From Polynucleobacter sp. 78F-HAINBA (lineage in GTDB: Bacteria > Pseudomonadota > Gammaproteobacteria > Burkholderiales > Burkholderiaceae), in NCBI RefSeq assembly GCF_018882325.1, contig NZ_JACVOQ010000004.1:124001-188000 (forward strand): a DNA stretch of 64,000 nucleotides. Direction: 5' to 3'. The number at the start of each line of letters is the position of its first letter. Position 1 is the stretch's first letter. This document shows, piece by piece, positions 1 through 64,000 of the stretch. The notes under the pieces are model-generated. The model was given only the letters and a program-made list of their open reading frames with translations. It was not told the DNA's origin and searched no databases. A program made the position numbers and the translations under genes.

Positions 1-133
1 TCTTGAGATAGATGCGGACATCTACGTCCTCTTTGAGCATCTTCGCAAAATCAGTATTGTTTGCATACCACTTTGATGTCCAGTTCTTCGTTACCGAGAG
101 TCGGAATCCGGTTGGGTTTATCTTTTGTCCCAT
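1..133 (-). CDS. rpsC: 30S ribosomal protein S3, N-terminal part (runs off the window)
   Basis: Only the first 44 codons are present. The reverse complement from 133 opens with [14 protein letters not shown], the characteristic S3 start, and continues in frame to base 1 without a stop. S3 is part of the mRNA entry site of the small subunit. It follows rplV after 8 bp, the usual S10-operon order. Partial only because the window ends. Confidence 0.95.
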
Positions 134-141
134 ATCTTCCC

Positions 142-471
142 TTAGTTACTCAAGGTCACGGTGATGTGACATGTTTGTTTTTCGATTTGATTACCGCGAC
201 CCTTAGCACGTGCTGTGAAGCGCTTCAAGGAAGTACCTTTATCAACAATAATTGTTGAAACCTTGAGCTCATCAATATCAGCACCCTTATTGTGTTCAGC
301 GTTGGCCATTGCGGACTCAACAACTTTCTTCACAATGAAGGCAGCTTTCTTGGGGCTGAAATTCAAAATGTTCATAGCGCGAGCAATTGGCAAACCACGG
401 ATTTGGTCAGCGACCAAACGTGTCTTTTGCGCAGAAATGCGGGCGCCCTTGTGAATAGCTTTAACTTCCAT
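142..471 (-). CDS. rplV: 50S ribosomal protein L22
   Basis: L22 binds 23S rRNA and lines the peptide exit tunnel. The product has the usual length (109 aa) and the conserved [20 protein letters not shown] start. Three ATG codons stand in tandem at 477, 474 and 471. The purine-rich AAGGGG abuts the first one and lies 6 bases before the third, so the third is the likely start. It lies between rpsS and rpsC in the S10 operon. Confidence 0.97.
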
Positions 472-481
472 CATCATCCCC

Positions 482-760
482 TTACTTCTTTGTTACTTTC
501 TTGTCAGCAGCGTGACCTTTGAAAGTACGGGTCAAGGCAAATTCGCCTAACTTATGACCCACCATGTTTTCTGATACATATACCGGAACGTGTTGACGAC
601 CGTTATGTACAGCAATCGTCAGACCAATAAAGTCTGGGAGGATTGTTGAACGGCGTGACCAAGTTTTGATCGGCTTTTTGTCTTTGTTGGCTTGTGCAAC
701 TTCAACTTTTTTTACTAAGCTGGCGTCGCAAAATGGGCCTTTTTTAGCTGAACGTGTCAT
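482..760 (-). CDS. rpsS: 30S ribosomal protein S19
   Basis: S19 is a small-subunit head protein. The 92-aa product carries [12 protein letters not shown] at the start and the [20 protein letters not shown] core, both diagnostic. It is separated from rplB by 19 bp and is co-transcribed in the S10 operon. Confidence 0.97.
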
Positions 761-779
761 ATCTATTTATCCTTATCGC

Positions 780-1610
780 TTAACGTTTTTGACGACGTTG
801 AACGATCATCGAAGTTGTACGCTTATTGCGACGTGTACGATAACCTTTGGTTGGTGTGCCCCATGGGGAGACAGGTACACGGCCTTCGCCAGTTCTACCT
901 TCACCACCACCGTGTGGGTGATCTACTGGGTTCATTGCCACACCGCGAACGGTTGGGCGAATACCACGCCAGCGATTTGCACCAGCTTTACCGATAACGC
1001 GCAAGCTATGCTCTTCATTACCAACTTCACCAATAGTGGCACGGCAATCGATCAAAATACGACGTACTTCACCAGAGCGCAAGCGCACCTGAGCGTATAC
1101 ACCTTCACGAGCCAATAACACTGCTGAACCACCGGCAGAACGCGCGATTTGAGCGCCTTTGCCTGGCAACATTTCTACGCAGTGAATCGTGCTACCAACT
1201 GGAATGTTGCGAATTGGCAAGTTGTTACCAGACTTGATTGGGGCTTCAGAACCACTCATCAATGCCTGACCAACAGTCATGCCTTTTGCAGCAAGAATAT
1301 AGCGACGCTCACCATCAGCAAACACGATCAATGCAATATTTGCACTGCGGTTTGGATCGTATTCCAAGCGTTCAACTTTTGCTGGAATACCATCTTTGTC
1401 GTTGCGTTTGAAATCAACAACACGATAGTGATGCTTATGACCACCGCCCTTATGACGGGTAGTGATGTGACCATTATTGTTACGACCTGCTTTTTGGAAC
1501 TGTGGCTCTACCAACGCTGCAAAAGGCTTACCTTTATGCAGGTCAGGATTTACCACCTTGACCATTGAGCGACGACCTGGTGAGGTCGGTTTTGTCTTCA
1601 TCAAAGGCAT
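780..1610 (-). CDS. rplB: 50S ribosomal protein L2
   Basis: L2 is needed for subunit association and peptidyl-transferase function. The 276-aa length is normal. The C-terminal [14 protein letters not shown] segment contains the conserved His near the peptidyl-transferase centre. It starts 2 bp after the end of rplW, consistent with translational coupling. Confidence 0.98.
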
Positions 1611-1612
1611 GA

Positions 1613-1927
1613 TTAATTCGCCTCCGCTTCAAAGTTAATTTCTTGACCTGGCTTCAAGCTAACGTAGGCCTTCTTAGTGTGGTCGCGACGACCTTCAAAA
1701 CGGCCATAGCGCTTTGGCTTACCCTTTTGATTCACGATTTGAACAGAGTCAACTTGCACTTTAAAGAGCAACTCAACTGCTTGTTTTACATCGCTCTTAT
1801 TCGCGTCGCGTGTAACTTGGAATACCACTTGTTCGTTTTTCTCTGCAACCATAGTGGCTTTTTCAGAGATAACCGGTCCAAGCAGAACCTTCATCAAGCT
1901 GTGATCGTTTTTACGGACTTGGCTCAT
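1613..1927 (-). CDS. rplW: 50S ribosomal protein L23
   Basis: L23 lies at the tunnel exit and docks trigger factor and SRP. The 104-aa product has the [20 protein letters not shown] core of the family and a basic [15 protein letters not shown] segment. Its start overlaps the end of rplD by 4 bases (1924-1927), typical of S10-operon coupling. Confidence 0.97.
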
Positions 1928-2544
1928 TTCAGCAACTCCTCAATTTTTGCGATCGCTGCTTTGCTTACCAATACTTTTTTGTATTGAACTAAAGCTAATG
2001 GATCAGCGTGCTGTGGCTCACATACAGCAACCTTATGCAAGTTGCGTGATGCCAAGTACAAATTCTCGCTAACCTGATCAACGATGATCAAGACTGAATC
2101 CAAGCCCATTGCTTTAACTTTGTCAGCTAAAACTTTAGTCTTTGGAGCATCAAGATTAAATTGGTCAACAACATTCAAACGACCTTCGCGTGCTAACTGA
2201 GACAAAATTGATCTCATACCAGCGCGGTACATTTTCTTGTTTACTTTTTGGCTGAAATTTTCTTCAGGTGAATTCGGGAATATACGACCACCTCCACGCC
2301 ACAGCGGGGAAGAGCTCATACCAGCACGTGCACGACCAGTACCTTTTTGACGCCAAGGTTTTTTGGTTGTGTGCTTAACTTGCTCACGGTCTTTTTGTGC
2401 ACGGTTACCGCTACGTGCATTTGCTTGGTAAGCCACAACAACTTGGTGTACCAATGCTTCGTTATATTCGCGCTCGAATACTTCTGGCGAGGCTTGAACG
2501 CCTGCGCCCAAAGTTCCGTTATCTTGGAGAAGCTTAAGTTCCAT
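1924..2544 (-). CDS. rplD: 50S ribosomal protein L4
   Basis: L4 is a tunnel-wall protein; in Escherichia coli it also represses the S10 operon. The 206-aa length is normal and the long basic loop [20 protein letters not shown] is present. Whether L4 autoregulates here is unknown: the operon is fused to the str genes and has no obvious separate S10 leader beyond the tufA-rpsJ gap. Confidence 0.97.
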
Positions 2545-2555
2545 ATTCGCTCTCC

Positions 2556-3212
2556 TTATTTCTTCTTCAACGGTGTCTTCACCGCTGGAGTAACAATAAC
2601 TTTACCGCCTGGGGCACCTGGAATAGCGCCTTTAACCATGATGAGATTGCGTTCTGCATCAATGCGTGCGATGACTAAATTTTGTACAGTGCGTGTTTCG
2701 TCACCAAGGTGGCCTGTCATGCGCTTACCTGGGAAAACACGACCTGGATCTTGCGCCATACCGATAGAACCTGGCACGTTATGTGAACGTGAGTTACCGT
2801 GTGACGCGCGACCTGAAGCGAAGTGATGGCGCTTGATGGTACCGGCATAGCCTTTACCAATCGTTACACCTTGTACGTCCACTTTTTGGCCGGCAGCAAA
2901 GGCAGTGTCAGCAGGAATTACTTGTCCTGGCGTCATTTCTGCGATTTTTGCTGCATCTAAATGAAATTCGTTGAGACCGTTACCAGCCATCACACCCGCT
3001 TTAGCGAAGTGACCAGCCATTGCTTTGGTAACGCGAGTAGCTCTACGTGTGCCATGTGCCAACTGGATAGCATCATAGCCATCAGTTGCCTGGGTCTTGA
3101 TTTGAGCGATTCTGTTGTCGCTCACGTCAATTACGGTGACAGGAATTGCTTCCCCTTCGTCCGTAAATAGACGGGTCATGCCGATCTTGCGACCGATTAA
3201 GCCTAAGCTCAT
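2556..3212 (-). CDS. rplC: 50S ribosomal protein L3
   Basis: L3 binds near the 3' end of 23S rRNA and helps nucleate 50S assembly. The product has the [15 protein letters not shown] start and the [20 protein letters not shown] region that includes the glutamine methylated by PrmB in relatives. An ATG at 3218 also exists, but GGAG lies only one base before it and 7 bases before the ATG at 3212, so 3212 is preferred. Confidence 0.97.
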
Positions 3213-3260
3213 ATTCATGCTCCACGCCGACTTCGATTGGTCGGCAAAATTAATTTAAGT

Positions 3261-3288
3261 GATTTACAAGTAAAAGTACTTCTAAATC
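3261..3288 (-). promoter_or_regulatory. Imperfect AT-rich hairpin upstream of rplC
   Basis: GATTTA pairs with TAAATC and an inner AGTA with TACT around an AAAG loop, about 50 bases upstream of the rplC start on the mRNA strand. It sits in the unusually long 190-base gap between rpsJ and rplC. Its role is unknown; leader structure for rplC translation is one possibility. Confidence 0.35.
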
Positions 3289-3373
3289 AATAAGTTACGA
3301 CGTTTTTAATGCTGATAAAACCTTTAAATTCGCCCAAATAATTGAGCGAAGCCTTAGATTCTATCCCGAAAGG

Positions 3374-3399
3374 CCAGTCTTGGCAAGCGCCAAGACTGG
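3374..3399 (-). terminator. Strong hairpin 10 bases after rpsJ (attenuator-like)
   Basis: An 11-bp perfect stem (CCAGTCTTGGC with its complement) around a 4-base loop begins 10 bases after the rpsJ stop. On the mRNA strand it is followed by CCTTTCGGG rather than a T-run. It is therefore at best a weak intrinsic terminator, or an RNA processing/stability element between rpsJ and the rest of the operon. Confidence 0.5.
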
Positions 3400-3409
3400 A
3401 AATACTGAA

Positions 3410-3721
3410 TTACTGCAACTTAATTTCGACGTCCACACCTGCTGGGAGGTCTAATTTCATCAAGGCATCTACTGTTTTCTCTGTAGGATCAACGATATCC
3501 ATCAAACGCAGATGGGTACGAATCTCTAACTGGTCACGTGATGTCTTGTTGACGTGTGGTGAACGCAGAATGTCAAAGCGCTCGATACGTGTTGGCAAAG
3601 GTACTGGACCCTTAACAACTGCACCAGTACGCTTAGCTGTATCAACGATTTCAGCTGCAGACTGGTCGATCAAACGGTAATCAAATGCTTTAAGACGAAT
3701 ACGAATTTTTTGGTTTTGCAT
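3410..3721 (-). CDS. rpsJ: 30S ribosomal protein S10 (NusE)
   Basis: S10 is a small-subunit head protein and also acts as NusE in antitermination with NusB and NusG. The 103-aa product contains [18 protein letters not shown] and the [20 protein letters not shown] core. It follows tufA after 110 bases that hold a hairpin, and is separated from rplC by 190 bases. Confidence 0.98.
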
Positions 3722-3773
3722 ATTAATTCCAAAGAGCGTTGTGGTGCTGCCACGTTATATTTCTAAAGAGCTC

Positions 3774-3800
3774 GGTGACATCCGCAGCACGGACGTCACC
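3774..3800 (-). promoter_or_regulatory. Hairpin between tufA and rpsJ
   Basis: GGTGAC/GTCACC with an inner CCG/CGG forms an interrupted stem in the 110-base tufA-rpsJ gap on the transcribed strand. No T-run follows, so it is not a clear terminator. It may be a leader structure for rpsJ or a processing site. Confidence 0.4.
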
Positions 3801-3828
3801 GGTTAGCAAACCGCTAAATAATTTACTG

Positions 3829-5037
3829 CTATTAAGCCAAAATCTTTGCAACCACGCCGGCGCCAACAGTACGGCCACCTTCACGGATCGCAAAACGTAA
3901 ACCTTCTTCCATCGCGATAGGAGCGATGAGTTTTACGGTAATCGTGACGTTATCACCAGGCATAACCATTTCTTTGTCTTTTGGCAACTCGATTGAACCA
4001 GTTACGTCCGTTGTACGGAAGTAAAACTGTGGACGATAGTTGTTAAAGAATGGAGTATGACGACCACCTTCATCTTTACCCAAGATGTAAACCTCGGCTG
4101 TAAAGTGAGTATGTGGGGTGATTGAACCTGGCTTAGCCAAAACTTGGCCACGCTCAACTTCTTCACGTTTTGTACCGCGTAACAAGATGCCAACGTTATC
4201 GCCTGCTTGACCTTGGTCGAGCAATTTGCGGAACATTTCAACACCAGTACAAGTTGTCTTGAGTGTTGGCTTGATACCGATAATTTCAATCTCTTCACCA
4301 ACTTTAACGATACCGCGCTCGATACGGCCTGTAACAACAGTACCGCGACCGGAGATAGAGAACACGTCCTCTACTGGCATCAAGAACGCACCGTCAACAG
4401 CACGCTCTGGAGTTGGGATGTATGAGTCAAGCGCTTCAGCCAACTTCATGATGGCTTCTTTACCCAATGGGCCTTCGTCGCCTTCAAGAGCTAACTTAGC
4501 AGAACCTTGAACGATTGGTGTGTCATCGCCAGGGAAGTCGTACTTAGATAGAAGCTCACGAACTTCCATTTCTACGAGTTCTAACAACTCAGCGTCATCA
4601 ACCATGTCGCACTTGTTCAAGAATACGATGATGTATGGAACACCAACTTGGCGTGCCAAGAGGATGTGCTCACGAGTCTGGGGCATTGGGCCGTCAGCTG
4701 CTGAGCAAACCAAAATAGCGCCGTCCATCTGAGCAGCACCAGTAATCATGTTCTTAACGTAGTCAGCATGTCCTGGGCAATCCACGTGTGCGTAGTGACG
4801 ATTCGCTGTCTCATACTCAACGTGTGCTGTATTAATAGTAATACCACGTGCTTTTTCTTCTGGAGCAGCATCGATCTGATCGTATGCTTTTGCTTCGCCA
4901 CCGAATGCTTTTGAAAGCACAGTTGCAATAGCTGCTGTCAATGTGGTTTTACCATGGTCAACGTGACCGATTGTGCCAACGTTTACGTGCGGTTTTGTCC
5001 GCTCAAACTTTTCTTTTGCCATTTTTTTGTCTGCCTT
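3829..5037. repeat. Duplicated tuf unit, copy 1
   Basis: This 1,209-base stretch matches 20603-21811 at a constant offset of 16,774. I found no differing base in the parts I compared, which cover most of the gene. The match stops abruptly on both sides: 8 bases before the rpsJ-side gap sequence and 15 bases upstream of the start codon. This is the pattern expected of gene conversion. Confidence 0.9.
3832..5022 (-). CDS. tufA: Elongation factor Tu, copy A
   Basis: EF-Tu delivers aminoacyl-tRNA to the ribosome as a GTP complex. The 396-aa protein has the G1 loop GHVDHGKT near residue 20, DCPGH (G3) and NKCD (G4), followed by the two beta-barrel domains. Its protein is identical to the second copy at 20606, and the identity at DNA level runs a few bases past both ends of the gene. 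It is the last gene of the rpsL-rpsG-fusA-tufA segment. Confidence 0.99.
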
Positions 5038-5072
5038 CTTAGCTAGTCAATATTCAAAATAATGTGGATAAA

Positions 5073-7175
5073 TTACTTCGCTTTAGCAGCCATCACTGCT
5101 TCAGCAACGTTCTTAGGTGCTTCGGAATAATGCTTAAATTCCATGGTGTAGGTAGCGCGACCTTGGGTCAACGAGCGCAAGCCAGTTGAGTAACCAAACA
5201 TCTCTGCCAATGGCACTTCAGCGCGAACGATCTTACCGCCCCCTGGAATGTCATCCATACCTTGCAAAATACCGCGACGTGATGAGAGGTCACCCATTAC
5301 GTTACCCATGAAATCTTCTGGCGTTTCAACTTCAACAGCCATCATTGGTTCAAGCAACACTGGTGATGCTTTGCGCATACCGTCTTTGAATGCCATCGAG
5401 CCCGCCATCTTAAATGCGTTTTCGTTGGAGTCAACGTCATGGTATGAACCGAAGAACAATGTTGCTTTGATATCTACAACTGGATAGCCAGCCAAAATAC
5501 CGGAGTTCAATGTTTCGATAATTCCTTTTTCTACTGCAGGGATGTATTCACGTGGAACAACACCGCCCTTAATAGCGTCAACGAATTCGAAACCTTTGCC
5601 TGGCTCTTGTGGCTCAAGCTTGAGCACAACGTGTCCGTACTGACCACGACCACCAGACTGCTTAACAAATTTACCTTCGATCTCTTCGCAAACCTTGCGA
5701 ATGGTTTCGCGATAAGCAACTTGTGGCTTACCAACAGTTGCCTCAACACCAAACTCACGACGCATACGGTCAACCAAAATTTCTAAATGGAGCTCGCCCA
5801 TTCCGGAAATAATAGTTTGACCTGATTCTTCATCAGTCTTCACGCGGAACGATGGATCTTCTTGTGCCAAACGATTCAAGGCAAGACCCATTTTTTCTTG
5901 GTCTGGTTTTGTCTTTGGCTCAACCGCTTGAGAGATCACAGGCTCTGGGAATACCATGCGCTCCAAAATAACGATGCCATCTGGATCACACAATGTTTCG
6001 CCAGTAGTTGCGTCTTTCAGACCAACCGCAGCTGCGATGTCGCCTGCAAATACTTCTTTGATTTCTTCACGTTCGTTTGCATGCATCTGCAACAAACGAC
6101 CAACACGTTCTTTCTTACCCTTGATTGGGTTGTAGATCGTATCGCCTGATTTCATTACGCCTGAGTAAACACGGAAGAAGATGAGCTGACCAACAAATGG
6201 GTCAGTCATGATCTTAAATGCCAATGCTGAGAACTTCTCATCATCAGAGGCTCTACGTGTTGTAGGTGTGCCATCTTCCAATTCACAAGGAACTGGCGGA
6301 ACATCTAATGGTGATGGCAGCAATTCAACTACTGCGTCCAACATCGCCTGAACGCCTTTGTTTTTGAAAGCAGTTCCGCACATCATTGGAATGATTTCGT
6401 TTGCAATAGTGCGTTGACGCAATGCTGTTTTGATTTCTTCTTCGGTCAATGCTTCACCGCCGAGATACTTTTCCATCAACTCTTCTGAGCTTTCAGCAGC
6501 CGCTTCAAGCAACTTCTCACGCCACTCTTCAGCGGAGGCTTGCAATTCAGCAGGAATATCTTCGTACGTAAACTTAGTACCTTGTGAAGCCTCATCCCAA
6601 TAGATGGCCTTCATCTTCACCAAATCTACAACGCCTTTGAAGTTTTCTTCAGCGCCGATTGGAATTTGGATCAGGATAGGGTTTGCCTTAAGGCGCAATT
6701 TCATCTGGTCATAGACCTTGAAGAAGTTCGCACCAGTACGGTCCATCTTGTTTACGAATGCTAAACGTGGAACTTGATACTTGTTAGCTTGACGCCAAAC
6801 AGTTTCAGATTGTGGCTGTACACCACCTACTGCACAGTAAACCATGCAAGCACCATCCAAAACGCGCATTGAACGCTCAACTTCAATCGTGAAGTCTACG
6901 TGTCCTGGGGTATCAATAATATTGATGCGGTGCTCTGGGAAATTACCAGCCATGCCCTTCCAGAACGTTGTAGTAGCAGCAGAAGTAATCGTGATACCAC
7001 GCTCTTGCTCTTGCTCCATCCAGTCCATGGTTGCAGCGCCATCATGCACTTCACCAATTTTGTGATTAACACCGGTGTAGAACAAAACGCGTTCTGTAGT
7101 TGTTGTCTTACCTGCGTCAATATGCGCAGAGATACCGATATTGCGGTATCTGTCGATAGGGGTTTTACGTGCCAC
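5073..7175 (-). CDS. fusA: Elongation factor G
   Basis: EF-G is the GTPase that drives ribosomal translocation and, with RRF, recycling. The 700-aa length is normal. Motifs visible are [19 protein letters not shown] (G1), DTPGHVDF (G3) and NKMDRTGA (G4), then domains II-V ending in the conserved [10 protein letters not shown] region. It lies between rpsG and tufA in the str operon. Confidence 0.99.
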
Positions 7176-7202
7176 TGTTGGTACCTTTTCTTTGCTGTGC
7201 GA

Positions 7203-7673
7203 TTAGAAGCGGAAATGTGAGAAAGCTTTGTTAGCTTCTGCCATACGGTGAACTTCTTCACGCTTCTTCATTGCTCCGCCGCGACCTTCTGCAGCTTCTA
7301 ATAATTCGTTGGCCAAACGTTGAGCCATAGATTTTTCACCGCGCTTTTTAGCGGCTTCGCGCACCCAGCGCATTGCCAAAGCAGAACGGCGTGATGGGCG
7401 AACTTCAACAGGAACCTGGTAGTTAGCGCCACCAACACGACGGCTCTTCACCTCAACCATTGGCTTAACGTTGCCCATAGCTGTTGAGAAAACTTCGAGT
7501 GGTTCTTTATTTGCTTTTTTCTCGATGTGATCAAAGGCACCGTAAACGATACGCTCTGCAACCGATTTCTTACCGTCCAACATGAGGACGTTCATGAATT
7601 TTGCTACTTCTACATTGCCGAATTTTGGATCAGGCAAGATTTCCCGTTTGGGAACTTCACGACGACGTGGCAT
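7203..7673 (-). CDS. rpsG: 30S ribosomal protein S7
   Basis: S7 nucleates assembly of the 30S head. The 156-aa product begins [20 protein letters not shown] and has the family's [20 protein letters not shown] helix. It is preceded by a 150-base intercistronic region with a long hairpin. In E. coli, S7 represses its own translation by binding the equivalent rpsL-rpsG region. Confidence 0.98.
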
Positions 7674-7723
7674 AACTACTCCTTCAGTTCAGTTAGGGGT
7701 GGCCCACATGGATCACCCGCTCC

Positions 7724-7764
7724 GGCCGTCCTACTATCTGGAGAAATCTCTAGACGGAACGGCC
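7724..7764 (-). promoter_or_regulatory. rpsL-rpsG intercistronic hairpin (candidate S7 target)
   Basis: GGCCGT at 7724-7729 pairs with ACGGCC at 7759-7764, and an inner TCTGGAGA/TCTCTAGA stem continues it with one wobble pair. The structure lies about 50 bases upstream of the rpsG start on the mRNA. The position matches the intercistronic S7 repressor site known in E. coli. Binding by S7 here is inferred, not shown. Confidence 0.5.
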
Positions 7765-7823
7765 ACTTACTTGTCTTTAAAGTCTGACAAACGAAGACTT
7801 ACTGCAAATACTTTAAGTTGCTA

Positions 7824-8204
7824 TTAAGCAGCTTTCTTAGCGCGCTTAGCACCGTACTTGGAACGTGACTGCTTACGGTCTTTAACACCTTGCAAGTCAA
7901 GTGAGCCACGAACGATGTGGTAACGAACACCTGGCAAATCCTTTACACGACCGCCACGAATCAACACTACTGAGTGTTCCTGGAGGTTATGGCCTTCACC
8001 ACCAATGTATGAAATCACTTCAAAACCATTGGTTAGGCGAACTTTAGCTACTTTACGTAGCGCAGAGTTAGGCTTTTTAGGAGTGGTTGTGTACACACGT
8101 GTACAAACACCACGGCGCTGCGGGCTGTTTTGCAGCGCAGGGCTCTTGCTTTTAACGGTCAGCCTTGTTCTTGGCTTACGTAATAATTGATTAATTGTTG
8201 GCAT
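7824..8204 (-). CDS. rpsL: 30S ribosomal protein S12
   Basis: S12 controls decoding accuracy at the A site. The 126-aa protein has the conserved segments [18 protein letters not shown] and [20 protein letters not shown]. Both contain the lysines (equivalent to K43 and K88 in E. coli) where substitutions give streptomycin resistance; here both are the wild-type lysine. First gene after the promoter at 8309-8337. Confidence 0.98.
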
Positions 8205-8308
8205 AAAATAGCTCGGTTAGTACTTCTTTGTTGCTTTCTTCAAGAAAATCAATGACTTAGAGAAATCCTAGGTCAAAACGACCCTCTTCTGAATCAGTAG
8301 AACTCAGC

Positions 8309-8337
8309 ATTCTAGCCTGGCCAGCCCTTTCCGTCAA
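8309..8337 (-). promoter_or_regulatory. Promoter of the rpsL-rpsG-fusA-tufA segment
   Basis: On the minus strand TTGACG (8337-8332) and TAGAAT (8314-8309) are separated by exactly 17 bases. This is a strong sigma-70 match, placed right after the rpoC terminator and about 100 bases before rpsL. It implies that the str/S10 genes can be transcribed independently of rpoBC. Confidence 0.75.
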
Positions 8338-8346
8338 CCTCGAGGG

Positions 8347-8370
8347 AAAAAACTGGCCATTTCTGGCCAG
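8347..8370 (-). terminator. Intrinsic terminator after rpoC
   Basis: CTGGCC-6 bases-GGCCAG followed by six T on the minus strand, 10 bases after the rpoC stop. It has the form of a standard rho-independent terminator and closes the rplKAJL-rpoBC transcription unit. Confidence 0.85.
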
Positions 8371-8380
8371 GAACACCAAA

Positions 8381-11300
8381 TTAGCTTGGATCAGCCTCCC
8401 CAGCAGGAGCAATCACTTCAGCCTCTATTTCTACAGGCATATCAGCCATTGCGTCCTCTTCGGCGGCAATCATTTGAGCGCGATCACGCTCGAATTGCTC
8501 TCTGACCTTGCGTGCACGGCGGTAAGACAAGCCGGTACCAGCAGGGATCAAGCGACCAATAATGACGTTTTCCTTGAGGCCACGGAGTGTATCGGTCTTG
8601 CCCATAATTGCGGCTTCGGTCAATACACGGGTGGTTTCTTGGAAAGAAGCCGCTGAAATGAAGCTGTCTGTCGACAAGGATGCCTTAGTAATACCGAGCA
8701 ACACATTCTCGAACTGAGCTGGGCGCTTACCTTGTGCAATCACAGCATCGTTTGCGTCATACAACTTAGAACGCTCAACCTGCTCACCAGTGATGTAGGC
8801 AGTATCTCCACCATCAGTAATTTGCACACGACGCAACATTTGACGCACGATTACTTCAATGTGCTTGTCATTAATCTTCACGCCTTGCAAACGGTAAACG
8901 TCTTGAACTTCATCTACGATGTAAATCGCCAACTCTTCAATACCTCTGAGTGTCAAGATGTCATGTGGATCGGCAGGGCCTTCCACAATCATCTCGCCCT
9001 TGTTCACAACTTGACCGTCATGAACGAGAACTTGTTTCTCTTTAGGAATCAAGAATTCATTTGCTTCGCCATCCATATCGGTAATCACTAAACGTTGCTT
9101 ACCTTTGGTTTCTTTACCGAAGGAAACGGTTCCAGTTACTTTAGCCAATACAGCAGCATCTTTTGGTGAACGCGCTTCGAACAATTCAGCAACGCGTGGC
9201 AAACCACCGGTAATGTCGCGAGTCTTCTGTGATTCGATTGGAATACGTGCCAATACTTCACCAACTTCAACTTTTTGACCATCTTTAACAGTGATCAAAG
9301 CGCCAACTTGCAATCCGATGTTTACTGGGTGATCTGTACCCGCAATCATCACTTCGCCGCCCTTGTCATCAACCAAGTTGATCATTGGACGAACGCCTTT
9401 GCTAGCAGCACTACGACGCTTACCGTCAATCACCACCAAAGTGGAGAGGCCGGTTACTTCGTCAACCTGCTTAGCTACAGTAACGCCTTCTTCAACGTTG
9501 TCGAAGCGAGCAATACCAGCATACTCAGAAATAATTGGGCGGGTTAACGGATCCCAAGTTGCCAAGCTTGCGCCAGACTTCACTGCTGCATCTTCTTTCA
9601 CCAAGAGAGTCGCGCCGTATGGCACCTTATGACGCTCACGCTCACGGCCATTGTCATCAACGATCAAGACTTCGCCAGAACGTGAAATAACGATCTGCTC
9701 GCCCTTTGCGTTCTTCACAACACGCATCGTGCCGGAGAACTTCAAAGCACCGTTAGACTTAGCTTCAATATTGCTTGCAACCAATGCACGTGACGCTGCA
9801 CCACCAATGTGGAAGGTGCGCATTGTCAACTGGGTGCCTGGCTCACCGATGGACTGAGCAGCGATCACACCAACTGCCTCACCAACGTTTACCAAACCAC
9901 CACGACCTAAATCACGTCCGTAGCACTTAGCGCATAAGCCAAAGCGAGTTAAGCATGACAACACTGTGCGAACTTTAACTTCGTCGATACCCAAGGCCAC
10001 GATTTGATCAACGTGATCTTCATCGAGCAATGTGTCGTTAGGAACGATGACTTCTTGTGTATCTGGATGAACGATGTCACCGATACATACACGACCCAAA
10101 ATACGATCGCGCAATGCTTCGATAATTTCACCGCCTTCAACAAGCGCCTTCATCGTTACGCCAGAAGTCGCACCGCAATCATCTTCGATCACAACGAGGT
10201 CTTGAGTTACGTCGCATAAACGACGTGTCAGGTAACCTGAGTTCGCTGTCTTCAATGCTGTATCAGCAAGACCTTTACGAGCACCGTGTGTTGAGATGAA
10301 GTACTGCAACACGTTCAAACCTTCGCGGAAGTTCGCAGTAATTGGAGTTTCAATAATGGAGCCATCAGGCTTCGCCATCAAACCACGCATACCGGCCAAC
10401 TGACGAATCTGCGCCGCAGATCCACGCGCACCAGAATCCGCCATCATGTAGATAGAGTTAAAGGATTCTTGACGCACAGTTTTACTGTTACGGTCGAGTA
10501 CGTCAACGTGTGACAACTCATCCATCATCGCTTTACCAACTTGGTCACCAGCTGCGCCCCAAATATCAACGACGTTGTTATAACGCTCTTGATTGGTTAC
10601 GAGGCCTGACATGAACTGCTTGTCATACTCTTTAACCTTGTTGGTTGCTTCAGTGATGATGCGTTCTTTAGATGTAGGAATCAGCATATCGTCGATCGCA
10701 ACCGAGATACCGGCGTTAGTCGCCAAGCGGAAACCAGACTGCAAGAGTCGGTCAGCAAAAATAACTGTTTCACGAAGACCGCACTTACGGAATGAAGTGT
10801 TGATCAAACGTGAGATTTCTTTTTTCTTCAGAGGCTTATTGATTTCCTCAAAAGTCATGCCCTTAGGCAAGATTTCTGACAAGATTGCACGGCCAACTGA
10901 AGTTTGATAGATCTTGGTCTTTTCAGCAAAACGGGCATCGCCCTCTGCCTTCTTATCCACAATCTCAAACTCAGTAATACGCACGGCAACGCGTGAAGCC
11001 AATTCAACCTGGCCAGCTTCGTGTGCACGAATTACTTCAGCGATATTAGCGAAGACCATGCCTTCGCCTTTACCGTTAATCTTGTCACGAGTAGCGTAGT
11101 ACAGACCCAACACCACGTCCTGTGAAGGAACGATAGATGGTTCGCCGTTAGCTGGGAACAATACGTTGTTCGAAGCCAACATCAATGTACGTGCTTCCAT
11201 TTGCGCTTCGAGCGACAAAGGAACGTGAACCGCCATTTGGTCACCGTCAAAGTCGGCGTTAAATGCCGCGCAGACTAATGGGTGCAATTGGATTGCTTTA

Positions 11301-12643
11301 CCTTCAATCAGCATTGGCTCGAAAGCCTGAATACCGAGACGGTGCAATGTAGGCGCACGGTTCAACATGATTGGATGTTCACGAATCACTTCTTCGAGAA
11401 TGTCCCAAACGATTGGAGTCTGACTTTCAACTTCTTTCTTCGCAGCCTTAATAGTGGTTGCAATTCCCAAAGTCTCAAGCTTGTTGAAAATAAATGGCTT
11501 GAACAATTCCAAAGCCATCAATTTTGGCAAGCCGCACTGATGCAATTTCAATGTTGGGCCAACCACGATGACTGAACGACCAGAGTAGTCAACACGTTTA
11601 CCCAACAAGTTTTGACGGAAACGACCGCTCTTACCTTTAATCATCTCAGCCAAGGACTTGAGAGGACGCTTGTTAGCGCCAGTCATAGCCTTACCGCGAC
11701 GACCGTTGTCGAGCAATGAGTCAACCGCTTCTTGCAACATACGTTTTTCGTTACGAACGATGATCTCTGGAGCGCGCAACTCTAACAAACGCTTGAGACG
11801 GTTGTTACGGTTAATCACGCGACGATAGAGGTCGTTCAAATCAGAAGTAGCAAAGCGACCGCCATCCAATGGCACCAATGGGCGCAATTCAGGTGGCAAT
11901 ACTGGCAATACTTCCATGATCATCCAGTCAGGCTTAATACCTGAAGTCTGGAATGCCTCGAGCACTTTTAAGCGCTTAGCGTATTTCTTGATCTTGGCAT
12001 CGCTACCAGTAGCCTTCAAGTCAGCACGAATGGTCTCAACTTCACGATCGATATCAATCGAACGCAAGAGATCACGAATACCTTCAGCGCCCATGATGGC
12101 GGTAAATGCACCGTCACCATACTCTTCAGTCTTGGCAATGTACTCGTCCTCAGACATGATCTGACCACGCTTCATTGCGCCTTCAGGAGTCATGCCAGGA
12201 TCTACGACTACATATGCTTCGAAGTAAAGAACGCGCTCGATATCACGCAATGTCATATCGAGAACCATACCCAAACGGGATGGCAATGACTTCAAGAACC
12301 AGATGTGCGCTACAGGGGCTGCCAACTCAATGTGGCCCATGCGCTCACGACGTACCTTAGCAAGCGTAACTTCAACGCCACACTTCTCACAGATAACGCC
12401 ACGGAACTTTAAACGCTTGTACTTACCGCATAAGCACTCGTAGTCTTTGGTTGGTCCAAAAATCTTGGCGCAGAACAAACCATCACGCTCGGGCTTAAAA
12501 GTCCGGTAGTTGATAGTTTCTGGTTTGCGTACTTCACCAAAAGACCATGAGCGAATTTTCTCAGGCGATGCAAGACCAATCTTGATGACATCAAACTGCT
12601 CATCACCCTGCGTTTGCTTAAATAAATCGAGCAATGCTTTCAT
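8381..12643 (-). CDS. rpoC: DNA-directed RNA polymerase subunit beta'
   Basis: Largest core polymerase subunit. The active-site motif [15 protein letters not shown] holds the three Mg-binding aspartates, and the N-terminal zinc ribbon ([20 protein letters not shown]) is intact. The second zinc site is visible near [14 protein letters not shown] place the start at 12643, the conserved [10 protein letters not shown], one base after the rpoB stop; an in-frame ATG at 12670 would add nine residues overlapping rpoB. The product is 1,420 aa. Confidence 0.98.
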
Positions 12644-12644
12644 A

Positions 12645-15600
12645 TCAGTTGCGCTCCATGTCAATGTCAATACCCAACGAGCGGATTTCTTTTACCAACA
12701 CGTTGAAGGATTCGGGCATGCCAGCATCAATTGTGTGCTCGCCCTTGACGATGTTTTCGTAAACCTTGGTACGGCCTGCGACGTCATCGGACTTCACTGT
12801 CAGCATTTCCTGCAAGACATATGAAGCACCGTATGCTTCGAGGGCCCAAACTTCCATCTCACCAAAGCGCTGACCACCAAACTGAGCTTTACCGCCCAGT
12901 GGCTGTTGCGTTACTAACGAGTAAGGTCCGGTTGAACGTGCGTGCATCTTGTCATCGACCAAATGGTGGAGTTTCAAGACGTGCATTACACCAACAGTTA
13001 CAGGACGCTCAAACTGATCGCCAGTACGGCCGTCACACAAAATCATTTGCTGACGTGAAGGCGTCATCTTCAAAGAAGTAGCTACTTCTTCTGGATAAGC
13101 CAACTCGAGCATGCGTCCGATTTCAGCTTCGGTTGCACCGTCAAATACTGGAGTAGCGAATGGCAAGCCTTGACGTAAATTCTCAGCCAAAACTGTGATC
13201 TGCTCATCAGTGAAGTTATCGATATCTTCGATACGACCGGTTTCGTTGTACAGCTGCTTCATGAACTTGCGGAGTTCAGCTTGTTTAGCTTGTTGACGAA
13301 CCATCTCATCAATACGCTTACCAATACCTTGAGCTGCCCAACCTAAGTGGGTTTCCAAGATCTGACCTACGTTCATACGGGAAGGAACACCCAATGGATT
13401 CAAGACGATGTCAACAGGGCGTCCGTCAGCCATGAATGGCATGTCTTCTGCTGGGGCGATTTTAGAAACCACGCCCTTGTTACCGTGACGACCGGCCATC
13501 TTGTCACCAGGCTGCAAGCGACGCTTAACTGCCAAGTACACCTTAACCATCTTCGTTACGCCAGCCTGCAAATCATCGCCTTGGGTAAGCTTGGTGCGCT
13601 TCTCTTCGAAGGCCTCATCAAACTGCTTACGCTTCGCTTCGATAGACGATTTGATTGCTTCAACTTGTGTAGCAACTTCATCATCCGCTGGACGAACATC
13701 GAACCAATGGTATTTATCTAAGCTGGCAAGGTATTCCTTGTCGATCTTAGTGCCTTTAGCTAATTTCTGAGGACCACCATTGGCAACTTTGCCAATCAAC
13801 AGTTTTTCTAAACGCATGAAGGCATCGCCTTCAACAATACGCAGCTGGTCGTTTAAGTCCAAACGATAACGCTGTAATTCTTCTTGAATAATGGCTTGTG
13901 CACGTGCATCGCGCTCAATACCTTCACGGGTGAAGACTTGAACATCAATAACGGTACCGATCATTCCAGATGGAACGCGCAAAGAAGTATCCTTAACGTC
14001 AGATGCTTTTTCACCGAAGATCGCACGTAGCAATTTCTCTTCTGGAGTGAGAGTAGTCTCGCCCTTTGGGGTTACCTTACCAACTAAAACGTCGCCAGCT
14101 TCTACCTCAGCACCGATGTAAACAATACCGCTCTCATCCAAACGGGAGAGTTGTGACTCAGCCAAGTTGGAAATATCGCGTGTAATTTCTTCTGAACCCA
14201 ACTTAGTATCACGCGCAACAACCGATAACTCTTCAATATGAATAGAGGTATAACGGTCTTCGGCAACCACCTTCTCGGAGATCAAGATTGAATCTTCGAA
14301 GTTGTAACCGTTCCATGGCATAAATGCCACGGTCATGTTTTGACCCAAAGCCAATTCACCTAAATCGGTAGAAGCGCCGTCAGCAACTACGTCGCCACGG
14401 ACTACGCGATCACCAGCCTGAACGATTGGACGTTGATTGATGTTGGTATTTTGGTTCGAACGGGTGTACTTGATGAGGTTATAAATATCCACACCAACTT
14501 CACCAGCCGCAGTCTCATCATCGTTCACACGAATCACGATACGGTTTGCATCAACGTAATCAACAATGCCGCCACGAGTTGCCAAAATAACCGTACCGGA
14601 GTCGACCGCAACAATGCGCTCTAAACCAGTGCCAACTAATGGCTTATCAGGACGCAAGCAAGGAACCGCTTGACGTGACATATTCGCACCCATCAAAGCA
14701 CGGTTCGCATCATCGTGCTCCAAGAACGGAACGAGCGACGCGGCAGCAGAAACAATTTGACTTGGAGCAACGTCGATGAAATCAATGCGCTCTGGGCTTA
14801 CCATGATGGTTTCACCAGCTTGACGCGCTGAAACCAATTCGTCGGCCAACTTACCAGTTTTGTCGATTGTCGCGTTAGCCTGAGCAATGATGTACTTTGC
14901 CTCTTCAATAGCGGAGAGGTACATTACTTCATCGCTCACTTTGCTATTAGCAACTTTACGATATGGCGTTTCTAAGAAACCATGCTCATTCAAGCGCGCA
15001 AATAACGCGAGTGAGTTGATCAGGCCAATGTTTGGTCCTTCTGGAGTTTCAATTGGGCAAACACGTCCATAGTGGGTTGGATGTACGTCACGCACTTCGA
15101 AACCTGCGCGCTCACGCGTCAAACCACCAGGTCCCAATGCAGAAATACGACGCTTGTGCGTGATCTCTGACAATGGGTTTGTTTGGTCCATAAACTGGGA
15201 CAACTGTGAAGAACCGAAGAACTCACGAATAGCTGAAGAGATTGGCTTACTGTTAATCAAATCATGCGGCATGAGGTTTTCTGTTTCGGCTTGGCCAAGA
15301 CGTTCTTTAACCGCACGCTCAACACGTGATAAACCTGCACGGAATTGATTCTCTGCCAACTCACCTACGCAACGTACACGACGATTACCTAAGTGATCGA
15401 TGTCATCAACTTCGCCCTTACCGTTACGCAAGTCAACTAAAGACTTAATGGTGTCGAGGATATCTTCATCCGACAAAACCATTTTGCCTTCCATCTCTGA
15501 ACGACCGAGACGGCTGTTAACTTTCATACGGCCAACGCGTGATAAATCGTAACTATCTTCGTTGTAGAACAAGCGCTGGAACAAAGCTTCAACAGCATCT

Positions 15601-16745
15601 TCTGTTGGAGGCTCACCAGGACGCATCATGCGATAGATGGCGATACGAGCAGCCATTTGATCGGCAGTTTCATCAGTACGCAATGTCTGAGAAATGAACG
15701 CACCAGAATCTAAATCATTGGTATAGATGGTTTCCAATTGTTTGATGCCTGCATCGCGCAATGTAGCCAACAACTCTTCGGTGATTTCATCATTAGCGTA
15801 AGCCAAGATTTCACCAGAGTCTGGATCGATAATGTTGCGTGCAACTACGCGACCAACTAAGTAGTCATCTGGAACAACGATGTTTTTAGTCTTAGCAGCT
15901 TCGAGCTCACGAATATGTTTTGCATTGATACGCTTGTCTTTTTGAATGACAACAACACCATTCTTATCAAGCACATCAAAGCTGGCCAACTGACCACGCA
16001 AACGCTCTGGAACAAATTCCATTGATGCGCCATTTGCGCTCAATGAGAAATGATCAAAGTTAAAGAAGTTTGCAAGAATCTGTTCGTTGTTTAAACCAAT
16101 TGCTTTGAGCAAAATGGTGACGGGCATCTTACGACGACGGTCAACGCGGAAATACAGAATGTCTTTTGGATCAAACTCGAAATCGAGCCATGAACCACGG
16201 TAAGGAATGATACGTGCTGAGAACAGCAACTTACCTGAGCTATGTGTCTTGCCCTTATCGTGTTCAAAGAACACGCCTGGGGAACGGTGCAACTGAGAAA
16301 CGATAACGCGCTCAGTACCGTTGATAACAAAAGAGCCGTTATCAGTCATGAGTGGAATTTCACCCATGTAGACTTCGCTCTCTTTTACCTCTTTAACCTT
16401 AGTAGGTGCTTCGCGATCATAAATAATCAAGCGAACTTTTGCACGTAAGGCTGAGTGGTATGTGTAACCACGTTGTTGACATTCTTTAACGTCAAACGGT
16501 GGCTGTGACAACTGGTATGACACGTATTCCATACGTGCGTAGCCATTGTTGGACACAATTGGGAATGCTGATGTAAAAGCAGCTTGAAGTCCCTCTGTAA
16601 GACGAGACATTGCCGGCTTATCAGCCTGTAAAAATTTAGCGTAGGATTCCAGCTGCGTTGCGATCAGGTATGGAACCTGATGATTATTTACTCGCTTAGC
16701 AAAGCTTTTACGGACTCGCTTGCGTTCGGTGAAGCTGTAGTTCAT
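12645..16745 (-). CDS. rpoB: DNA-directed RNA polymerase subunit beta
   Basis: Second-largest core subunit. The rifampicin-binding region with [20 protein letters not shown] and [11 protein letters not shown] is wild-type in form. The start at 16745 ([18 protein letters not shown]) has GGAG six bases upstream and matches family starts; an upstream in-frame ATG at 16802 is less likely. The product is 1,366 aa. The gene follows rplL after 226 bases holding two hairpins. Confidence 0.98.
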
Positions 16746-16872
16746 TTCATCTCCGAATTCAGCGACTGTACAAAGATTTGGCGATTGGCCACTACCAATC
16801 ACTGGCGGACAACACTAAATCGAAAGATCTAGTGTCCGACCAAACTTGCATTCTGCAGTCGTATCAGAAGGC

Positions 16873-16906
16873 AAACCCGATTTCAATCACAAATGAAATC
16901 GGGTTT
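16873..16906 (-). promoter_or_regulatory. 13-bp hairpin in the rplL-rpoB gap
   Basis: AAACCCGATTTCA pairs perfectly with its complement around an 8-base loop. No T-run follows on the transcribed strand. In E. coli the equivalent gap holds an attenuator and an RNase III site, so a processing site is the best guess. Confidence 0.55.
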
Positions 16907-16939
16907 GACCACTAATGGTCAAACCCAACAGGGCTAGCT

Positions 16940-16954
16940 CCCCTTTTTGAGGGG
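16940..16954 (-). promoter_or_regulatory. Short GC hairpin after rplL
   Basis: CCCCT-5 bases-AGGGG begins about 17 bases after the rplL stop on the mRNA strand. With no clear T-run it could pause or partly terminate polymerase, lowering rpoBC output relative to L7/L12. Confidence 0.4.
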
Positions 16955-16971
16955 CACTAACTGAGTTTGTA

Positions 16972-17346
16972 TTACTTGAGTTCTGCTTTAGCGCCAGCTT
17001 CTTCAAGCTTCTTCTTAGCTTCTTCAGCTGTCTTCTTATCAACAGCTTCTTTGATTGGCTTTGGTGCGCCATCAACTAAGTCTTTAGCTTCTTTCAAGCC
17101 AAGGCCAGTGATTTCGCGAACAGCCTTAATTACTGAAACCTTATTTGCACCAGCTTCGAGCAAGTTAACAGTGAATTCTGTTTGCTCTTCAGCAGCAGCA
17201 CCACCAGCAGCGCCAGCAGGACCAGCAACAGCCATAGCTGCAGCTGAAACGCCAAACTTCTCTTCGAACGCCTTAACCAAGTCGTTCAAATCCATTACGG
17301 ACATGCTGCCTACTGCATCAATGATTTCTTCTTTGGTAATCGCCAT
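16972..17346 (-). CDS. rplL: 50S ribosomal protein L7/L12
   Basis: Stalk protein that recruits GTPase factors. The 124-aa protein has the N-terminal dimerisation helices, an Ala-rich hinge ([18 protein letters not shown]) and the C-terminal domain with [18 protein letters not shown]. It is 34 bases downstream of rplJ. Confidence 0.98.
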
Positions 17347-17380
17347 TTTTAGCTCCTAATACTTAATAGTTAATCTGCGC

Positions 17381-18013
17381 TTATTCAGCGGCAGGGGTTT
17401 CAGGTGTTTCTGTTCCAGCTTCTGGGGCCGCAGGCTCAGCAGCTGCTTCTGGAGCGGCCGCTTCAGCAACTACTTCTGCTGGTGCTGCTGCTTCAACTAC
17501 AGGTGCTGCAACTGGAGCAGGTGCTCCGGCTGATTTTTGCGCTGCTACTGCGCCCAATACGCGAGCCATCGCAGATACTGGTGCCAACATCACACCCAAC
17601 AACTGAGATAACAACTCGTCGCGGCTTGGAATTGTTGCAAGAGCTTTAACGCCCGCAACATCTAACAACTTGCCGTTATATAAGCCAGCAGTAATGACTA
17701 GCTTGTCTTGAGTCTTAGCAAAGTTCTGCAATACTTTTGCCGAAGCAATCGGATCAGCAGAGATGCCGTAGATCAAGGGGCCAACCATCGAATCAGCAAG
17801 AGGCTCAAACTGTGTGCCTTGTGCAGCACGGCGTGCCAATGTGTTCTTCAAAACGCGAAGATATACACCTTGGTCACGTGCGCTAGCACGTAGCTTTGTC
17901 AACTGCTCTACTGGAATACCACGGTATTCAGCGAGCACGACTGTTTGAGCTCCAGCCAATTGAGCGCCGACATCAGCAACAATCGCTTTTTTGTCTTGTA
18001 CATTCAAAGGCAC
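17381..18013 (-). CDS. rplJ: 50S ribosomal protein L10 with Ala/Glu/Pro-rich tail
   Basis: L10 anchors L7/L12 dimers to the ribosome. The first ~165 residues are ordinary L10. The last ~45 residues are almost only Ala, Pro, Glu, Val and Thr and follow the usual L12-binding C-terminal helix, making the protein 210 aa instead of about 165-175. The start codon is GTG with AGGAG upstream, directly behind a leader terminator. The tail is probably disordered; its function is unknown. Confidence 0.96.
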
Positions 18014-18025
18014 GGTTTAACTCCT

Positions 18026-18049
18026 AAAAAACCAACTGTTTCCAGTTGG
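18026..18049 (-). terminator. Intrinsic terminator/attenuator directly before rplJ
   Basis: On the minus strand CCAACTG-GAAA-CAGTTGG is followed by six T, and the AGGAG of rplJ follows at once. This has every mark of a rho-independent terminator with a stable GAAA tetraloop, inside the leader of the L10 operon. It suggests premature termination as a control step. Confidence 0.75.
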
Positions 18050-18058
18050 GGTTACACA

Positions 18059-18124
18059 CCAGCGTCTGATCATTTGTCACAAGGGAATCTTGTGAAATCT
18101 TTTCAGGGTCGCCATCTGCGCTGG
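18059..18124 (-). promoter_or_regulatory. Structured rplJ leader (candidate L10 binding region)
   Basis: CCAGCG and CGCTGG close a 66-base structure that contains an inner TCACAAG/CTTGTGA hairpin and CTGA/TCAG pairs. In other bacteria L10(L12)4 binds a folded leader in this position and represses rplJL. The fold is read from the sequence; the binding is inferred. Confidence 0.5.
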
Positions 18125-18193
18125 CTATTACTTTCGTAACGATTAAGAATTAGTTCTGAGTAAGCAAATAATTCACCAACGGTCTTTGATGTT

Positions 18194-18220
18194 CGACTCT
18201 CACTCTAAGAGTAGGAGTCG
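18194..18220 (-). promoter_or_regulatory. Hairpin shortly after rplA
   Basis: CGACTC/GAGTCG with an inner ACTC/GAGT forms an interrupted stem about 30 bases after the rplA stop. No T-run follows. It could be a processing or pausing site at the rplKA/rplJL boundary. Confidence 0.4.
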
Positions 18221-18248
18221 ACCCAAAGTTCTTTTTGCTACAAGCTAA

Positions 18249-18950
18249 TTACTGAGCAGCTTGTATCGATGCCTGGTCAACACGTACGCCTGCACCCATG
18301 GTGCTGCTTACGGCAACCTTCTTTAAATAAACGCCCTTAGATGCAGGTGGCTTAGCTTTGTTCAAAGCCTCAAGCAATGCGAGCAAGTTTGATTTCAATG
18401 CAGCTGGCTCGAATGAACGACGGCCAATGCTTGCGTGCACGATACCGGCCTTGTCCACACGGAATTGCACTTGACCTGCTTTTGCATTCTTAACTGCAGT
18501 AGCAACGTCAGGAGTAACAGTTCCAACTTTTGGGTTCGGCATCAAACCACGTGGGCCCAATACTTGACCTAAAGTACCAACAATCTTCATTGTGTCTGGA
18601 GATGCGATCAAAATATCGAAATCGATTTTGCCGCCTTTAATTTGGTCAGCAAGGTCTTCCATGCCAACGATCTCAGCACCAGCAGCTTTAGCTTGTTCAG
18701 CTTTTTCGCCTTGTGCAAATACCGCTACACGAACATGCTTACCTGTACCAGCTGGGAGCACAACTGCGCCACGCACAACTTGGTCAGATTTCTTAGCATC
18801 AATACCCAACTGAACTGCAACGTCGATAGACTCATCAAACTTAGCAGTTGCACACTCTTTAACGAGGTTCAATGCATCTTCTAATGCATAAAACTTATTG
18901 CGATCTACTTTAGATTCGATTGCTTTTAAACGCTTAGATAACTTAGTCAT
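18249..18950 (-). CDS. rplA: 50S ribosomal protein L1
   Basis: L1 forms the mobile stalk at the E site and in many bacteria represses rplKA translation. The 233-aa product has the [19 protein letters not shown] motif. It begins 2 bases after the rplK stop, so the two are translationally coupled. Confidence 0.98.
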
Positions 18951-18952
18951 GA

Positions 18953-19384
18953 TTAGAGACCTTCCACTGTGATGCCCATTGAGCGGGCGCTACCAGCGAT
19001 TGTTCTTACAGCAGCATCCATATCAGCAGCTGTCAAATCTGGCATTTTTGCTTTAGCAATTTCTTCTGCTTGAGCACGTGTAATTTTTCCTACCTTATCG
19101 GTATGCGGACGCGGTGATCCTTTTTCGATCTTTGCAGCCTTCTTAATCATGATGGTTGCTGGAGGAGTCTTCATGATGAAAGTGAAGCTCTTATCAGCAA
19201 ACGCTGTAATCACTACTGGAATTGGAAGGCCAGGTTCCATGCTCTGAGTTTGAGCATTAAACGCCTTACAGAATTCCATAATATTGAGGCCGCGTTGACC
19301 CAATGCTGGACCTACGGGAGGTGATGGATTTGCTTTACCTGCAGGGATCTGCAGCTTGATAAAGCCAATGATCTTCTTTGCCAT
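18953..19384 (-). CDS. rplK: 50S ribosomal protein L11
   Basis: L11 binds the GTPase-associated centre of 23S rRNA and triggers RelA on stalled ribosomes. The 143-aa protein has [20 protein letters not shown] at the N-terminus and the C-terminal rRNA-binding domain. A 155-base gap separates it from nusG. Confidence 0.98.
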
Positions 19385-19404
19385 TGATTGCTCCTAAAAG
19401 CGCG

Positions 19405-19419
19405 CCTAACCTCATTAGG
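19405..19419 (-). promoter_or_regulatory. Small hairpin upstream of rplK
   Basis: CCTAA and TTAGG around a 5-base loop, about 20 bases upstream of the rplK start on the mRNA. It may belong to the L1-responsive leader known for rplKA in other bacteria. Support is only positional. Confidence 0.3.
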
Positions 19420-19516
19420 TAAGACCGCTGTTGAGTAAACGCTTCACTAGTTTTTGGCTTTCTAGATCCGCTCCTCGGTTATTGCTAACCACTTAAAACT
19501 ACTTCTTTTTGCTACA

Positions 19517-19539
19517 AAACCCCCTTAAATTGGGTGTTT
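19517..19539 (-). terminator. Weak terminator-like hairpin after nusG
   Basis: Directly after the nusG stop, AAACACCC can pair with GGGGGTTT with one mismatch and is followed by TTTTG. It is a poor stem, so partial termination at most. Confidence 0.3.
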
Positions 19540-20112
19540 TTACATCTTTTCTACCTGGCCGAACTCCAGCTCAACTGGGGTACCGCGGCCAAAAATTGTA
19601 ACAGAAACGCGCAATCTTGACTTCTCATAATTGACTTCTTCGATATTGCCGTTGAAATCAACAAATGGGCCTTCTTTAACGCGAACAATCTCACCAACCT
19701 CAAATAAGGTCTTAGGCTTAGGCTTATCAACCCCAGCCTGCATTTGATCCATGATTTTGGATACTTCTGCTGTCGAAATCGGGCTTGGACGGTTGCGAAC
19801 ACCACCAACGAATCCAGTGACTTTTGGAGTGTTTTTCACCAAATGCCAGCTTTCATCGGTCATTTCCATCTCAATCAGGACATATCCTGGGAAGAAACGA
19901 CGCTCAGATACCGATTTAGTGCCAGACTTGATTTCTACAACCTCTTCGGAGGGAACCAAGATGCGGCCGAATTTTTCTGGCATTCCAGAACGTGCAATAC
20001 GCTCTTCTAAGCCTCTTTTAACGCTTTTTTCCATGCCTGAATATGCATGAATAACGTACCAGCGCATATTGCCAGTAGCTTGTGGATTTGAGGCCAATTC
20101 AGAATCAATCAT
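19540..20112 (-). CDS. nusG: Transcription termination/antitermination factor NusG
   Basis: NusG couples RNA polymerase to ribosomes or Rho. The 190-aa protein has the NGN domain ([31 protein letters not shown]) and the C-terminal KOW domain ([17 protein letters not shown]). The chosen start gives a 15-residue extension before the conserved MRWYVI; GGAAG lies upstream within secE. Co-transcribed with secE, 7 bases away. Confidence 0.97.
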
Positions 20113-20119
20113 TTTTTAC

Positions 20120-20497
20120 TCACTTCCAGCCTAGGAAGACTGAAAAAACTAGCCATTCAATTAATTTGTCTGCAATCCACAAAAACAGGGACATGATCAG
20201 AACAAAGCCAAATACGACTAGAGTCATTTGGGTGGTCTCTTTACGAGTCGGCCAAACAACCTTTTTTACTTCATACCAAGAATCTTTTGCATAGGCGATA
20301 AAACGACGCCCATCAGGTGAAAACGCCACAATCAAAACTGCAGCAGCAATGCCGCCAAACAAAACAGCTAAACGGATCAATAAAGATTGATCTGCCAGCG
20401 TGTAGTAAAGAACTAACGCTGCAACGACGATTAAAGCAGCGAGTCCGGAGACCCAGCTGCTCTTTTCTTCAGAGTGACCTGCTGTATGTTGAGACAT
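20120..20497 (-). CDS. secE: Preprotein translocase subunit SecE
   Basis: SecE clamps SecY in the inner-membrane translocon. The 125-aa protein is the long proteobacterial form with three membrane segments (around residues 18-35, 40-60 and 95-115) and the conserved EVKKVVWPTRKETTQ amphipathic helix. It is in the usual place before nusG. Confidence 0.97.
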   Translation of the reverse strand: MSQHTAGHSEEKSSWVSGLAALIVVAALVLYYTLADQSLLIRLAVLFGGIAAAVLIVAFSPDGRRFIAYAKDSWYEVKKVVWPTRKETTQMTLVVFGFVLIMSLFLWIADKLIEWLVFSVFLGWK

Positions 20498-20517
20498 ATT
20501 ACTTTCAGTTCAAATCG

Positions 20518-20593
20518 TGGCAGGGGCGGAGGGCATCGAACCCCCAACCTTTGGTTTTGGAGACCAACGCTCTGCCAATTGAGCTACACCCCT
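20518..20593 (-). tRNA. trnW: tRNA-Trp (CCA)
   Basis: The 76-base minus-strand sequence starts AGGGGTGTAGCTC, has the loop CTCCAAA (anticodon CCA), the T-arm GGTTCGATGCC and an encoded CCA end. It lies between tufB and secE, the classical place in beta- and gammaproteobacteria. Confidence 0.97.
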
Positions 20594-20602
20594 TTATTAA
20601 AA

Positions 20603-21811
20603 CTATTAAGCCAAAATCTTTGCAACCACGCCGGCGCCAACAGTACGGCCACCTTCACGGATCGCAAAACGTAAACCTTCTTCCATCGCGATAGGAGCGA
20701 TGAGTTTTACGGTAATCGTGACGTTATCACCAGGCATAACCATTTCTTTGTCTTTTGGCAACTCGATTGAACCAGTTACGTCCGTTGTACGGAAGTAAAA
20801 CTGTGGACGATAGTTGTTAAAGAATGGAGTATGACGACCACCTTCATCTTTACCCAAGATGTAAACCTCGGCTGTAAAGTGAGTATGTGGGGTGATTGAA
20901 CCTGGCTTAGCCAAAACTTGGCCACGCTCAACTTCTTCACGTTTTGTACCGCGTAACAAGATGCCAACGTTATCGCCTGCTTGACCTTGGTCGAGCAATT
21001 TGCGGAACATTTCAACACCAGTACAAGTTGTCTTGAGTGTTGGCTTGATACCGATAATTTCAATCTCTTCACCAACTTTAACGATACCGCGCTCGATACG
21101 GCCTGTAACAACAGTACCGCGACCGGAGATAGAGAACACGTCCTCTACTGGCATCAAGAACGCACCGTCAACAGCACGCTCTGGAGTTGGGATGTATGAG
21201 TCAAGCGCTTCAGCCAACTTCATGATGGCTTCTTTACCCAATGGGCCTTCGTCGCCTTCAAGAGCTAACTTAGCAGAACCTTGAACGATTGGTGTGTCAT
21301 CGCCAGGGAAGTCGTACTTAGATAGAAGCTCACGAACTTCCATTTCTACGAGTTCTAACAACTCAGCGTCATCAACCATGTCGCACTTGTTCAAGAATAC
21401 GATGATGTATGGAACACCAACTTGGCGTGCCAAGAGGATGTGCTCACGAGTCTGGGGCATTGGGCCGTCAGCTGCTGAGCAAACCAAAATAGCGCCGTCC
21501 ATCTGAGCAGCACCAGTAATCATGTTCTTAACGTAGTCAGCATGTCCTGGGCAATCCACGTGTGCGTAGTGACGATTCGCTGTCTCATACTCAACGTGTG
21601 CTGTATTAATAGTAATACCACGTGCTTTTTCTTCTGGAGCAGCATCGATCTGATCGTATGCTTTTGCTTCGCCACCGAATGCTTTTGAAAGCACAGTTGC
21701 AATAGCTGCTGTCAATGTGGTTTTACCATGGTCAACGTGACCGATTGTGCCAACGTTTACGTGCGGTTTTGTCCGCTCAAACTTTTCTTTTGCCATTTTT
21801 TTGTCTGCCTT
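20603..21811. repeat. Duplicated tuf unit, copy 2
   Basis: Pair of 3829-5037, same orientation, constant offset. The shared block includes the coding region and about 15 bases of the ribosome-binding region upstream of the start. Confidence 0.9.
20606..21796 (-). CDS. tufB: Elongation factor Tu, copy B
   Basis: Same 396-aa protein as the copy at 3832, with [13 protein letters not shown] and NKCD motifs. It is co-transcribed with tRNA-Tyr, tRNA-Gly and tRNA-Thr upstream and tRNA-Trp downstream, so the mRNA must be processed at both ends. The two copies differ only in neighbours and flanking bases. Confidence 0.99.
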
Positions 21812-21862
21812 TAGTTAACTCTTAAACCAACACACGAAATTAAAATTCTTACAACTAAGCCA

Positions 21863-21937
<75 letters not shown>

Positions 21938-21952
21938 AAATACTGTTAATAC

Positions 21953-22026
21953 TGGAGCGGGATAAGAGAATCGAACTCTTGACCGAAGATTGGAAATCTG
22001 CTGTTTTACCATTAAACTAATCCCGC
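21953..22026 (-). tRNA. trnG: tRNA-Gly (TCC)
   Basis: Minus-strand sequence begins GCGGGATTAGTTTAATGG, loop TTTCCAA (anticodon TCC), encoded CCA end. Middle tRNA of the tufB transcript. Confidence 0.97.
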
Positions 22027-22031
22027 ACATC

Positions 22032-22116
22032 TGGTGGAGGGGGTAGGATTCGAACCTACGTAGGCATAGCCAACAGATTTACAGTCTGCCTCCTTTAGCC
22101 GCTCGGACACCCCTCC
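22032..22116 (-). tRNA. trnY: tRNA-Tyr (GTA)
   Basis: An 85-base class II tRNA with a long variable arm. The minus strand begins GGAGGGGTGTCCGAGCGG, has loop CTGTAAA (anticodon GTA) and an encoded CCA end. It is the first gene after the promoter at 22128-22156. Confidence 0.97.
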
Positions 22117-22127
22117 GCGAACCCAAT

Positions 22128-22156
22128 ATTCTGACTCCAAATGGAGTTTATGTCAA
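22128..22156 (-). promoter_or_regulatory. Promoter of the tRNA-Tyr/Gly/Thr-tufB operon
   Basis: TTGACA (22156-22151) and CAGAAT (22133-22128) are 17 bases apart on the minus strand. Transcription would begin a few bases before tRNA-Tyr. It sits just after the rRNA operon terminator. Confidence 0.7.
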
Positions 22157-22187
22157 TCTCTTAAACCTCAAAACGCTTTGCACAAGT

Positions 22188-22219
22188 AAAAACGCCCAGA
22201 CCTAAGAGGGTCTGGGCGT
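22188..22219 (-). terminator. rRNA operon terminator
   Basis: An 11-bp perfect GC-rich stem (ACGCCCAGACC and complement) with a 6-base loop and a T-run on the minus strand, 9 bases after the 5S gene. Confidence 0.92.
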
Positions 22220-22227
22220 CGCATTGG

Positions 22228-22344
22228 TGCCCGGCAGTTACCTACTTTCACACGGGTAATCCGCACTATCATCGGCGTAAAGTCGTTTCACTGTCCTGTT
22301 CGGGATGGGAAGGAGTGGTTCCAACTTGCTATGGTCACCGGGCG
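22228..22344 (-). rRNA. rrf: 5S ribosomal RNA
   Basis: Minus strand reads CGCCCGGTGACCATAGC at the 5' end and CTGCCGGGCACC at the 3' end. These pair as helix I, with the conserved CCGAACAGGACAGTGAAAC region between. Ends are approximate by a few bases. Confidence 0.95.
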
Positions 22345-22451
22345 TAGAGGGTCGAGTTGCTGATATTTCATCAACAACTCTATTTGAGTAAGCATGTAAT
22401 TAAGGATGCAGATTAAATCTGGCAAACATCCAACACAATAGTGCTGGTTAT

Positions 22452-25326
<2,875 letters not shown>

Positions 25327-25592
25327 TATAACGAGCACCATTGCTAGTACCTGTTACAGGTTTACTTCTACTTCTGACATGTTTGCCGTAATCCAAACTG
25401 TAAGTACTTTGTTAAGAACTTGGTAAAACTCGTTTGTATTACTGATTGATGATTCAATCTTTACCCTTATTACATTGTCAAATGTCCTCTCAAAGAAACA
25501 TTTGACACTTTGCTTACTCAAATTTTTAAAGAACAGCCATAAATGGCAAAACTAAACGATTAAATATTCGCTTAGTTTTGACATTTAGATGA
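25327..25592 (-). other. Internal transcribed spacer between tRNA-Ala and 23S
   Basis: 266 bases without a gene. It holds a boxA-like antitermination sequence (25523-25535) and AT-rich sequence. It contains no further tRNA. Confidence 0.8.
25523..25535 (-). promoter_or_regulatory. boxA-like antitermination site in the rRNA spacer
   Basis: The minus strand reads TGTTCTTTAAAAA, close to the bacterial boxA consensus recognised by NusB-S10. It lies between tRNA-Ala and 23S, where a second boxA is usual. Confidence 0.65.
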
Positions 25593-25668
25593 TGGTGGAG
25601 GATGACGGGATCGAACCGACGACCCCCTGCTTGCAAAGCAGGTGCTCTCCCAGCTGAGCTAATCCCCC
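25593..25668 (-). tRNA. trnA: tRNA-Ala (TGC)
   Basis: Minus strand begins GGGGGATTAGCTCAGC, loop TTTGCAA (anticodon TGC), encoded CCA end. Standard spacer tRNA of proteobacterial rRNA operons. Confidence 0.97.
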
Positions 25669-25698
25669 AACGTCCCACTAAGTCTTGTTTCTGGCTGG

Positions 25699-25775
25699 TG
25701 GTGGGTCTGGTAGGACTTGAACCTACGACCCCTGCGTTATCAACACAGTGCTCTAACCAGCTGAGCTACAGACCC
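25699..25775 (-). tRNA. trnI: tRNA-Ile (GAT)
   Basis: Minus strand begins GGGTCTGTAGCTCAGC, loop TTGATAA (anticodon GAT), encoded CCA end. Paired with tRNA-Ala in the 16S-23S spacer. Confidence 0.97.
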
Positions 25776-25830
25776 GTGGCTTTTATTGTCAACCGATAAG
25801 TGTGGGCACTATAGCTCCAGCATCTTTCTC

Positions 25831-27365
<1,535 letters not shown>

Positions 27366-27520
27366 CAATTCCTGTGATCCTTGCGGATCGTCGCACTCAT
27401 TCAAGAAATTGACTTGGTAATAAAACCAAATCTTTTTACTGTCTATGAGTACTATTTATTTACATCTGTCCCGAAGGACTTGATGCTTTCACTTAGTACC
27501 CACAATTATCGGTTGACTAA

Positions 27521-27532
27521 TTTTTAAAGAGG
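27521..27532 (-). promoter_or_regulatory. boxA-like antitermination site in the 16S leader
   Basis: The minus strand reads CCTCTTTAAAAA, about 155 bases upstream of mature 16S. The same core recurs in the 23S spacer. Confidence 0.6.
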
Positions 27533-27578
27533 GCTGACTTGTTTCGTATTTCTTAAAAACATTCAGCAGAGAGATGAG

Positions 27579-27607
27579 ACTTTATCCTACTCATTTGGGT
27601 CTGTCAA
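27579..27607 (-). promoter_or_regulatory. rRNA operon promoter
   Basis: TTGACA (27607-27602) and TAAAGT (27584-27579) are 17 bases apart on the minus strand, with AT-rich sequence upstream. It is the best sigma-70 match in the leader and would start transcription about 205 bases before 16S. Confidence 0.75.
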
Positions 27608-27860
27608 CACCTTTCGCAGTCTTTTTCTCTAAAAAAGCGAAGTTTTTTCTTACACTCGAAATAAACCCTTTAAAAACAAGAAGATGTAGTTTAAAAATAT
27701 TTTTAACTTTTTTTCAAATTCTAGGGGTTTTTATGGATAAGTCAGAGATTTAGATGAAACAATCACCTTTTTAAGCACCCATGTGTTGCTTTTCTTCCGC
27801 TCTAGTTATAAACCTAGGGAAAACCCTGAACATTCTTCTAATTTCTGCTAGTATATTGCT

Positions 27861-28520
27861 ATGCACAATAAATTAGCGAACAGTCACTTACCTAGCAAGC
27901 CATATATGGCCAGCTTGTCTGTCCCTGTACGTGAATTACATGCCGGCCATAGGGATGAGATCCTGAGCCACCTTTTGCTCTTAAATGAAGAGGATCGTCG
28001 TCTGCGTTTTGGTACACAAACACCAGATGAGGTCATTCATCACTATGTAGAAGGCCTAGATTTCAACAGAGATAAGGTTTTTGGCAGCTTTGATTCCCAA
28101 CTAAAGCTTATTGGTATGGCGCATTTGGCATATTTACCAAAAACTAAAGGCCAGCCACAGGCTGCTGAGTTTGGGGTCTCTGTGCTTCCTAATGGTCGCG
28201 GGCAGGGCATTGGGACGGCTCTTTTAGCGCGCGCTTCAGTGCACTCACGCAATACTCGCATTGAAACCCTATTTGTTCATTGCTTGGCAAACAATAGAGC
28301 CATGATGCATCTGGCTCAAAAGGCTGGCATGCGAGTTGAATACGCTTATGGTGATGCTGATGCCTACTTAAAGTTACCCCCAGCAAACCCTGCCACGATC
28401 GTGGAGGAGGCGGCTAATGAACAATGGGCTGACTTTGACTATGCGCTTAAAGAAAACTTTAAGCGCTCTAGTGATGCGTGGTCATGGTTGCTTGGAAAAC
28501 GAGTTGTTCGTCCAACTTAA
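27861..28520 (+). CDS. GNAT-family N-acetyltransferase
   Basis: Predicted to transfer an acetyl group from acetyl-CoA; the substrate is unknown. The 219-aa protein has the GNAT core: a beta-strand region around GVSVLPNGRGQGIGTALLAR, whose RGQGIG is the acetyl-CoA pyrophosphate loop, then a helix and LFVHCLANNRAMMHLAQKAG, the usual beta5-alpha4 region. It is a solitary gene, divergent from the rRNA operon and convergent with a cytochrome gene (4-base overlap). A second in-frame ATG at 27906 is possible because the first lies only a few bases after a TATATT box. Confidence 0.85.
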   Translation: MHNKLANSHLPSKPYMASLSVPVRELHAGHRDEILSHLLLLNEEDRRLRFGTQTPDEVIHHYVEGLDFNRDKVFGSFDSQLKLIGMAHLAYLPKTKGQPQAAEFGVSVLPNGRGQGIGTALLARASVHSRNTRIETLFVHCLANNRAMMHLAQKAGMRVEYAYGDADAYLKLPPANPATIVEEAANEQWADFDYALKENFKRSSDAWSWLLGKRVVRPT

Positions 28521-28870
28521 TTTGCACTGGGCGCTCCGCGCAAAATCCAAGCTGTAAGCAAAGACACATCAGCGTCGCTTAACTTCGCACTTGCTGGCAT
28601 TGGCACAACTCCCCAAGATCCAGAGCCACCTTTTATGATTTTATTTTTTAGAAATGCGCTTGCAGCAGGATCCGTTGCATATTTTTTTGCGATAGCTTGA
28701 AAGCTAGGCCCCACAACTTTCTTATCAACAGCATGGCACCCCAGGCAAGCGTTTTGTTTTGCAAGTGTCGCGGCCTTTGCATCATCGTTAGATGCTCGTG
28801 CGCTAAATGAGGAGAGCGCGAGGAGGGTGGTGAGCAAAAGAAATTTCATGCGCTGCATAATTAAATTCAT
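28517..28870 (-). CDS. Periplasmic class I cytochrome c (c551-type)
   Basis: Single-haem electron carrier, probably periplasmic. A signal peptide covers about residues 8-26 (MKFLLLTTLLALSSFSARA). The haem-binding CLGCH is at residues 42-46 and the likely axial Met at 91 in the VVPMPAS segment. The mature size of about 90 aa fits cytochrome c551/c8. The redox partner cannot be told from context. Confidence 0.88.
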   Translation of the reverse strand: MNLIMQRMKFLLLTTLLALSSFSARASNDDAKAATLAKQNACLGCHAVDKKVVGPSFQAIAKKYATDPAASAFLKNKIIKGGSGSWGVVPMPASAKLSDADVSLLTAWILRGAPSAN

Positions 28871-28893
28871 TGCCCGCCTCCCATCAAATAAAT

Positions 28894-29541
28894 TTACTGC
28901 TTAGGCATTGTGTTGGGCTGTGATTCGTCTGCCTTACCCTGCTTTTCCAAACGTGCTTTTTCTGCATCAGAAATAATATCGAAGTAGACATAAACATCCT
29001 TTACTCCGTCAACATTGCTCGCAACCTTCTTAGCAATCGCAGCTTCATTCTGAGTCAAAATTCCCATCAAATAAACACTGCTACCTTCGGCAACAATCGC
29101 CATCGAATTCGATGGCAACTTGTCCGTGAAAATCATTTGTGTTTTGATTTTAGATTCAAGATAAGAATCATTGGCGCGAGCAGTGTAAGTGCTGTTTGGC
29201 CCAACAACTAATTCATTAAATACCGTGCGTGCGTTTTTCATCGCCTTTACATAGGCACCAGCCTGGCCTTTAATGTCCGCATCCTTCGCTTCACCAGTTA
29301 ACAGTACCTTCTGATTAAATGATGTCACGTTGATGTGCGCATCATCGCCGTAGCGCTTAGACAAGGCATTTCCAGCCTCCAATTCAATACCTTTGTCGAT
29401 TGCCTGCACAGCTGGCGTGCGGCGATCTGCCATAACGCTTGCGCCCGCAACAACACCACCAACAGCTAATACTCCGCATCCAGATAAGAATGATGAAATC
29501 AAAAACACAGCAAATAGTTTGATGGTGAGTGTATTTCGCAT
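28894..29541 (-). CDS. BON-domain lipoprotein (YraP/DolP-like)
   Basis: Predicted outer-membrane-associated lipoprotein. A lipobox LSGC places the lipidated Cys at residue 22. Two BON domains follow (roughly 45-110 and 120-190), the second with ESKIKTQMIFT and SSVYLMGILTQNEA. In E. coli the homologous DolP helps keep the outer membrane intact and binds anionic phospholipid. It is next to a DiaA/GmhA-like gene and near rsmI, matching the yraO-yraP order of E. coli. Confidence 0.85.
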   Translation of the reverse strand: MRNTLTIKLFAVFLISSFLSGCGVLAVGGVVAGASVMADRRTPAVQAIDKGIELEAGNALSKRYGDDAHINVTSFNQKVLLTGEAKDADIKGQAGAYVKAMKNARTVFNELVVGPNSTYTARANDSYLESKIKTQMIFTDKLPSNSMAIVAEGSSVYLMGILTQNEAAIAKKVASNVDGVKDVYVYFDIISDAEKARLEKQGKADESQPNTMPKQ

Positions 29542-29568
29542 ATACGAACTTTCTAATTGGTGAATTGA

Positions 29569-30189
29569 TTAATCAAGCAAGAGATGATCTACGCCATCAC
29601 ATAGGGCGTGGAGCAAAACTAAATGCGTTTCTTGAATGCGCGCAGTGCGAGTGGAGGGTGCGCACAGATGAATATCATCCGCATCTAGAAGGCTTGCAAT
29701 TTTTCCGCCACCATTACCAGTCAGGGCAATAATTTTGATCCCCAGTTTTTTCGCAGCTTCAATTGCCTTCACCACATTTTTTGAATTTCCTGAAGTGGAG
29801 ATGCCAATCAAGATGTCACCTTTTTTTCCAAGGCCACGCACTTGTTTGCTAAAGATCTCGTCATAGCTGTAGTCATTTCCTACGGCGGTCAGGATTGAGG
29901 TGTCCGTTGTTAATGCAATTGCAGCCAACTCCTGGCGCTCTCTTTCAAAGCGGCCAATGAGCTCGGCAGCAAAATGTTGTGCATCAGCAGCTGACCCACC
30001 ATTGCCGCAGGCCATCGCTTTTCCGCCAGCACGTAAACAGTCTGTCATGGCAACTATGCCGCGAGCCACTTGCTCAGGAAGTATTTTTTCAGCCTCTTGC
30101 TTTACTGCAATGCTGTCTAAGAAATGTTGGGATGCGCGAGCGCGCAAACGTTCGAGGGTATCTTTATCCATCGCATTATTATGCGCCAA
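29569..30189 (-). CDS. SIS-domain protein, phosphoheptose isomerase family (GmhA/DiaA)
   Basis: A 206-aa sugar-isomerase-fold protein. The phosphate-binding CGNGGSAADAQHF and GISTSGNSKNV loops are clear. The His and Glu of AQHFAAEL and the RIQETH segment match the metal and catalytic positions of GmhA, which converts sedoheptulose-7-phosphate for LPS heptose. E. coli DiaA, a DnaA-binding paralogue, has a Ser in place of that Glu. The neighbours (rsmI, BON lipoprotein) are those of diaA. Both roles are therefore possible: residues favour an enzyme, synteny favours DiaA. Confidence 0.85.
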   Translation of the reverse strand: MAHNNAMDKDTLERLRARASQHFLDSIAVKQEAEKILPEQVARGIVAMTDCLRAGGKAMACGNGGSAADAQHFAAELIGRFERERQELAAIALTTDTSILTAVGNDYSYDEIFSKQVRGLGKKGDILIGISTSGNSKNVVKAIEAAKKLGIKIIALTGNGGGKIASLLDADDIHLCAPSTRTARIQETHLVLLHALCDGVDHLLLD

Positions 30190-30278
30190 ACTCCAGGCAG
30201 AATGTCTATGCCGCCCATGAATTCAAAAGGGACGTATTCTCTTGCTTATTAACATCTCTTTCGCAAAAGATTGCTCCC

Positions 30279-31184
30279 ATGGAATTAAGCTCCTTTGACT
30301 TTTTGAAACAGCAGGACCTGCCTACTGGGGCCCTATATATGGTTGCCACCCCAATTGGCAATATGGGAGACATTACCTTGCGTGCGCTACATGTCCTTAA
30401 CAGCGTAGATGGGATAGCCTGTGAAGACACTAGACACAGTGCGCTCCTGCTTCAACACTTTGGCATTCATAAAAAGTGTGTTGCCTTACATGAGCACAAC
30501 GAAATTGCGGGCGCACAAAACATCATTCAGCATCTCTCCCAAAACGAACGCTGGGCTTATATCTCAGATGCAGGCACTCCAGGCGTTTCTGATCCGGGCG
30601 CACGACTAGTCAATGCCGTTCAAAAAGCAGGCTTTCGTATTATTCCCATTCCTGGTGCTAGCGCAGTGTCATCTGCCATTTCTGCCAGTGGCTCAGTCAT
30701 GTTGCCATCAGAAGGGCGCTTTCAGTTTCTTGGCTTTTGGCCGAATAAGGCTAAAGAACGCTCTTCACTAATACAAGATATTCGAAGTAATTCAAAAACG
30801 AGCATCTTCTTTGAATCGCCCCATCAGATACGTGAAACGCTCGCAATACTTAACAAGGAATTAGAGCCCGAGCGACAAGTCCTAGTTGGCAGGGAGCTCA
30901 CTAAAAAATTTGAGCAGCTGGTAACACTGACAGCGGCTAGTATTCCAGAGTGGCTTGAGAAAGCGGAAAGCCTCAAAGGTGAATTTATTATTTTGGTAGC
31001 CGGTCGCCAAGCTAATTCTGACGAGGCTCCAGAGCATGCAACACTATTGCTGTGGGCTAATGCATTGAGCCCTTATTTAGGCAGTAAAGAAATTGCTGCC
31101 GTGCTTGCTCAAGCGCTTGGTCTCAGCAAAAAAGAAGCTTACCAAGTAGCGCTAGATGCAAAAGGGCAAAACGAGGGGCAATAA
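30279..31184 (+). CDS. rsmI: 16S rRNA (cytidine(1402)-2'-O)-methyltransferase
   Basis: RsmI methylates the ribose of C1402 in the decoding centre using S-adenosylmethionine. The 301-aa protein has the tetrapyrrole-methylase fold: GALYMVATPIGNMGDITLRA at the start, EDTRHSALLL, YISDAGTPGVSDPGARLV and PIPGASAVSSA. The frame is open upstream to 29979, but only the start at 30279 matches the family length. It is divergent from the SIS gene and ends in a bidirectional terminator. Confidence 0.95.
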   Translation: MELSSFDFLKQQDLPTGALYMVATPIGNMGDITLRALHVLNSVDGIACEDTRHSALLLQHFGIHKKCVALHEHNEIAGAQNIIQHLSQNERWAYISDAGTPGVSDPGARLVNAVQKAGFRIIPIPGASAVSSAISASGSVMLPSEGRFQFLGFWPNKAKERSSLIQDIRSNSKTSIFFESPHQIRETLAILNKELEPERQVLVGRELTKKFEQLVTLTAASIPEWLEKAESLKGEFIILVAGRQANSDEAPEHATLLLWANALSPYLGSKEIAAVLAQALGLSKKEAYQVALDAKGQNEGQ

Positions 31185-31210
31185 AAAAGCTGGCATATAG
31201 CCAGCTTTTT
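31183..31210. terminator. Bidirectional terminator between rsmI and the cytochrome c5 gene
   Basis: GCTGGC-ATATA-GCCAGC is flanked by an A-run on the left and a T-run on the right, so it terminates both converging genes. The rsmI stop codon lies in its left arm. Confidence 0.88.
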
Positions 31211-31227
31211 AGGATGCGCTATAAAAA

Positions 31228-31728
31228 TTATTTAGCAGCAGGAGCGTCTGGAGCTTTTGGCTCTGCCAATTTACCGCCAGCAGAGTTTGCCAAATATACA
31301 ACTGCACGACCCAACTCGTAATCGCTGATGTCTGCTGGGTTTGCACCGCCACGCGCAGGCATCGCGCCCTTGCCTTTGAGTACTGAGGTCAATAAGCCAT
31401 CGTAGCCTTTTCCAAGTCGAGCACTCCAAGCGGCAGTATCACCAAACTTCGGCGCGCCTGCTGCACCACTTGCATGGCATGAAGAGCAAACTGTTTTATA
31501 CACCTGCTCGCCAGTCTGGAGTTGACGTGGCGCACTGGCATCTTTGAAATTCAATTGCGCAACTGGCTTAATGAGCTCCTCAGCAGATGCTGCTGCATCT
31601 GAACGCTTGCCATTATTTACAAACACCATTAACAACAAAATAATAATCAAGGGCACAAAAAAGCTGAGAAACACCATGATGATGAGTTGTTTGGGGGACT
31701 TAATTAGGCTGCCGTGCGCTTCGCTCAT
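31228..31728 (-). CDS. Membrane-anchored cytochrome c5-family protein
   Basis: Single-haem c-type cytochrome. One membrane segment spans about residues 15-37 and anchors the domain to the periplasmic face. The haem motif CSSCH is at 81-85, and a likely axial Met is in KGKGAMPARGG. The Pro/Ala-rich end is probably flexible. An electron-transfer role in respiration is likely, but the partner is unknown. Confidence 0.88.
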   Translation of the reverse strand: MSEAHGSLIKSPKQLIIMVFLSFFVPLIIILLLMVFVNNGKRSDAAASAEELIKPVAQLNFKDASAPRQLQTGEQVYKTVCSSCHASGAAGAPKFGDTAAWSARLGKGYDGLLTSVLKGKGAMPARGGANPADISDYELGRAVVYLANSAGGKLAEPKAPDAPAAK

Positions 31729-31834
31729 AGGACTTTTATCGTTTGACGGGTTTAAGGGTTACTTTGCCGTGATTATAACGAGACCGCGGGGGATATAGGC
31801 ACTTACAATAGCGTAGTTAGCGAATTTCCTACTG

Positions 31835-31910
31835 GCGCCCGTAGCTCAGTGGATAGAGTATTGGCCTCCGAAGCCAAGGGTCGCAGGTTCGATTCCTGCC
31901 GGGCGCACCA
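31835..31910 (+). tRNA. trnR: tRNA-Arg (CCG), probable integration site
   Basis: The 76-base gene begins GCGCCCGTAGCTCAGTGG, has loop CTCCGAA (anticodon CCG), and an acceptor stem GCGCCCG/CGGGCGC with encoded CCA. Tyrosine integrases commonly use tRNA 3' ends as attB; an integrase module begins about 140 bases downstream. I find no second copy of the tRNA 3' end in the window. Confidence 0.97.
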
Positions 31911-31998
31911 TAAAGCCATAGCGATAAGCCTTGATTCTATTGAGGTTAATGGGATTTGATGCCTTTTCACTCATCTTTTCTTTTGTCTGTGTGACAAA

Positions 31999-32035
31999 TC
32001 TGTGCCCAACTCTGTGACAGATAATTTGGCACAGA
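31999..32035. repeat. Inverted repeat beside tRNA-Arg (candidate integrase/excisionase arm site)
   Basis: TCTGTGCC (31999-32006) and GGCACAGA (32028-32035) flank a further TCTGTGACAGA, and TGTGACAA lies just to the left. The density of these short repeats between attB and the integrase genes suggests arm-type binding sites. This is inferred from position. Confidence 0.4.
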
Positions 32036-32049
32036 ATCGCTGTTGAGTG

Positions 32050-32283
32050 CTAGCCTAGTTCAGTCTCTGTGTCATTTTTAGTCCCTGGCTTCTGGGGTTC
32101 TAGCAAATCAGTGATCTTGCAACCAAAATACTCACACAAGATATCGAGCACCTCTAGCTCAATTCGCTCCACCTTCTCGTAATACATGCGCGTAAGCGTG
32201 CCCCGGTTCACACCAGTATCTCTCACTACATCCGAGATCTTCTTCTTGTGCTCTCCAAGCATCCGAGCCAGATAAATGCGCAA
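32050..32283 (-). CDS. Cro/C1-type helix-turn-helix regulator
   Basis: A 77-aa protein that is almost wholly an HTH domain: MLGEHKKKISDVVRDTGVNR and GTLTRMYYEKVERIELEVLD are the two halves of the fold. The start is TTG at 32283 with AGGAG six bases upstream. It is divergent from the AlpA-like gene and is the likely repressor acting on the palindromes between them, by analogy with phage and integrative-element switches. Confidence 0.85.
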   Translation of the reverse strand: MRIYLARMLGEHKKKISDVVRDTGVNRGTLTRMYYEKVERIELEVLDILCEYFGCKITDLLEPQKPGTKNDTETELG

Positions 32284-32330
32284 AATAATCTCCTAAAGGT
32301 CATTATGTAGCTTAAATGATACAAAAATAC

Positions 32331-32358
32331 TTGCAATAGATCATAATAGGTATATAAT
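32331..32358 (+). promoter_or_regulatory. Promoter of the alpA-integrase operon
   Basis: TTGCAA (32331-32336) and TATAAT (32353-32358) are 16 bases apart. The spacer and -10 box are covered by the inverted repeat at 32337-32364. Confidence 0.7.
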
Positions 32359-32364
32359 GATCTA
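32337..32364. promoter_or_regulatory. Operator overlapping the alpA promoter
   Basis: TAGATCAT and ATGATCTA are inverted around a 12-base centre and cover the promoter's spacer and -10. A repressor bound here would block polymerase. The divergent HTH protein is the obvious candidate. Confidence 0.6.
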
Positions 32365-32394
32365 CAGAAGATCACTTTTAGTCTTCATGACTAC

Positions 32395-32408
32395 AAAATG
32401 ATCATTTT
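32395..32408. promoter_or_regulatory. Second palindromic operator candidate
   Basis: AAAATGATCATTTT is a perfect 14-base palindrome sharing the ATGATC core of the operator at 32337-32364. It lies about 30 bases upstream of the alpA-like start, in the transcript leader. Confidence 0.5.
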
Positions 32409-32439
32409 ATTGTAATGATTTTAAAGGAGTTTTACCGCC

Positions 32440-32673
32440 ATGAACAATACCTACCTAACAACCGAAGAGCTATCGGCTCGCATCAAATATGACCCCCGCA
32501 CGATTCGGGATCAACTCAAGGATTCTGTCTTATTAGAGGGTCGCCACTATTTCCGCCCATTTGGGGGTCGCAAGATTCTCTACATCTGGGAGAACGTGGA
32601 GCAAGACATGTTTAAAGCCATGGCTGCAATCTCGGCGATTCCAATGACTCAAGGAGATGCCCTTTATGCCTAA
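32440..32673 (+). CDS. AlpA-like / excisionase-type DNA-binding protein
   Basis: A 77-aa protein with the MerR/AlpA-type winged-helix pattern: YLTTEELSARIKYDPRTIRD then RHYFRPFGGRKILYIWENVE, where the wing reads out DNA. Proteins of this type steer integrase or excision. AAGGAG lies upstream of the start. Its 3' end overlaps the integrase by 8 bases. Confidence 0.75.
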   Translation: MNNTYLTTEELSARIKYDPRTIRDQLKDSVLLEGRHYFRPFGGRKILYIWENVEQDMFKAMAAISAIPMTQGDALYA

Positions 32674-34225
32674 TATCCGCGTAAGAAAAGAAACGGGGTT
32701 GCTGTACTTTGACTTTCAATACCTCAAGGTACGGTGCCGCGAGCAGTCTCTATTAGAGGACTCCAAGCCCAATCGCAAAAAGATGCAAAAGGTCTTAGAT
32801 GAAATCCTAGGCAAGATTAAAAGCCATACCTTTTCCTATAGAGACTACTTTCCAAGCAGCAAACAGTTGCTGGCTATTGAATTACTTGAAAACGGATCGC
32901 CTCCAGAACCAATGCCAGTAGGGATCGACCCATATTTTAAGACTCAACCAGCCCCCATTTCAGCCCTCCCTGCGCAAGTTCAGGCTAACGGTCCTTTATT
33001 TTCCGACTTTGCCAATCAGTGGTATTCAGAGATGGAAGTAGGGTGGAAGCGTTCGCATAGAACGACTACCCGCGGTGTTCTAGATAGCTCCCTGATTCCT
33101 CAATTTGGCCCTAGACCCGTAAACGAGATCAAAAAGGGCGACATTCTGGCTTTTCGCTCCTCTTTAGCAAAGTTACCCGGAATTAAGAATAAGGAAAGCC
33201 TTTCCGCTTCACGTATTAACCACATCATGACCCCGCTGCGGATGATATTGACAGAGGCTGCCAACCGCTATGAATTTGCCCCGGCCTTTATCAATATCAA
33301 ACCCCTAAGAGTAGGCAAGACCGATGTTCAGCCATTCACGATGCAAGAAGTCCAAGACATTCTTCGCACGGTTCGAGCTGACTTTCGCAATTACTACATT
33401 GTTCGCTTTTTTACGGGAACCCGTACTGGTGAGATCGACGGCCTGAAATGGCAGTACGTTGATTTTGAACGTCGCACGATTTCCATCAAAGAGACGATTG
33501 TGAATGACTATGAGGAAACTCCCAAAACGGGAGAATCCGAGCGTGACATCCAAATGTCTCAGATGGTCTTTGATGCACTCTTGGCTCAACATAAAGTAAC
33601 CGGGCAGGGCGTCTATGTTTTTGCCACTAGCGCGGGAACACCCATTTCTCATCGCAATATTTCTAAGCGAGTTTGGTATCCACTCTTAAGATTGTTGGGC
33701 ATGAAAAAGCGAGTGCCATATCAAACTCGCCATACCTATGCCACCCTCATGTTGGCTTCTGGCGAGGCACCCGAATGGATCGCCCGTCAGATGGGACACA
33801 CCACTACCGAGATGCTCTTTCGGGTGTATTCCCGATTCATTCCGAACTTGACCCGTCAGGACGGAAGCGCCTTTGAACGACTCATGGCAGCGCAGATGCA
33901 AGACCAGCCACACCCCATTATTGACCCCCAATTAGTTAATGAAGTAAGCGCCCACTCAGGTATAAATCCCATCAGCATTGGAGTGAATCATTTACCGAAA
34001 ACTCAGAGTCGAGCAACTAAAGAAATTGAACAAGCGCCAGAATTACCTGAGCCCGAAACCCCAAAGCCTCCAGATGCACTGCCCAATACTCGAATCAATC
34101 CAAGTGCCGATGCTGCGCTGATCGCCAATCCTTGGCTAGAAATTGCCAAACATTCTGGTCTTTCTATGCCTCCTAAAGCCGCCCCAATCCCACCCTCAGA
34201 TCATCCAGCGGGAGACCTTTTATGA
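32666..34225 (+). CDS. Tyrosine recombinase/integrase with DUF3596-type arm domain
   Basis: Predicted site-specific recombinase of the element at tRNA-Arg. The N-terminal ~80 residues resemble the DUF3596 arm-binding domain, then a core-binding domain and the catalytic domain. Catalytic landmarks are the Arg of GTRTGEIDGLKW, the second box YQTRHTYATLM (where the first His is Tyr, a common variant), the GHTT His and the Tyr of FRVYSRF. The last ~130 residues are Pro-rich and look disordered. The start at 32666 is preferred over 32657 because AAGGAG abuts the earlier ATG. Confidence 0.92.
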   Translation: MPNIRVRKETGLLYFDFQYLKVRCREQSLLEDSKPNRKKMQKVLDEILGKIKSHTFSYRDYFPSSKQLLAIELLENGSPPEPMPVGIDPYFKTQPAPISALPAQVQANGPLFSDFANQWYSEMEVGWKRSHRTTTRGVLDSSLIPQFGPRPVNEIKKGDILAFRSSLAKLPGIKNKESLSASRINHIMTPLRMILTEAANRYEFAPAFINIKPLRVGKTDVQPFTMQEVQDILRTVRADFRNYYIVRFFTGTRTGEIDGLKWQYVDFERRTISIKETIVNDYEETPKTGESERDIQMSQMVFDALLAQHKVTGQGVYVFATSAGTPISHRNISKRVWYPLLRLLGMKKRVPYQTRHTYATLMLASGEAPEWIARQMGHTTTEMLFRVYSRFIPNLTRQDGSAFERLMAAQMQDQPHPIIDPQLVNEVSAHSGINPISIGVNHLPKTQSRATKEIEQAPELPEPETPKPPDALPNTRINPSADAALIANPWLEIAKHSGLSMPPKAAPIPPSDHPAGDLL

Positions 34226-35277
34226 AACTGCCAAGCCTACCCAAACAACCCAAAAACCCCCATCGGCCGGATGATGTTTTGCCATCGCCGATACCAACCC
34301 CCCTACAAACCTTTGATGTTCAGGATCTTCAAAATCAGATTACGTTTACGGATGCCTCACTTTTGCCAAGGGTCATGCGGATCGTCAAAATCACCATCGC
34401 GCCCAATAGCGCCACTAATGAATATCGTCACCAAGCAGTGCTTTATGCGCAAGGAGTGCACATTGCAGTCGAGTGGTTTGCCCGGCAAAGATACGATCAG
34501 CTCACCTGCAATGGTTTAGTCACCATTGCTTATAAGGGAATTAAGCCCATCTCGATTGATGGCCACCTGCAAATCATTCGGCTGTGCCGCCTAGATCGCC
34601 CTGATATGAGCTACAACCTTTTTGAAACTGCCCCTCCTGATTGGTTTATCAATAAAGACATTCTGACTAGAGCAATACAAGCCTGGGAGCAACTGGACGA
34701 TAAAAACCAGCATTTACTCAACGCCATTTGCTTTGAAGGGGACTTTTTTAAGCGCTTTTGTACTGGGCCAAGCTCAGCAGGTCACCATCACAACTATCTC
34801 AATGGCAATTTGGAGCACACCTTAGAGGTGGCCGATTTCATTACAAACGGCATTCAGCAGTACAAAACTGCCAATTTACAGCTCGCCCTGATCTATGGAT
34901 GGCTGCATGACATTGGCAAAGCAGATGAATATCAGCCCTGCAAGACTGGTGACCGCGAATTTAAGTTAACGCCTTCTGCCTATCTACACGGCCATAAGCT
35001 CAATGGACTGCACCTTGTTGTGAAGGCTCAGGCCAGATATGTTCCCCTGTACCCGGAAAAAACTTTTGATCATTTGCGGCACCTATTAGAGCCTCACCCC
35101 AACTCAACGACCCCAGATACGAGAAAACCGCAGATGCTAGAGCACTTAATCGTTCAGCAAGCAGATGCCGCCTCAGCAGCATCCAATGTTTATGTAGCTG
35201 CCCATCGCCCTGGGAGCTCATTTGGGATTGCGCCTGAGTCCGGCAACGGGAAAGGAGTGAACTTTCGGTATGAATAA
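34222..35277 (+). CDS. HD-domain protein with predicted N-terminal OB fold (YhaM-like)
   Basis: The start overlaps the integrase stop by 4 bases, so the two are co-translated. Residues ~40-130 form beta-rich sequence compatible with an OB fold. An HD domain follows, with HHH at 188-190, H199 and the HD pair H229-D230 in LHDIGK. This layout matches YhaM-type 3'-5' exonucleases and the HD part of MobH/TraI_2 relaxases, but no relaxase motif is visible. A nuclease or phosphohydrolase linked to integration is the best inference. Confidence 0.7.
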   Translation: MKLPSLPKQPKNPHRPDDVLPSPIPTPLQTFDVQDLQNQITFTDASLLPRVMRIVKITIAPNSATNEYRHQAVLYAQGVHIAVEWFARQRYDQLTCNGLVTIAYKGIKPISIDGHLQIIRLCRLDRPDMSYNLFETAPPDWFINKDILTRAIQAWEQLDDKNQHLLNAICFEGDFFKRFCTGPSSAGHHHNYLNGNLEHTLEVADFITNGIQQYKTANLQLALIYGWLHDIGKADEYQPCKTGDREFKLTPSAYLHGHKLNGLHLVVKAQARYVPLYPEKTFDHLRHLLEPHPNSTTPDTRKPQMLEHLIVQQADAASAASNVYVAAHRPGSSFGIAPESGNGKGVNFRYE

Positions 35278-35289
35278 TCCATATATGTA

Positions 35290-35320
35290 ACAAAAATAGA
35301 GGCTCAAATATCATTTTTGT
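35290..35320 (+). terminator. AT-rich inverted repeat after the HD gene
   Basis: ACAAAAAT and ATTTTTGT are inverted around 15 bases, starting 13 bases after the HD-gene stop. The stem is weak but ends in a T-rich arm, so a weak terminator or an operator for the hsd genes are both possible. Confidence 0.35.
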
Positions 35321-35403
35321 AATACCGTCATTTATCATGATTTTTATAACTTACAGGCGCAAAGCGCCCATTAGCAACAGCATTGCAAATATCAGGAGTC
35401 TCT

Positions 35404-37173
35404 TTGAGCGACGCATCGACAATTTCAGCGAAAGTATCAGAACTCAGTAATAGCGCATGGTCAGTCGCCGACACGCTCTGGACAGCCTTTAGCAAAAGCG
35501 ACTGCGGGAAAATCATTCTTCCCTTTATGGTACTGCGTCGCCTGGACTGCCTTTTAGAAGACTCAAAAGCTAAGGTATTGAAGGCATCTCAAGGTATTAA
35601 CCCCGAAGCCTCTCCTGAAATGCGGGATAAATTACTCTTCAAAGCAACCGGCTTAGGGCTCAAGATCTACAACATTGCTCCCTTTACTCTCGAGCAAGTC
35701 AAAAACCAAGATCCAGCGCAACTCTTTGAAAACCTGGTTGATTACATCAATGGGTTTCCTCCGTTTTTACAAGACGTCTTTAACGCGCGCTTTGATCTCC
35801 CGGCCAAACTCAAAAAGATGGCCGATAAAGACAAGCTTTACACGGTCTTTGAAAAGATTTGCAGTATGGACTTGCACCCGGACAAGATCAGCAATCTTGA
35901 AATGGGCTATTTATATGAAGACCTGATCCGCAAATTTAGCGAGGCCGCTAATGAGGATGCTGGTGATCACTACACGCCACGAGAGGTAGTTACTCTAATC
36001 GCCAAGCTCTTGCTAAATAATGATCGCGAAGCCATCCAAGGCGAAGGTGTGATTCGCACCTTTTATGATGGCACTTGCGGTACAGGTGGCATGCTGTCGG
36101 TCGCTGAGATTGAAGCTAAGAAACTAAACCCCTCCATGATTGTTGAGCTCTACGGCCAGCAATTAACCGATGATGGTTATGCAGTTTGCGTCACGGATAT
36201 GCTGATGAAGGGGCAAGACCCCTTACGCATTAAGTTGGGTGACACACTCAAGAATGACCAGCACGCTGATAAGAAATTTCACTTTTGCATGGCCAACCCT
36301 CCATATGGAACCGAATGGAAAGATGCCAAAGAGATTATTGAGGCTGAGGCAAAAAAAGGGTTTGATGGGCGTTTTGGTGCTGGATTACCCAGAATCTCAG
36401 ACGGACAGCTTCTATTTGTTCAGCACTTTATTAGCAAGCTGCGCGATGACGCCATTGGTGGTCGAGCCGGGATTGTTTTAAATGGATCCCCGCTATTCAC
36501 TGGTGGCGCTGGCTCTGGTGAGTCTGAAATCCGCAAATGGATTATCGAAAATGATTATCTCGAGGGCATCATTGGACTTCCAACCGATATGTTCTACAAC
36601 ACCGGCATCAGTACCTATATTTGGATTTTGAATAATCGCAAACATCAAGAGCGCAAAGGCAAGGTGCGCCTATTGGATGCCAGCGGCCCTGAATTCTGGG
36701 AGCAAATGCGTAAATCGATGGGATCCAAGCGCAAGCAGCTAAGCTCACAAACCGTCGATCGAATTGTTGAACTGTTTTATTCGAATAAGCCGTCCAAGTT
36801 CGTAAAGGATTTTGATGATGCTGATTTTGGATATTCCACAATTACCGTGGAGCGCCCATTGCGCGATGAAAAGGGTGAGATTGTTATTTCCACAAAAGGC
36901 AAAACCAAAGGGAAGCCTCAGGCCGATAGCAATTTAAGAGATACAGAAAACGTACCTCTTAAGGAGAATATCCAAGAGTATTTTGAGCGAGAGGTTAAGC
37001 CTCATGCATCTGATGCATGGATTGATGAGGAAAAAACCAAGGTTGGCTATGAAATTCCATTTACTCGTCATTTTTATGAATATAAAGCCCCAAGATCTTT
37101 GGCTGAAATTGATGCAGATCTGAAGAAGGTGACGGCTGAAATTCAGGCATTATTGAGTGAGGTAGCGGGGTGA
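35404..37173 (+). CDS. hsdM: Type I restriction-modification methyltransferase subunit
   Basis: HsdM methylates adenine at the site chosen by HsdS, using S-adenosylmethionine. Motif I GTGG is at residues 226-229 and the catalytic NPPY at 298-301, preceded by the DHYTPREVVTLIAKLL segment typical of N6-adenine enzymes. The frame opens with TTG at 35383, but AGGAG stands five bases before a second TTG at 35404, which I take as the start (589 aa). It overlaps hsdS by 4 bases. Confidence 0.95.
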   Translation: MSDASTISAKVSELSNSAWSVADTLWTAFSKSDCGKIILPFMVLRRLDCLLEDSKAKVLKASQGINPEASPEMRDKLLFKATGLGLKIYNIAPFTLEQVKNQDPAQLFENLVDYINGFPPFLQDVFNARFDLPAKLKKMADKDKLYTVFEKICSMDLHPDKISNLEMGYLYEDLIRKFSEAANEDAGDHYTPREVVTLIAKLLLNNDREAIQGEGVIRTFYDGTCGTGGMLSVAEIEAKKLNPSMIVELYGQQLTDDGYAVCVTDMLMKGQDPLRIKLGDTLKNDQHADKKFHFCMANPPYGTEWKDAKEIIEAEAKKGFDGRFGAGLPRISDGQLLFVQHFISKLRDDAIGGRAGIVLNGSPLFTGGAGSGESEIRKWIIENDYLEGIIGLPTDMFYNTGISTYIWILNNRKHQERKGKVRLLDASGPEFWEQMRKSMGSKRKQLSSQTVDRIVELFYSNKPSKFVKDFDDADFGYSTITVERPLRDEKGEIVISTKGKTKGKPQADSNLRDTENVPLKENIQEYFEREVKPHASDAWIDEEKTKVGYEIPFTRHFYEYKAPRSLAEIDADLKKVTAEIQALLSEVAG

Positions 37174-38498
37174 GCTCTCGTTCTGCTTGGCAGCCATCAA
37201 AGCAGTCAATAAATATATCTTACCTTGGTAGCGTTCCTCCTGGGTGGACTATTGGGAGGCTTAAATACTCACTCTCAATCAACCCCTCTCATAAGGAGTG
37301 TGGGGCCGTTCCGTCAGGAACTAAGGTTCCTTTTTTTGCCATGGAATCCATTGGTGATGACGGGGCTTTAAAGATTGAAGCAGAAAAATCATTTGAAGAG
37401 GCCTCCAAAGCGTATACCTACTTTAAAAATGATGACGTGATAATCGCTAAAGTTACCCCATGCTTTGAAAATGGTAAGGGTGCATTGGTGAAGGGTCTAG
37501 AAGGCGGGTATGGGTTTGGTACTACAGAGTTAGTTGTGCTCCGGGCCTCTGAAAAGTTAAATGCTAAATTTTTGTATTACATCTCGTTATCAAATGAGGT
37601 GCGGCATGGCGGCACCGCATTTATGACTGGAGCTGGTGGCTTAAAGCGTGTTCCAGATGATTTCTATCTGAATCTAGTTTGGCCTTTGCCATCGATCTCT
37701 GAGCAAATTAAAATTGTTGGTTTTCTCAATAATGAAATAGAAAAGATTGATGCATTAATTGAAAGACAAGAACGCCTAGTTGAACTTCTTAATGAAAAGC
37801 GTCTAGAGGTAATAAGACATGCGATTACGAAAGGGATTGATCCGGATGTTCGTCTCAAAGAGTCTCGCATCCAATGGATTGGAAAAGTCCCCGAAGGTTG
37901 GGCAGTTAAGCAATTAAAGTGGATAACCCCGATTAAGCGAGGAGCCTCCCCGAGACCCATCGATGACCCAATTTATTTTGATGATGAAAATGGGGAATAT
38001 GCCTGGGTCCGAATATCCGATGTTACTTCTTCAAATATATATCTTGAACAAACCGAACAAAAACTTTCAGCATTGGGGGCGTCCTTAAGCGTGAAATTGG
38101 AGCCCGGAAAATTATTTCTCAGCATTGCAGGTAGTGTTGGGAAGCCTTGCATTGCAAAAATTAAAGCATGCATCCATGATGGATTTGTTTATTTCCCTAA
38201 ATTTAATGGAAATAATATGTGGCTGTATTACATGTTTGAAACAAAGTTACCATTTGGGGGGCTTGGAAAAATGGGGACCCAGTTGAATCTCAATACCGAC
38301 ACAATTGGTTCTATTTATGTACCAATGCCGCCCGAGAACGAGATAGAAAAAATCATTTCGCATATTGAAGAGAAGTTCGCTAAATTTAATATGCTGATTT
38401 CTAAATCAAATAAGTCAATTGAGCTTTTGAAAGAGCACCGCTCAAGCCTTATCTCCGCCGCCGTAACCGGGAAAATAGATGTAAGAGAAGTCGCGTAA
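37170..38498 (+). CDS. hsdS: Type I restriction-modification specificity subunit
   Basis: HsdS holds the DNA-recognition function. The 442-aa protein has two target-recognition domains, each followed by a helical spacer (EIEKIDALIERQERLVELLN around 190-210, and EEKFAKFNMLISKSNKSIEL near the end). The second domain starts at WIGKVPEGWAVKQLKW. The GTG start overlaps the hsdM stop. Both halves look intact. The recognised sequence should be bipartite but cannot be read from the gene. Confidence 0.95.
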   Translation: MSSRSAWQPSKQSINISYLGSVPPGWTIGRLKYSLSINPSHKECGAVPSGTKVPFFAMESIGDDGALKIEAEKSFEEASKAYTYFKNDDVIIAKVTPCFENGKGALVKGLEGGYGFGTTELVVLRASEKLNAKFLYYISLSNEVRHGGTAFMTGAGGLKRVPDDFYLNLVWPLPSISEQIKIVGFLNNEIEKIDALIERQERLVELLNEKRLEVIRHAITKGIDPDVRLKESRIQWIGKVPEGWAVKQLKWITPIKRGASPRPIDDPIYFDDENGEYAWVRISDVTSSNIYLEQTEQKLSALGASLSVKLEPGKLFLSIAGSVGKPCIAKIKACIHDGFVYFPKFNGNNMWLYYMFETKLPFGGLGKMGTQLNLNTDTIGSIYVPMPPENEIEKIISHIEEKFAKFNMLISKSNKSIELLKEHRSSLISAAVTGKIDVREVA

Positions 38499-38504
38499 AT
38501 AACT

Positions 38505-41462
38505 ATGACAACCAACTCAATCTCCAAAGCAAAACTCCATACCGAAGAAGCCTTCGAGCAACACTTTGTTTCTCAGTTGGTTGGGCGGCAATCCTATCTT
38601 GAGCGCCAGGATTCAAATTACGACAAAGATTTAGCGCTCGATAAAGATTTGCTAATTGAATTCATTAAAAAGACTCAGCCAGAAACCTGGCATGTCCTTG
38701 AAGGCAAGCTTGGAAGCAAGGCCGCAGAAATGCTCTGCAAAGAGATTGATCGAGTTCTTAAGAAGAAAGATATCTTATCCGTTCTGAAAGAGGGTGTGCA
38801 ATTTACTTGGTCACCAAGTATCAAGCTTTGCTACTTTGAGCCTGCCAGCAATATTAATCCCAATCTGGAAAAACTCTTCCAAGCAAATACGTTGAGCGCA
38901 ATTCGTCAGGTTCACTATTCCACCCGAAATAACAACTCTATTGATGTTGTCCTGTTTCTCAATGGCATCCCAGTTGTCACCCTTGAACTTAAAAATGCTC
39001 TGACGGGACAAACTATTGCCAATGCAATGAACCAGTACAAATATGACCGTAAGCCTGCTGGAGAGACCTTACTTGCCCCAGGTCGAGTTTTAGTTCATTT
39101 AGCCGTGGATACGGATGAAGCTGCAATGACCACCAAACTGAATAATGGCAAGACTGAGTTTTTGCCGTTAAACAGAGGCAATGTGGGTCGCTCTGGAAAC
39201 TGCGCGATCCCCGATGAATTTAAAACGGCTTATCTCTATCAAACAGTTGATGGCCAGCCAGCCATTTTGTCAAAAGAAGTGCTTCTAGATATTATTGGCA
39301 ATTTCTCACAAAAAGATGGCGACAGAATCATCTTTCCGCGGTTTCATCAGATCGATGCGGTTCGCAAACTCTTGGCTGACTCTAAATCGAAAAAATCAGG
39401 GCAGAAGTATCTCATCCAACATTCCCCCGGATCAGGCAAGACCTGGACTATTTCTTGGGTGGCTGCTGGGCTAGCCAAGCTGCATGATTCAGAAGATAAG
39501 AATGTCTTTGACTCAATCATCATCATTTCGGATCGCACTGTCTTGGATGGCCAACTCCAAAAGGCAGTTCGTAAGTTAGGCATTAGTACCAACTACATTG
39601 AAACGGTCGATAAAGGTTCTAAGCAATTACGTCTTGCCCTCGAAAACGGCAAGAAGATTATTGTGACTACGATTCAAAAGTTCACGACCGAGACCATTTC
39701 AGAAATGAACTCAATGAATGGCAAGCGCTTTGCCGTCATCATTGATGAGGCCCATTCTTCCCAATCCGGCAAAGCAGCCCAAGGCGTGCAAGATGCATTG
39801 TCTGATACCTCTGAAATTGAAATCATTGCCGATGAGATTGCTAAATCCCAAGCATCCAAGCAAAAGAGCGACAACATTAGTTATTTGGCTTTTACGGCCA
39901 CTCCAAAAAATGTGACCTTAGAGGTGTTTGGCACCCGAGAAACGCAAGACGCTATTCCCAGGCCGTTTCATGAGTATTCCATGCGCCAAGCAGTCGAAGA
40001 GGGTTTCATTTTGGATGTTCTTCAAAATTACACGACCTACTCAAGCTATTACGAACTCGAAAAGGTGATTGAGGATGATCCTCGCTTTAAGGGCTCCAAG
40101 GCAGCCAAAAAAGTTGCTAGATACGTTGCGTTATCCACGGTAGCCCAAAAAGCAGCTGTGATTGTTGAGCACTTTAATAAACATGTCAAAAATGAATTGG
40201 ATGGCCAAGCCAAAGCAATGATTGTGTGTCAAAGCCGTGAACACGCTTTTAGACATTATGAAGCAATTAAAGGCTATATCAAAGATTGCGGCTACAAAGG
40301 CCTTGATGCGTTGATCGCCTTTTCTGGCGAACTCATTGTTGATAGTCAAGAATATACAGAAGTTGGTCTGAATGGCTTTGCCGAAAGCAAGCTGCCGGAA
40401 ATGTTTGATACAGAGAAGTATCAAGTATTGATTGTTGCCAATAAATATCAGACCGGCTTTGACCAGCCTAAGATTTGCGCCATGTACATTGACCGCAAAC
40501 TTGATGGGCTGCAATGCGTTCAGACCTTAACAAGGGCCAATAGAATCTATCCTGGTAAATCGGCAGATAGCATTTATATCCTTGATTTTGCTAATGACAT
40601 TGAAGATATCCGGGAGGCATTCAAAAAGTATTTTGATGTCACTGAATTAGAAAGCCTGACCAATCCTGAGCAAATTTATGAGCTGAAATCGCTCATAATG
40701 GATTCTGGCTTTGTGGATCAAAACTCTATTGATAATTTTGCGCAGATCTTCTTCCAAGGCGAGATAAACACTTCTGATAGAGCAAAGCTCGAAGGCATTA
40801 TTAATAATGCGGTCAATAGCTACAACACTGCTGACAAGGGCTCTCAAGACGAGTTCAGGCAGGCGGTAAAAAGTTTCGTACGGTTTTATAGCTTCATTAT
40901 TCAGGTCTATCCTGTCTCAGATGTCAGTCTGGAGTCTTTATATTGGTACGCCTCTTGGTTATCAAGAAAGTTAAAAAATACAGCCACCGGCGGAGGCCCT
41001 GAATTAACCAATGAAATGATTCGGCTGAGCAAGCTTCGGATCGAAGAGAAAGAAAAAGGGTCCGCTACTCCTGAGGTTGGCGATACGGTCCCGCTTGATG
41101 GCATCACCGCCTTTGGTGTGAATGCCAAACCATCCGAAGACGAAGAGAAAGAGCTTTCCCAAATCATTAAAGATTTCAATGATCGTCACGGCACTGAATT
41201 TACTGAGGATGATTTGATCCGCATTGGCATGCAAGCAGAGAAAGTTGCCAATGAAATGAGCGCAGTGATTAAAAATAACCCCGTGGATGTCAGCCTTGAA
41301 ACCTTTGCCGATAAGTTGTTCGATAAGATGGCCGAGGTTCGTGAATCTGAAAAAGATCTCGATAACATCATGACATCGGACCAAGATTCATGGATGAAGC
41401 TGGCCTCTTTGATGTTAAGGCATAACAAGCGACGTCTTGATGGCGCAACTCAAGTCTTATAG
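38505..41462 (+). CDS. hsdR: Type I restriction endonuclease subunit
   Basis: HsdR translocates and cuts unmodified DNA. The 985-aa protein has the N-terminal PD-(D/E)XK site (D147, E161, K163 in TLELKN), Walker A GSGKT at 309-313, DEAH at 414-417, and the motif YLAFTATPKN. Helicase motif VI appears as QTLTRANRIYPGK. The C-terminal helical part contacts HsdM. All catalytic residues are present, so the system appears active. It starts 6 bases after hsdS. Confidence 0.95.
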   Translation: MTTNSISKAKLHTEEAFEQHFVSQLVGRQSYLERQDSNYDKDLALDKDLLIEFIKKTQPETWHVLEGKLGSKAAEMLCKEIDRVLKKKDILSVLKEGVQFTWSPSIKLCYFEPASNINPNLEKLFQANTLSAIRQVHYSTRNNNSIDVVLFLNGIPVVTLELKNALTGQTIANAMNQYKYDRKPAGETLLAPGRVLVHLAVDTDEAAMTTKLNNGKTEFLPLNRGNVGRSGNCAIPDEFKTAYLYQTVDGQPAILSKEVLLDIIGNFSQKDGDRIIFPRFHQIDAVRKLLADSKSKKSGQKYLIQHSPGSGKTWTISWVAAGLAKLHDSEDKNVFDSIIIISDRTVLDGQLQKAVRKLGISTNYIETVDKGSKQLRLALENGKKIIVTTIQKFTTETISEMNSMNGKRFAVIIDEAHSSQSGKAAQGVQDALSDTSEIEIIADEIAKSQASKQKSDNISYLAFTATPKNVTLEVFGTRETQDAIPRPFHEYSMRQAVEEGFILDVLQNYTTYSSYYELEKVIEDDPRFKGSKAAKKVARYVALSTVAQKAAVIVEHFNKHVKNELDGQAKAMIVCQSREHAFRHYEAIKGYIKDCGYKGLDALIAFSGELIVDSQEYTEVGLNGFAESKLPEMFDTEKYQVLIVANKYQTGFDQPKICAMYIDRKLDGLQCVQTLTRANRIYPGKSADSIYILDFANDIEDIREAFKKYFDVTELESLTNPEQIYELKSLIMDSGFVDQNSIDNFAQIFFQGEINTSDRAKLEGIINNAVNSYNTADKGSQDEFRQAVKSFVRFYSFIIQVYPVSDVSLESLYWYASWLSRKLKNTATGGGPELTNEMIRLSKLRIEEKEKGSATPEVGDTVPLDGITAFGVNAKPSEDEEKELSQIIKDFNDRHGTEFTEDDLIRIGMQAEKVANEMSAVIKNNPVDVSLETFADKLFDKMAEVRESEKDLDNIMTSDQDSWMKLASLMLRHNKRRLDGATQVL

Positions 41463-41470
41463 AGGGCTAA

Positions 41471-42235
41471 TTGGAAAATCCACAACTTAAAAATTTATTA
41501 GACCTATTTTATAACTCTATAAAGCTATTAATTCCAACCGTAATAGGCATAAGTCTAGTTTATGAGTCTATGTATTTTTTGGGCCTTGGCACCAGTATTG
41601 CTAAAACACCATTAGGAGTTAATGACTATTTGAAAAGCTGGGTTGAGTGGTCAGTCCCCATTTTCTTTTTATGTATTGGGTTTTTTGCCGCCCCCACAAA
41701 ACATAGAATGCTAATAAGTAAATCTATGGATAGTAGGCGATATCAATGGGAGTATATGCGATCGCTCTCCCTGGTGGTCGGTATAGCATTTATAGCTATC
41801 TATATGCTATTTGGTGAATGGTATTTGCTTTTTGCAATGATGGGATGCTCATCGCTATCCATCTATATTTTTTTATCTTATGTGATAAAGAGAAATGGAT
41901 CTACAAATATGCTTTGGTTCGCTATTCTTGTGCTTCCAATTATGGTTATTTCAATTGGGTTTACGGGCTATGCACAGGGCAAGCTGGTGCTTCAGGAGAT
42001 CTCACCCGCCAATTCAATATCCATAAACCTTGATGGGCAAGAGCAATCGGTGATTCGCATATTTGACCAATGGACTCTTATAAAAATATCAAAAGGTCAT
42101 TTGGGATGGGTGCGGCATGATTCAGATAGGCTAATAGAGTTTCATGTAAATTCTGAGCCATTTAATGGCTATGCACCCCAAGCATCCATCTATATGAGTT
42201 TTGACAGAAATAAGCTCAATGCACATGACAAATAG
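41471..42235 (+). CDS. Integral membrane protein of unknown function behind hsdR
   Basis: I do not recognise the family. The 254-aa protein starts with TTG 8 bases after hsdR, so it is probably co-transcribed. Five hydrophobic segments are visible at about residues 15-35, 55-72, 96-112, 115-140 and 143-163. A soluble C-terminal part of about 85 residues (from QEISPANSISINLDGQEQSV) is predicted to be mostly beta. It may be a cargo gene of the restriction operon. Confidence 0.7.
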   Translation: MENPQLKNLLDLFYNSIKLLIPTVIGISLVYESMYFLGLGTSIAKTPLGVNDYLKSWVEWSVPIFFLCIGFFAAPTKHRMLISKSMDSRRYQWEYMRSLSLVVGIAFIAIYMLFGEWYLLFAMMGCSSLSIYIFLSYVIKRNGSTNMLWFAILVLPIMVISIGFTGYAQGKLVLQEISPANSISINLDGQEQSVIRIFDQWTLIKISKGHLGWVRHDSDRLIEFHVNSEPFNGYAPQASIYMSFDRNKLNAHDK

Positions 42236-42256
42236 AATGACCCACATAATCTAATA

Positions 42257-43123
42257 TTAGCGTGAGTGCATCATCACATCATCAATAACGTCACCATCTG
42301 CAATACTAAATAAAATCATCTCTACCTTAGTGACGCCAAAATCATCATCAGCTCCAAATAATTTGATTGCAATCTCCTGAAGTAGGTTGCAGTAGCTTTG
42401 GTATGCATAATCCTGGGCAATATAAACGACCTTTCCCAGAGAGGTGACCATTGAGGACTTCATTGATTTATCGCTACTCATTCTCTTCTCAAGCTCTTCT
42501 TTAAAGGCTTGAATAATTTTGGGGCGGCCATGAACTCTTAGATAAAGGTCCTGCTCGTAGGAGAAAAAATTAATCAAAGAATTTCGACCGCTTGAAGGTG
42601 GGAAAAATTTCCCAGCGTGGCCAGACTCCAATAAAAACCAATTAAGACTATAAATGACTCTTACATCATAAATTGCTCTCGTTTTTGGGAACCGAAATGC
42701 GATTACTTTTGACCAACTAGAAATTCTCTCAAAAGTAAATTTTTCTAGACTCTCAGCATGGGCTTTAATTGCATTGAGTACACCGTCAGTCAAAACATCA
42801 TCTTTCCCCGTCTTAATGCCGCCCCAATCCTTGACTATCCACCGATACATAACTTGACTTATAACAGGATCGCTATCACTTAGTTGCCCTTCAATCCACC
42901 TCCTTAAGGCAATCGTCTTGCCGTAGGAATTAGTTACATCTAAGGATAAATGCTGCTTGAGAAATTCCTCGAATTCTTGCTTTAATATTTCTGGAAGTGC
43001 CGGGAGATTCCATTTATATAATTTTGATAAAGCTTCTGGACTTGAATATTTCTCAACTCTTTTCGAAACATTTTGAATTATTGGATTAGAAAATATTTGC
43101 AACTTTTTATTTTGTACTATCAA
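42257..43123 (-). CDS. Hypothetical protein, convergent with the hsd operon
   Basis: I do not recognise it. The 288-aa protein is soluble, with no signal or membrane segment, and is rich in Trp/Tyr/Lys in its middle (WSKVIAFRFPKTRAIYDVRV). It starts with TTG at 43123, with AAGG eight bases upstream. Low GC relative to the ribosomal block suggests acquired DNA. It faces the membrane-protein gene end to end. Confidence 0.6.
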   Translation of the reverse strand: MIVQNKKLQIFSNPIIQNVSKRVEKYSSPEALSKLYKWNLPALPEILKQEFEEFLKQHLSLDVTNSYGKTIALRRWIEGQLSDSDPVISQVMYRWIVKDWGGIKTGKDDVLTDGVLNAIKAHAESLEKFTFERISSWSKVIAFRFPKTRAIYDVRVIYSLNWFLLESGHAGKFFPPSSGRNSLINFFSYEQDLYLRVHGRPKIIQAFKEELEKRMSSDKSMKSSMVTSLGKVVYIAQDYAYQSYCNLLQEIAIKLFGADDDFGVTKVEMILFSIADGDVIDDVMMHSR

Positions 43124-43188
43124 TTTAATCGCCTTAAAAATTTAAATGAAATTTTTCCTTGGGGAAACAATACAGCCTAGAATAAATC

Positions 43189-43923
43189 TTAAATACGTAT
43201 GGCCTCAATACAGTAAAAATCCCCAGAAATCGGCTGCCTCTCAAAATTGATAGTCTTTTCTATATTTGAACTTAAAGCACTGATGAATGCTTCACTCGGT
43301 CGTTGCATCAGCCTATAGATAAATAGTTCATGACCTTGATGGTTGGCCAGTTCTAGTGCTGCCCCATAAGTAGGCTCAACTGATAAGTCTAACGAGAGGC
43401 TGCCATTATGTTTTTTAAGAGCCCTCCCCATGGCCAATGAAATAGTCTCCAAAGACAGATGAAGATGTCCATTAGTCTGCGCTAATGCCTCTACAGTCTC
43501 CCCTGATAAGTTTTGCACGGCGCCTAGATCTAGATTGGCTCCTGATGCACTGAGAATTTGGGCGTTTCCCCTGTCTAGGTAATATAACTTTTCAAAAATG
43601 AAAAATGGTGAATCAACCCATTTTGCAATGGCTCGCGCTAGAGTGGGCGTTAATTCCGTAAGACCCAAGATAACAAAGCCATAAGGTTTTTCAGAGAGAC
43701 ACTCAAATGCTGCAGGATCCGCATCTGAATAAGAGCTTAAATCTAGTATCGAAACGACTTGCGGCTGCGCCGGAGCTGGGCGTCTTGATATTTCGATGGC
43801 ACTAATTAAGTCAAGATAAGTCTTGTTGGGTGCTATGGGCGCCGCATTCAACATGCCATCAAATGGCAAAACCAACCCAATCATGGTTGACTGCTTAAGA
43901 AAATCTCGACGATTAAAGTTCAT
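43189..43923 (-). CDS. Tat-exported protein with degenerate leucine-rich-type repeats
   Basis: The N-terminus has a twin-arginine signal (NRRDFLKQSTMIGLVLPF), so export of a folded protein is predicted. The rest is built of about six to seven repeats of 20-25 residues of the form LxLxxLxxLxxxxAxALxxxxG, for example LDLGAVQNLSGETVEALAQ and LSLETISLAMGRALKKH. This resembles an atypical leucine-rich repeat seen in uncharacterised bacterial proteins. The start at 43923 fits the Tat signal; an upstream start at 43977 is less likely. Function unknown. It is divergent from the M41 protease gene. Confidence 0.65.
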   Translation of the reverse strand: MNFNRRDFLKQSTMIGLVLPFDGMLNAAPIAPNKTYLDLISAIEISRRPAPAQPQVVSILDLSSYSDADPAAFECLSEKPYGFVILGLTELTPTLARAIAKWVDSPFFIFEKLYYLDRGNAQILSASGANLDLGAVQNLSGETVEALAQTNGHLHLSLETISLAMGRALKKHNGSLSLDLSVEPTYGAALELANHQGHELFIYRLMQRPSEAFISALSSNIEKTINFERQPISGDFYCIEAIRI

Positions 43924-43943
43924 CTGCTGATTATTCTCATGAC

Positions 43944-44003
43944 TGCGACAGAATAAGTCGCATGATAAGCCTTGCAATACTGCATTGACATCGCAAGGTG
44001 CGA
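43944..44003. promoter_or_regulatory. Cluster of TGCGAC/GTCGCA operator-like motifs
   Basis: TGCGAC (43944-43949) and GTCGCA (43957-43962) form a perfect inverted repeat with a 7-base centre. TCGCA-AGG-TGCGA (43991-44003) is a second one, and a TTGTCGTAC half-site follows. They fill the gap between two divergent genes, so one regulator could control both. Confidence 0.5.
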
Positions 44004-44058
44004 CCTAATTTGTCGTACATTCATCCTAGACTGATGCTTTAGGAGGCGAACAGCATTT

Positions 44059-45471
44059 ATGGAACAACATCTTGAATCAATCACTGAAACGCAAATATCA
44101 ACTGAGCCAACGCTAAAGGCGCGTTATGCAGTGCTAAACAACTGGGTCGAGGATTTGAAAAAGGTGGCTCAAAACCCTGGCGATCAAAAAATTAGCTTAT
44201 TAACTGGTAGGGCAGCAATGATCGAGTGTCCCGACATTGCTGCTTGTCGACAAGTGCTTCCAAAAATAGCGCAGATGGCCAATATGCAATATATGACTCT
44301 GACGCCAGATGAAACTCTATCGTGGCTAAGCGGTGAACAGGATGGTCTTGATCCAATGAAAAGCAACCCCTCGGGCACACCGACGCTGGCATGCCTACCA
44401 ATGGAGTGTTTTATCAAGGCTGATGAAAAGAGCGACAAAAATCAATTTGGCTGGGATGTACCAAGCTGGCTTAACTTATCCAAATTACTTCGCGCAGCCA
44501 ATATAGATGCGCCCCTCATCATCGTAGTAATAGGCAAGCGATTCCTTGATCTCTCTGAAGAGTTGCGCTCGGCGTATGGGTTTGATCGCCACTTTTCTAT
44601 TCCTAAAGCAAGCCCTCTAGAGCATTATGAAGATTTTCTTGAAGAGGTTGATCTAGATTGGTTCGATAAATCAATCACTGAGTTCCGGGGAAAAGTGGGA
44701 ACCTTACTCTCAGCTGCCTTTCCAGATAAACGGCGTTTAGGTTTGTTATCGATGGGGATAAAGCGCCTTGCAATGCGTGAAGACAGGGTCATCTCTTATA
44801 AAGATCTCGTCACATTCTCAGCAAGGGGTACGGGAGATATAGTACCGTGGCCACACTTAAATGAAAAGAACCTCTATCGCACCGCAGTTCACGAAGCGGG
44901 GCATACATTAATTGCCATGCTCGATTCAAATGGCGCCAATGTCCCAGATTACGTAAGCATCTCGCCTGGAAAGGGATTTCTTGGGGTAACGATTGAATCC
45001 TATGGGTATCTGCATCAGGAGTTGGGATGTGATGCCTATCAAAACGGCAGACATTCAGTGAGAGTTGCCTTAGGCGGTAGAGCTGCTGAAGAGTTGGTCT
45101 TGGGTGTGGAGCAAATTGGCACTAGTGGACTGCGCTCGGACTTAGAAGAAATCAGCGGAAATGTCCGAGGCTTCTTTGCTGTTCATGGTATTTGCGTAGA
45201 TATAGAAGAAGCGCAACATACCGGCGTCAATCTTGCTGCGGTAGTAAATGGTGAGAGCGCTTCGGAGGCTGCCCATATTGAGCCTTTAATGCGAGCATAT
45301 ATCGAGCGCCAATACAGAAATACTCTAGATCAAATGCGTGCAAATCAAACTTTATTGGATGCTATTATTAAATTACTAATGAAAAATAGAGATATCTATC
45401 AAGACGATTTGCTATCAATACTGGCAGATCATCGTAGCGCATCAATTAATCCAGCTGCATTAGCCGCCTAA
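44059..45471 (+). CDS. M41 (FtsH-type) metalloprotease with degenerate AAA region
   Basis: The C-terminal half is a peptidase M41 domain: HEAGH at 278-282 gives two zinc-ligand histidines and the catalytic Glu, and D361 in SDLEEISG is the likely third ligand. The N-terminal ~200 residues resemble an AAA domain only in outline (APLIIVVIGKRFLDLSEELR, then FDRHFSIPKASP). No Walker A GxxGxGK, no Walker B DE and no membrane segment are visible. It is therefore predicted to be soluble and ATP-independent. It starts an apparent operon with a WYL regulator and a nuclease. Its substrate is unknown. Confidence 0.8.
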   Translation: MEQHLESITETQISTEPTLKARYAVLNNWVEDLKKVAQNPGDQKISLLTGRAAMIECPDIAACRQVLPKIAQMANMQYMTLTPDETLSWLSGEQDGLDPMKSNPSGTPTLACLPMECFIKADEKSDKNQFGWDVPSWLNLSKLLRAANIDAPLIIVVIGKRFLDLSEELRSAYGFDRHFSIPKASPLEHYEDFLEEVDLDWFDKSITEFRGKVGTLLSAAFPDKRRLGLLSMGIKRLAMREDRVISYKDLVTFSARGTGDIVPWPHLNEKNLYRTAVHEAGHTLIAMLDSNGANVPDYVSISPGKGFLGVTIESYGYLHQELGCDAYQNGRHSVRVALGGRAAEELVLGVEQIGTSGLRSDLEEISGNVRGFFAVHGICVDIEEAQHTGVNLAAVVNGESASEAAHIEPLMRAYIERQYRNTLDQMRANQTLLDAIIKLLMKNRDIYQDDLLSILADHRSASINPAALAA

Positions 45472-45500
45472 AAATTTTCTTTACATGAGCTCTCTAGCGA

Positions 45501-46505
45501 ATGCCCTCAAATAAAACCAGAAATTCCTTGGCTCGCCAATGGGAGCTCCTCAAGCTTTTGCCAACACGCACTGAAGGCAAAACTGCCAAGCAATTGGCCG
45601 AAGGTTTAATTGAAGCGGGCTATGAGATTAGTAAGCGTCAGGTAGAGCGTGATTTGCTAGATCTTCAAGAATTCTTTGGGCTGGAATGCGATGATGATCA
45701 GATGCCCTATAAATGGCGTTGGTCATTTGATAGGCCGGCGGATCTACCCGCCATTACTTTGGCCGAGGCATTGTCTTTAGTGGTTGTCGAAGACACCCTC
45801 AAGCCATTGCTGCCACTATCGGTTCAAAGAGCACTTCAAGCGAAGTTCTCCCAGGCAAGATCGCAACTTGCGATGATGTCCAAGAAATCGTCTACAGCTA
45901 GGTGGGCTGGCAAGGTCAAAACTGTGCCAACGACTTTGCCATTGCTACCCCCATTCATTTCTGAAGAGATATTAGAGGTTATTCAAAATGCTTTGCTGCT
46001 AGATGAGCAGATTGAGGCAACCTATCAAGGCATGAGCGATAAGGTGATTGAATTACGCCTGCATCCCCTTGCCATGGTGACTCGTGGCTCCGTTGTGTAC
46101 TTGGTGGCAACCGCAAAAGAATTTTCAGATGTGCGCCTCTATGCCCTGCATCGATTTAAAGCTGCGACGCGCACTTTCGAAAAGCTGAAGCCCCTAAAAG
46201 GCTTTAGTTTAGATAAATATATTGCTGATGGCGCGCTGCAGTTTGGCGAAGGTGGCGAAATTGAATTAACGGCCATCCTCTCCGATGAGTTGGCGCGTTT
46301 ACTATCTGAGACCCCAATTTCCGGAGATCAACTCCTAAAAGTAAAAGCTAGGCAGTGGCACTTAAAAGCTTCCGTCCTGGATAGCTGGCAACTGCGATGG
46401 TGGATTTTGTCGCACGGCCCAGGCATTCAAGTCATAAAGCCAGCTCCATTAGCAAAAGAAATTGAAAAGACATTAAAAGCGGCAGTAGCTCAGTATTCCA
46501 AATAA
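45501..46505 (+). CDS. WYL-domain transcriptional regulator
   Basis: A 334-aa protein with an N-terminal winged helix (AKQLAEGLIEAGYEISKRQV), a WYL domain in the middle (LRLHPLAMVTRGSVVYLVAT and FKAATRTFEKLKP) and a C-terminal WCX region. WYL domains are thought to sense nucleic acids or nucleotides, and many control phage-defence operons. It lies 29 bases after the M41 gene and 16 before the nuclease gene, so all three are probably one transcript. Confidence 0.88.
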   Translation: MPSNKTRNSLARQWELLKLLPTRTEGKTAKQLAEGLIEAGYEISKRQVERDLLDLQEFFGLECDDDQMPYKWRWSFDRPADLPAITLAEALSLVVVEDTLKPLLPLSVQRALQAKFSQARSQLAMMSKKSSTARWAGKVKTVPTTLPLLPPFISEEILEVIQNALLLDEQIEATYQGMSDKVIELRLHPLAMVTRGSVVYLVATAKEFSDVRLYALHRFKAATRTFEKLKPLKGFSLDKYIADGALQFGEGGEIELTAILSDELARLLSETPISGDQLLKVKARQWHLKASVLDSWQLRWWILSHGPGIQVIKPAPLAKEIEKTLKAAVAQYSK

Positions 46506-46521
46506 TTTACCGGTGCGCTCC

Positions 46522-48498
46522 ATGCCAAGATACCTCACAAAGTCCCGTTTCAAAACTGCAGTCGAGTGTCCTACAAAACTTTTCTATACCGGCAAAGCGC
46601 GTGAGTATGCCAATGCGATGAGTGAAGATTCGTTCTTGCAGTCTTTGGCTGAGGGAGGATTTCAGGTTGGGGAGTTAGCCAAATTAATGTATCCGGGTGG
46701 TGTTGAGATTACCGCCGATACCCATGAGACTCAAGTTCAAGAGACCAACCAATACCTTCAACAAGAAAATGTGACGCTATATGAAGCTGCCATTCGACAT
46801 GAAGATCTATTTATCCGCGTTGATGTCATCCGCAAACAAGGCAATCGGATTGAGCTAATTGAAGTTAAGGCAAAGTCTTTTGACTCTACCGAAGAAAATG
46901 GATTTCGGGGAGCTCGTGGTGGAATTAATAGTGGAATGCTTCCTTATCTGCAGGATGTCGCATTCCAGACCTATGTCTTTAAATTAGCATTCCCTGAGGT
47001 GCAAGTAGATAGCTTCTTATTGATGGCCGATAAATCGAAAGCTTGCTCGGTTGATGGATTGAATCAATTTTTTAAGATAACCCACGCAAATGGCCGATCC
47101 GGAATTGAGGTGTCGTCTTCTGCAAATTCAAACTCCATTGGTGACCCCATTCTTACAGCAGTTAACGTCAATGAATATGTCCATGAGATTTTGACTCTGC
47201 CTATCGAAGCTCCTGGTGTTGTTAGCTTTTTCCCCGATGTCGTTAAGCGGTGGTCCGATGCATATGTAGGTGATAAAAAAATTGATTCTCCCGTAGGCGC
47301 TCATTGCGTCAGATGCGAATTTCGAAATACCCCCACCCAGCAAAGCTTAAAGAGTGGCTTATTTGAGTGCTGGCAACGGGCTAAAGGCTTGAGTGCCCAA
47401 GACTTTAATGATGGCATGGTATTGGATGTTTGGAGCTTTAGGGGTAAGGAGAGACTTATTCAGGAGGGCACCCTGAAATTCTCTGATATCGAAAAATCAG
47501 ATCTAGGTTGGCAAAATGAAGATGATGACTTATCCCATGGTTTAAATGGTAGGCAGCGCCAATGGATGCAGGTATCAAAATCCATGCCTGAAGGCAGAGA
47601 CTTTTACCTGAATAGGGAGTTGATTGAAGCCGCCGCGTCTCAATGGCAATACCCGCTGCATTTCATTGACTTTGAAACGGCTAGAGTGGCGATTCCATTC
47701 TTTAAGGGTCAAAAGGCATATTCCAATATCGCTTTTCAGTTCTCTCACCATGAGATGGATACCGATGGCACCGTAAAACATAAAAATCAATTCCTCAGCG
47801 TTACCCCCGGAGTTAAGCCTAATTACGAATTTGTCAGAGAGCTCAAAAATGCCGTTGGAGATAGAGGAACTGTATTTATGTGGTCTCCCCATGAGAACAC
47901 CACATTAAACGCCATTTTGGATGAATTAAATGAAGACCCTGCGCCGCCAAACGATGCAGATGAATTGCGTGGATTTATATTAAGCCTTACTCGCAAGAAA
48001 GATGGTAGCAAGACAGCGCGGGAAGGATCTAGAGCAATGGTAGATCTTTGCGAGCTATCGAAGAGGGCATTCTTTCATCCGCTCACCAAGGGTAGTAACT
48101 CCATCAAGAAGGTATTGCCGGCAATCATGACTTGCTCTGACTACATTAAAGAGAAGTACTCGCCTCCAATTTACGGTGCCAAACCCGGAATGACAAGTCT
48201 GAACTTTTCAAATCAAATCTGGTGGCAAAGTATTGATGGGAAAGTATTGGATCCCTATAAGCTGCTGCCACCAGTATTTAATGATGTATCTGAATCAGAG
48301 CTTGAGCAAATAGAGTCTGATGAGGAGTTTGAAATCAGTCAAGGTGGTGCAGCTTCAACAGCCTACGCAAGACTGCAATTTGAGAGTCTCCCTGATAACG
48401 AGCGAACCTATATTAAGAATGCCTTGCTAAGATATTGTGAATTAGATACCTTAGCAATGGTGATGATATTTCAAGGGTGGAAAGAATCTAATTATTAA
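46522..48498 (+). CDS. Dual nuclease: Cas4-like PD-(D/E)XK plus DUF2779 (DnaQ-like) domain
   Basis: Residue numbers count from an in-frame GTG at 46513; ATG at 46522 is the more likely start. The N-terminal part has a Cas4/RecB-like site (D104, E117, K119 in IELIEVKAK) and four cysteines placed like a 4Fe-4S cluster (C19, C265, C268, C286). The C-terminal DUF2779 domain has D386/E388 in HFIDFETARVAIPF and D645 in YCELDTLAM, resembling DnaQ-family exonuclease motifs I and III. The combination suggests processing of DNA ends. It follows the WYL gene and overlaps a convergent gene by 11 bases. Confidence 0.8.
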   Translation: MPRYLTKSRFKTAVECPTKLFYTGKAREYANAMSEDSFLQSLAEGGFQVGELAKLMYPGGVEITADTHETQVQETNQYLQQENVTLYEAAIRHEDLFIRVDVIRKQGNRIELIEVKAKSFDSTEENGFRGARGGINSGMLPYLQDVAFQTYVFKLAFPEVQVDSFLLMADKSKACSVDGLNQFFKITHANGRSGIEVSSSANSNSIGDPILTAVNVNEYVHEILTLPIEAPGVVSFFPDVVKRWSDAYVGDKKIDSPVGAHCVRCEFRNTPTQQSLKSGLFECWQRAKGLSAQDFNDGMVLDVWSFRGKERLIQEGTLKFSDIEKSDLGWQNEDDDLSHGLNGRQRQWMQVSKSMPEGRDFYLNRELIEAAASQWQYPLHFIDFETARVAIPFFKGQKAYSNIAFQFSHHEMDTDGTVKHKNQFLSVTPGVKPNYEFVRELKNAVGDRGTVFMWSPHENTTLNAILDELNEDPAPPNDADELRGFILSLTRKKDGSKTAREGSRAMVDLCELSKRAFFHPLTKGSNSIKKVLPAIMTCSDYIKEKYSPPIYGAKPGMTSLNFSNQIWWQSIDGKVLDPYKLLPPVFNDVSESELEQIESDEEFEISQGGAASTAYARLQFESLPDNERTYIKNALLRYCELDTLAMVMIFQGWKESNY

Positions 48499-49891
48499 AA
48501 AACTCTGTTAAGCCATGGTTTAGCTTTTCCGATAGATCTTTTACCCATTTTTTGAAAACAATTTGATGCATTGAATCTGCTTGAAGAATTTTTTCTTCGA
48601 TCCAGACCTTGGGATCTTCCTGATTTACTGGCTTAATGCCAGACTTTGAGTTAGTTAGCGCATTCCAGTACAAATTGCATGCGGGCTTGTGTTGTTCGCC
48701 GTTAATTATTTTCCACAAGTAATCGTAAATTTCTTCGCGTTTTTCCTGAGATCGCATTGGACCAAGAATTAGAGCTGCCGAACATTTTGTTGTATTGCTC
48801 GCATCATCAGAAACCATTTTTATTGCAAAATTTATCGGGCATTTAGTACTTTTTAGCCAAACTCTATCTGGGGCATCAGCGTATTTAATAAGCTCAGATC
48901 TATTTCCATCCGACAAAAGATTGAAGTGGAAGTATGTTCTGTTGGAGGCCTCCCTATAAAAAAGTAAGATTTCGCCATCATCAATAGGTGCCAGATTTTT
49001 CATTTGAGGCAACTTTCTTTCCCACCACTCTAATGTTTTGGATCTCGCGTCATGTTTAAATTGGTACAAATAATCAAGCGCTTTTTTATGCTTGATGTAT
49101 ATCGACCCAACTGAATCTATGGATATATCTTTGCCTTTGAGGTGCTCTACATAGGATTTAATTTTTTCATCCTGCGTTAACTCAACGGCCAACGCGTCGG
49201 CATTTATGGCTTGTGGATCATTTTCACTTAATAAGTCTCGATAGTCATTCAAGATTTCTTTGATATAGGTAGAGCCTTTATCAGATAAATTCTCGATTAT
49301 CAAATCCACCGCGGGTAATACTGTGTTTTTATAGAGGATATTAGTCCAGTCGGCATCATCCGGCTTTTCCTCTTCAAGAGTTAGGTAAATTTTATAAATA
49401 TTTTTAGAGGGGAAGCACATCTCTAGTAATTTGGTATATTTTTCTAGCTGGTTTTGACCTTGAGATGCATCAATCTTATTTTCAATGGCGATAATGACTT
49501 CCTGGGGGGAGCCCGTGGGGACTGCGCCGCGATAGGGAATCCTAATTAAGCAGTCAAGCGTACCTTTTTTATTTTTCCCGTTTGCCTCGAATTTAGAAAA
49601 TTCTGCATCCACTCTTGCAAACGAAAGATCCAAATCCAATACGCTTGGAAAATCACTCAGAGCATCTAGCGATGTGACGGTTCTTAAAAGAAAGTTTTTA
49701 AGAAAGGCGTCGCCTAGATCATGCGATTCATTTGGGTTTAGTAAATAAGTTAGGAATTTAGTATGTTTAACCTCTCTGCGACCCATATCAGTGGCCTCAA
49801 AGATATTAAAGCGACTTAAGACTTGGTCAAGTTTTATAAATTCTTCTTTTGCTAATAATACGTTCTCTATGAATTTATTCTCTAAGCTCAT
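48488..49891 (-). CDS. PD-(D/E)XK nuclease superfamily protein (PDDEXK_4-like)
   Basis: A 467-aa protein. The N-terminal EVKHTKFLTYLLNP segment (40-53) and DAFLKNFL are typical of the PF14281 group. The catalytic set is D113 in TLDCLI, then E137 and K139 in EVIIAIENKID. The long C-terminal part is of unknown fold. Such proteins are frequent in defence islands but poorly characterised. It is convergent with the dual-nuclease gene. Confidence 0.78.
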   Translation of the reverse strand: MSLENKFIENVLLAKEEFIKLDQVLSRFNIFEATDMGRREVKHTKFLTYLLNPNESHDLGDAFLKNFLLRTVTSLDALSDFPSVLDLDLSFARVDAEFSKFEANGKNKKGTLDCLIRIPYRGAVPTGSPQEVIIAIENKIDASQGQNQLEKYTKLLEMCFPSKNIYKIYLTLEEEKPDDADWTNILYKNTVLPAVDLIIENLSDKGSTYIKEILNDYRDLLSENDPQAINADALAVELTQDEKIKSYVEHLKGKDISIDSVGSIYIKHKKALDYLYQFKHDARSKTLEWWERKLPQMKNLAPIDDGEILLFYREASNRTYFHFNLLSDGNRSELIKYADAPDRVWLKSTKCPINFAIKMVSDDASNTTKCSAALILGPMRSQEKREEIYDYLWKIINGEQHKPACNLYWNALTNSKSGIKPVNQEDPKVWIEEKILQADSMHQIVFKKWVKDLSEKLNHGLTEFFNN

Positions 49892-49990
49892 TGGGTCGCC
49901 TTCCTTGGTATTTATATGTAGTGGTTCTAATAATCTGCTGCAATCCTACTAACTCTATATTCAATAACTACATAGCCTAAGCACTTAAAA

Positions 49991-50512
49991 CTACTTGATG
50001 GCTGCCTGTAATTGTTTGTATAACGTCACCGTATCCTGCCGATATTTTTTATCCAACACTTCTTTTTTGTGCCGATATTGACTCTCGGCGACTGATATCT
50101 CCTTTTCCCGTCGCCCTTCAATAGTGGATCGCTCGGTTAGATATAGCCTATGGTTCGCAGCCTCGGCATCTTGATATTCCTTTTGGGTCATATTAGAACT
50201 TCGACTACTCATATTGGAGAGTAACTCGGCACTTTGCCTCGTAGCCGACATATTAAGAACCTCAAGTGCGTTGCTATATTTTCGCGTGATATTTCTGACC
50301 TCATCTCTGTGCCCAACCTCTAGATCACGATCTTCAATTCTACGATTAGCGAGGATAAATTTTTTGGTCTCTTGAATGCAATTTGTTGAGGTTGGGTTAC
50401 TTTCACAGTATTTCATACCAACCAATACACCACCAATGCCCAACGCAAGTGCGACATAAAAAATAATGATGCCACTTACTACAAACGAAATAATCCCCAG
50501 AATTATGCCCAT
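49991..50512 (-). CDS. Membrane-anchored coiled-coil hypothetical protein
   Basis: I do not recognise the family. The 173-aa protein has one long membrane segment (about residues 2-32), two cysteines just after it (C36 and C45), and a charged, mostly helical remainder, likely a coiled coil (EISVAESQYRHKKEVLDKKY). It is a single gene. Confidence 0.6.
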   Translation of the reverse strand: MGIILGIISFVVSGIIIFYVALALGIGGVLVGMKYCESNPTSTNCIQETKKFILANRRIEDRDLEVGHRDEVRNITRKYSNALEVLNMSATRQSAELLSNMSSRSSNMTQKEYQDAEAANHRLYLTERSTIEGRREKEISVAESQYRHKKEVLDKKYRQDTVTLYKQLQAAIK

Positions 50513-50671
50513 CTCATCTCTCTTTTACTAATCTGCACCTTAGTAACACTACATGGACCATGAGACAAAATGAGTCGCACTGTAATGTTCGATATGTTCT
50601 GCCACTTCCTGGAAAAATTTAAATGGAACAATCCCTGTAGAATAAATTTTTGGGGCTTTAGAAGGGCGCAG

Positions 50672-51118
50672 ATGAAAACACTTTATATAGATATGGACAA
50701 TGTTTTAGTGGATTTCCCAAGTGGAATTCAAAGAACGTCGGAACACATCCAAGATGAATTTGATGGCCGCTTAGATGAAGTTCCTGGGATCTTTTCTTTA
50801 ATGGATCCTATACCAGGGGCGATTGCTGCCTATGAAGAGTTATCCACTTTATTTGATACCTACATTCTTTCTACCGCACCTTGGGGTAACCCAAGTGCTT
50901 GGTCCGATAAATTGCTTTGGGTAAAAGAGTATCTAGGCAAGCCAGCCTATAAACGCCTTATTCTGAGTCATCATAAAAACCTCAATGACGGAGACTTCTT
51001 GGTAGATGACCGCCTTAAAAATGGAGTTGATTGCTTTAAGGGTGAACATATTCATTTCGCTACACCGGAGTTTCCTGACTGGAACGCAGTAGTGAGTTAT
51101 TTGAAGCTAAAAGCTTAA
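50672..51118 (+). CDS. 5'(3')-deoxyribonucleotidase-like HAD phosphatase
   Basis: Predicted to dephosphorylate deoxyribonucleoside monophosphates (NT5C family). The 148-aa protein has the nucleophile motif LYIDMDNVLVDF with D7 and D9, ILSTAPWGNP (Ser/Thr motif II), and FLVDDRLKNG (motif IV). The frame is open 102 bases upstream, but AAGG with proper spacing and the family start place it at 50672. A nucleotide-depleting role in defence is conceivable but unproven. It is followed after 8 bases by the DUF4236 gene. Confidence 0.82.
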   Translation: MKTLYIDMDNVLVDFPSGIQRTSEHIQDEFDGRLDEVPGIFSLMDPIPGAIAAYEELSTLFDTYILSTAPWGNPSAWSDKLLWVKEYLGKPAYKRLILSHHKNLNDGDFLVDDRLKNGVDCFKGEHIHFATPEFPDWNAVVSYLKLKA

Positions 51119-51126
51119 GGTCGCTC

Positions 51127-51717
51127 ATGGGCTTACGCTTTCGTAAAGTCTTTTCACTTGGCGGGTTGCTGCGTTTGAATATCAGTAAGACTGGTATTGG
51201 AGTTGGCGTGGGCCCTAGGGGGTTTAGCTTGAGTATTGGCTCAAAAGGAATCCGTAGGTCTGTCGGGGTTCCCGGTAGCGGACTCTCCTATCAAGACACT
51301 ACGAGTTGGAAAAAGTTAAATCAAGCAACAGATGCTCCGGCCGAGCAAGTTGATTCAAGTACGAGCGTCGAAAATAATGTCGGCGCACATCCCGCCTCCA
51401 CAGTTAACCCTTGGAAAATTGCATTCGGTCTATTAGTTGGAGCTATTTTTACCTGGTATTTGACTTCTTTAAATCAAAAGACGGTCACTCAACCTGCGGC
51501 TCCTCCTGCTGTTGCTCCAGCCCCAAATCGCCCGCTGACCTCTCCAGAAATTCGTGAGGTGCAAATATTGCTCAATCAAAAGGGTTATAGAGCAGGCCCT
51601 GCAGACGGTGTGAGCGGCCCACAGACAAGGCTGGCAGCAAAGGTATATCTCAAGGCAAAAGGTTTGCCAGCAACAGCTTTAGATCTCCATTTTTTAAATC
51701 AACTGCACAACCAATAA
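51127..51717 (+). CDS. DUF4236 protein with membrane segment and peptidoglycan-binding domain
   Basis: Residues 1-58 are a DUF4236 domain (MGLRFRKVFSLGGLLRLNIS and GPRGFSLSIGSKG). One membrane segment follows at about 98-118. The C-terminal PG_binding_1-type domain (VQILLNQKGYRAGPADGVSG, with QTRLAAKVY) is at about 140-190. The order predicts an N-terminal cytoplasmic domain with a wall-binding domain in the periplasm. Function unknown; it is close behind the nucleotidase gene. Confidence 0.78.
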   Translation: MGLRFRKVFSLGGLLRLNISKTGIGVGVGPRGFSLSIGSKGIRRSVGVPGSGLSYQDTTSWKKLNQATDAPAEQVDSSTSVENNVGAHPASTVNPWKIAFGLLVGAIFTWYLTSLNQKTVTQPAAPPAVAPAPNRPLTSPEIREVQILLNQKGYRAGPADGVSGPQTRLAAKVYLKAKGLPATALDLHFLNQLHNQ

Positions 51718-51846
51718 TCAAAAGTTACTTATCTAATGCAGTAGCTTCTGCAATATTGTGAACTAGATCCATTTGATTTAATGCCTTAATAAAATTGGGA
51801 TTATTATTAATACTAGTATTTTTAATTACTCAAGGACACTTGAATC

Positions 51847-53325
51847 ATGTCACGATGGACAAATAGTTTTGAATCAAGCATCTCTCAATCTTCATGGCCT
51901 GAGTTAAAGATAGCTGCAACCGAAGCCAGTATTGACGATGTTACGGTTCTAACTTCTGTGGAAGAGTTGGCTCGTTTAAAAAAAGCGATGGGCTATATTG
52001 ATGGCATCGTCTCCTCCTTGGATCCTGAGTTTGTCCCTTTAACTGTTTGGACTAGCTTCAATAGCCAAGTAAGTGAATGCTTACAGCAACTCAAAGCATA
52101 CAAATCATCAAGAAATATTGGGCAATTAGAAGCGGCTAATGCCCACTTAGATAATATTCTTTCATACATACGACCTTATATGGTCGTCGATGGAAAAATT
52201 GGCAACGCCTTACAAAGTGCGGCCAAAGAATATTCGGAAGTTATTAATCATTCAGCGCATAAATTAAGGCTGGGGACTGATAAGGTTATCGAAGAAATAG
52301 TTTCCTCGCATACTCAAGGTCAGAAATTAGCGGCCTCACTTAGAGATATTGAAAAGAAGGCGCAAGAATTACAAGCCACCTTATTTGGTACGGATGACGA
52401 CCCTGGAGGCATGGAAGAAAAGATTAAATTATTTCTTCAAGAGGCGGACGATACTAACTCCAAAATTGGATCCGCGTACAAAGAAATTGTTGTTGGAAGC
52501 GATGATACCCCCTCAATTAAAACGCAGGTGTCAGCTGTAAAAGATCAAGTGATAGAGACTCAAACCAAAATCATTGAGCTAATGGATTCAGCAACAACAA
52601 GTCTAAAGGCTCTCGACGTATTTTATGAAAAAATCTTTGGCAAGAAAGCCCCTGATTCCGATAAATTTACTGGTGGTCTTAAAAACGAGCTTGAAGAAAG
52701 GATTGTTGCTTTATCTGATTTTGAGAAGCTACAAGCCACTCGATATGGTGCGCTTAATAAGCAAATTGAAGACCTACTACCTGGAGCCACTAGTGCTGGC
52801 CTTGCTAGCGCATACCAGGAGATGAAGATATCTTTTGACGATCCCATTAAATTTTATACCCGTGGCTTTTATGCCTGTCTCATTATTTTATTTATCGGAT
52901 CTTTAATTTTTACCGTTGATAGCATTGGTGGTACACACTTGCTCACCTTTTCAGCCATTGGTGATTGGGATGAGGTACTTAAGAGACTAGTAAATAAGTT
53001 ACCTTTTTATGGTCCAGTTCTATGGCTTGCATATTTTTTTAGTAAACGAAGAAGCGAAAGCCAGCGGCTGCAGCAAGAGTACGCACATAAGGAAGCTTTA
53101 GCAAAATCTTATGATAGCTATAAGAAGCAGATACTTGCGCTAGATGAGACTGACGTTAATATGCAAAAGGATTTCATTGCAAAAACAATAGATGCTATTG
53201 CATATAACGCCTCTCTCACCCTGGACTCAAAGCATGGCGATAAGATGCCGGCGCAGGAATTAATCGAAAAAGTATTAGGCACAATGGCAAAAAAGAAAAT
53301 TTTATCTATCAATATCCCAGATTAA
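51847..53325 (+). CDS. Large coiled-coil protein with two membrane segments
   Basis: I do not recognise the family. The first ~335 residues of this 492-aa protein are helical and charged, consistent with long coiled coils (EEIVSSHTQGQKLAASLRDI). Two hydrophobic segments at about 338-360 and 386-402 follow, then a soluble helical end of ~90 residues. No nucleotide-binding or nuclease motif is visible. It could be a membrane-tethered scaffold or effector. Confidence 0.6.
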   Translation: MSRWTNSFESSISQSSWPELKIAATEASIDDVTVLTSVEELARLKKAMGYIDGIVSSLDPEFVPLTVWTSFNSQVSECLQQLKAYKSSRNIGQLEAANAHLDNILSYIRPYMVVDGKIGNALQSAAKEYSEVINHSAHKLRLGTDKVIEEIVSSHTQGQKLAASLRDIEKKAQELQATLFGTDDDPGGMEEKIKLFLQEADDTNSKIGSAYKEIVVGSDDTPSIKTQVSAVKDQVIETQTKIIELMDSATTSLKALDVFYEKIFGKKAPDSDKFTGGLKNELEERIVALSDFEKLQATRYGALNKQIEDLLPGATSAGLASAYQEMKISFDDPIKFYTRGFYACLIILFIGSLIFTVDSIGGTHLLTFSAIGDWDEVLKRLVNKLPFYGPVLWLAYFFSKRRSESQRLQQEYAHKEALAKSYDSYKKQILALDETDVNMQKDFIAKTIDAIAYNASLTLDSKHGDKMPAQELIEKVLGTMAKKKILSINIPD

Positions 53326-53342
53326 GCTATTTCTAAAACATA

Positions 53343-53358
53343 AGTTGCATAGCTAACT
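53343..53358. promoter_or_regulatory. MarR operator 1 (autoregulatory)
   Basis: The 16-base AGTTGCATAGCTAACT occurs three times in 850 bases. Here it covers the -35 box TTGCAT (53345-53350), which is 17 bases from TATAGT (53368-53373). Binding would block transcription of the marR gene. Confidence 0.7.
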
Positions 53359-53373
53359 AAATAGTGGTATAGT
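53345..53373 (+). promoter_or_regulatory. Promoter of the MarR-type gene, apparently leaderless
   Basis: TTGCAT-17-TATAGT places the expected start of transcription at about 53380, which is the A of the marR ATG. No ribosome-binding site could be present on such a transcript. Confidence 0.6.
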
Positions 53374-53379
53374 AAGGCC

Positions 53380-53796
53380 ATGTTTGAACAATGTCTTTAT
53401 TTCAATACCACCAGCCTAGCTCGTCAGCTCGAGCGGGAGTGGACGAGTGCTTTTAAACCTTTTGGCCTTACGCCTTCCCAAGCCTTCATGCTTAGAGTGG
53501 TTTTGAACAAAGCTTCACTATTGCAAAGCGAGTTGGCAAGTGAGATGAATATCAGCCGCCCAACAGCGACTAGGGCTTTAGATGGATTGGAGCGCCTCTC
53601 ATTAATTAAGCGGGTAGCTTCTGAGAAGGATGGCCGGGAACAAGAGATTCACCCCACCAAAAAGGCCATGGAGATGAAAGAAGCCATTAATGCCGCTAGC
53701 GTAGCAGTAGCCAAGCGTCTTAAAAAATCTTTAGGCACTAGTCATTTTGAAGATGCTGTAGATCAAATACGAAGTATTAGCTCCGCCTTAAAGTAA
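53380..53796 (+). CDS. MarR-family transcriptional regulator
   Basis: A 138-aa winged-helix protein. The core reads LQSELASEMNISRPTATRAL followed by KRVASEKDGREQEIHPTKKA, the recognition helix and wing of MarR proteins. It is likely a dimeric repressor released by a small ligand. Three identical operators (53343, 53831, 54174) suggest it controls itself and the next two genes. Confidence 0.9.
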   Translation: MFEQCLYFNTTSLARQLEREWTSAFKPFGLTPSQAFMLRVVLNKASLLQSELASEMNISRPTATRALDGLERLSLIKRVASEKDGREQEIHPTKKAMEMKEAINAASVAVAKRLKKSLGTSHFEDAVDQIRSISSALK

Positions 53797-53830
53797 TGTG
53801 TTTTTGTGAGCTCTTTTTTATTTCCTAATT

Positions 53831-53846
53831 AGTTGCATAGCTAACT
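53831..53846. promoter_or_regulatory. MarR operator 2
   Basis: Second exact copy of AGTTGCATAGCTAACT, about 35 bases upstream of the DUF2917 gene. No convincing -10 box is placed as it is at operator 1. Confidence 0.65.
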
Positions 53847-53877
53847 TTATGACCAAGCAAGATACAAGGAGAAGCAA

Positions 53878-54183
53878 ATGAATATTGAACTTAGCAATAC
53901 CATCATCCAAGTTACTGAAACCAATAAGGTGAGCTTCTCAAAAGCACACAACACACGTCTGGAATGCCTAGAAGGCAGCATCTGGCTGACGTTTGATGAT
54001 CTTGACGGAGATTTCCTCCTTACGGCAGGGGAACATCTCTTGATTAACAGCAACGGCTTGGCTCTAATTTCGGGACTTCCATCTGCCAAGATCAGGCTGA
54101 CTACACCAGCAATACAGCCAACCGCCTTCAGTAGATTGTTGAGTTGGATTAATGATCATTTTCTGAACCTTATAGTTGCATAG
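53878..54183 (+). CDS. DUF2917-family protein
   Basis: A 101-aa protein with the DUF2917 pattern: a small beta-rich domain, LECLEGSIWLTFDDLDGDFL then LTAGEHLLINSNG. The fold is probably cupin-like. AGGAG lies six bases before the start. The stop codon lies inside the third MarR operator. Role unknown; in the MarR regulon by position. Confidence 0.75.
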   Translation: MNIELSNTIIQVTETNKVSFSKAHNTRLECLEGSIWLTFDDLDGDFLLTAGEHLLINSNGLALISGLPSAKIRLTTPAIQPTAFSRLLSWINDHFLNLIVA

Positions 54184-54189
54184 CTAACT
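54174..54189. promoter_or_regulatory. MarR operator 3
   Basis: Third exact copy of AGTTGCATAGCTAACT, overlapping the last codons of the DUF2917 gene and 41 bases before the tautomerase gene. Confidence 0.65.
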
Positions 54190-54229
54190 TTTTTATTCAT
54201 TAACAACCAAACCACCTCAGGAGAATTTC

Positions 54230-54619
54230 ATGCCCATCCTCAACGTTAAAGTGAGCGGACAAAAGAGTATTGCCACCACCAAAGCTATTCATGAATTACT
54301 ACTCGATTTGACTCATCGCATTCTGGGTAAGAAAAAGGAGGTCACTGCTATCGCAATTGACTATGTTGATCCCGATTGCTGGATGGTAGGCGGTAAACTA
54401 CTGAGCGAGCAGGGTAAAAACAGCTTTTACTTTGATATTAAGATTACCGATGAAACCAATACTAAAGATGAAAAGGCTCGGTATATTAAAGAGGCTTTTG
54501 CGGGGTTTGAACAAATCCTAGGCAATCTGCATGAAGAGAGTTACATCTATGTGCAAGATGTAAGGGCGGCTAGTTATGGTTTCGGCGGGAAAACCCAGGA
54601 ATACCGATATCACCACTAA
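54230..54619 (+). CDS. Tautomerase-superfamily protein
   Basis: A 129-aa protein of the 4-oxalocrotonate tautomerase superfamily. It begins MPILNVKVSG, which after removal of Met exposes the N-terminal proline that is the general base in this family. Tandem beta-alpha-beta units are visible (ATTKAIHELLLDLTHRILG and DEKARYIKEAFAGFEQILG). The substrate is unknown, perhaps an aromatic breakdown product sensed by the MarR regulator. Confidence 0.82.
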   Translation: MPILNVKVSGQKSIATTKAIHELLLDLTHRILGKKKEVTAIAIDYVDPDCWMVGGKLLSEQGKNSFYFDIKITDETNTKDEKARYIKEAFAGFEQILGNLHEESYIYVQDVRAASYGFGGKTQEYRYHH

Positions 54620-54659
54620 ACCCCAGCTTTATGAACGGTTTTCAGCTGGTCGGTTGATT

Positions 54660-54683
54660 ATTTGATCAATATATTGACCAAAT
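54660..54683. promoter_or_regulatory. Operator upstream of the HTH/nucleotidyltransferase pair
   Basis: A 24-base inverted repeat of ATTTG(A/G)TCAATA halves with one mismatched pair. It covers a possible -35 TTGACC (54674-54679), with TAAAAT 18 bases on. A further TGATCAAAT half-site lies at the start codon. Autoregulation by the HTH protein is likely. Confidence 0.6.
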
Positions 54684-54712
54684 AATAGGTTTATGGTTAA
54701 AATAATGATCAA

Positions 54713-55414
54713 ATGACTGCTTCTGAACTTAGCCCCATCCTAGAGCGCCAATTGCTATTGCAACTAGGCGATCGCATTAAGCGCTTACGTAAAGCGCAAG
54801 GGCTTGGCACGGTCGAAGTATCTGCGCGTGCAAAACTTACTCGCAATACTCTACGGTCGATTGAAGCAGGCGATCCATCTCCTTCAATCGGCGCTTACCT
54901 ACGAGTGATGTCCGTTCTTGGCGTTAGCGGAGAGTTAGCGCTTTTGGCGGGCGATACGATGCAAGCTGCTCCCGCCGGATCAGCAGGAGCAAGGTCCAGA
55001 CGCACTACCCCTAACGTACAAGTACGCGTTTTGCAAGATAACGCCGGGCACCGACTTCAAGATCTACAAAGCCTTACTCTGCATGAAGAAGCTGTTCAGT
55101 TAGTGAAGACTGATCCTGCCTTGCTGCTACAGGCTCAAGACACCCTAGAGCGTTGGCTTGCTGCTGGCGACTCTCGCTCAGCTAGCCTATGGCGTGAGTG
55201 GCAACTCATCCTAAGTGCAGGCTCTTGGCGCAAAGTGCTTGGCCGAACAAGACATGCTCAGCAACTCAGACAAACTTCACCACTGGTGACCATCCTTCCA
55301 GATGAAGTGCGCCTACGCATTTTGAAAGATGTGAGTGCACTCAAAAAAGGGGTTGTCTTTGGTGGCTCTTTGACTACCGCCCAGGATGAGCAAGACTTCA
55401 AGGAACTACCATGA
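54713..55414 (+). CDS. HTH-domain protein, probable antitoxin/regulator
   Basis: A 233-aa protein with a Cro/C1-type HTH at residues 17-75 (LGDRIKRLRKAQGLGTVEVS, then LTRNTLRSIEAGDPSPSIGA). The remaining 150 residues are helical with no recognised domain. It overlaps the nucleotidyltransferase gene by 4 bases and has a palindromic operator in front, the standard layout of a toxin-antitoxin locus in which the first gene is antitoxin and repressor. Confidence 0.8.
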   Translation: MTASELSPILERQLLLQLGDRIKRLRKAQGLGTVEVSARAKLTRNTLRSIEAGDPSPSIGAYLRVMSVLGVSGELALLAGDTMQAAPAGSAGARSRRTTPNVQVRVLQDNAGHRLQDLQSLTLHEEAVQLVKTDPALLLQAQDTLERWLAAGDSRSASLWREWQLILSAGSWRKVLGRTRHAQQLRQTSPLVTILPDEVRLRILKDVSALKKGVVFGGSLTTAQDEQDFKELP

Positions 55415-55971
55415 CACGAGAAGAGCTAGAGCACATCATTCGCGCCAGTGCCGATGTCACCAACCAATATGAATTTGTGATCATCGGTAGCCAGTCAATG
55501 CTGGGCCAAGTGCCTAATCCAGAAAAGGTCTTCACCGTTTCTATGGAAGCGGACATCTATCCACGACAGGCTCCTGACTTGGCTGATGAGATTGATGGTG
55601 CAATTGGTGAAGGCTCGCAATTCCACGAGACTTATGGTTACTACGCTCAAGGTGTGGGGCCGGATACCGCAATACTGCCAAAAGACTGGATGTCGCGTAT
55701 CCATCGCGTGCAAAACAACAATACCAATGGTCGAGTGGGGTACTGCCTTGATGTGCTTGATCTCTTTCTTGCAAAGGCTGCGGCAGGGCGGGACAAAGAT
55801 CGAGAGTTTTGTATGGCGCTACTGGAGTACGCCTACCTTGCGCCCGCACAAGCCTTAGAGTTGGTGCCGACTATGCCGCTCGATGATGGTGTGCAGCGAA
55901 CGCTACGCGCAACGATTCGTCGCTGGGCAAAAGCATTGCGAGATGCAGGCCACGATATTCCACAGGAATAA
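55411..55971 (+). CDS. Nucleotidyltransferase-like protein (DUF6036 type), possible toxin
   Basis: A 186-aa protein with a minimal nucleotidyltransferase pattern: FVIIGSQSML (GS motif) and SMEADIYPR (acidic E-x-D motif). Such proteins resemble AbiEii/MenT toxins, which transfer nucleotides to tRNA or other targets. The companion HTH gene and shared operator support a toxin role; this is inferred. An antitoxin role cannot be excluded. Confidence 0.7.
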   Translation: MTREELEHIIRASADVTNQYEFVIIGSQSMLGQVPNPEKVFTVSMEADIYPRQAPDLADEIDGAIGEGSQFHETYGYYAQGVGPDTAILPKDWMSRIHRVQNNNTNGRVGYCLDVLDLFLAKAAAGRDKDREFCMALLEYAYLAPAQALELVPTMPLDDGVQRTLRATIRRWAKALRDAGHDIPQE

Positions 55972-56004
55972 AAGTGAATCATTACCTCCATCACCATTAA
56001 GAAT

Positions 56005-56055
56005 ATTGATCTAGATAGAGCGTGCAATTAACTATCCTCTATCTATCAAGCTCGA
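56005..56055. repeat. Direct repeat, copy 1 (flanks the 210-aa gene)
   Basis: Shares ATCTAGAT, then GCAATTAAC and ATCCTCTATCTA, with 56747-56795, allowing a few differences. The two copies flank a single minus-strand gene. Confidence 0.45.
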
Positions 56056-56678
56056 TCTAATTCTGATAAGACTTCTAGCGTCATATCTCGATTGCTTTTT
56101 CTTTTATCAATCAACTCCCAGTCTTTTTCCAACTCCGCACTTGAGCTGCACTTGACCAATAGCTGAGTTACTTCGGCTACTCCAATTAACGCCTCTTCTT
56201 TAGTTTTTGCAATCATTCTTGAAATGATCAACCTGGCCTCTTCTTTTCTTGGGCTGCTGAGAGCATTGACCATCAAGACGGTTAACCTTAATCCCCTTGA
56301 AGTCTCAAGAACTCTCGCCATTAACCCTGCATCTGAAATTATTGATAGCGGCATGGAATGCATTCTTCTATCAAGCTCTTGAAACTCATCTGCCTGAATA
56401 TCCCATCTCACATGCTCGCTATTTAGCTTGGTCAGGCACATTTGGGCTTGATTAGAAATTTCAAGAAATATCCACTTCAGAGCATTTAACTGTTTGCGGC
56501 TCTCCAGCCTCGAGCCCTCTATTCTTCGAGCCTCCTCTTTAGACTGCTGATAGATGATTGCCAAGATGCCAAGAATTATTGCGCAGACTGAGCCTATAGC
56601 CTGAACCCAGGCCGCACACTCTGTGCGAGTAAAAGAAACTGGGACTAAAAGGCAGGTGTTACAAATATCGTAGTCCAT
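56046..56678 (-). CDS. Single-pass membrane hypothetical protein
   Basis: I do not recognise it. The 210-aa protein has one hydrophobic segment at about residues 23-44 (WVQAIGSVCAIILGILAIIY), a short outer part with two cysteines, and a long helical cytoplasmic part. It is flanked by two related direct repeats, which may mark it as a separately acquired gene. Confidence 0.6.
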   Translation of the reverse strand: MDYDICNTCLLVPVSFTRTECAAWVQAIGSVCAIILGILAIIYQQSKEEARRIEGSRLESRKQLNALKWIFLEISNQAQMCLTKLNSEHVRWDIQADEFQELDRRMHSMPLSIISDAGLMARVLETSRGLRLTVLMVNALSSPRKEEARLIISRMIAKTKEEALIGVAEVTQLLVKCSSSAELEKDWELIDKRKSNRDMTLEVLSELDRA

Positions 56679-56746
56679 TGCAGCCCCTTTTATTCAATAT
56701 CCAAATATTAAGCGTCCCGCAACAACTAGATGCAAATTAGTTTATT

Positions 56747-56795
56747 CCATCTAGATCAGGCAATAAGCGATCCTCTATCTAACGAGGCTTGATGG
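56747..56795. repeat. Direct repeat, copy 2
   Basis: Partner of 56005-56055. Shared blocks are ATCTAGAT, GCAAT and ATCCTCTATCTA. Confidence 0.45.
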
Positions 56796-56810
56796 AATAG
56801 GGCTGGCGAG

Positions 56811-56843
56811 GATTGCCCCAATCGGCCAAAGATGGGAAGATGA
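56811..56843 (+). repeat. Leader repeat before the AbiJ-like gene
   Basis: GATTGCC, CCAAAG and TGGGAAGAT occur here in the same spacing as at 59201-59233, about 25 of 31 positions matching. Both copies lie shortly upstream of a plus-strand start codon in a divergent gap. Confidence 0.5.
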
Positions 56844-56867
56844 GTAATTACTTTTGGAGCCCTATAA

Positions 56868-57683
56868 ATGCTTTTTAGCGAAAGAAATGGTCATAGCCAA
56901 CTACCCTCGAACCTAAAACCTGATTCCATTTCGCCTACGCTCCGAAATTCCTTATGGAATGAAGTAATAGAGTGGATTGACACTCAAGACTTGGGAAGCG
57001 TTTGCTACTTAATTTGGAAAAATTTCTTTAAAACTCCAACAGACAAAATGCCCGCAATTGAGAGCTATAGGGGCATAAGTTATGCCCACGCTTGGGCACA
57101 AGTCAGAGAATATTACTTCTCATGCCCATGGCATAAAGTATTTAGCTTTATCGAGTTTCTAATTTCTACAGACCCTTATGGCCCGCTTGCGACAAAGATA
57201 AATGCTATTTTGATTGAAGAGGTGTCTGCATATCGCATATTTAATAATCACTTCATTCAAATAACCGACCAACATGAACTTTCGGCGCTATCAGAAGGTA
57301 TTTCATATAAGGGAATTTTTTCTCCAGTATCTCACCACATTCAATCTTCTATAGACCTATTATCGAGTCGCGAAAATCCTGACTATCGGAATTCAATTAA
57401 GGAAGCAATTTCAGCAGTTGAAGCAATGGGAAAAATAATTACCAATCAGCCAAATGCAACTCTTGGCGAAATACTTAAAACACTTGAGTCAAAACATAAA
57501 CTTCATGGAGCCCTAAAGAATGGCTACTTAAGTCTATATGGCTATACAAGTGATGCTAATGGCATTAGACACGGACTAATGGAAGAATCAAATCTAACGC
57601 AAGCAGACGCCAAATATTTTTTATTGTCATGCACTAGCTTTGTAAATTACTTGAAGACTTTTGTTGCAAACTCAAAAGAATAG
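56868..57683 (+). CDS. AbiJ_NTD4-type abortive-infection-like protein
   Basis: The N-terminal LFSERNGHSQ, then TLRNSLWNEVIEWI, matches the AbiJ N-terminal domain 4 pattern. The C-terminal ~130 residues (SIKEAISAVEAMGKII, GYLSLYGYTSDANGIRHGLM) match the helical domain usually paired with it, which contains an RxxxxH-like element. AbiJ proteins are linked to abortive infection, but the mechanism of this architecture is unknown. The CWC gene starts inside its 3' end. Confidence 0.78.
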   Translation: MLFSERNGHSQLPSNLKPDSISPTLRNSLWNEVIEWIDTQDLGSVCYLIWKNFFKTPTDKMPAIESYRGISYAHAWAQVREYYFSCPWHKVFSFIEFLISTDPYGPLATKINAILIEEVSAYRIFNNHFIQITDQHELSALSEGISYKGIFSPVSHHIQSSIDLLSSRENPDYRNSIKEAISAVEAMGKIITNQPNATLGEILKTLESKHKLHGALKNGYLSLYGYTSDANGIRHGLMEESNLTQADAKYFLLSCTSFVNYLKTFVANSKE

Positions 57684-57864
57684 AAAAGATATTGGAACCA
57701 TTTGCCCGGCCTGCGGAAAAACCAACGACTGCCAATTGGCAAGCGATAAGAAATGTTGGTGCTTTGATGTGCCAGTTGACAAGTTCAAACTAGAACAAGC
57801 CCTTAAAGACAAATCAAAAGATCAATGTCTTTGTAAGAATTGCTTGAAGAAGTTAAGCGTCTAG
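57661..57864 (+). CDS. Cysteine-rich CWC-family protein
   Basis: A 67-aa protein with the CWC metal-binding pattern: CPACG near residue 15, CWC in KKCWCFD, and CLCKNCL near the end, probably binding zinc. It overlaps the AbiJ-like gene by 23 bases and has no obvious ribosome-binding site; TTG at 57661 or 57664 must serve as start. Translation coupled to the gene before is likely. Confidence 0.65.
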   Translation: MLQTQKNRKDIGTICPACGKTNDCQLASDKKCWCFDVPVDKFKLEQALKDKSKDQCLCKNCLKKLSV

Positions 57865-57892
57865 AGTTTAGACGCTCGCCACAAAAGAGTAA

Positions 57893-59140
57893 TTAATCAA
57901 AGGTGCCTTCAATATGTCGGCGCGCAATCCCGATAGATTCTGATAGAGAAACCCCAAAACCAGCACAGAATTGCTTTAATTCCTCATCTTTTTCATCAAA
58001 AACATTCCGCTCATAGCTCCTATGTAGTCGCAAAAAAACCTGAGCTACCCGATAATTTTGATCACTCTCTTTTATATTTATTAACAAGTTAGCAGCAAGA
58101 TGATGGGACGATAATTCACCAGAACACACCCCTTGATAAATCATTGGGTACTTAGCTTTTAGCCCAATAAGCCAAGACTCTAATGCTACAAAATTCCTGG
58201 TGGAGGACATCGTCCACCAGTCCAACATTCTCTTGCATTGCCTAGCATTTAAATTTAACAATGTGGAGATTGCGATCAACCATCTCGAATTATCTAAGAA
58301 TCGCAACTTTCTCTGTTGATCCAATTCTTCTGCAAGCAAGCTAATTAGCCTTTCCATTGGCGGTGAATTGGTGCTTAAACTGGCAAATGACATCGCAATT
58401 GGATAGTCAATGAACTTATCAAGATACATTGAACCGTCAGTCCCAGCGCCATAAAAGGCTTCAACAGCTTGCTTAATCTGCAACCTATTCCACAGCAAAA
58501 GAAAAGCGACACCTTCTATATCAAATAGGTGCTTAAGTCTTTCCAATAAACGGATTGCATAAGCTGGTGAACACCTGTCCAACTCATCCACAATAACAAT
58601 AACTTTTTCACCTTTAGCTTCTTTAATATGTTTAGCTATAAGCCTTTTTAAATGCTCAAGAACCTCTTTTCTTTCTGCCAACTCATCTAATTTTGCGCGA
58701 ATTATTTCTTCAGATTCATCTTTCAAGATATCTGCTGCTGTATCGAGCACATCTTCATTGATACCAATTAAATTTCCTGCGGTTTTAGCTGCAGCTTTTG
58801 CTAAATTTGGCACTGCCCTTGCGATTAATGGAGCAACGGAATCAAAAAGGTTTTTTCTTTCCGCGGCACCCAATGCTGCGCCCATTGAAGAAATTAAAGT
58901 TAATGCGGGATCATCAACCCAATCTGCCTCAAATGCATCAATCCATACAACATTAAATTGATTGCGCTCTTTAATTAAGGCCTCCAAGTTCTCCCCGAAC
59001 CAGGTCTTCCCAATACCCCAATCTCCATCGATAGCCACTACACCTTTTGGCAATCCCTCAAGCAATTTATAAATGCCCTCAGCAAGTTTTTTTCTGTCCA
59101 ATGCATCATCTGTAAAGGCTGCTTTATTTAAATTGGTCAT
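57893..59140 (-). CDS. KAP-family P-loop NTPase
   Basis: A 415-aa STAND-like ATPase. Walker A GDWGIGKT is at 39-46 and Walker B VIVIVDELDRC at about 180-190 with D185/E186. A short segment with Ala-rich helices between them (about 105-125) may insert into membrane, as in other KAP proteins. The C-terminal part is helical. KAP NTPases occur widely in defence islands. It is convergent with the AbiJ-like/CWC genes and divergent from the DUF2971 gene. Confidence 0.85.
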   Translation of the reverse strand: MTNLNKAAFTDDALDRKKLAEGIYKLLEGLPKGVVAIDGDWGIGKTWFGENLEALIKERNQFNVVWIDAFEADWVDDPALTLISSMGAALGAAERKNLFDSVAPLIARAVPNLAKAAAKTAGNLIGINEDVLDTAADILKDESEEIIRAKLDELAERKEVLEHLKRLIAKHIKEAKGEKVIVIVDELDRCSPAYAIRLLERLKHLFDIEGVAFLLLWNRLQIKQAVEAFYGAGTDGSMYLDKFIDYPIAMSFASLSTNSPPMERLISLLAEELDQQRKLRFLDNSRWLIAISTLLNLNARQCKRMLDWWTMSSTRNFVALESWLIGLKAKYPMIYQGVCSGELSSHHLAANLLINIKESDQNYRVAQVFLRLHRSYERNVFDEKDEELKQFCAGFGVSLSESIGIARRHIEGTFD

Positions 59141-59200
59141 TGCAATTCTCCGTCGTTCAATCGCATTCTTTGTTGCCCAACACCCTTGTGGAGATTAACA

Positions 59201-59233
59201 GATTGCCTGATTTGACCAAAGGTGGGAAGATTC
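59201..59233 (+). repeat. Leader repeat before the DUF2971 gene
   Basis: Second copy of the GATTGCC...CCAAAG.TGGGAAGAT element described at 56811-56843. Confidence 0.5.
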
Positions 59234-59237
59234 CCTT

Positions 59238-60104
59238 ATGCCTTTAGAGCCAAAGATAAAAGTTTCACCTCTTTATGATGAACAAATAGATGCTTATGGA
59301 AATCCCAAGACGGTTGTAATGGGAAGGGGGCACTTCTATAAATATAAATCACTAGCCCCAAAATACCTGCCTCATACATTAGAAATTATTAAAGACAGGA
59401 AGATATTTTGTCCAAGGCCATCTCAAACAAACGACAAAGATGAAGAATTCAAACCGCCAGTTACTGTTGGAGATTATTCCGATCCAATATACAGGGCAAG
59501 AGTCCATAGATGGGTTAGACGCATAGCCACAAGAAGCAACCCTCATGCCTTGGAAGCACAAATTCAGCACCAGCTAAGCATCATTACTCAAGAAGGTCTT
59601 GAGAGCTATGCGAAACAGCTTGAACCCGAATATCACCAAGAAATAGAAAATCAATACCGTCTTTTAAGTCTAAGTGATATTCCAGACAATCATCACTTGT
59701 GGGTTAATTATGCCGATGACTATGCTGGCATTAGCTTTCAATTTTTTATCACTCCAGAATTTTCTACCGTCTATCAAGTTAACTATGTCCAAAGTCGACC
59801 TAAGTGGGATTTAGTATGCGACCAAGATATGGAGACTCTTTCTGCTACGGCTCTTACTAAACTGGATAAATGGCGAGATGAAAGGGAATTCAGAGTGGTT
59901 ATTTCCGAACCGCCGCTTCCATATGGGCCCGTATTAGTAAATCAAAAATTAGATTTGCCAATTGAAGCATTCGCTGGAATTTATTTGGGAAATAAAATTA
60001 ATCCAACAATTAAAACTTTAATTGTAGATTTGGCAAAACAGTATTTACCTTTAGTTCCAATTTATGAAGTTGCCAAAGGCTCTCTAATAAAGAAGATACT
60101 ATAA
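59238..60104 (+). CDS. DUF2971-family protein
   Basis: A 288-aa protein with DUF2971 signatures: FYKYKSLAP near residue 35, FCPRPSQTNDKDEEF, LLSLSDIPDNHHLWVNYAD (the usual small-residue/Trp-x-x-Tyr segment), GISFQF, and WRDEREFRVV near 210. Members are common near phage-defence genes and have been likened to ADP-ribosyltransferase folds, but no activity is established. It shares a leader repeat with the AbiJ-like gene, suggesting joint regulation. Confidence 0.8.
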   Translation: MPLEPKIKVSPLYDEQIDAYGNPKTVVMGRGHFYKYKSLAPKYLPHTLEIIKDRKIFCPRPSQTNDKDEEFKPPVTVGDYSDPIYRARVHRWVRRIATRSNPHALEAQIQHQLSIITQEGLESYAKQLEPEYHQEIENQYRLLSLSDIPDNHHLWVNYADDYAGISFQFFITPEFSTVYQVNYVQSRPKWDLVCDQDMETLSATALTKLDKWRDEREFRVVISEPPLPYGPVLVNQKLDLPIEAFAGIYLGNKINPTIKTLIVDLAKQYLPLVPIYEVAKGSLIKKIL

Positions 60105-60296
60105 AAATTTCACCAGCTCAAAGCTGTCGATGCCAATTCGGGAATATTCGAAACCGCTGGAAACCAATAGATTCGGTGCTTAGCGGGTAGTGAGTCTTGT
60201 TGTGCTTAGACCCAATATGTAGAACTGTTTTAGTCTTTAACCTGGTTGAGCTAATGCGAGCGTGAAAATCCGCCCGACGAACTTATTCGTCCACCA

Positions 60297-60986
60297 TTAC
60301 GCACCTAAATTAAGGGCCGCCTTTTGAATCACCGTCTCCATTACGACAATCCGATCCTTTTGGAGTGCCAGTACCTCATTCACTAATGCTGGGCCCGCTT
60401 TTTTTGGCGAACCACAATTAAATGGTGGCACAGGATCATATTCAAGTGCCAACTGAAGTCGCTTAGCAATATCTTCCCCTGCAAGTTCTGCGGCTAGCTC
60501 ATAAGCAAAATCAATGCCCGCAGTTACCCCTCCGCCAGAGATAAATTTTCCATCTTTGACCACTCGTTGATTAATGGGCTCAACACCAAATAGCGGAAGA
60601 TATTTGCTCCAGATCCAGTGACACGCACTTTTGTGGCCCTTGAGGATTCCAGCAGCCGCAAGAATGAGTGATCCATTACAGACGGAGGTTATGTATTTTG
60701 CGCCGATGCTTTGCTTGCGCAGGAATGAGAGTGTTATTTCATCAATCATCTGCTCCCCGATTCCAAAGCCGCCGGGCACACAAAGAACATCTAATTGGGG
60801 GCAGGTCTCAAATGTTGTCGTTGGATTAATTGAAAACCCGACATCCGTCATTACTGGGGTTAAGCCTTTCCACACTAGATGCACTTTCGCATTGGGCACT
60901 CGGCTAAGCACTTGGGCGGGGCCAGTGAGATCAAGCTGCGTCAAATTAGGAAATAACAAAAAGCCCACTTCGATGTTTGTATTCAT
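60297..60986 (-). CDS. DJ-1/PfpI-family protein (isonitrile-hydratase-like)
   Basis: A 229-aa DJ-1/PfpI-fold enzyme. The nucleophile Cys is C103 in SVCNGSLILA, after the conserved CVPGGFGIGEQM. An N-terminal LTQLDLTGPAQVLSR supplies the acidic residue D19 used by InhA-type isonitrile hydratases. It is divergent from a GlxA-type regulator, a common pairing. The substrate is unproven. Confidence 0.85.
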   Translation of the reverse strand: MNTNIEVGFLLFPNLTQLDLTGPAQVLSRVPNAKVHLVWKGLTPVMTDVGFSINPTTTFETCPQLDVLCVPGGFGIGEQMIDEITLSFLRKQSIGAKYITSVCNGSLILAAAGILKGHKSACHWIWSKYLPLFGVEPINQRVVKDGKFISGGGVTAGIDFAYELAAELAGEDIAKRLQLALEYDPVPPFNCGSPKKAGPALVNEVLALQKDRIVVMETVIQKAALNLGA

Positions 60987-61072
60987 ATCGGTCCGTTACA
61001 TAAATTAAGCATGATCAAAGTCTAAGCAATATTGATTTGGCATAAATGACAAAATCATGCTAATTTCTGCCA

Positions 61073-62038
61073 ATGCCCAAATTACGCCAAATTGCCCTCA
61101 TTGCTTTTGATGGATTCCAGATTCTTGATATCACAGGGCCCGCCTCTGTTTTCTCTGCAGCCAACGATGCCTTAGGCAAGCCCTATTACCAAGTGGTGAC
61201 CGTATCAGCCAAAGGAGGGTTAGTTTCGAGTCATTCTGGAATTAACATTCAATCCCATAGCTACAAATCTTCTAAGTTAGCCTCTATAGATACGCTCTTA
61301 ATCGCTGGCGGTAGTGCGGATGGATTGGAGGCACTATCGAGGAGCGAGCCTTTCATGAAGTGGATTAAGCAGACAGTTCAAAGGACTCGTCGCTATGGGT
61401 CTGTTTGTACTGGGGCTTTTGTTCTAGGTCACCTAGGCTTACTCAAGAAAAAGAAGGTGGCAACTCACTGGGGCTCTTGCCAAAAACTCGCAACCCTTTA
61501 TCCAGAGGCGGAGGTTGATGCCAACGCATTATTTGTTAATCAAGGAAAACTTTGGACTTCTGCTGGGGTGACCACAGGCATTGATATGAGCCTAGAAATG
61601 GTGGCACAAGATCTTGGCACTGAAATTGCCAACATTATTGCCAAGCGTTTGGTGCTTTATGTAAAGCGACCTGGTTATCAATCTCAATTTAGTCCATTAC
61701 TCAAAGCGCAAGAAAATGCTGTGCCAAAATTTTTAAAACTGGTTGAATGGCTTGGAAAACATCTTGACCAGAATATTGACATTCCAAGGATGGCGGAGCA
61801 AGTGGCCATGTCAGAGCGCACCTTTTATCGTAAGTTCACACAGTGCTTTGGAGAAACCCCACGGAATTATGTTGAAAAGTTGCGGCTAGATAATGTACGC
61901 ATTCTGCTTACTTCCAAAGCTTCCCTAAAACAGATCGCCCTAGTAAATGGATATTCCACCGCCTGTCAGTTGACCAAAGCATTTGAGCGTCAGTATGGAA
62001 TTGGGCCTGCGGTTTTTAGAAAAATGCACTCTACCTAA
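61073..62038 (+). CDS. GlxA-family AraC-type transcriptional regulator
   Basis: A 321-aa protein with an N-terminal DJ-1/PfpI-like sensor domain (LLIAGGSADG, then SVCTGAFVLGHLG) and a C-terminal AraC HTH pair (IDIPRMAEQVAMSERTFYRK and LKQIALVNGYSTACQLTKAF). It probably activates the divergent DJ-1 gene through the 86-base gap between them. Confidence 0.9.
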   Translation: MPKLRQIALIAFDGFQILDITGPASVFSAANDALGKPYYQVVTVSAKGGLVSSHSGINIQSHSYKSSKLASIDTLLIAGGSADGLEALSRSEPFMKWIKQTVQRTRRYGSVCTGAFVLGHLGLLKKKKVATHWGSCQKLATLYPEAEVDANALFVNQGKLWTSAGVTTGIDMSLEMVAQDLGTEIANIIAKRLVLYVKRPGYQSQFSPLLKAQENAVPKFLKLVEWLGKHLDQNIDIPRMAEQVAMSERTFYRKFTQCFGETPRNYVEKLRLDNVRILLTSKASLKQIALVNGYSTACQLTKAFERQYGIGPAVFRKMHST

Positions 62039-62152
62039 CCCTCAAGGTAAACAGAGCGCAAAGATACTGCCAACACTAGTTCTATGGGCTTTGTAATGAG
62101 GCCCTATGAGCAGCAAGAGCTAAAAGCACTATTTATAGCCGGATAATTACCC

Positions 62153-62181
62153 TTGGCAGCTTAAAAATATCCGTATACAAT
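62153..62181 (+). promoter_or_regulatory. Promoter of the AAA15-RloB pair
   Basis: TTGGCA (62153-62158) and TACAAT (62176-62181) are exactly 17 bases apart. The start of transcription would fall near 62188, inside the palindrome that follows. Confidence 0.7.
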
Positions 62182-62183
62182 AG

Positions 62184-62207
62184 ATTTCAACAAAATATTG
62201 TTGAAAT
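62184..62207. promoter_or_regulatory. Perfect palindrome at the transcription start
   Basis: ATTTCAACAA and TTGTTGAAAT are perfect inverted 10-base arms around AATA. It starts 2 bases after the -10 box, a typical repressor site. No dedicated repressor gene is adjacent, so the binder is unknown. Confidence 0.65.
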
Positions 62208-62226
62208 TAACGGAAAACAATAGAAA

Positions 62227-63411
62227 ATGCTTTATTCAATCAAGGTTAAAAACTTTCAGTCCTTTCTGGATGAGGTCCATATTTCTATGGAAATGAGTCA
62301 GCATGTGCCCGATGATGATCGATCATTTACTACTGCTGCGGGCAAAAGACTATCTAAGGCGATGGCTATTATTGGCCCCAATGCGAGCGGTAAAACCGCC
62401 CTGATTAAGTCAATGGCCTTTTTAGACTGGTTTATTAAACATTCATTTCAAAATAAGGTAGACGCCCCCATTCCTTTGGCCTCACACTTTTCAGCCAAAG
62501 ATCAGCCAAGCCATTTTGAAATTGAGTTTGAAATGGACGCAAAGGAGTGGAGATATTCACTAGATGCAGACGAGCATCGTGTTTACTCAGAATCCTTGTA
62601 CTGCAAGCAAAGTCGTGCTTTTTCATATGTTTTCACTCGAGTTTGGGATGGAGCAAACAACAAATACATTATTAAGCAAAAACAATTTGGCCTTTTACAA
62701 AAAGAAGCTGAGAAGGTTCGTGAGAATGCATCCTTAATTGCCACTGCCGCCCAATATGAAGTTCCACTTGCCCTACAAATTGTGTCGGGATTTGTTTTGA
62801 GCAACGTTAATGTGTTCGGACGTCAGCATTTGGACGACCAGCAGATTATTGGCGCCTCTGCAATATATGCTGGCGATGAGCTCATTCGAAACCAAATGAA
62901 TAACCTACTGTGCGGTTGGGATTTAGGCCTTTCTGGAGTGAAGGTGGAAAGGCAGATTCATACCCAGGAATCTGGAAAAGAAGAGCATATTTTTGTGCCC
63001 TTTGGCTTGCATAAAGTAGGCGATACCAATCATGCGCTAATGTTTAAGCATGAATCGAGCGGAACTCAAGGCGCCTACCTATTACTTTCAAGAATATTGC
63101 CGATATTAAATAACGGCGGTCTAGCCATCATTGATGAGTTAGAGGCGGATCTTCATCCCCATATGCTCAATCCAATACTGGATCTATTCTTTTCACCAAA
63201 AACTAATCCAAAAAACGCGCAAATTATTTTCACCTGCCATTCGGTAGAGGTGCTCAGCCTCCTGCATAAATCTCAAGTGGTTTTAGTTGAAAAAAATCAA
63301 GATTGTATGAGCGATGCCTGGCGCCTGGATAGCATGAAAGGCGTTAGGGCGGATGATAATTTATATGCGAAGTACATGGCTGGCGCGTATGGCGCTATTC
63401 CACAGGTTTGA
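62227..63411 (+). CDS. AAA15-family ABC-type ATPase (RloA/AbiLi-like)
   Basis: A 394-aa SMC/ABC-like ATPase. Walker A GPNASGKT is at 50-57, a signature-like SSGTQGAYLLL near 277-287, Walker B GLAIIDELEADLHPH with D303/E304, and the H-loop FTCHSVEVL near 335. It lies 9 bases before the TOPRIM-like gene. The pair resembles RloA-RloB/AbiL and, more loosely, PARIS. It likely senses infection and releases or activates its partner. Confidence 0.85.
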   Translation: MLYSIKVKNFQSFLDEVHISMEMSQHVPDDDRSFTTAAGKRLSKAMAIIGPNASGKTALIKSMAFLDWFIKHSFQNKVDAPIPLASHFSAKDQPSHFEIEFEMDAKEWRYSLDADEHRVYSESLYCKQSRAFSYVFTRVWDGANNKYIIKQKQFGLLQKEAEKVRENASLIATAAQYEVPLALQIVSGFVLSNVNVFGRQHLDDQQIIGASAIYAGDELIRNQMNNLLCGWDLGLSGVKVERQIHTQESGKEEHIFVPFGLHKVGDTNHALMFKHESSGTQGAYLLLSRILPILNNGGLAIIDELEADLHPHMLNPILDLFFSPKTNPKNAQIIFTCHSVEVLSLLHKSQVVLVEKNQDCMSDAWRLDSMKGVRADDNLYAKYMAGAYGAIPQV

Positions 63412-63420
63412 TATTCAGTC

Positions 63421-63927
63421 ATGACTAAACCAAATCGCCGCCAAAGAAAAACGCTCCTCGTAGTAGGCGAGGGAGATTGCGAGTACGCATTCTTGAAGCA
63501 CTTAAGAAATATGTATTGCTCAGACGGCGCTGGCGTTAACGTTACGATTCGCAACGCACAAGGCGGCGGACCAGATAGTATTGTCAATCAGGTTCTTCGC
63601 CATATACGGCTTGCTAGTTTCGATAAACAGATTGCACTCCTGGATACGGATATTGCTTGGTCCGATAGCCTCAAAAAAATTGCAAAGAAAAATAAGGTGG
63701 AGATGGTAGGCTCAAGACCCTGTCTTGAGGGCTTGCTTCTGAGCGTACTGAGCAAACCCGTTCCGCAAAATTCAGCAGAGTGCAAAAGAACTTTGCAGTC
63801 GCACACAAAGGCAGACATGACCGACTGGCACGATTATGAGCCCCATTTTTCTCAAGAAGCATTTGAACAGGCCAGGAAAATCTTGGCCGAACTCGATAAA
63901 TTATTAAAACATTTCGAAGGGATTTAA
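63421..63927 (+). CDS. RloB-like TOPRIM-type protein
   Basis: A 168-aa protein. TLLVVGEGDCEYAFLKHLRN gives the TOPRIM Glu (E17), and IALLDTDIAW gives the D-x-D pair (D75, D77), the metal-binding pattern of TOPRIM nucleases and the RloB family. The basic start (TKPNRRQRK) is typical of RloB. It is the likely effector of the ATPase encoded just before. Confidence 0.78.
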   Translation: MTKPNRRQRKTLLVVGEGDCEYAFLKHLRNMYCSDGAGVNVTIRNAQGGGPDSIVNQVLRHIRLASFDKQIALLDTDIAWSDSLKKIAKKNKVEMVGSRPCLEGLLLSVLSKPVPQNSAECKRTLQSHTKADMTDWHDYEPHFSQEAFEQARKILAELDKLLKHFEGI

Positions 63928-64000
63928 GTCCTGATTAATTCGAGGGCGACATCTTCCACCCCTTCAAGATTTCAATAGCCTTTAACAAGACTTACCAACA
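63928..64000. other. Right edge, no feature seen
   Basis: 73 bases after the RloB-like gene. No start of another gene, no tRNA-Arg 3' end copy and no terminator can be supported. Confidence 0.5.

Follow-up and report, generated by a model that had tools for sequence, protein, structure and literature searches.

Do three closely spaced genes for a protease, a transcription regulator and a nuclease act as one unit, or are they neighbours by chance? The question is raised by positions 44059–48498 of the window, by which we mean the whole 64,000-nucleotide stretch of DNA that was analysed. The answer that we favour, with a probability of roughly 0.55, is that the locus would be a nuclease defence module under WYL control, carried by a mobile island, in which the M41 protease would serve as a co-regulated accessory.

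The three genes and their products

All three ORFs lie on the + strand and are separated by intergenic gaps of 29 and 16 bp (Table 1), just as the earlier note had described them, and no terminator-like sites are listed within either gap. Its assignment of the products as an M41 protease, a WYL regulator and a Cas4/DnaQ-type dual nuclease was likewise borne out by catalytic residues and by Pfam matches above cut-off, namely Peptidase_M41 in the 470-aa protein (3e-15, residues 268–452), WYL (9.9e-12) and WCX (8.7e-9) in the 334-aa regulator, and DUF2779 in the 658-aa protein (PF11074; 1.9e-21, 77.1 bits against a cut-off of 23.3). PADLOC models gave 0 families at E ≤ 1 for either the M41 or the DUF2779 protein.

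Table 1. Features of the locus and its flanks (window coordinates)
Feature	Position	Strand	Remarks
P288, 288-aa protein	42257..43123	-	homologues in G024 (57 %) and G149 (36 %) modules
Repeat protein, TAT-like N-terminus	43189..43923	-	ATG 43923 preferred; mechanical ORF starts at TTG 43977
Operator-like palindrome 1	43944..43962		TGCGAC-N7-GTCGCA, 0 mismatches; within the TTG-started ORF (TTG 43977), but not within one begun at ATG 43923
Operator-like palindrome 2	43999..44017		one mismatch
M41 ORF, FtsH-derived protein	44059..45471	+	470 aa; M41 zinc protease domain behind AAA-like domain
WYL-WCX transcription regulator	45501..46505	+	334 aa; Pfam
DUF2779 protein	46522..48498	+	658 aa from ATG; alternative GTG start at 46513 possible
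PDDEXK_4 nuclease, PADLOC PDC-S26	48488..49891	-	convergent with DUF2779
173-aa protein	49991..50512	-	ORF call
Operator-like palindrome 3	50561..50579		one mismatch; divergent region 50513–50671
NT5C-like 5'-nucleotidase	50672..51118	+	start ATG 50672 preferred

In the DUF2779 protein, the Cas4-like PD-(D/E)XK residues (D101, E114 and K116) and the DnaQ-like residues (D383, E385, D508, Y638 and D642) are kept in 81/81 DUF2779 sequences, whilst cysteines C16, C262, C265 and C283 are each found in 80 of the 81; going by its sequence, the protein may also hold an Fe-S cluster. A PDB profile search with DUF2779 (E ≤ 1) returned no match.

The M41 protein, judged by its motifs, is a derivative of FtsH whose ATP motor has decayed and whose protease residues are kept. 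Its HEAGH motif occupies residues 278–282, and H278, E279, H282 and D361 (the last of which we take, from FtsH structures, to be the third zinc ligand) are invariant in all five aligned proteins. Walker A (G-x4-GK[ST]) is absent from the five full-length M41 proteins, and in the profile alignment to FtsH, which begins directly past the Walker A position and extends across the protease (hhalign 99.8 %), the region corresponding to Walker B contains no DE. The top Foldseek match of the structure model is FtsH 3kds (E 9.8e-17); residues 1–50 are polar, as judged by eye. An ordinary FtsH was rejected on the basis of the missing Walker motifs, the length of 470 aa and an NCBIfam FtsH score of 49 bits against a cut-off of 600. 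A single-sequence scan of the sampled genome contigs with the M41 protein found none, and tblastn yielded six phage and 23 plasmid records, 0 of them covering 80 % of the query. The M41 alignment matched 39 loci in viral contigs, where only four ORFs of >250 aa were without Walker A, all of them fragments at contig ends. An FtsH relative with protease residues and without ATPase motifs would test whether an M41 protease can stay active on nothing but the AAA scaffold.

For the WYL regulator, no Pfam HTH above cut-off was detected in the N-terminus, profile matches to Fur/ArgR chains being weak (E 0.25 or worse), and the protein alone (P0002) gave no match in a PDB sequence search (E ≤ 0.001) and none in viral contigs. 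The top-scoring solved WYL chains for its profile (E 2e-12 to 1e-9) include PafBC; chains 7tzv, 7u02, 9cu3, 9pfq and 8tp8 are, we assume, DriD. Weak matches were obtained to chain 7qfz, presumably BrxR (E 0.014), and to CapW 9c5g (E 0.18). The proximity of the profile to PafBC and related chains would suit a DNA-damage regulon, in which a WYL damage sensor induces a Cas4/DnaQ-type repair nuclease and the protease, and Cas4-like and DnaQ domains do have repair roles too. We nevertheless hold this reading to be quite improbable, as a DUF2779 match is present in only 6 of 61 genomes (two of which also have an M41 protein) and the genes are located in an island and a prophage.

Recurrence in other genomes

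The earlier note had asked whether the three genes co-occur elsewhere, and they do: in a genome of the same genus (G024) M41, WYL and DUF2779 all lie within 5 kb, in a different order and inside a prophage between the terminase and portal genes, and in a Burkholderiales MAG (L114) they lie within 9 kb on mixed strands. The proposition that they never occur together elsewhere was rejected on these two cases; the M41 partner, however, proved to be rare. M41 matches at E ≤ 1e-30, a count that leaves out those with FtsH-length frames, were confined to the source genome (G000), G024, G009 and G130 across overlapping samples of 61, 399 and 369 genomes, and in the 12–28 kb fetched from G009 and G130 neither WYL nor DUF2779 was found beside M41. 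Amongst 80 long DUF2779 loci, 24 have a WYL gene within 5.5 kb and 0 have an M41 gene (that of L114 is at 5.56 kb); 23 of the 24 showed no such M41 gene anywhere in the fetched stretch. WYL density is 0.28 per kb within 250 bp of DUF2779 versus 0.007–0.03 at 2.5–10 kb, and WYL with DUF2779 is a commoner pair than the pairing with M41. Additionally, in 8/80 loci a long DUF2779 gene has, at no more than 5.5 kb, a two-AAA ATPase with a part-match to IetA models; one example is the order WYL-AAA-DUF2779 in L086.

These counts weigh against a protease-gated module, in which M41 would cut the WYL regulator or activate the nuclease so that proteolysis is the switch. CapP cuts CapH and ImmA cuts ImmR in this manner, the M41 gene belongs to the same operon-like run (in G024 it diverges from the WYL run behind the same palindromes), and the zinc ligands are intact in every aligned protein; even so, the 0 of 80 against 24, the occurrence of M41 without WYL or DUF2779 in the fetched parts of G009 and G130, and a Pfam family that is M41 and not an ImmA-type one make gating by the protease unlikely.

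Between the window and G024, identity is 31 % for M41 and 27 % for DUF2779 against 59 % for WYL and 57 % for P288, and the first two may therefore be exchangeable island cargo. The genes at 42257–43923, divergent from the run, have homologues in related modules. P288 has no Pfam match below E 0.01, and its all-helical model (pLDDT 69, pTM 0.72) resembles no PDB entry at E ≤ 0.001; homologues are present in three WYL-DUF2779 modules. In viral contigs P288 was found in none with A2 and in one with A7, and in no phages, whilst relatives of 25–33 % identity occur in six plasmid records, with no WYL or DUF2779 beside them on the three plasmid stretches fetched. The repeat protein has a TAT signal score of 0.015, under the cut-off, and its sole homologue among the loci compared, a fusion with DnaQ, belongs to the G149 module. 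The defence surroundings comprise a Type I R-M system, PDC-S26, AbiJ_NTD4/PDC-S32 and an integrase; no repeat of at least 16 bp from 31835–32100 (tRNA-Arg) was found beyond 32200. A gene that by eye resembles the nucleotidase is present in the G024 island (L012, 13647–14093).

A palindrome in the divergent region

The 135-bp divergent region ahead of the M41 gene holds two copies of TGCGAC-N7-GTCGCA (≤ 1 mismatch), and a third lies 6.6 kb beyond the divergent pair. G024 has two copies (≤ 1 mismatch, none in that genome perfect) at the equivalent place, in a 199-bp divergent region, and the palindrome also occurs in the G149 module, from another family. At the genome-wide rate, the probability of such a pair in the divergent region is ~5e-8 for the window and ~1e-7 for G024, of which only the latter is an independent test, the window having supplied the motif. 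Whole-genome counts (≤ 1 mismatch) were five in each of G000 and G024, and of those in G000 three fall within 6.6 kb in the window and two inside ORFs. Reversed-pattern controls came close to the site counts (4 versus 5 in G000, 9 versus 11 in G149), and the signal is therefore one of position, not of number; perfect copies in three other-family genomes were equalled or exceeded by controls.

Spacing 7 yielded 26 sites across 102 loci that had been selected for DUF2779/WYL, versus 0–5 at nine other spacings and 1–8 for eight control patterns; 14 of the 26 are no more than 1 kb from WYL/DUF2779 (0–4 for the controls), and 13 fall inside a mechanically called ORF, some of those calls being doubtful. 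In the WYL tree, a site within 2.5 kb accompanies 8 of the 19 rows of the clade containing the window's WYL (support 96/98), leaving 11 rows without one, versus 0/20 outside (Fisher 0.0012). No copy at ≤ 1 mismatch was found in L114, G009 or G130; at two mismatches there are two in G009, one in G130 and none in L114. Two regions each of L114 and L086 contained no inverted repeats but three self-overlapping ones (L114). The divergent region has one promoter-like match, on the - strand and ending at palindrome 1 (fewer matches than in shuffles), and none ahead of the M41 gene. Among the titles listed by a literature search for both half-sites and WYL, with preprints outside its reach, none concerned the palindrome.

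Taken from sequence, the palindromes suggest that WYL controls transcription, although a different regulator might use the site, and the nuclease, regulator and protease genes are probably switched together via matching DNA control sites, in the manner of known antiviral gene sets. The third copy makes it possible that the PDDEXK_4 nuclease is in the same regulon, with the 173-aa protein possibly the leader gene of its unit. This arrangement also bears on a chance assembly, in which genes acquired independently, one of them bringing WYL, share no function. Islands do shuffle genes, the gene pairs have diverged at different rates, M41 stands alone in two genomes and P288 relatives reside on plasmids apart from WYL/DUF2779; yet in G024 the same gene types stand in a new order and the corresponding region again bears the palindrome pair, and P288 recurs in three WYL-DUF2779 modules, leaving coincidence a doubtful explanation. 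Shared by members of one WYL clade, the palindrome might serve as a guide to other defence regulons.

Proposed function and known systems

In the WYL-regulated defence module that we prefer, the WYL protein would bind the palindrome pairs and control both M41-WYL-DUF2779 and the divergent gene pair, and a nucleic-acid ligand that arises when the cell is infected or its DNA damaged (ssDNA, by analogy with DriD) would switch it. DUF2779 would be the effector, its two nuclease sites degrading nucleic acid, and M41, presumably a zinc protease that works without ATP upon a pseudo-AAA scaffold, would most likely cut a module or invader protein, the target being a guess. DUF2779 has two conserved nuclease sites, and its link to a WYL regulator and a concrete palindrome opens its function to direct test. 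It is only tentatively suggested that the whole is an as yet undescribed anti-phage system on mobile DNA, namely chromosomal islands and a prophage, in which WYL sensor, dual nuclease, P288 and a pseudo-AAA FtsH protease that needs no ATP make up a single operator-bound regulon; the protease would be its switch or a second effector, and the decayed FtsH would take the place that an active two-AAA ATPase has in some other modules.

The M41 domain, HExGH and third zinc ligand are common to FtsH and the island protein, but FtsH has Walker A and B and the latter neither; plant FtsHi proteins, pseudo-proteases according to a paper title, would be the reverse case. IetAS offers another comparison, as an IetA-like AAA ATPase occurs in some DUF2779 loci but, at E ≤ 1e-40, in neither G000 nor G024. 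The available part of the account of DUF2779 (F.17) and COG2251 (F.13) places them in the RNase H-like superfamily, with DnaQ-like and DUF83 PD-(D/E)XK domains and presumed 3'-5' exonuclease activity, and there mentions neither a WYL nor a protease partner, unlike the gene run here (PMC3985635). DriD and PafBC, the nearest solved chains, are activators of damage genes, and DriD has ssDNA bound in its WYL domain, according to the portion of its report available (PMC12340889). The WYL repressors BrxR and CapW, as far as the accessible text describes them, are WYL-WCX proteins next to BREX and CBASS defence genes whose promoter regions contain palindromes (PMC9122601, PMC9122588); the island WYL locus shares the WYL and WCX domains and a palindrome ahead of its genes. 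The pEFER BrxR box has, in that text, 11-bp arms and a 5-bp spacer as opposed to 6-bp arms and a 7-bp spacer here, and identity of the two sites was rejected after comparison. Finally, whereas the partners of BrxR and CapW are BREX or CBASS, the island's WYL protein accompanies a DUF2779 nuclease and a protease.

The three-gene set and its surroundings

The ORFs for the M41 protein, the WYL regulator and the DUF2779 protein were recovered as first described, all on the plus strand with intergenic gaps of 29 and 16 bp, in a genome of 2.05 Mb (G000). PADLOC models run against the M41 and DUF2779 proteins gave no match at E ≤ 1. The surroundings of the set are read as a defence island, for which an att repeat was looked for and none was found.

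Features of the three-gene set and its neighbourhood (positions in the window)
Feature	Position	Strand	Remark
tRNA-Arg	31835-31910		upstream of the set
Tyrosine integrase	32657-34225		upstream of the set
HD protein and Type I R-M set	35383-41462		upstream of the set
P288 (288 aa)	42257-43123	-	
Repeat protein	43189-43923	-	
M41 gene	44059-45471	+	Pfam above cut-off
WYL gene	45501-46505	+	Pfam above cut-off
DUF2779 gene	46522-48498	+	Pfam above cut-off
PDDEXK_4 / PDC-S26	48488-49891		downstream of DUF2779
NT5C			downstream of DUF2779; domain match
DUF6036 nucleotidyltransferase			downstream of DUF2779
AbiJ_NTD4/PDC-S32	at 56868		downstream of DUF2779

The Pfam match in the M41 protein covers residues 268-452 only. 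The protein was aligned with an FtsH profile of seven full-length sequences, those left when 27 fetched loci were filtered by length and motif; the alignment began just past Walker A, and opposite Walker B stood residues without DE. HEAGH and D361 are kept in five full-length relatives lacking Walker A (window, G024, L114, G009 and G130). An AlphaFold model (pLDDT 73.9, pTM 0.63) matched FtsH 3kds (E 9.8e-17; 453 aligned columns); domain packing in this model is uncertain because the TM-score was 0.45. For the DUF2779 protein, an alignment of 81 sequences (the window protein and the best 80 of 269 relatives) showed D101, E114, K116, D383, E385, D508, Y638 and D642 to be invariant (81/81), with each of four cysteines present in 80/81. 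As its nuclease sites are conserved, it is the predicted effector nuclease of the module.

Recurrence of the set and its neighbours

The earlier note proposed a new system, a claim that depended on the three genes co-occurring elsewhere, and they do so in genome G024, within 5 kb. There M41 lies on one strand, whilst a GIY-YIG gene (PD-T4-3-like), WYL, a short-form DUF2779 and a homologue of P288 lie on the other, and the whole module is flanked by a terminase large subunit gene on one side and a portal gene on the other. At L114, a locus reached via DUF2779, the three genes and a two-AAA ATPase gene fall within 9 kb on mixed strands.

Searches of overlapping samples of 61, 399 and 369 genomes, with matches judged by score and open-frame length, placed the Walker-less M41 protein in G000, G024, G009 and G130. 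WYL and DUF2779 were within 5 kb of it in two of these four (G000 and G024), and neither was found in the stretches fetched from G009 and G130. The same-genus genomes G004 and G018 carry a short DUF2779, with a WYL from outside the clade of the window regulator ∼4 kb off, and lack the Walker-less M41. In G149, DUF2779, WYL, a longer P288-like protein and a DnaQ fusion to the window repeat protein are all encoded within ∼6.3 kb, and M41 is absent from this set. Its rarity indicates that M41 is dispensable for WYL-DUF2779 pairs. The Walker-less M41 and a two-AAA ATPase are both present in L114 and in G009, where they lie ∼20 kb apart on one 28-kb contig; action of the ATPase in trans for the protease is no more than a lead. 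This G009 contig (C56; L013, L237) also carries genes identified by eye as caspase-like, as patatin-like and as large repeat ATPases.

P288 was found at E ≤ 1e-5 in 3 of 399 genomes of the order (G000, G024 and G149). Relatives (25-33 %) occur on six plasmid records; three fetched stretches held no WYL or DUF2779, and one of them carries a GIY-YIG gene. A P288-family protein is also encoded on a viral contig (L223, 2438-3214), where its neighbours include a terminase and, by eye, a recombinase; the G024 module likewise lies next to a terminase. Separately, a Methylotenera MAG has a homologue of the G024 GIY-YIG protein (L099, 9138-9974; phmmer 3e-51) immediately upstream of a long DUF2779 gene.

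Neighbours were counted around 80 long-form DUF2779 loci, and since these are the best-scoring 80 of 269 relatives, many of them on short contigs, the counts are lower bounds for this set and biased to the long form: within 5.5 kb we found WYL at 24, a two-AAA ATPase at 8, PDDEXK_4 at 5, and M41 (L114 having it at 5.56 kb) and P288 at none. WYL lay within 2.5 kb at 15-16 loci (15 under an 80-aa ORF limit, which excludes a terminal fragment in L080), and its density beside DUF2779 was 0.28 per kb, against 0.007-0.03 per kb at 2.5-10 kb. Macro-domain-like genes were noted by eye near 6 of the 80 loci (L077-L156) and ADP-ribosylglycohydrolase-like genes near 3. On a Rhodoferax plasmid (L036), PDC-M27 A, B and C lie directly downstream of AAA-DUF2779-WYL.

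An operator-like palindrome

Two copies of the palindrome TGCGAC-N7-GTCGCA, TGCGACAGAATAAGTCGCA (43944) and TGCGACCTAATTTGTCGTA (43999), occur in the 135 bp that separate 43923 from 44059, and two more, TGCGTCATATTAAGTCGCA and TGCGACCTATTTTGTCGTA, lie between the GIY-YIG and M41 genes of G024. The position of M41 behind palindromes in two genomes suggests that it is co-regulated with the module. In G149 one site lies 10 bp upstream of the DUF2779 ORF, and a perfect copy follows P288. This genome has two short DUF2779 genes on different contigs (L219, L230), and the 19-mer of that first site stands, identical, ahead of both. A third window site (50561-50579) occupies the divergent region between NT5C and a 173-aa gene followed by PDC-S26; the regulon may therefore extend over 42257-51118.

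Genome-wide counts at ≤ 1 mismatch (G000, 5; G024, 5; G149, 11) compare with 4, 1 and 9 for reversed controls, so that the signal is one of position rather than number. Three of the five G000 sites lie together in 6.6 kb at this locus, the other two inside ORFs. Among 61 relatives scanned for perfect copies, G000 had one, the other 36 same-genus genomes, G024 included, had none, and three genomes of other families had one each, with control counts equal or higher.

Across 102 loci selected for DUF2779 or WYL, spacing 7 gave 26 sites (7 of them from the window, G024 and G149 loci), whereas nine alternative spacings yielded 0-5 and eight control sequences 1-8; of the 26, 14 lay ≤ 1 kb from WYL or DUF2779 (controls, 0-4), and 13 fall within mechanically called ORFs. 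Sites were found upstream of the two-AAA gene on the Rhodoferax plasmid with PDC-M27 genes, on both sides of the WYL gene at L098, and, in G019, 34 bp upstream of a gene that precedes WYL and PDC-S26. In a WYL tree of 39 rows, several on long branches, all eight rows with a site within 2.5 kb fell in the 96/98 clade (19 rows) of the window regulator, P0002, as against 0/20 elsewhere; clade rows L036 and L085 were scored as none, their sites being in the locus but beyond 2.5 kb. Control of the module by the WYL protein, predicted from sequence, is the best supported step of the proposed mechanism.

Relation to known systems

A nuclease role for DUF2779 was predicted before, in a published classification that presents it as a presumed 3'-5' exonuclease with a DUF83 PD-(D/E)XK domain (PMC3985635). 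The words DUF2779, M41, Cas4, DnaQ and FtsH are absent, by word search, from the main text of an account of BREX-related systems (PMC12839542). The three-gene set, the palindrome and an ATPase-less FtsH had no match in the literature searched. The solved chains nearest to the WYL profile were the WYL proteins 7u02 and 7tzv (E 2e-12), followed by PafBC (1e-9). WYL regulators of defence operons are already known in BrxR and CapW; the profile was more distant from chains 7qfz and 7tb5 (E 0.014 and 0.05) and from CapW 9c5g (E 0.18).
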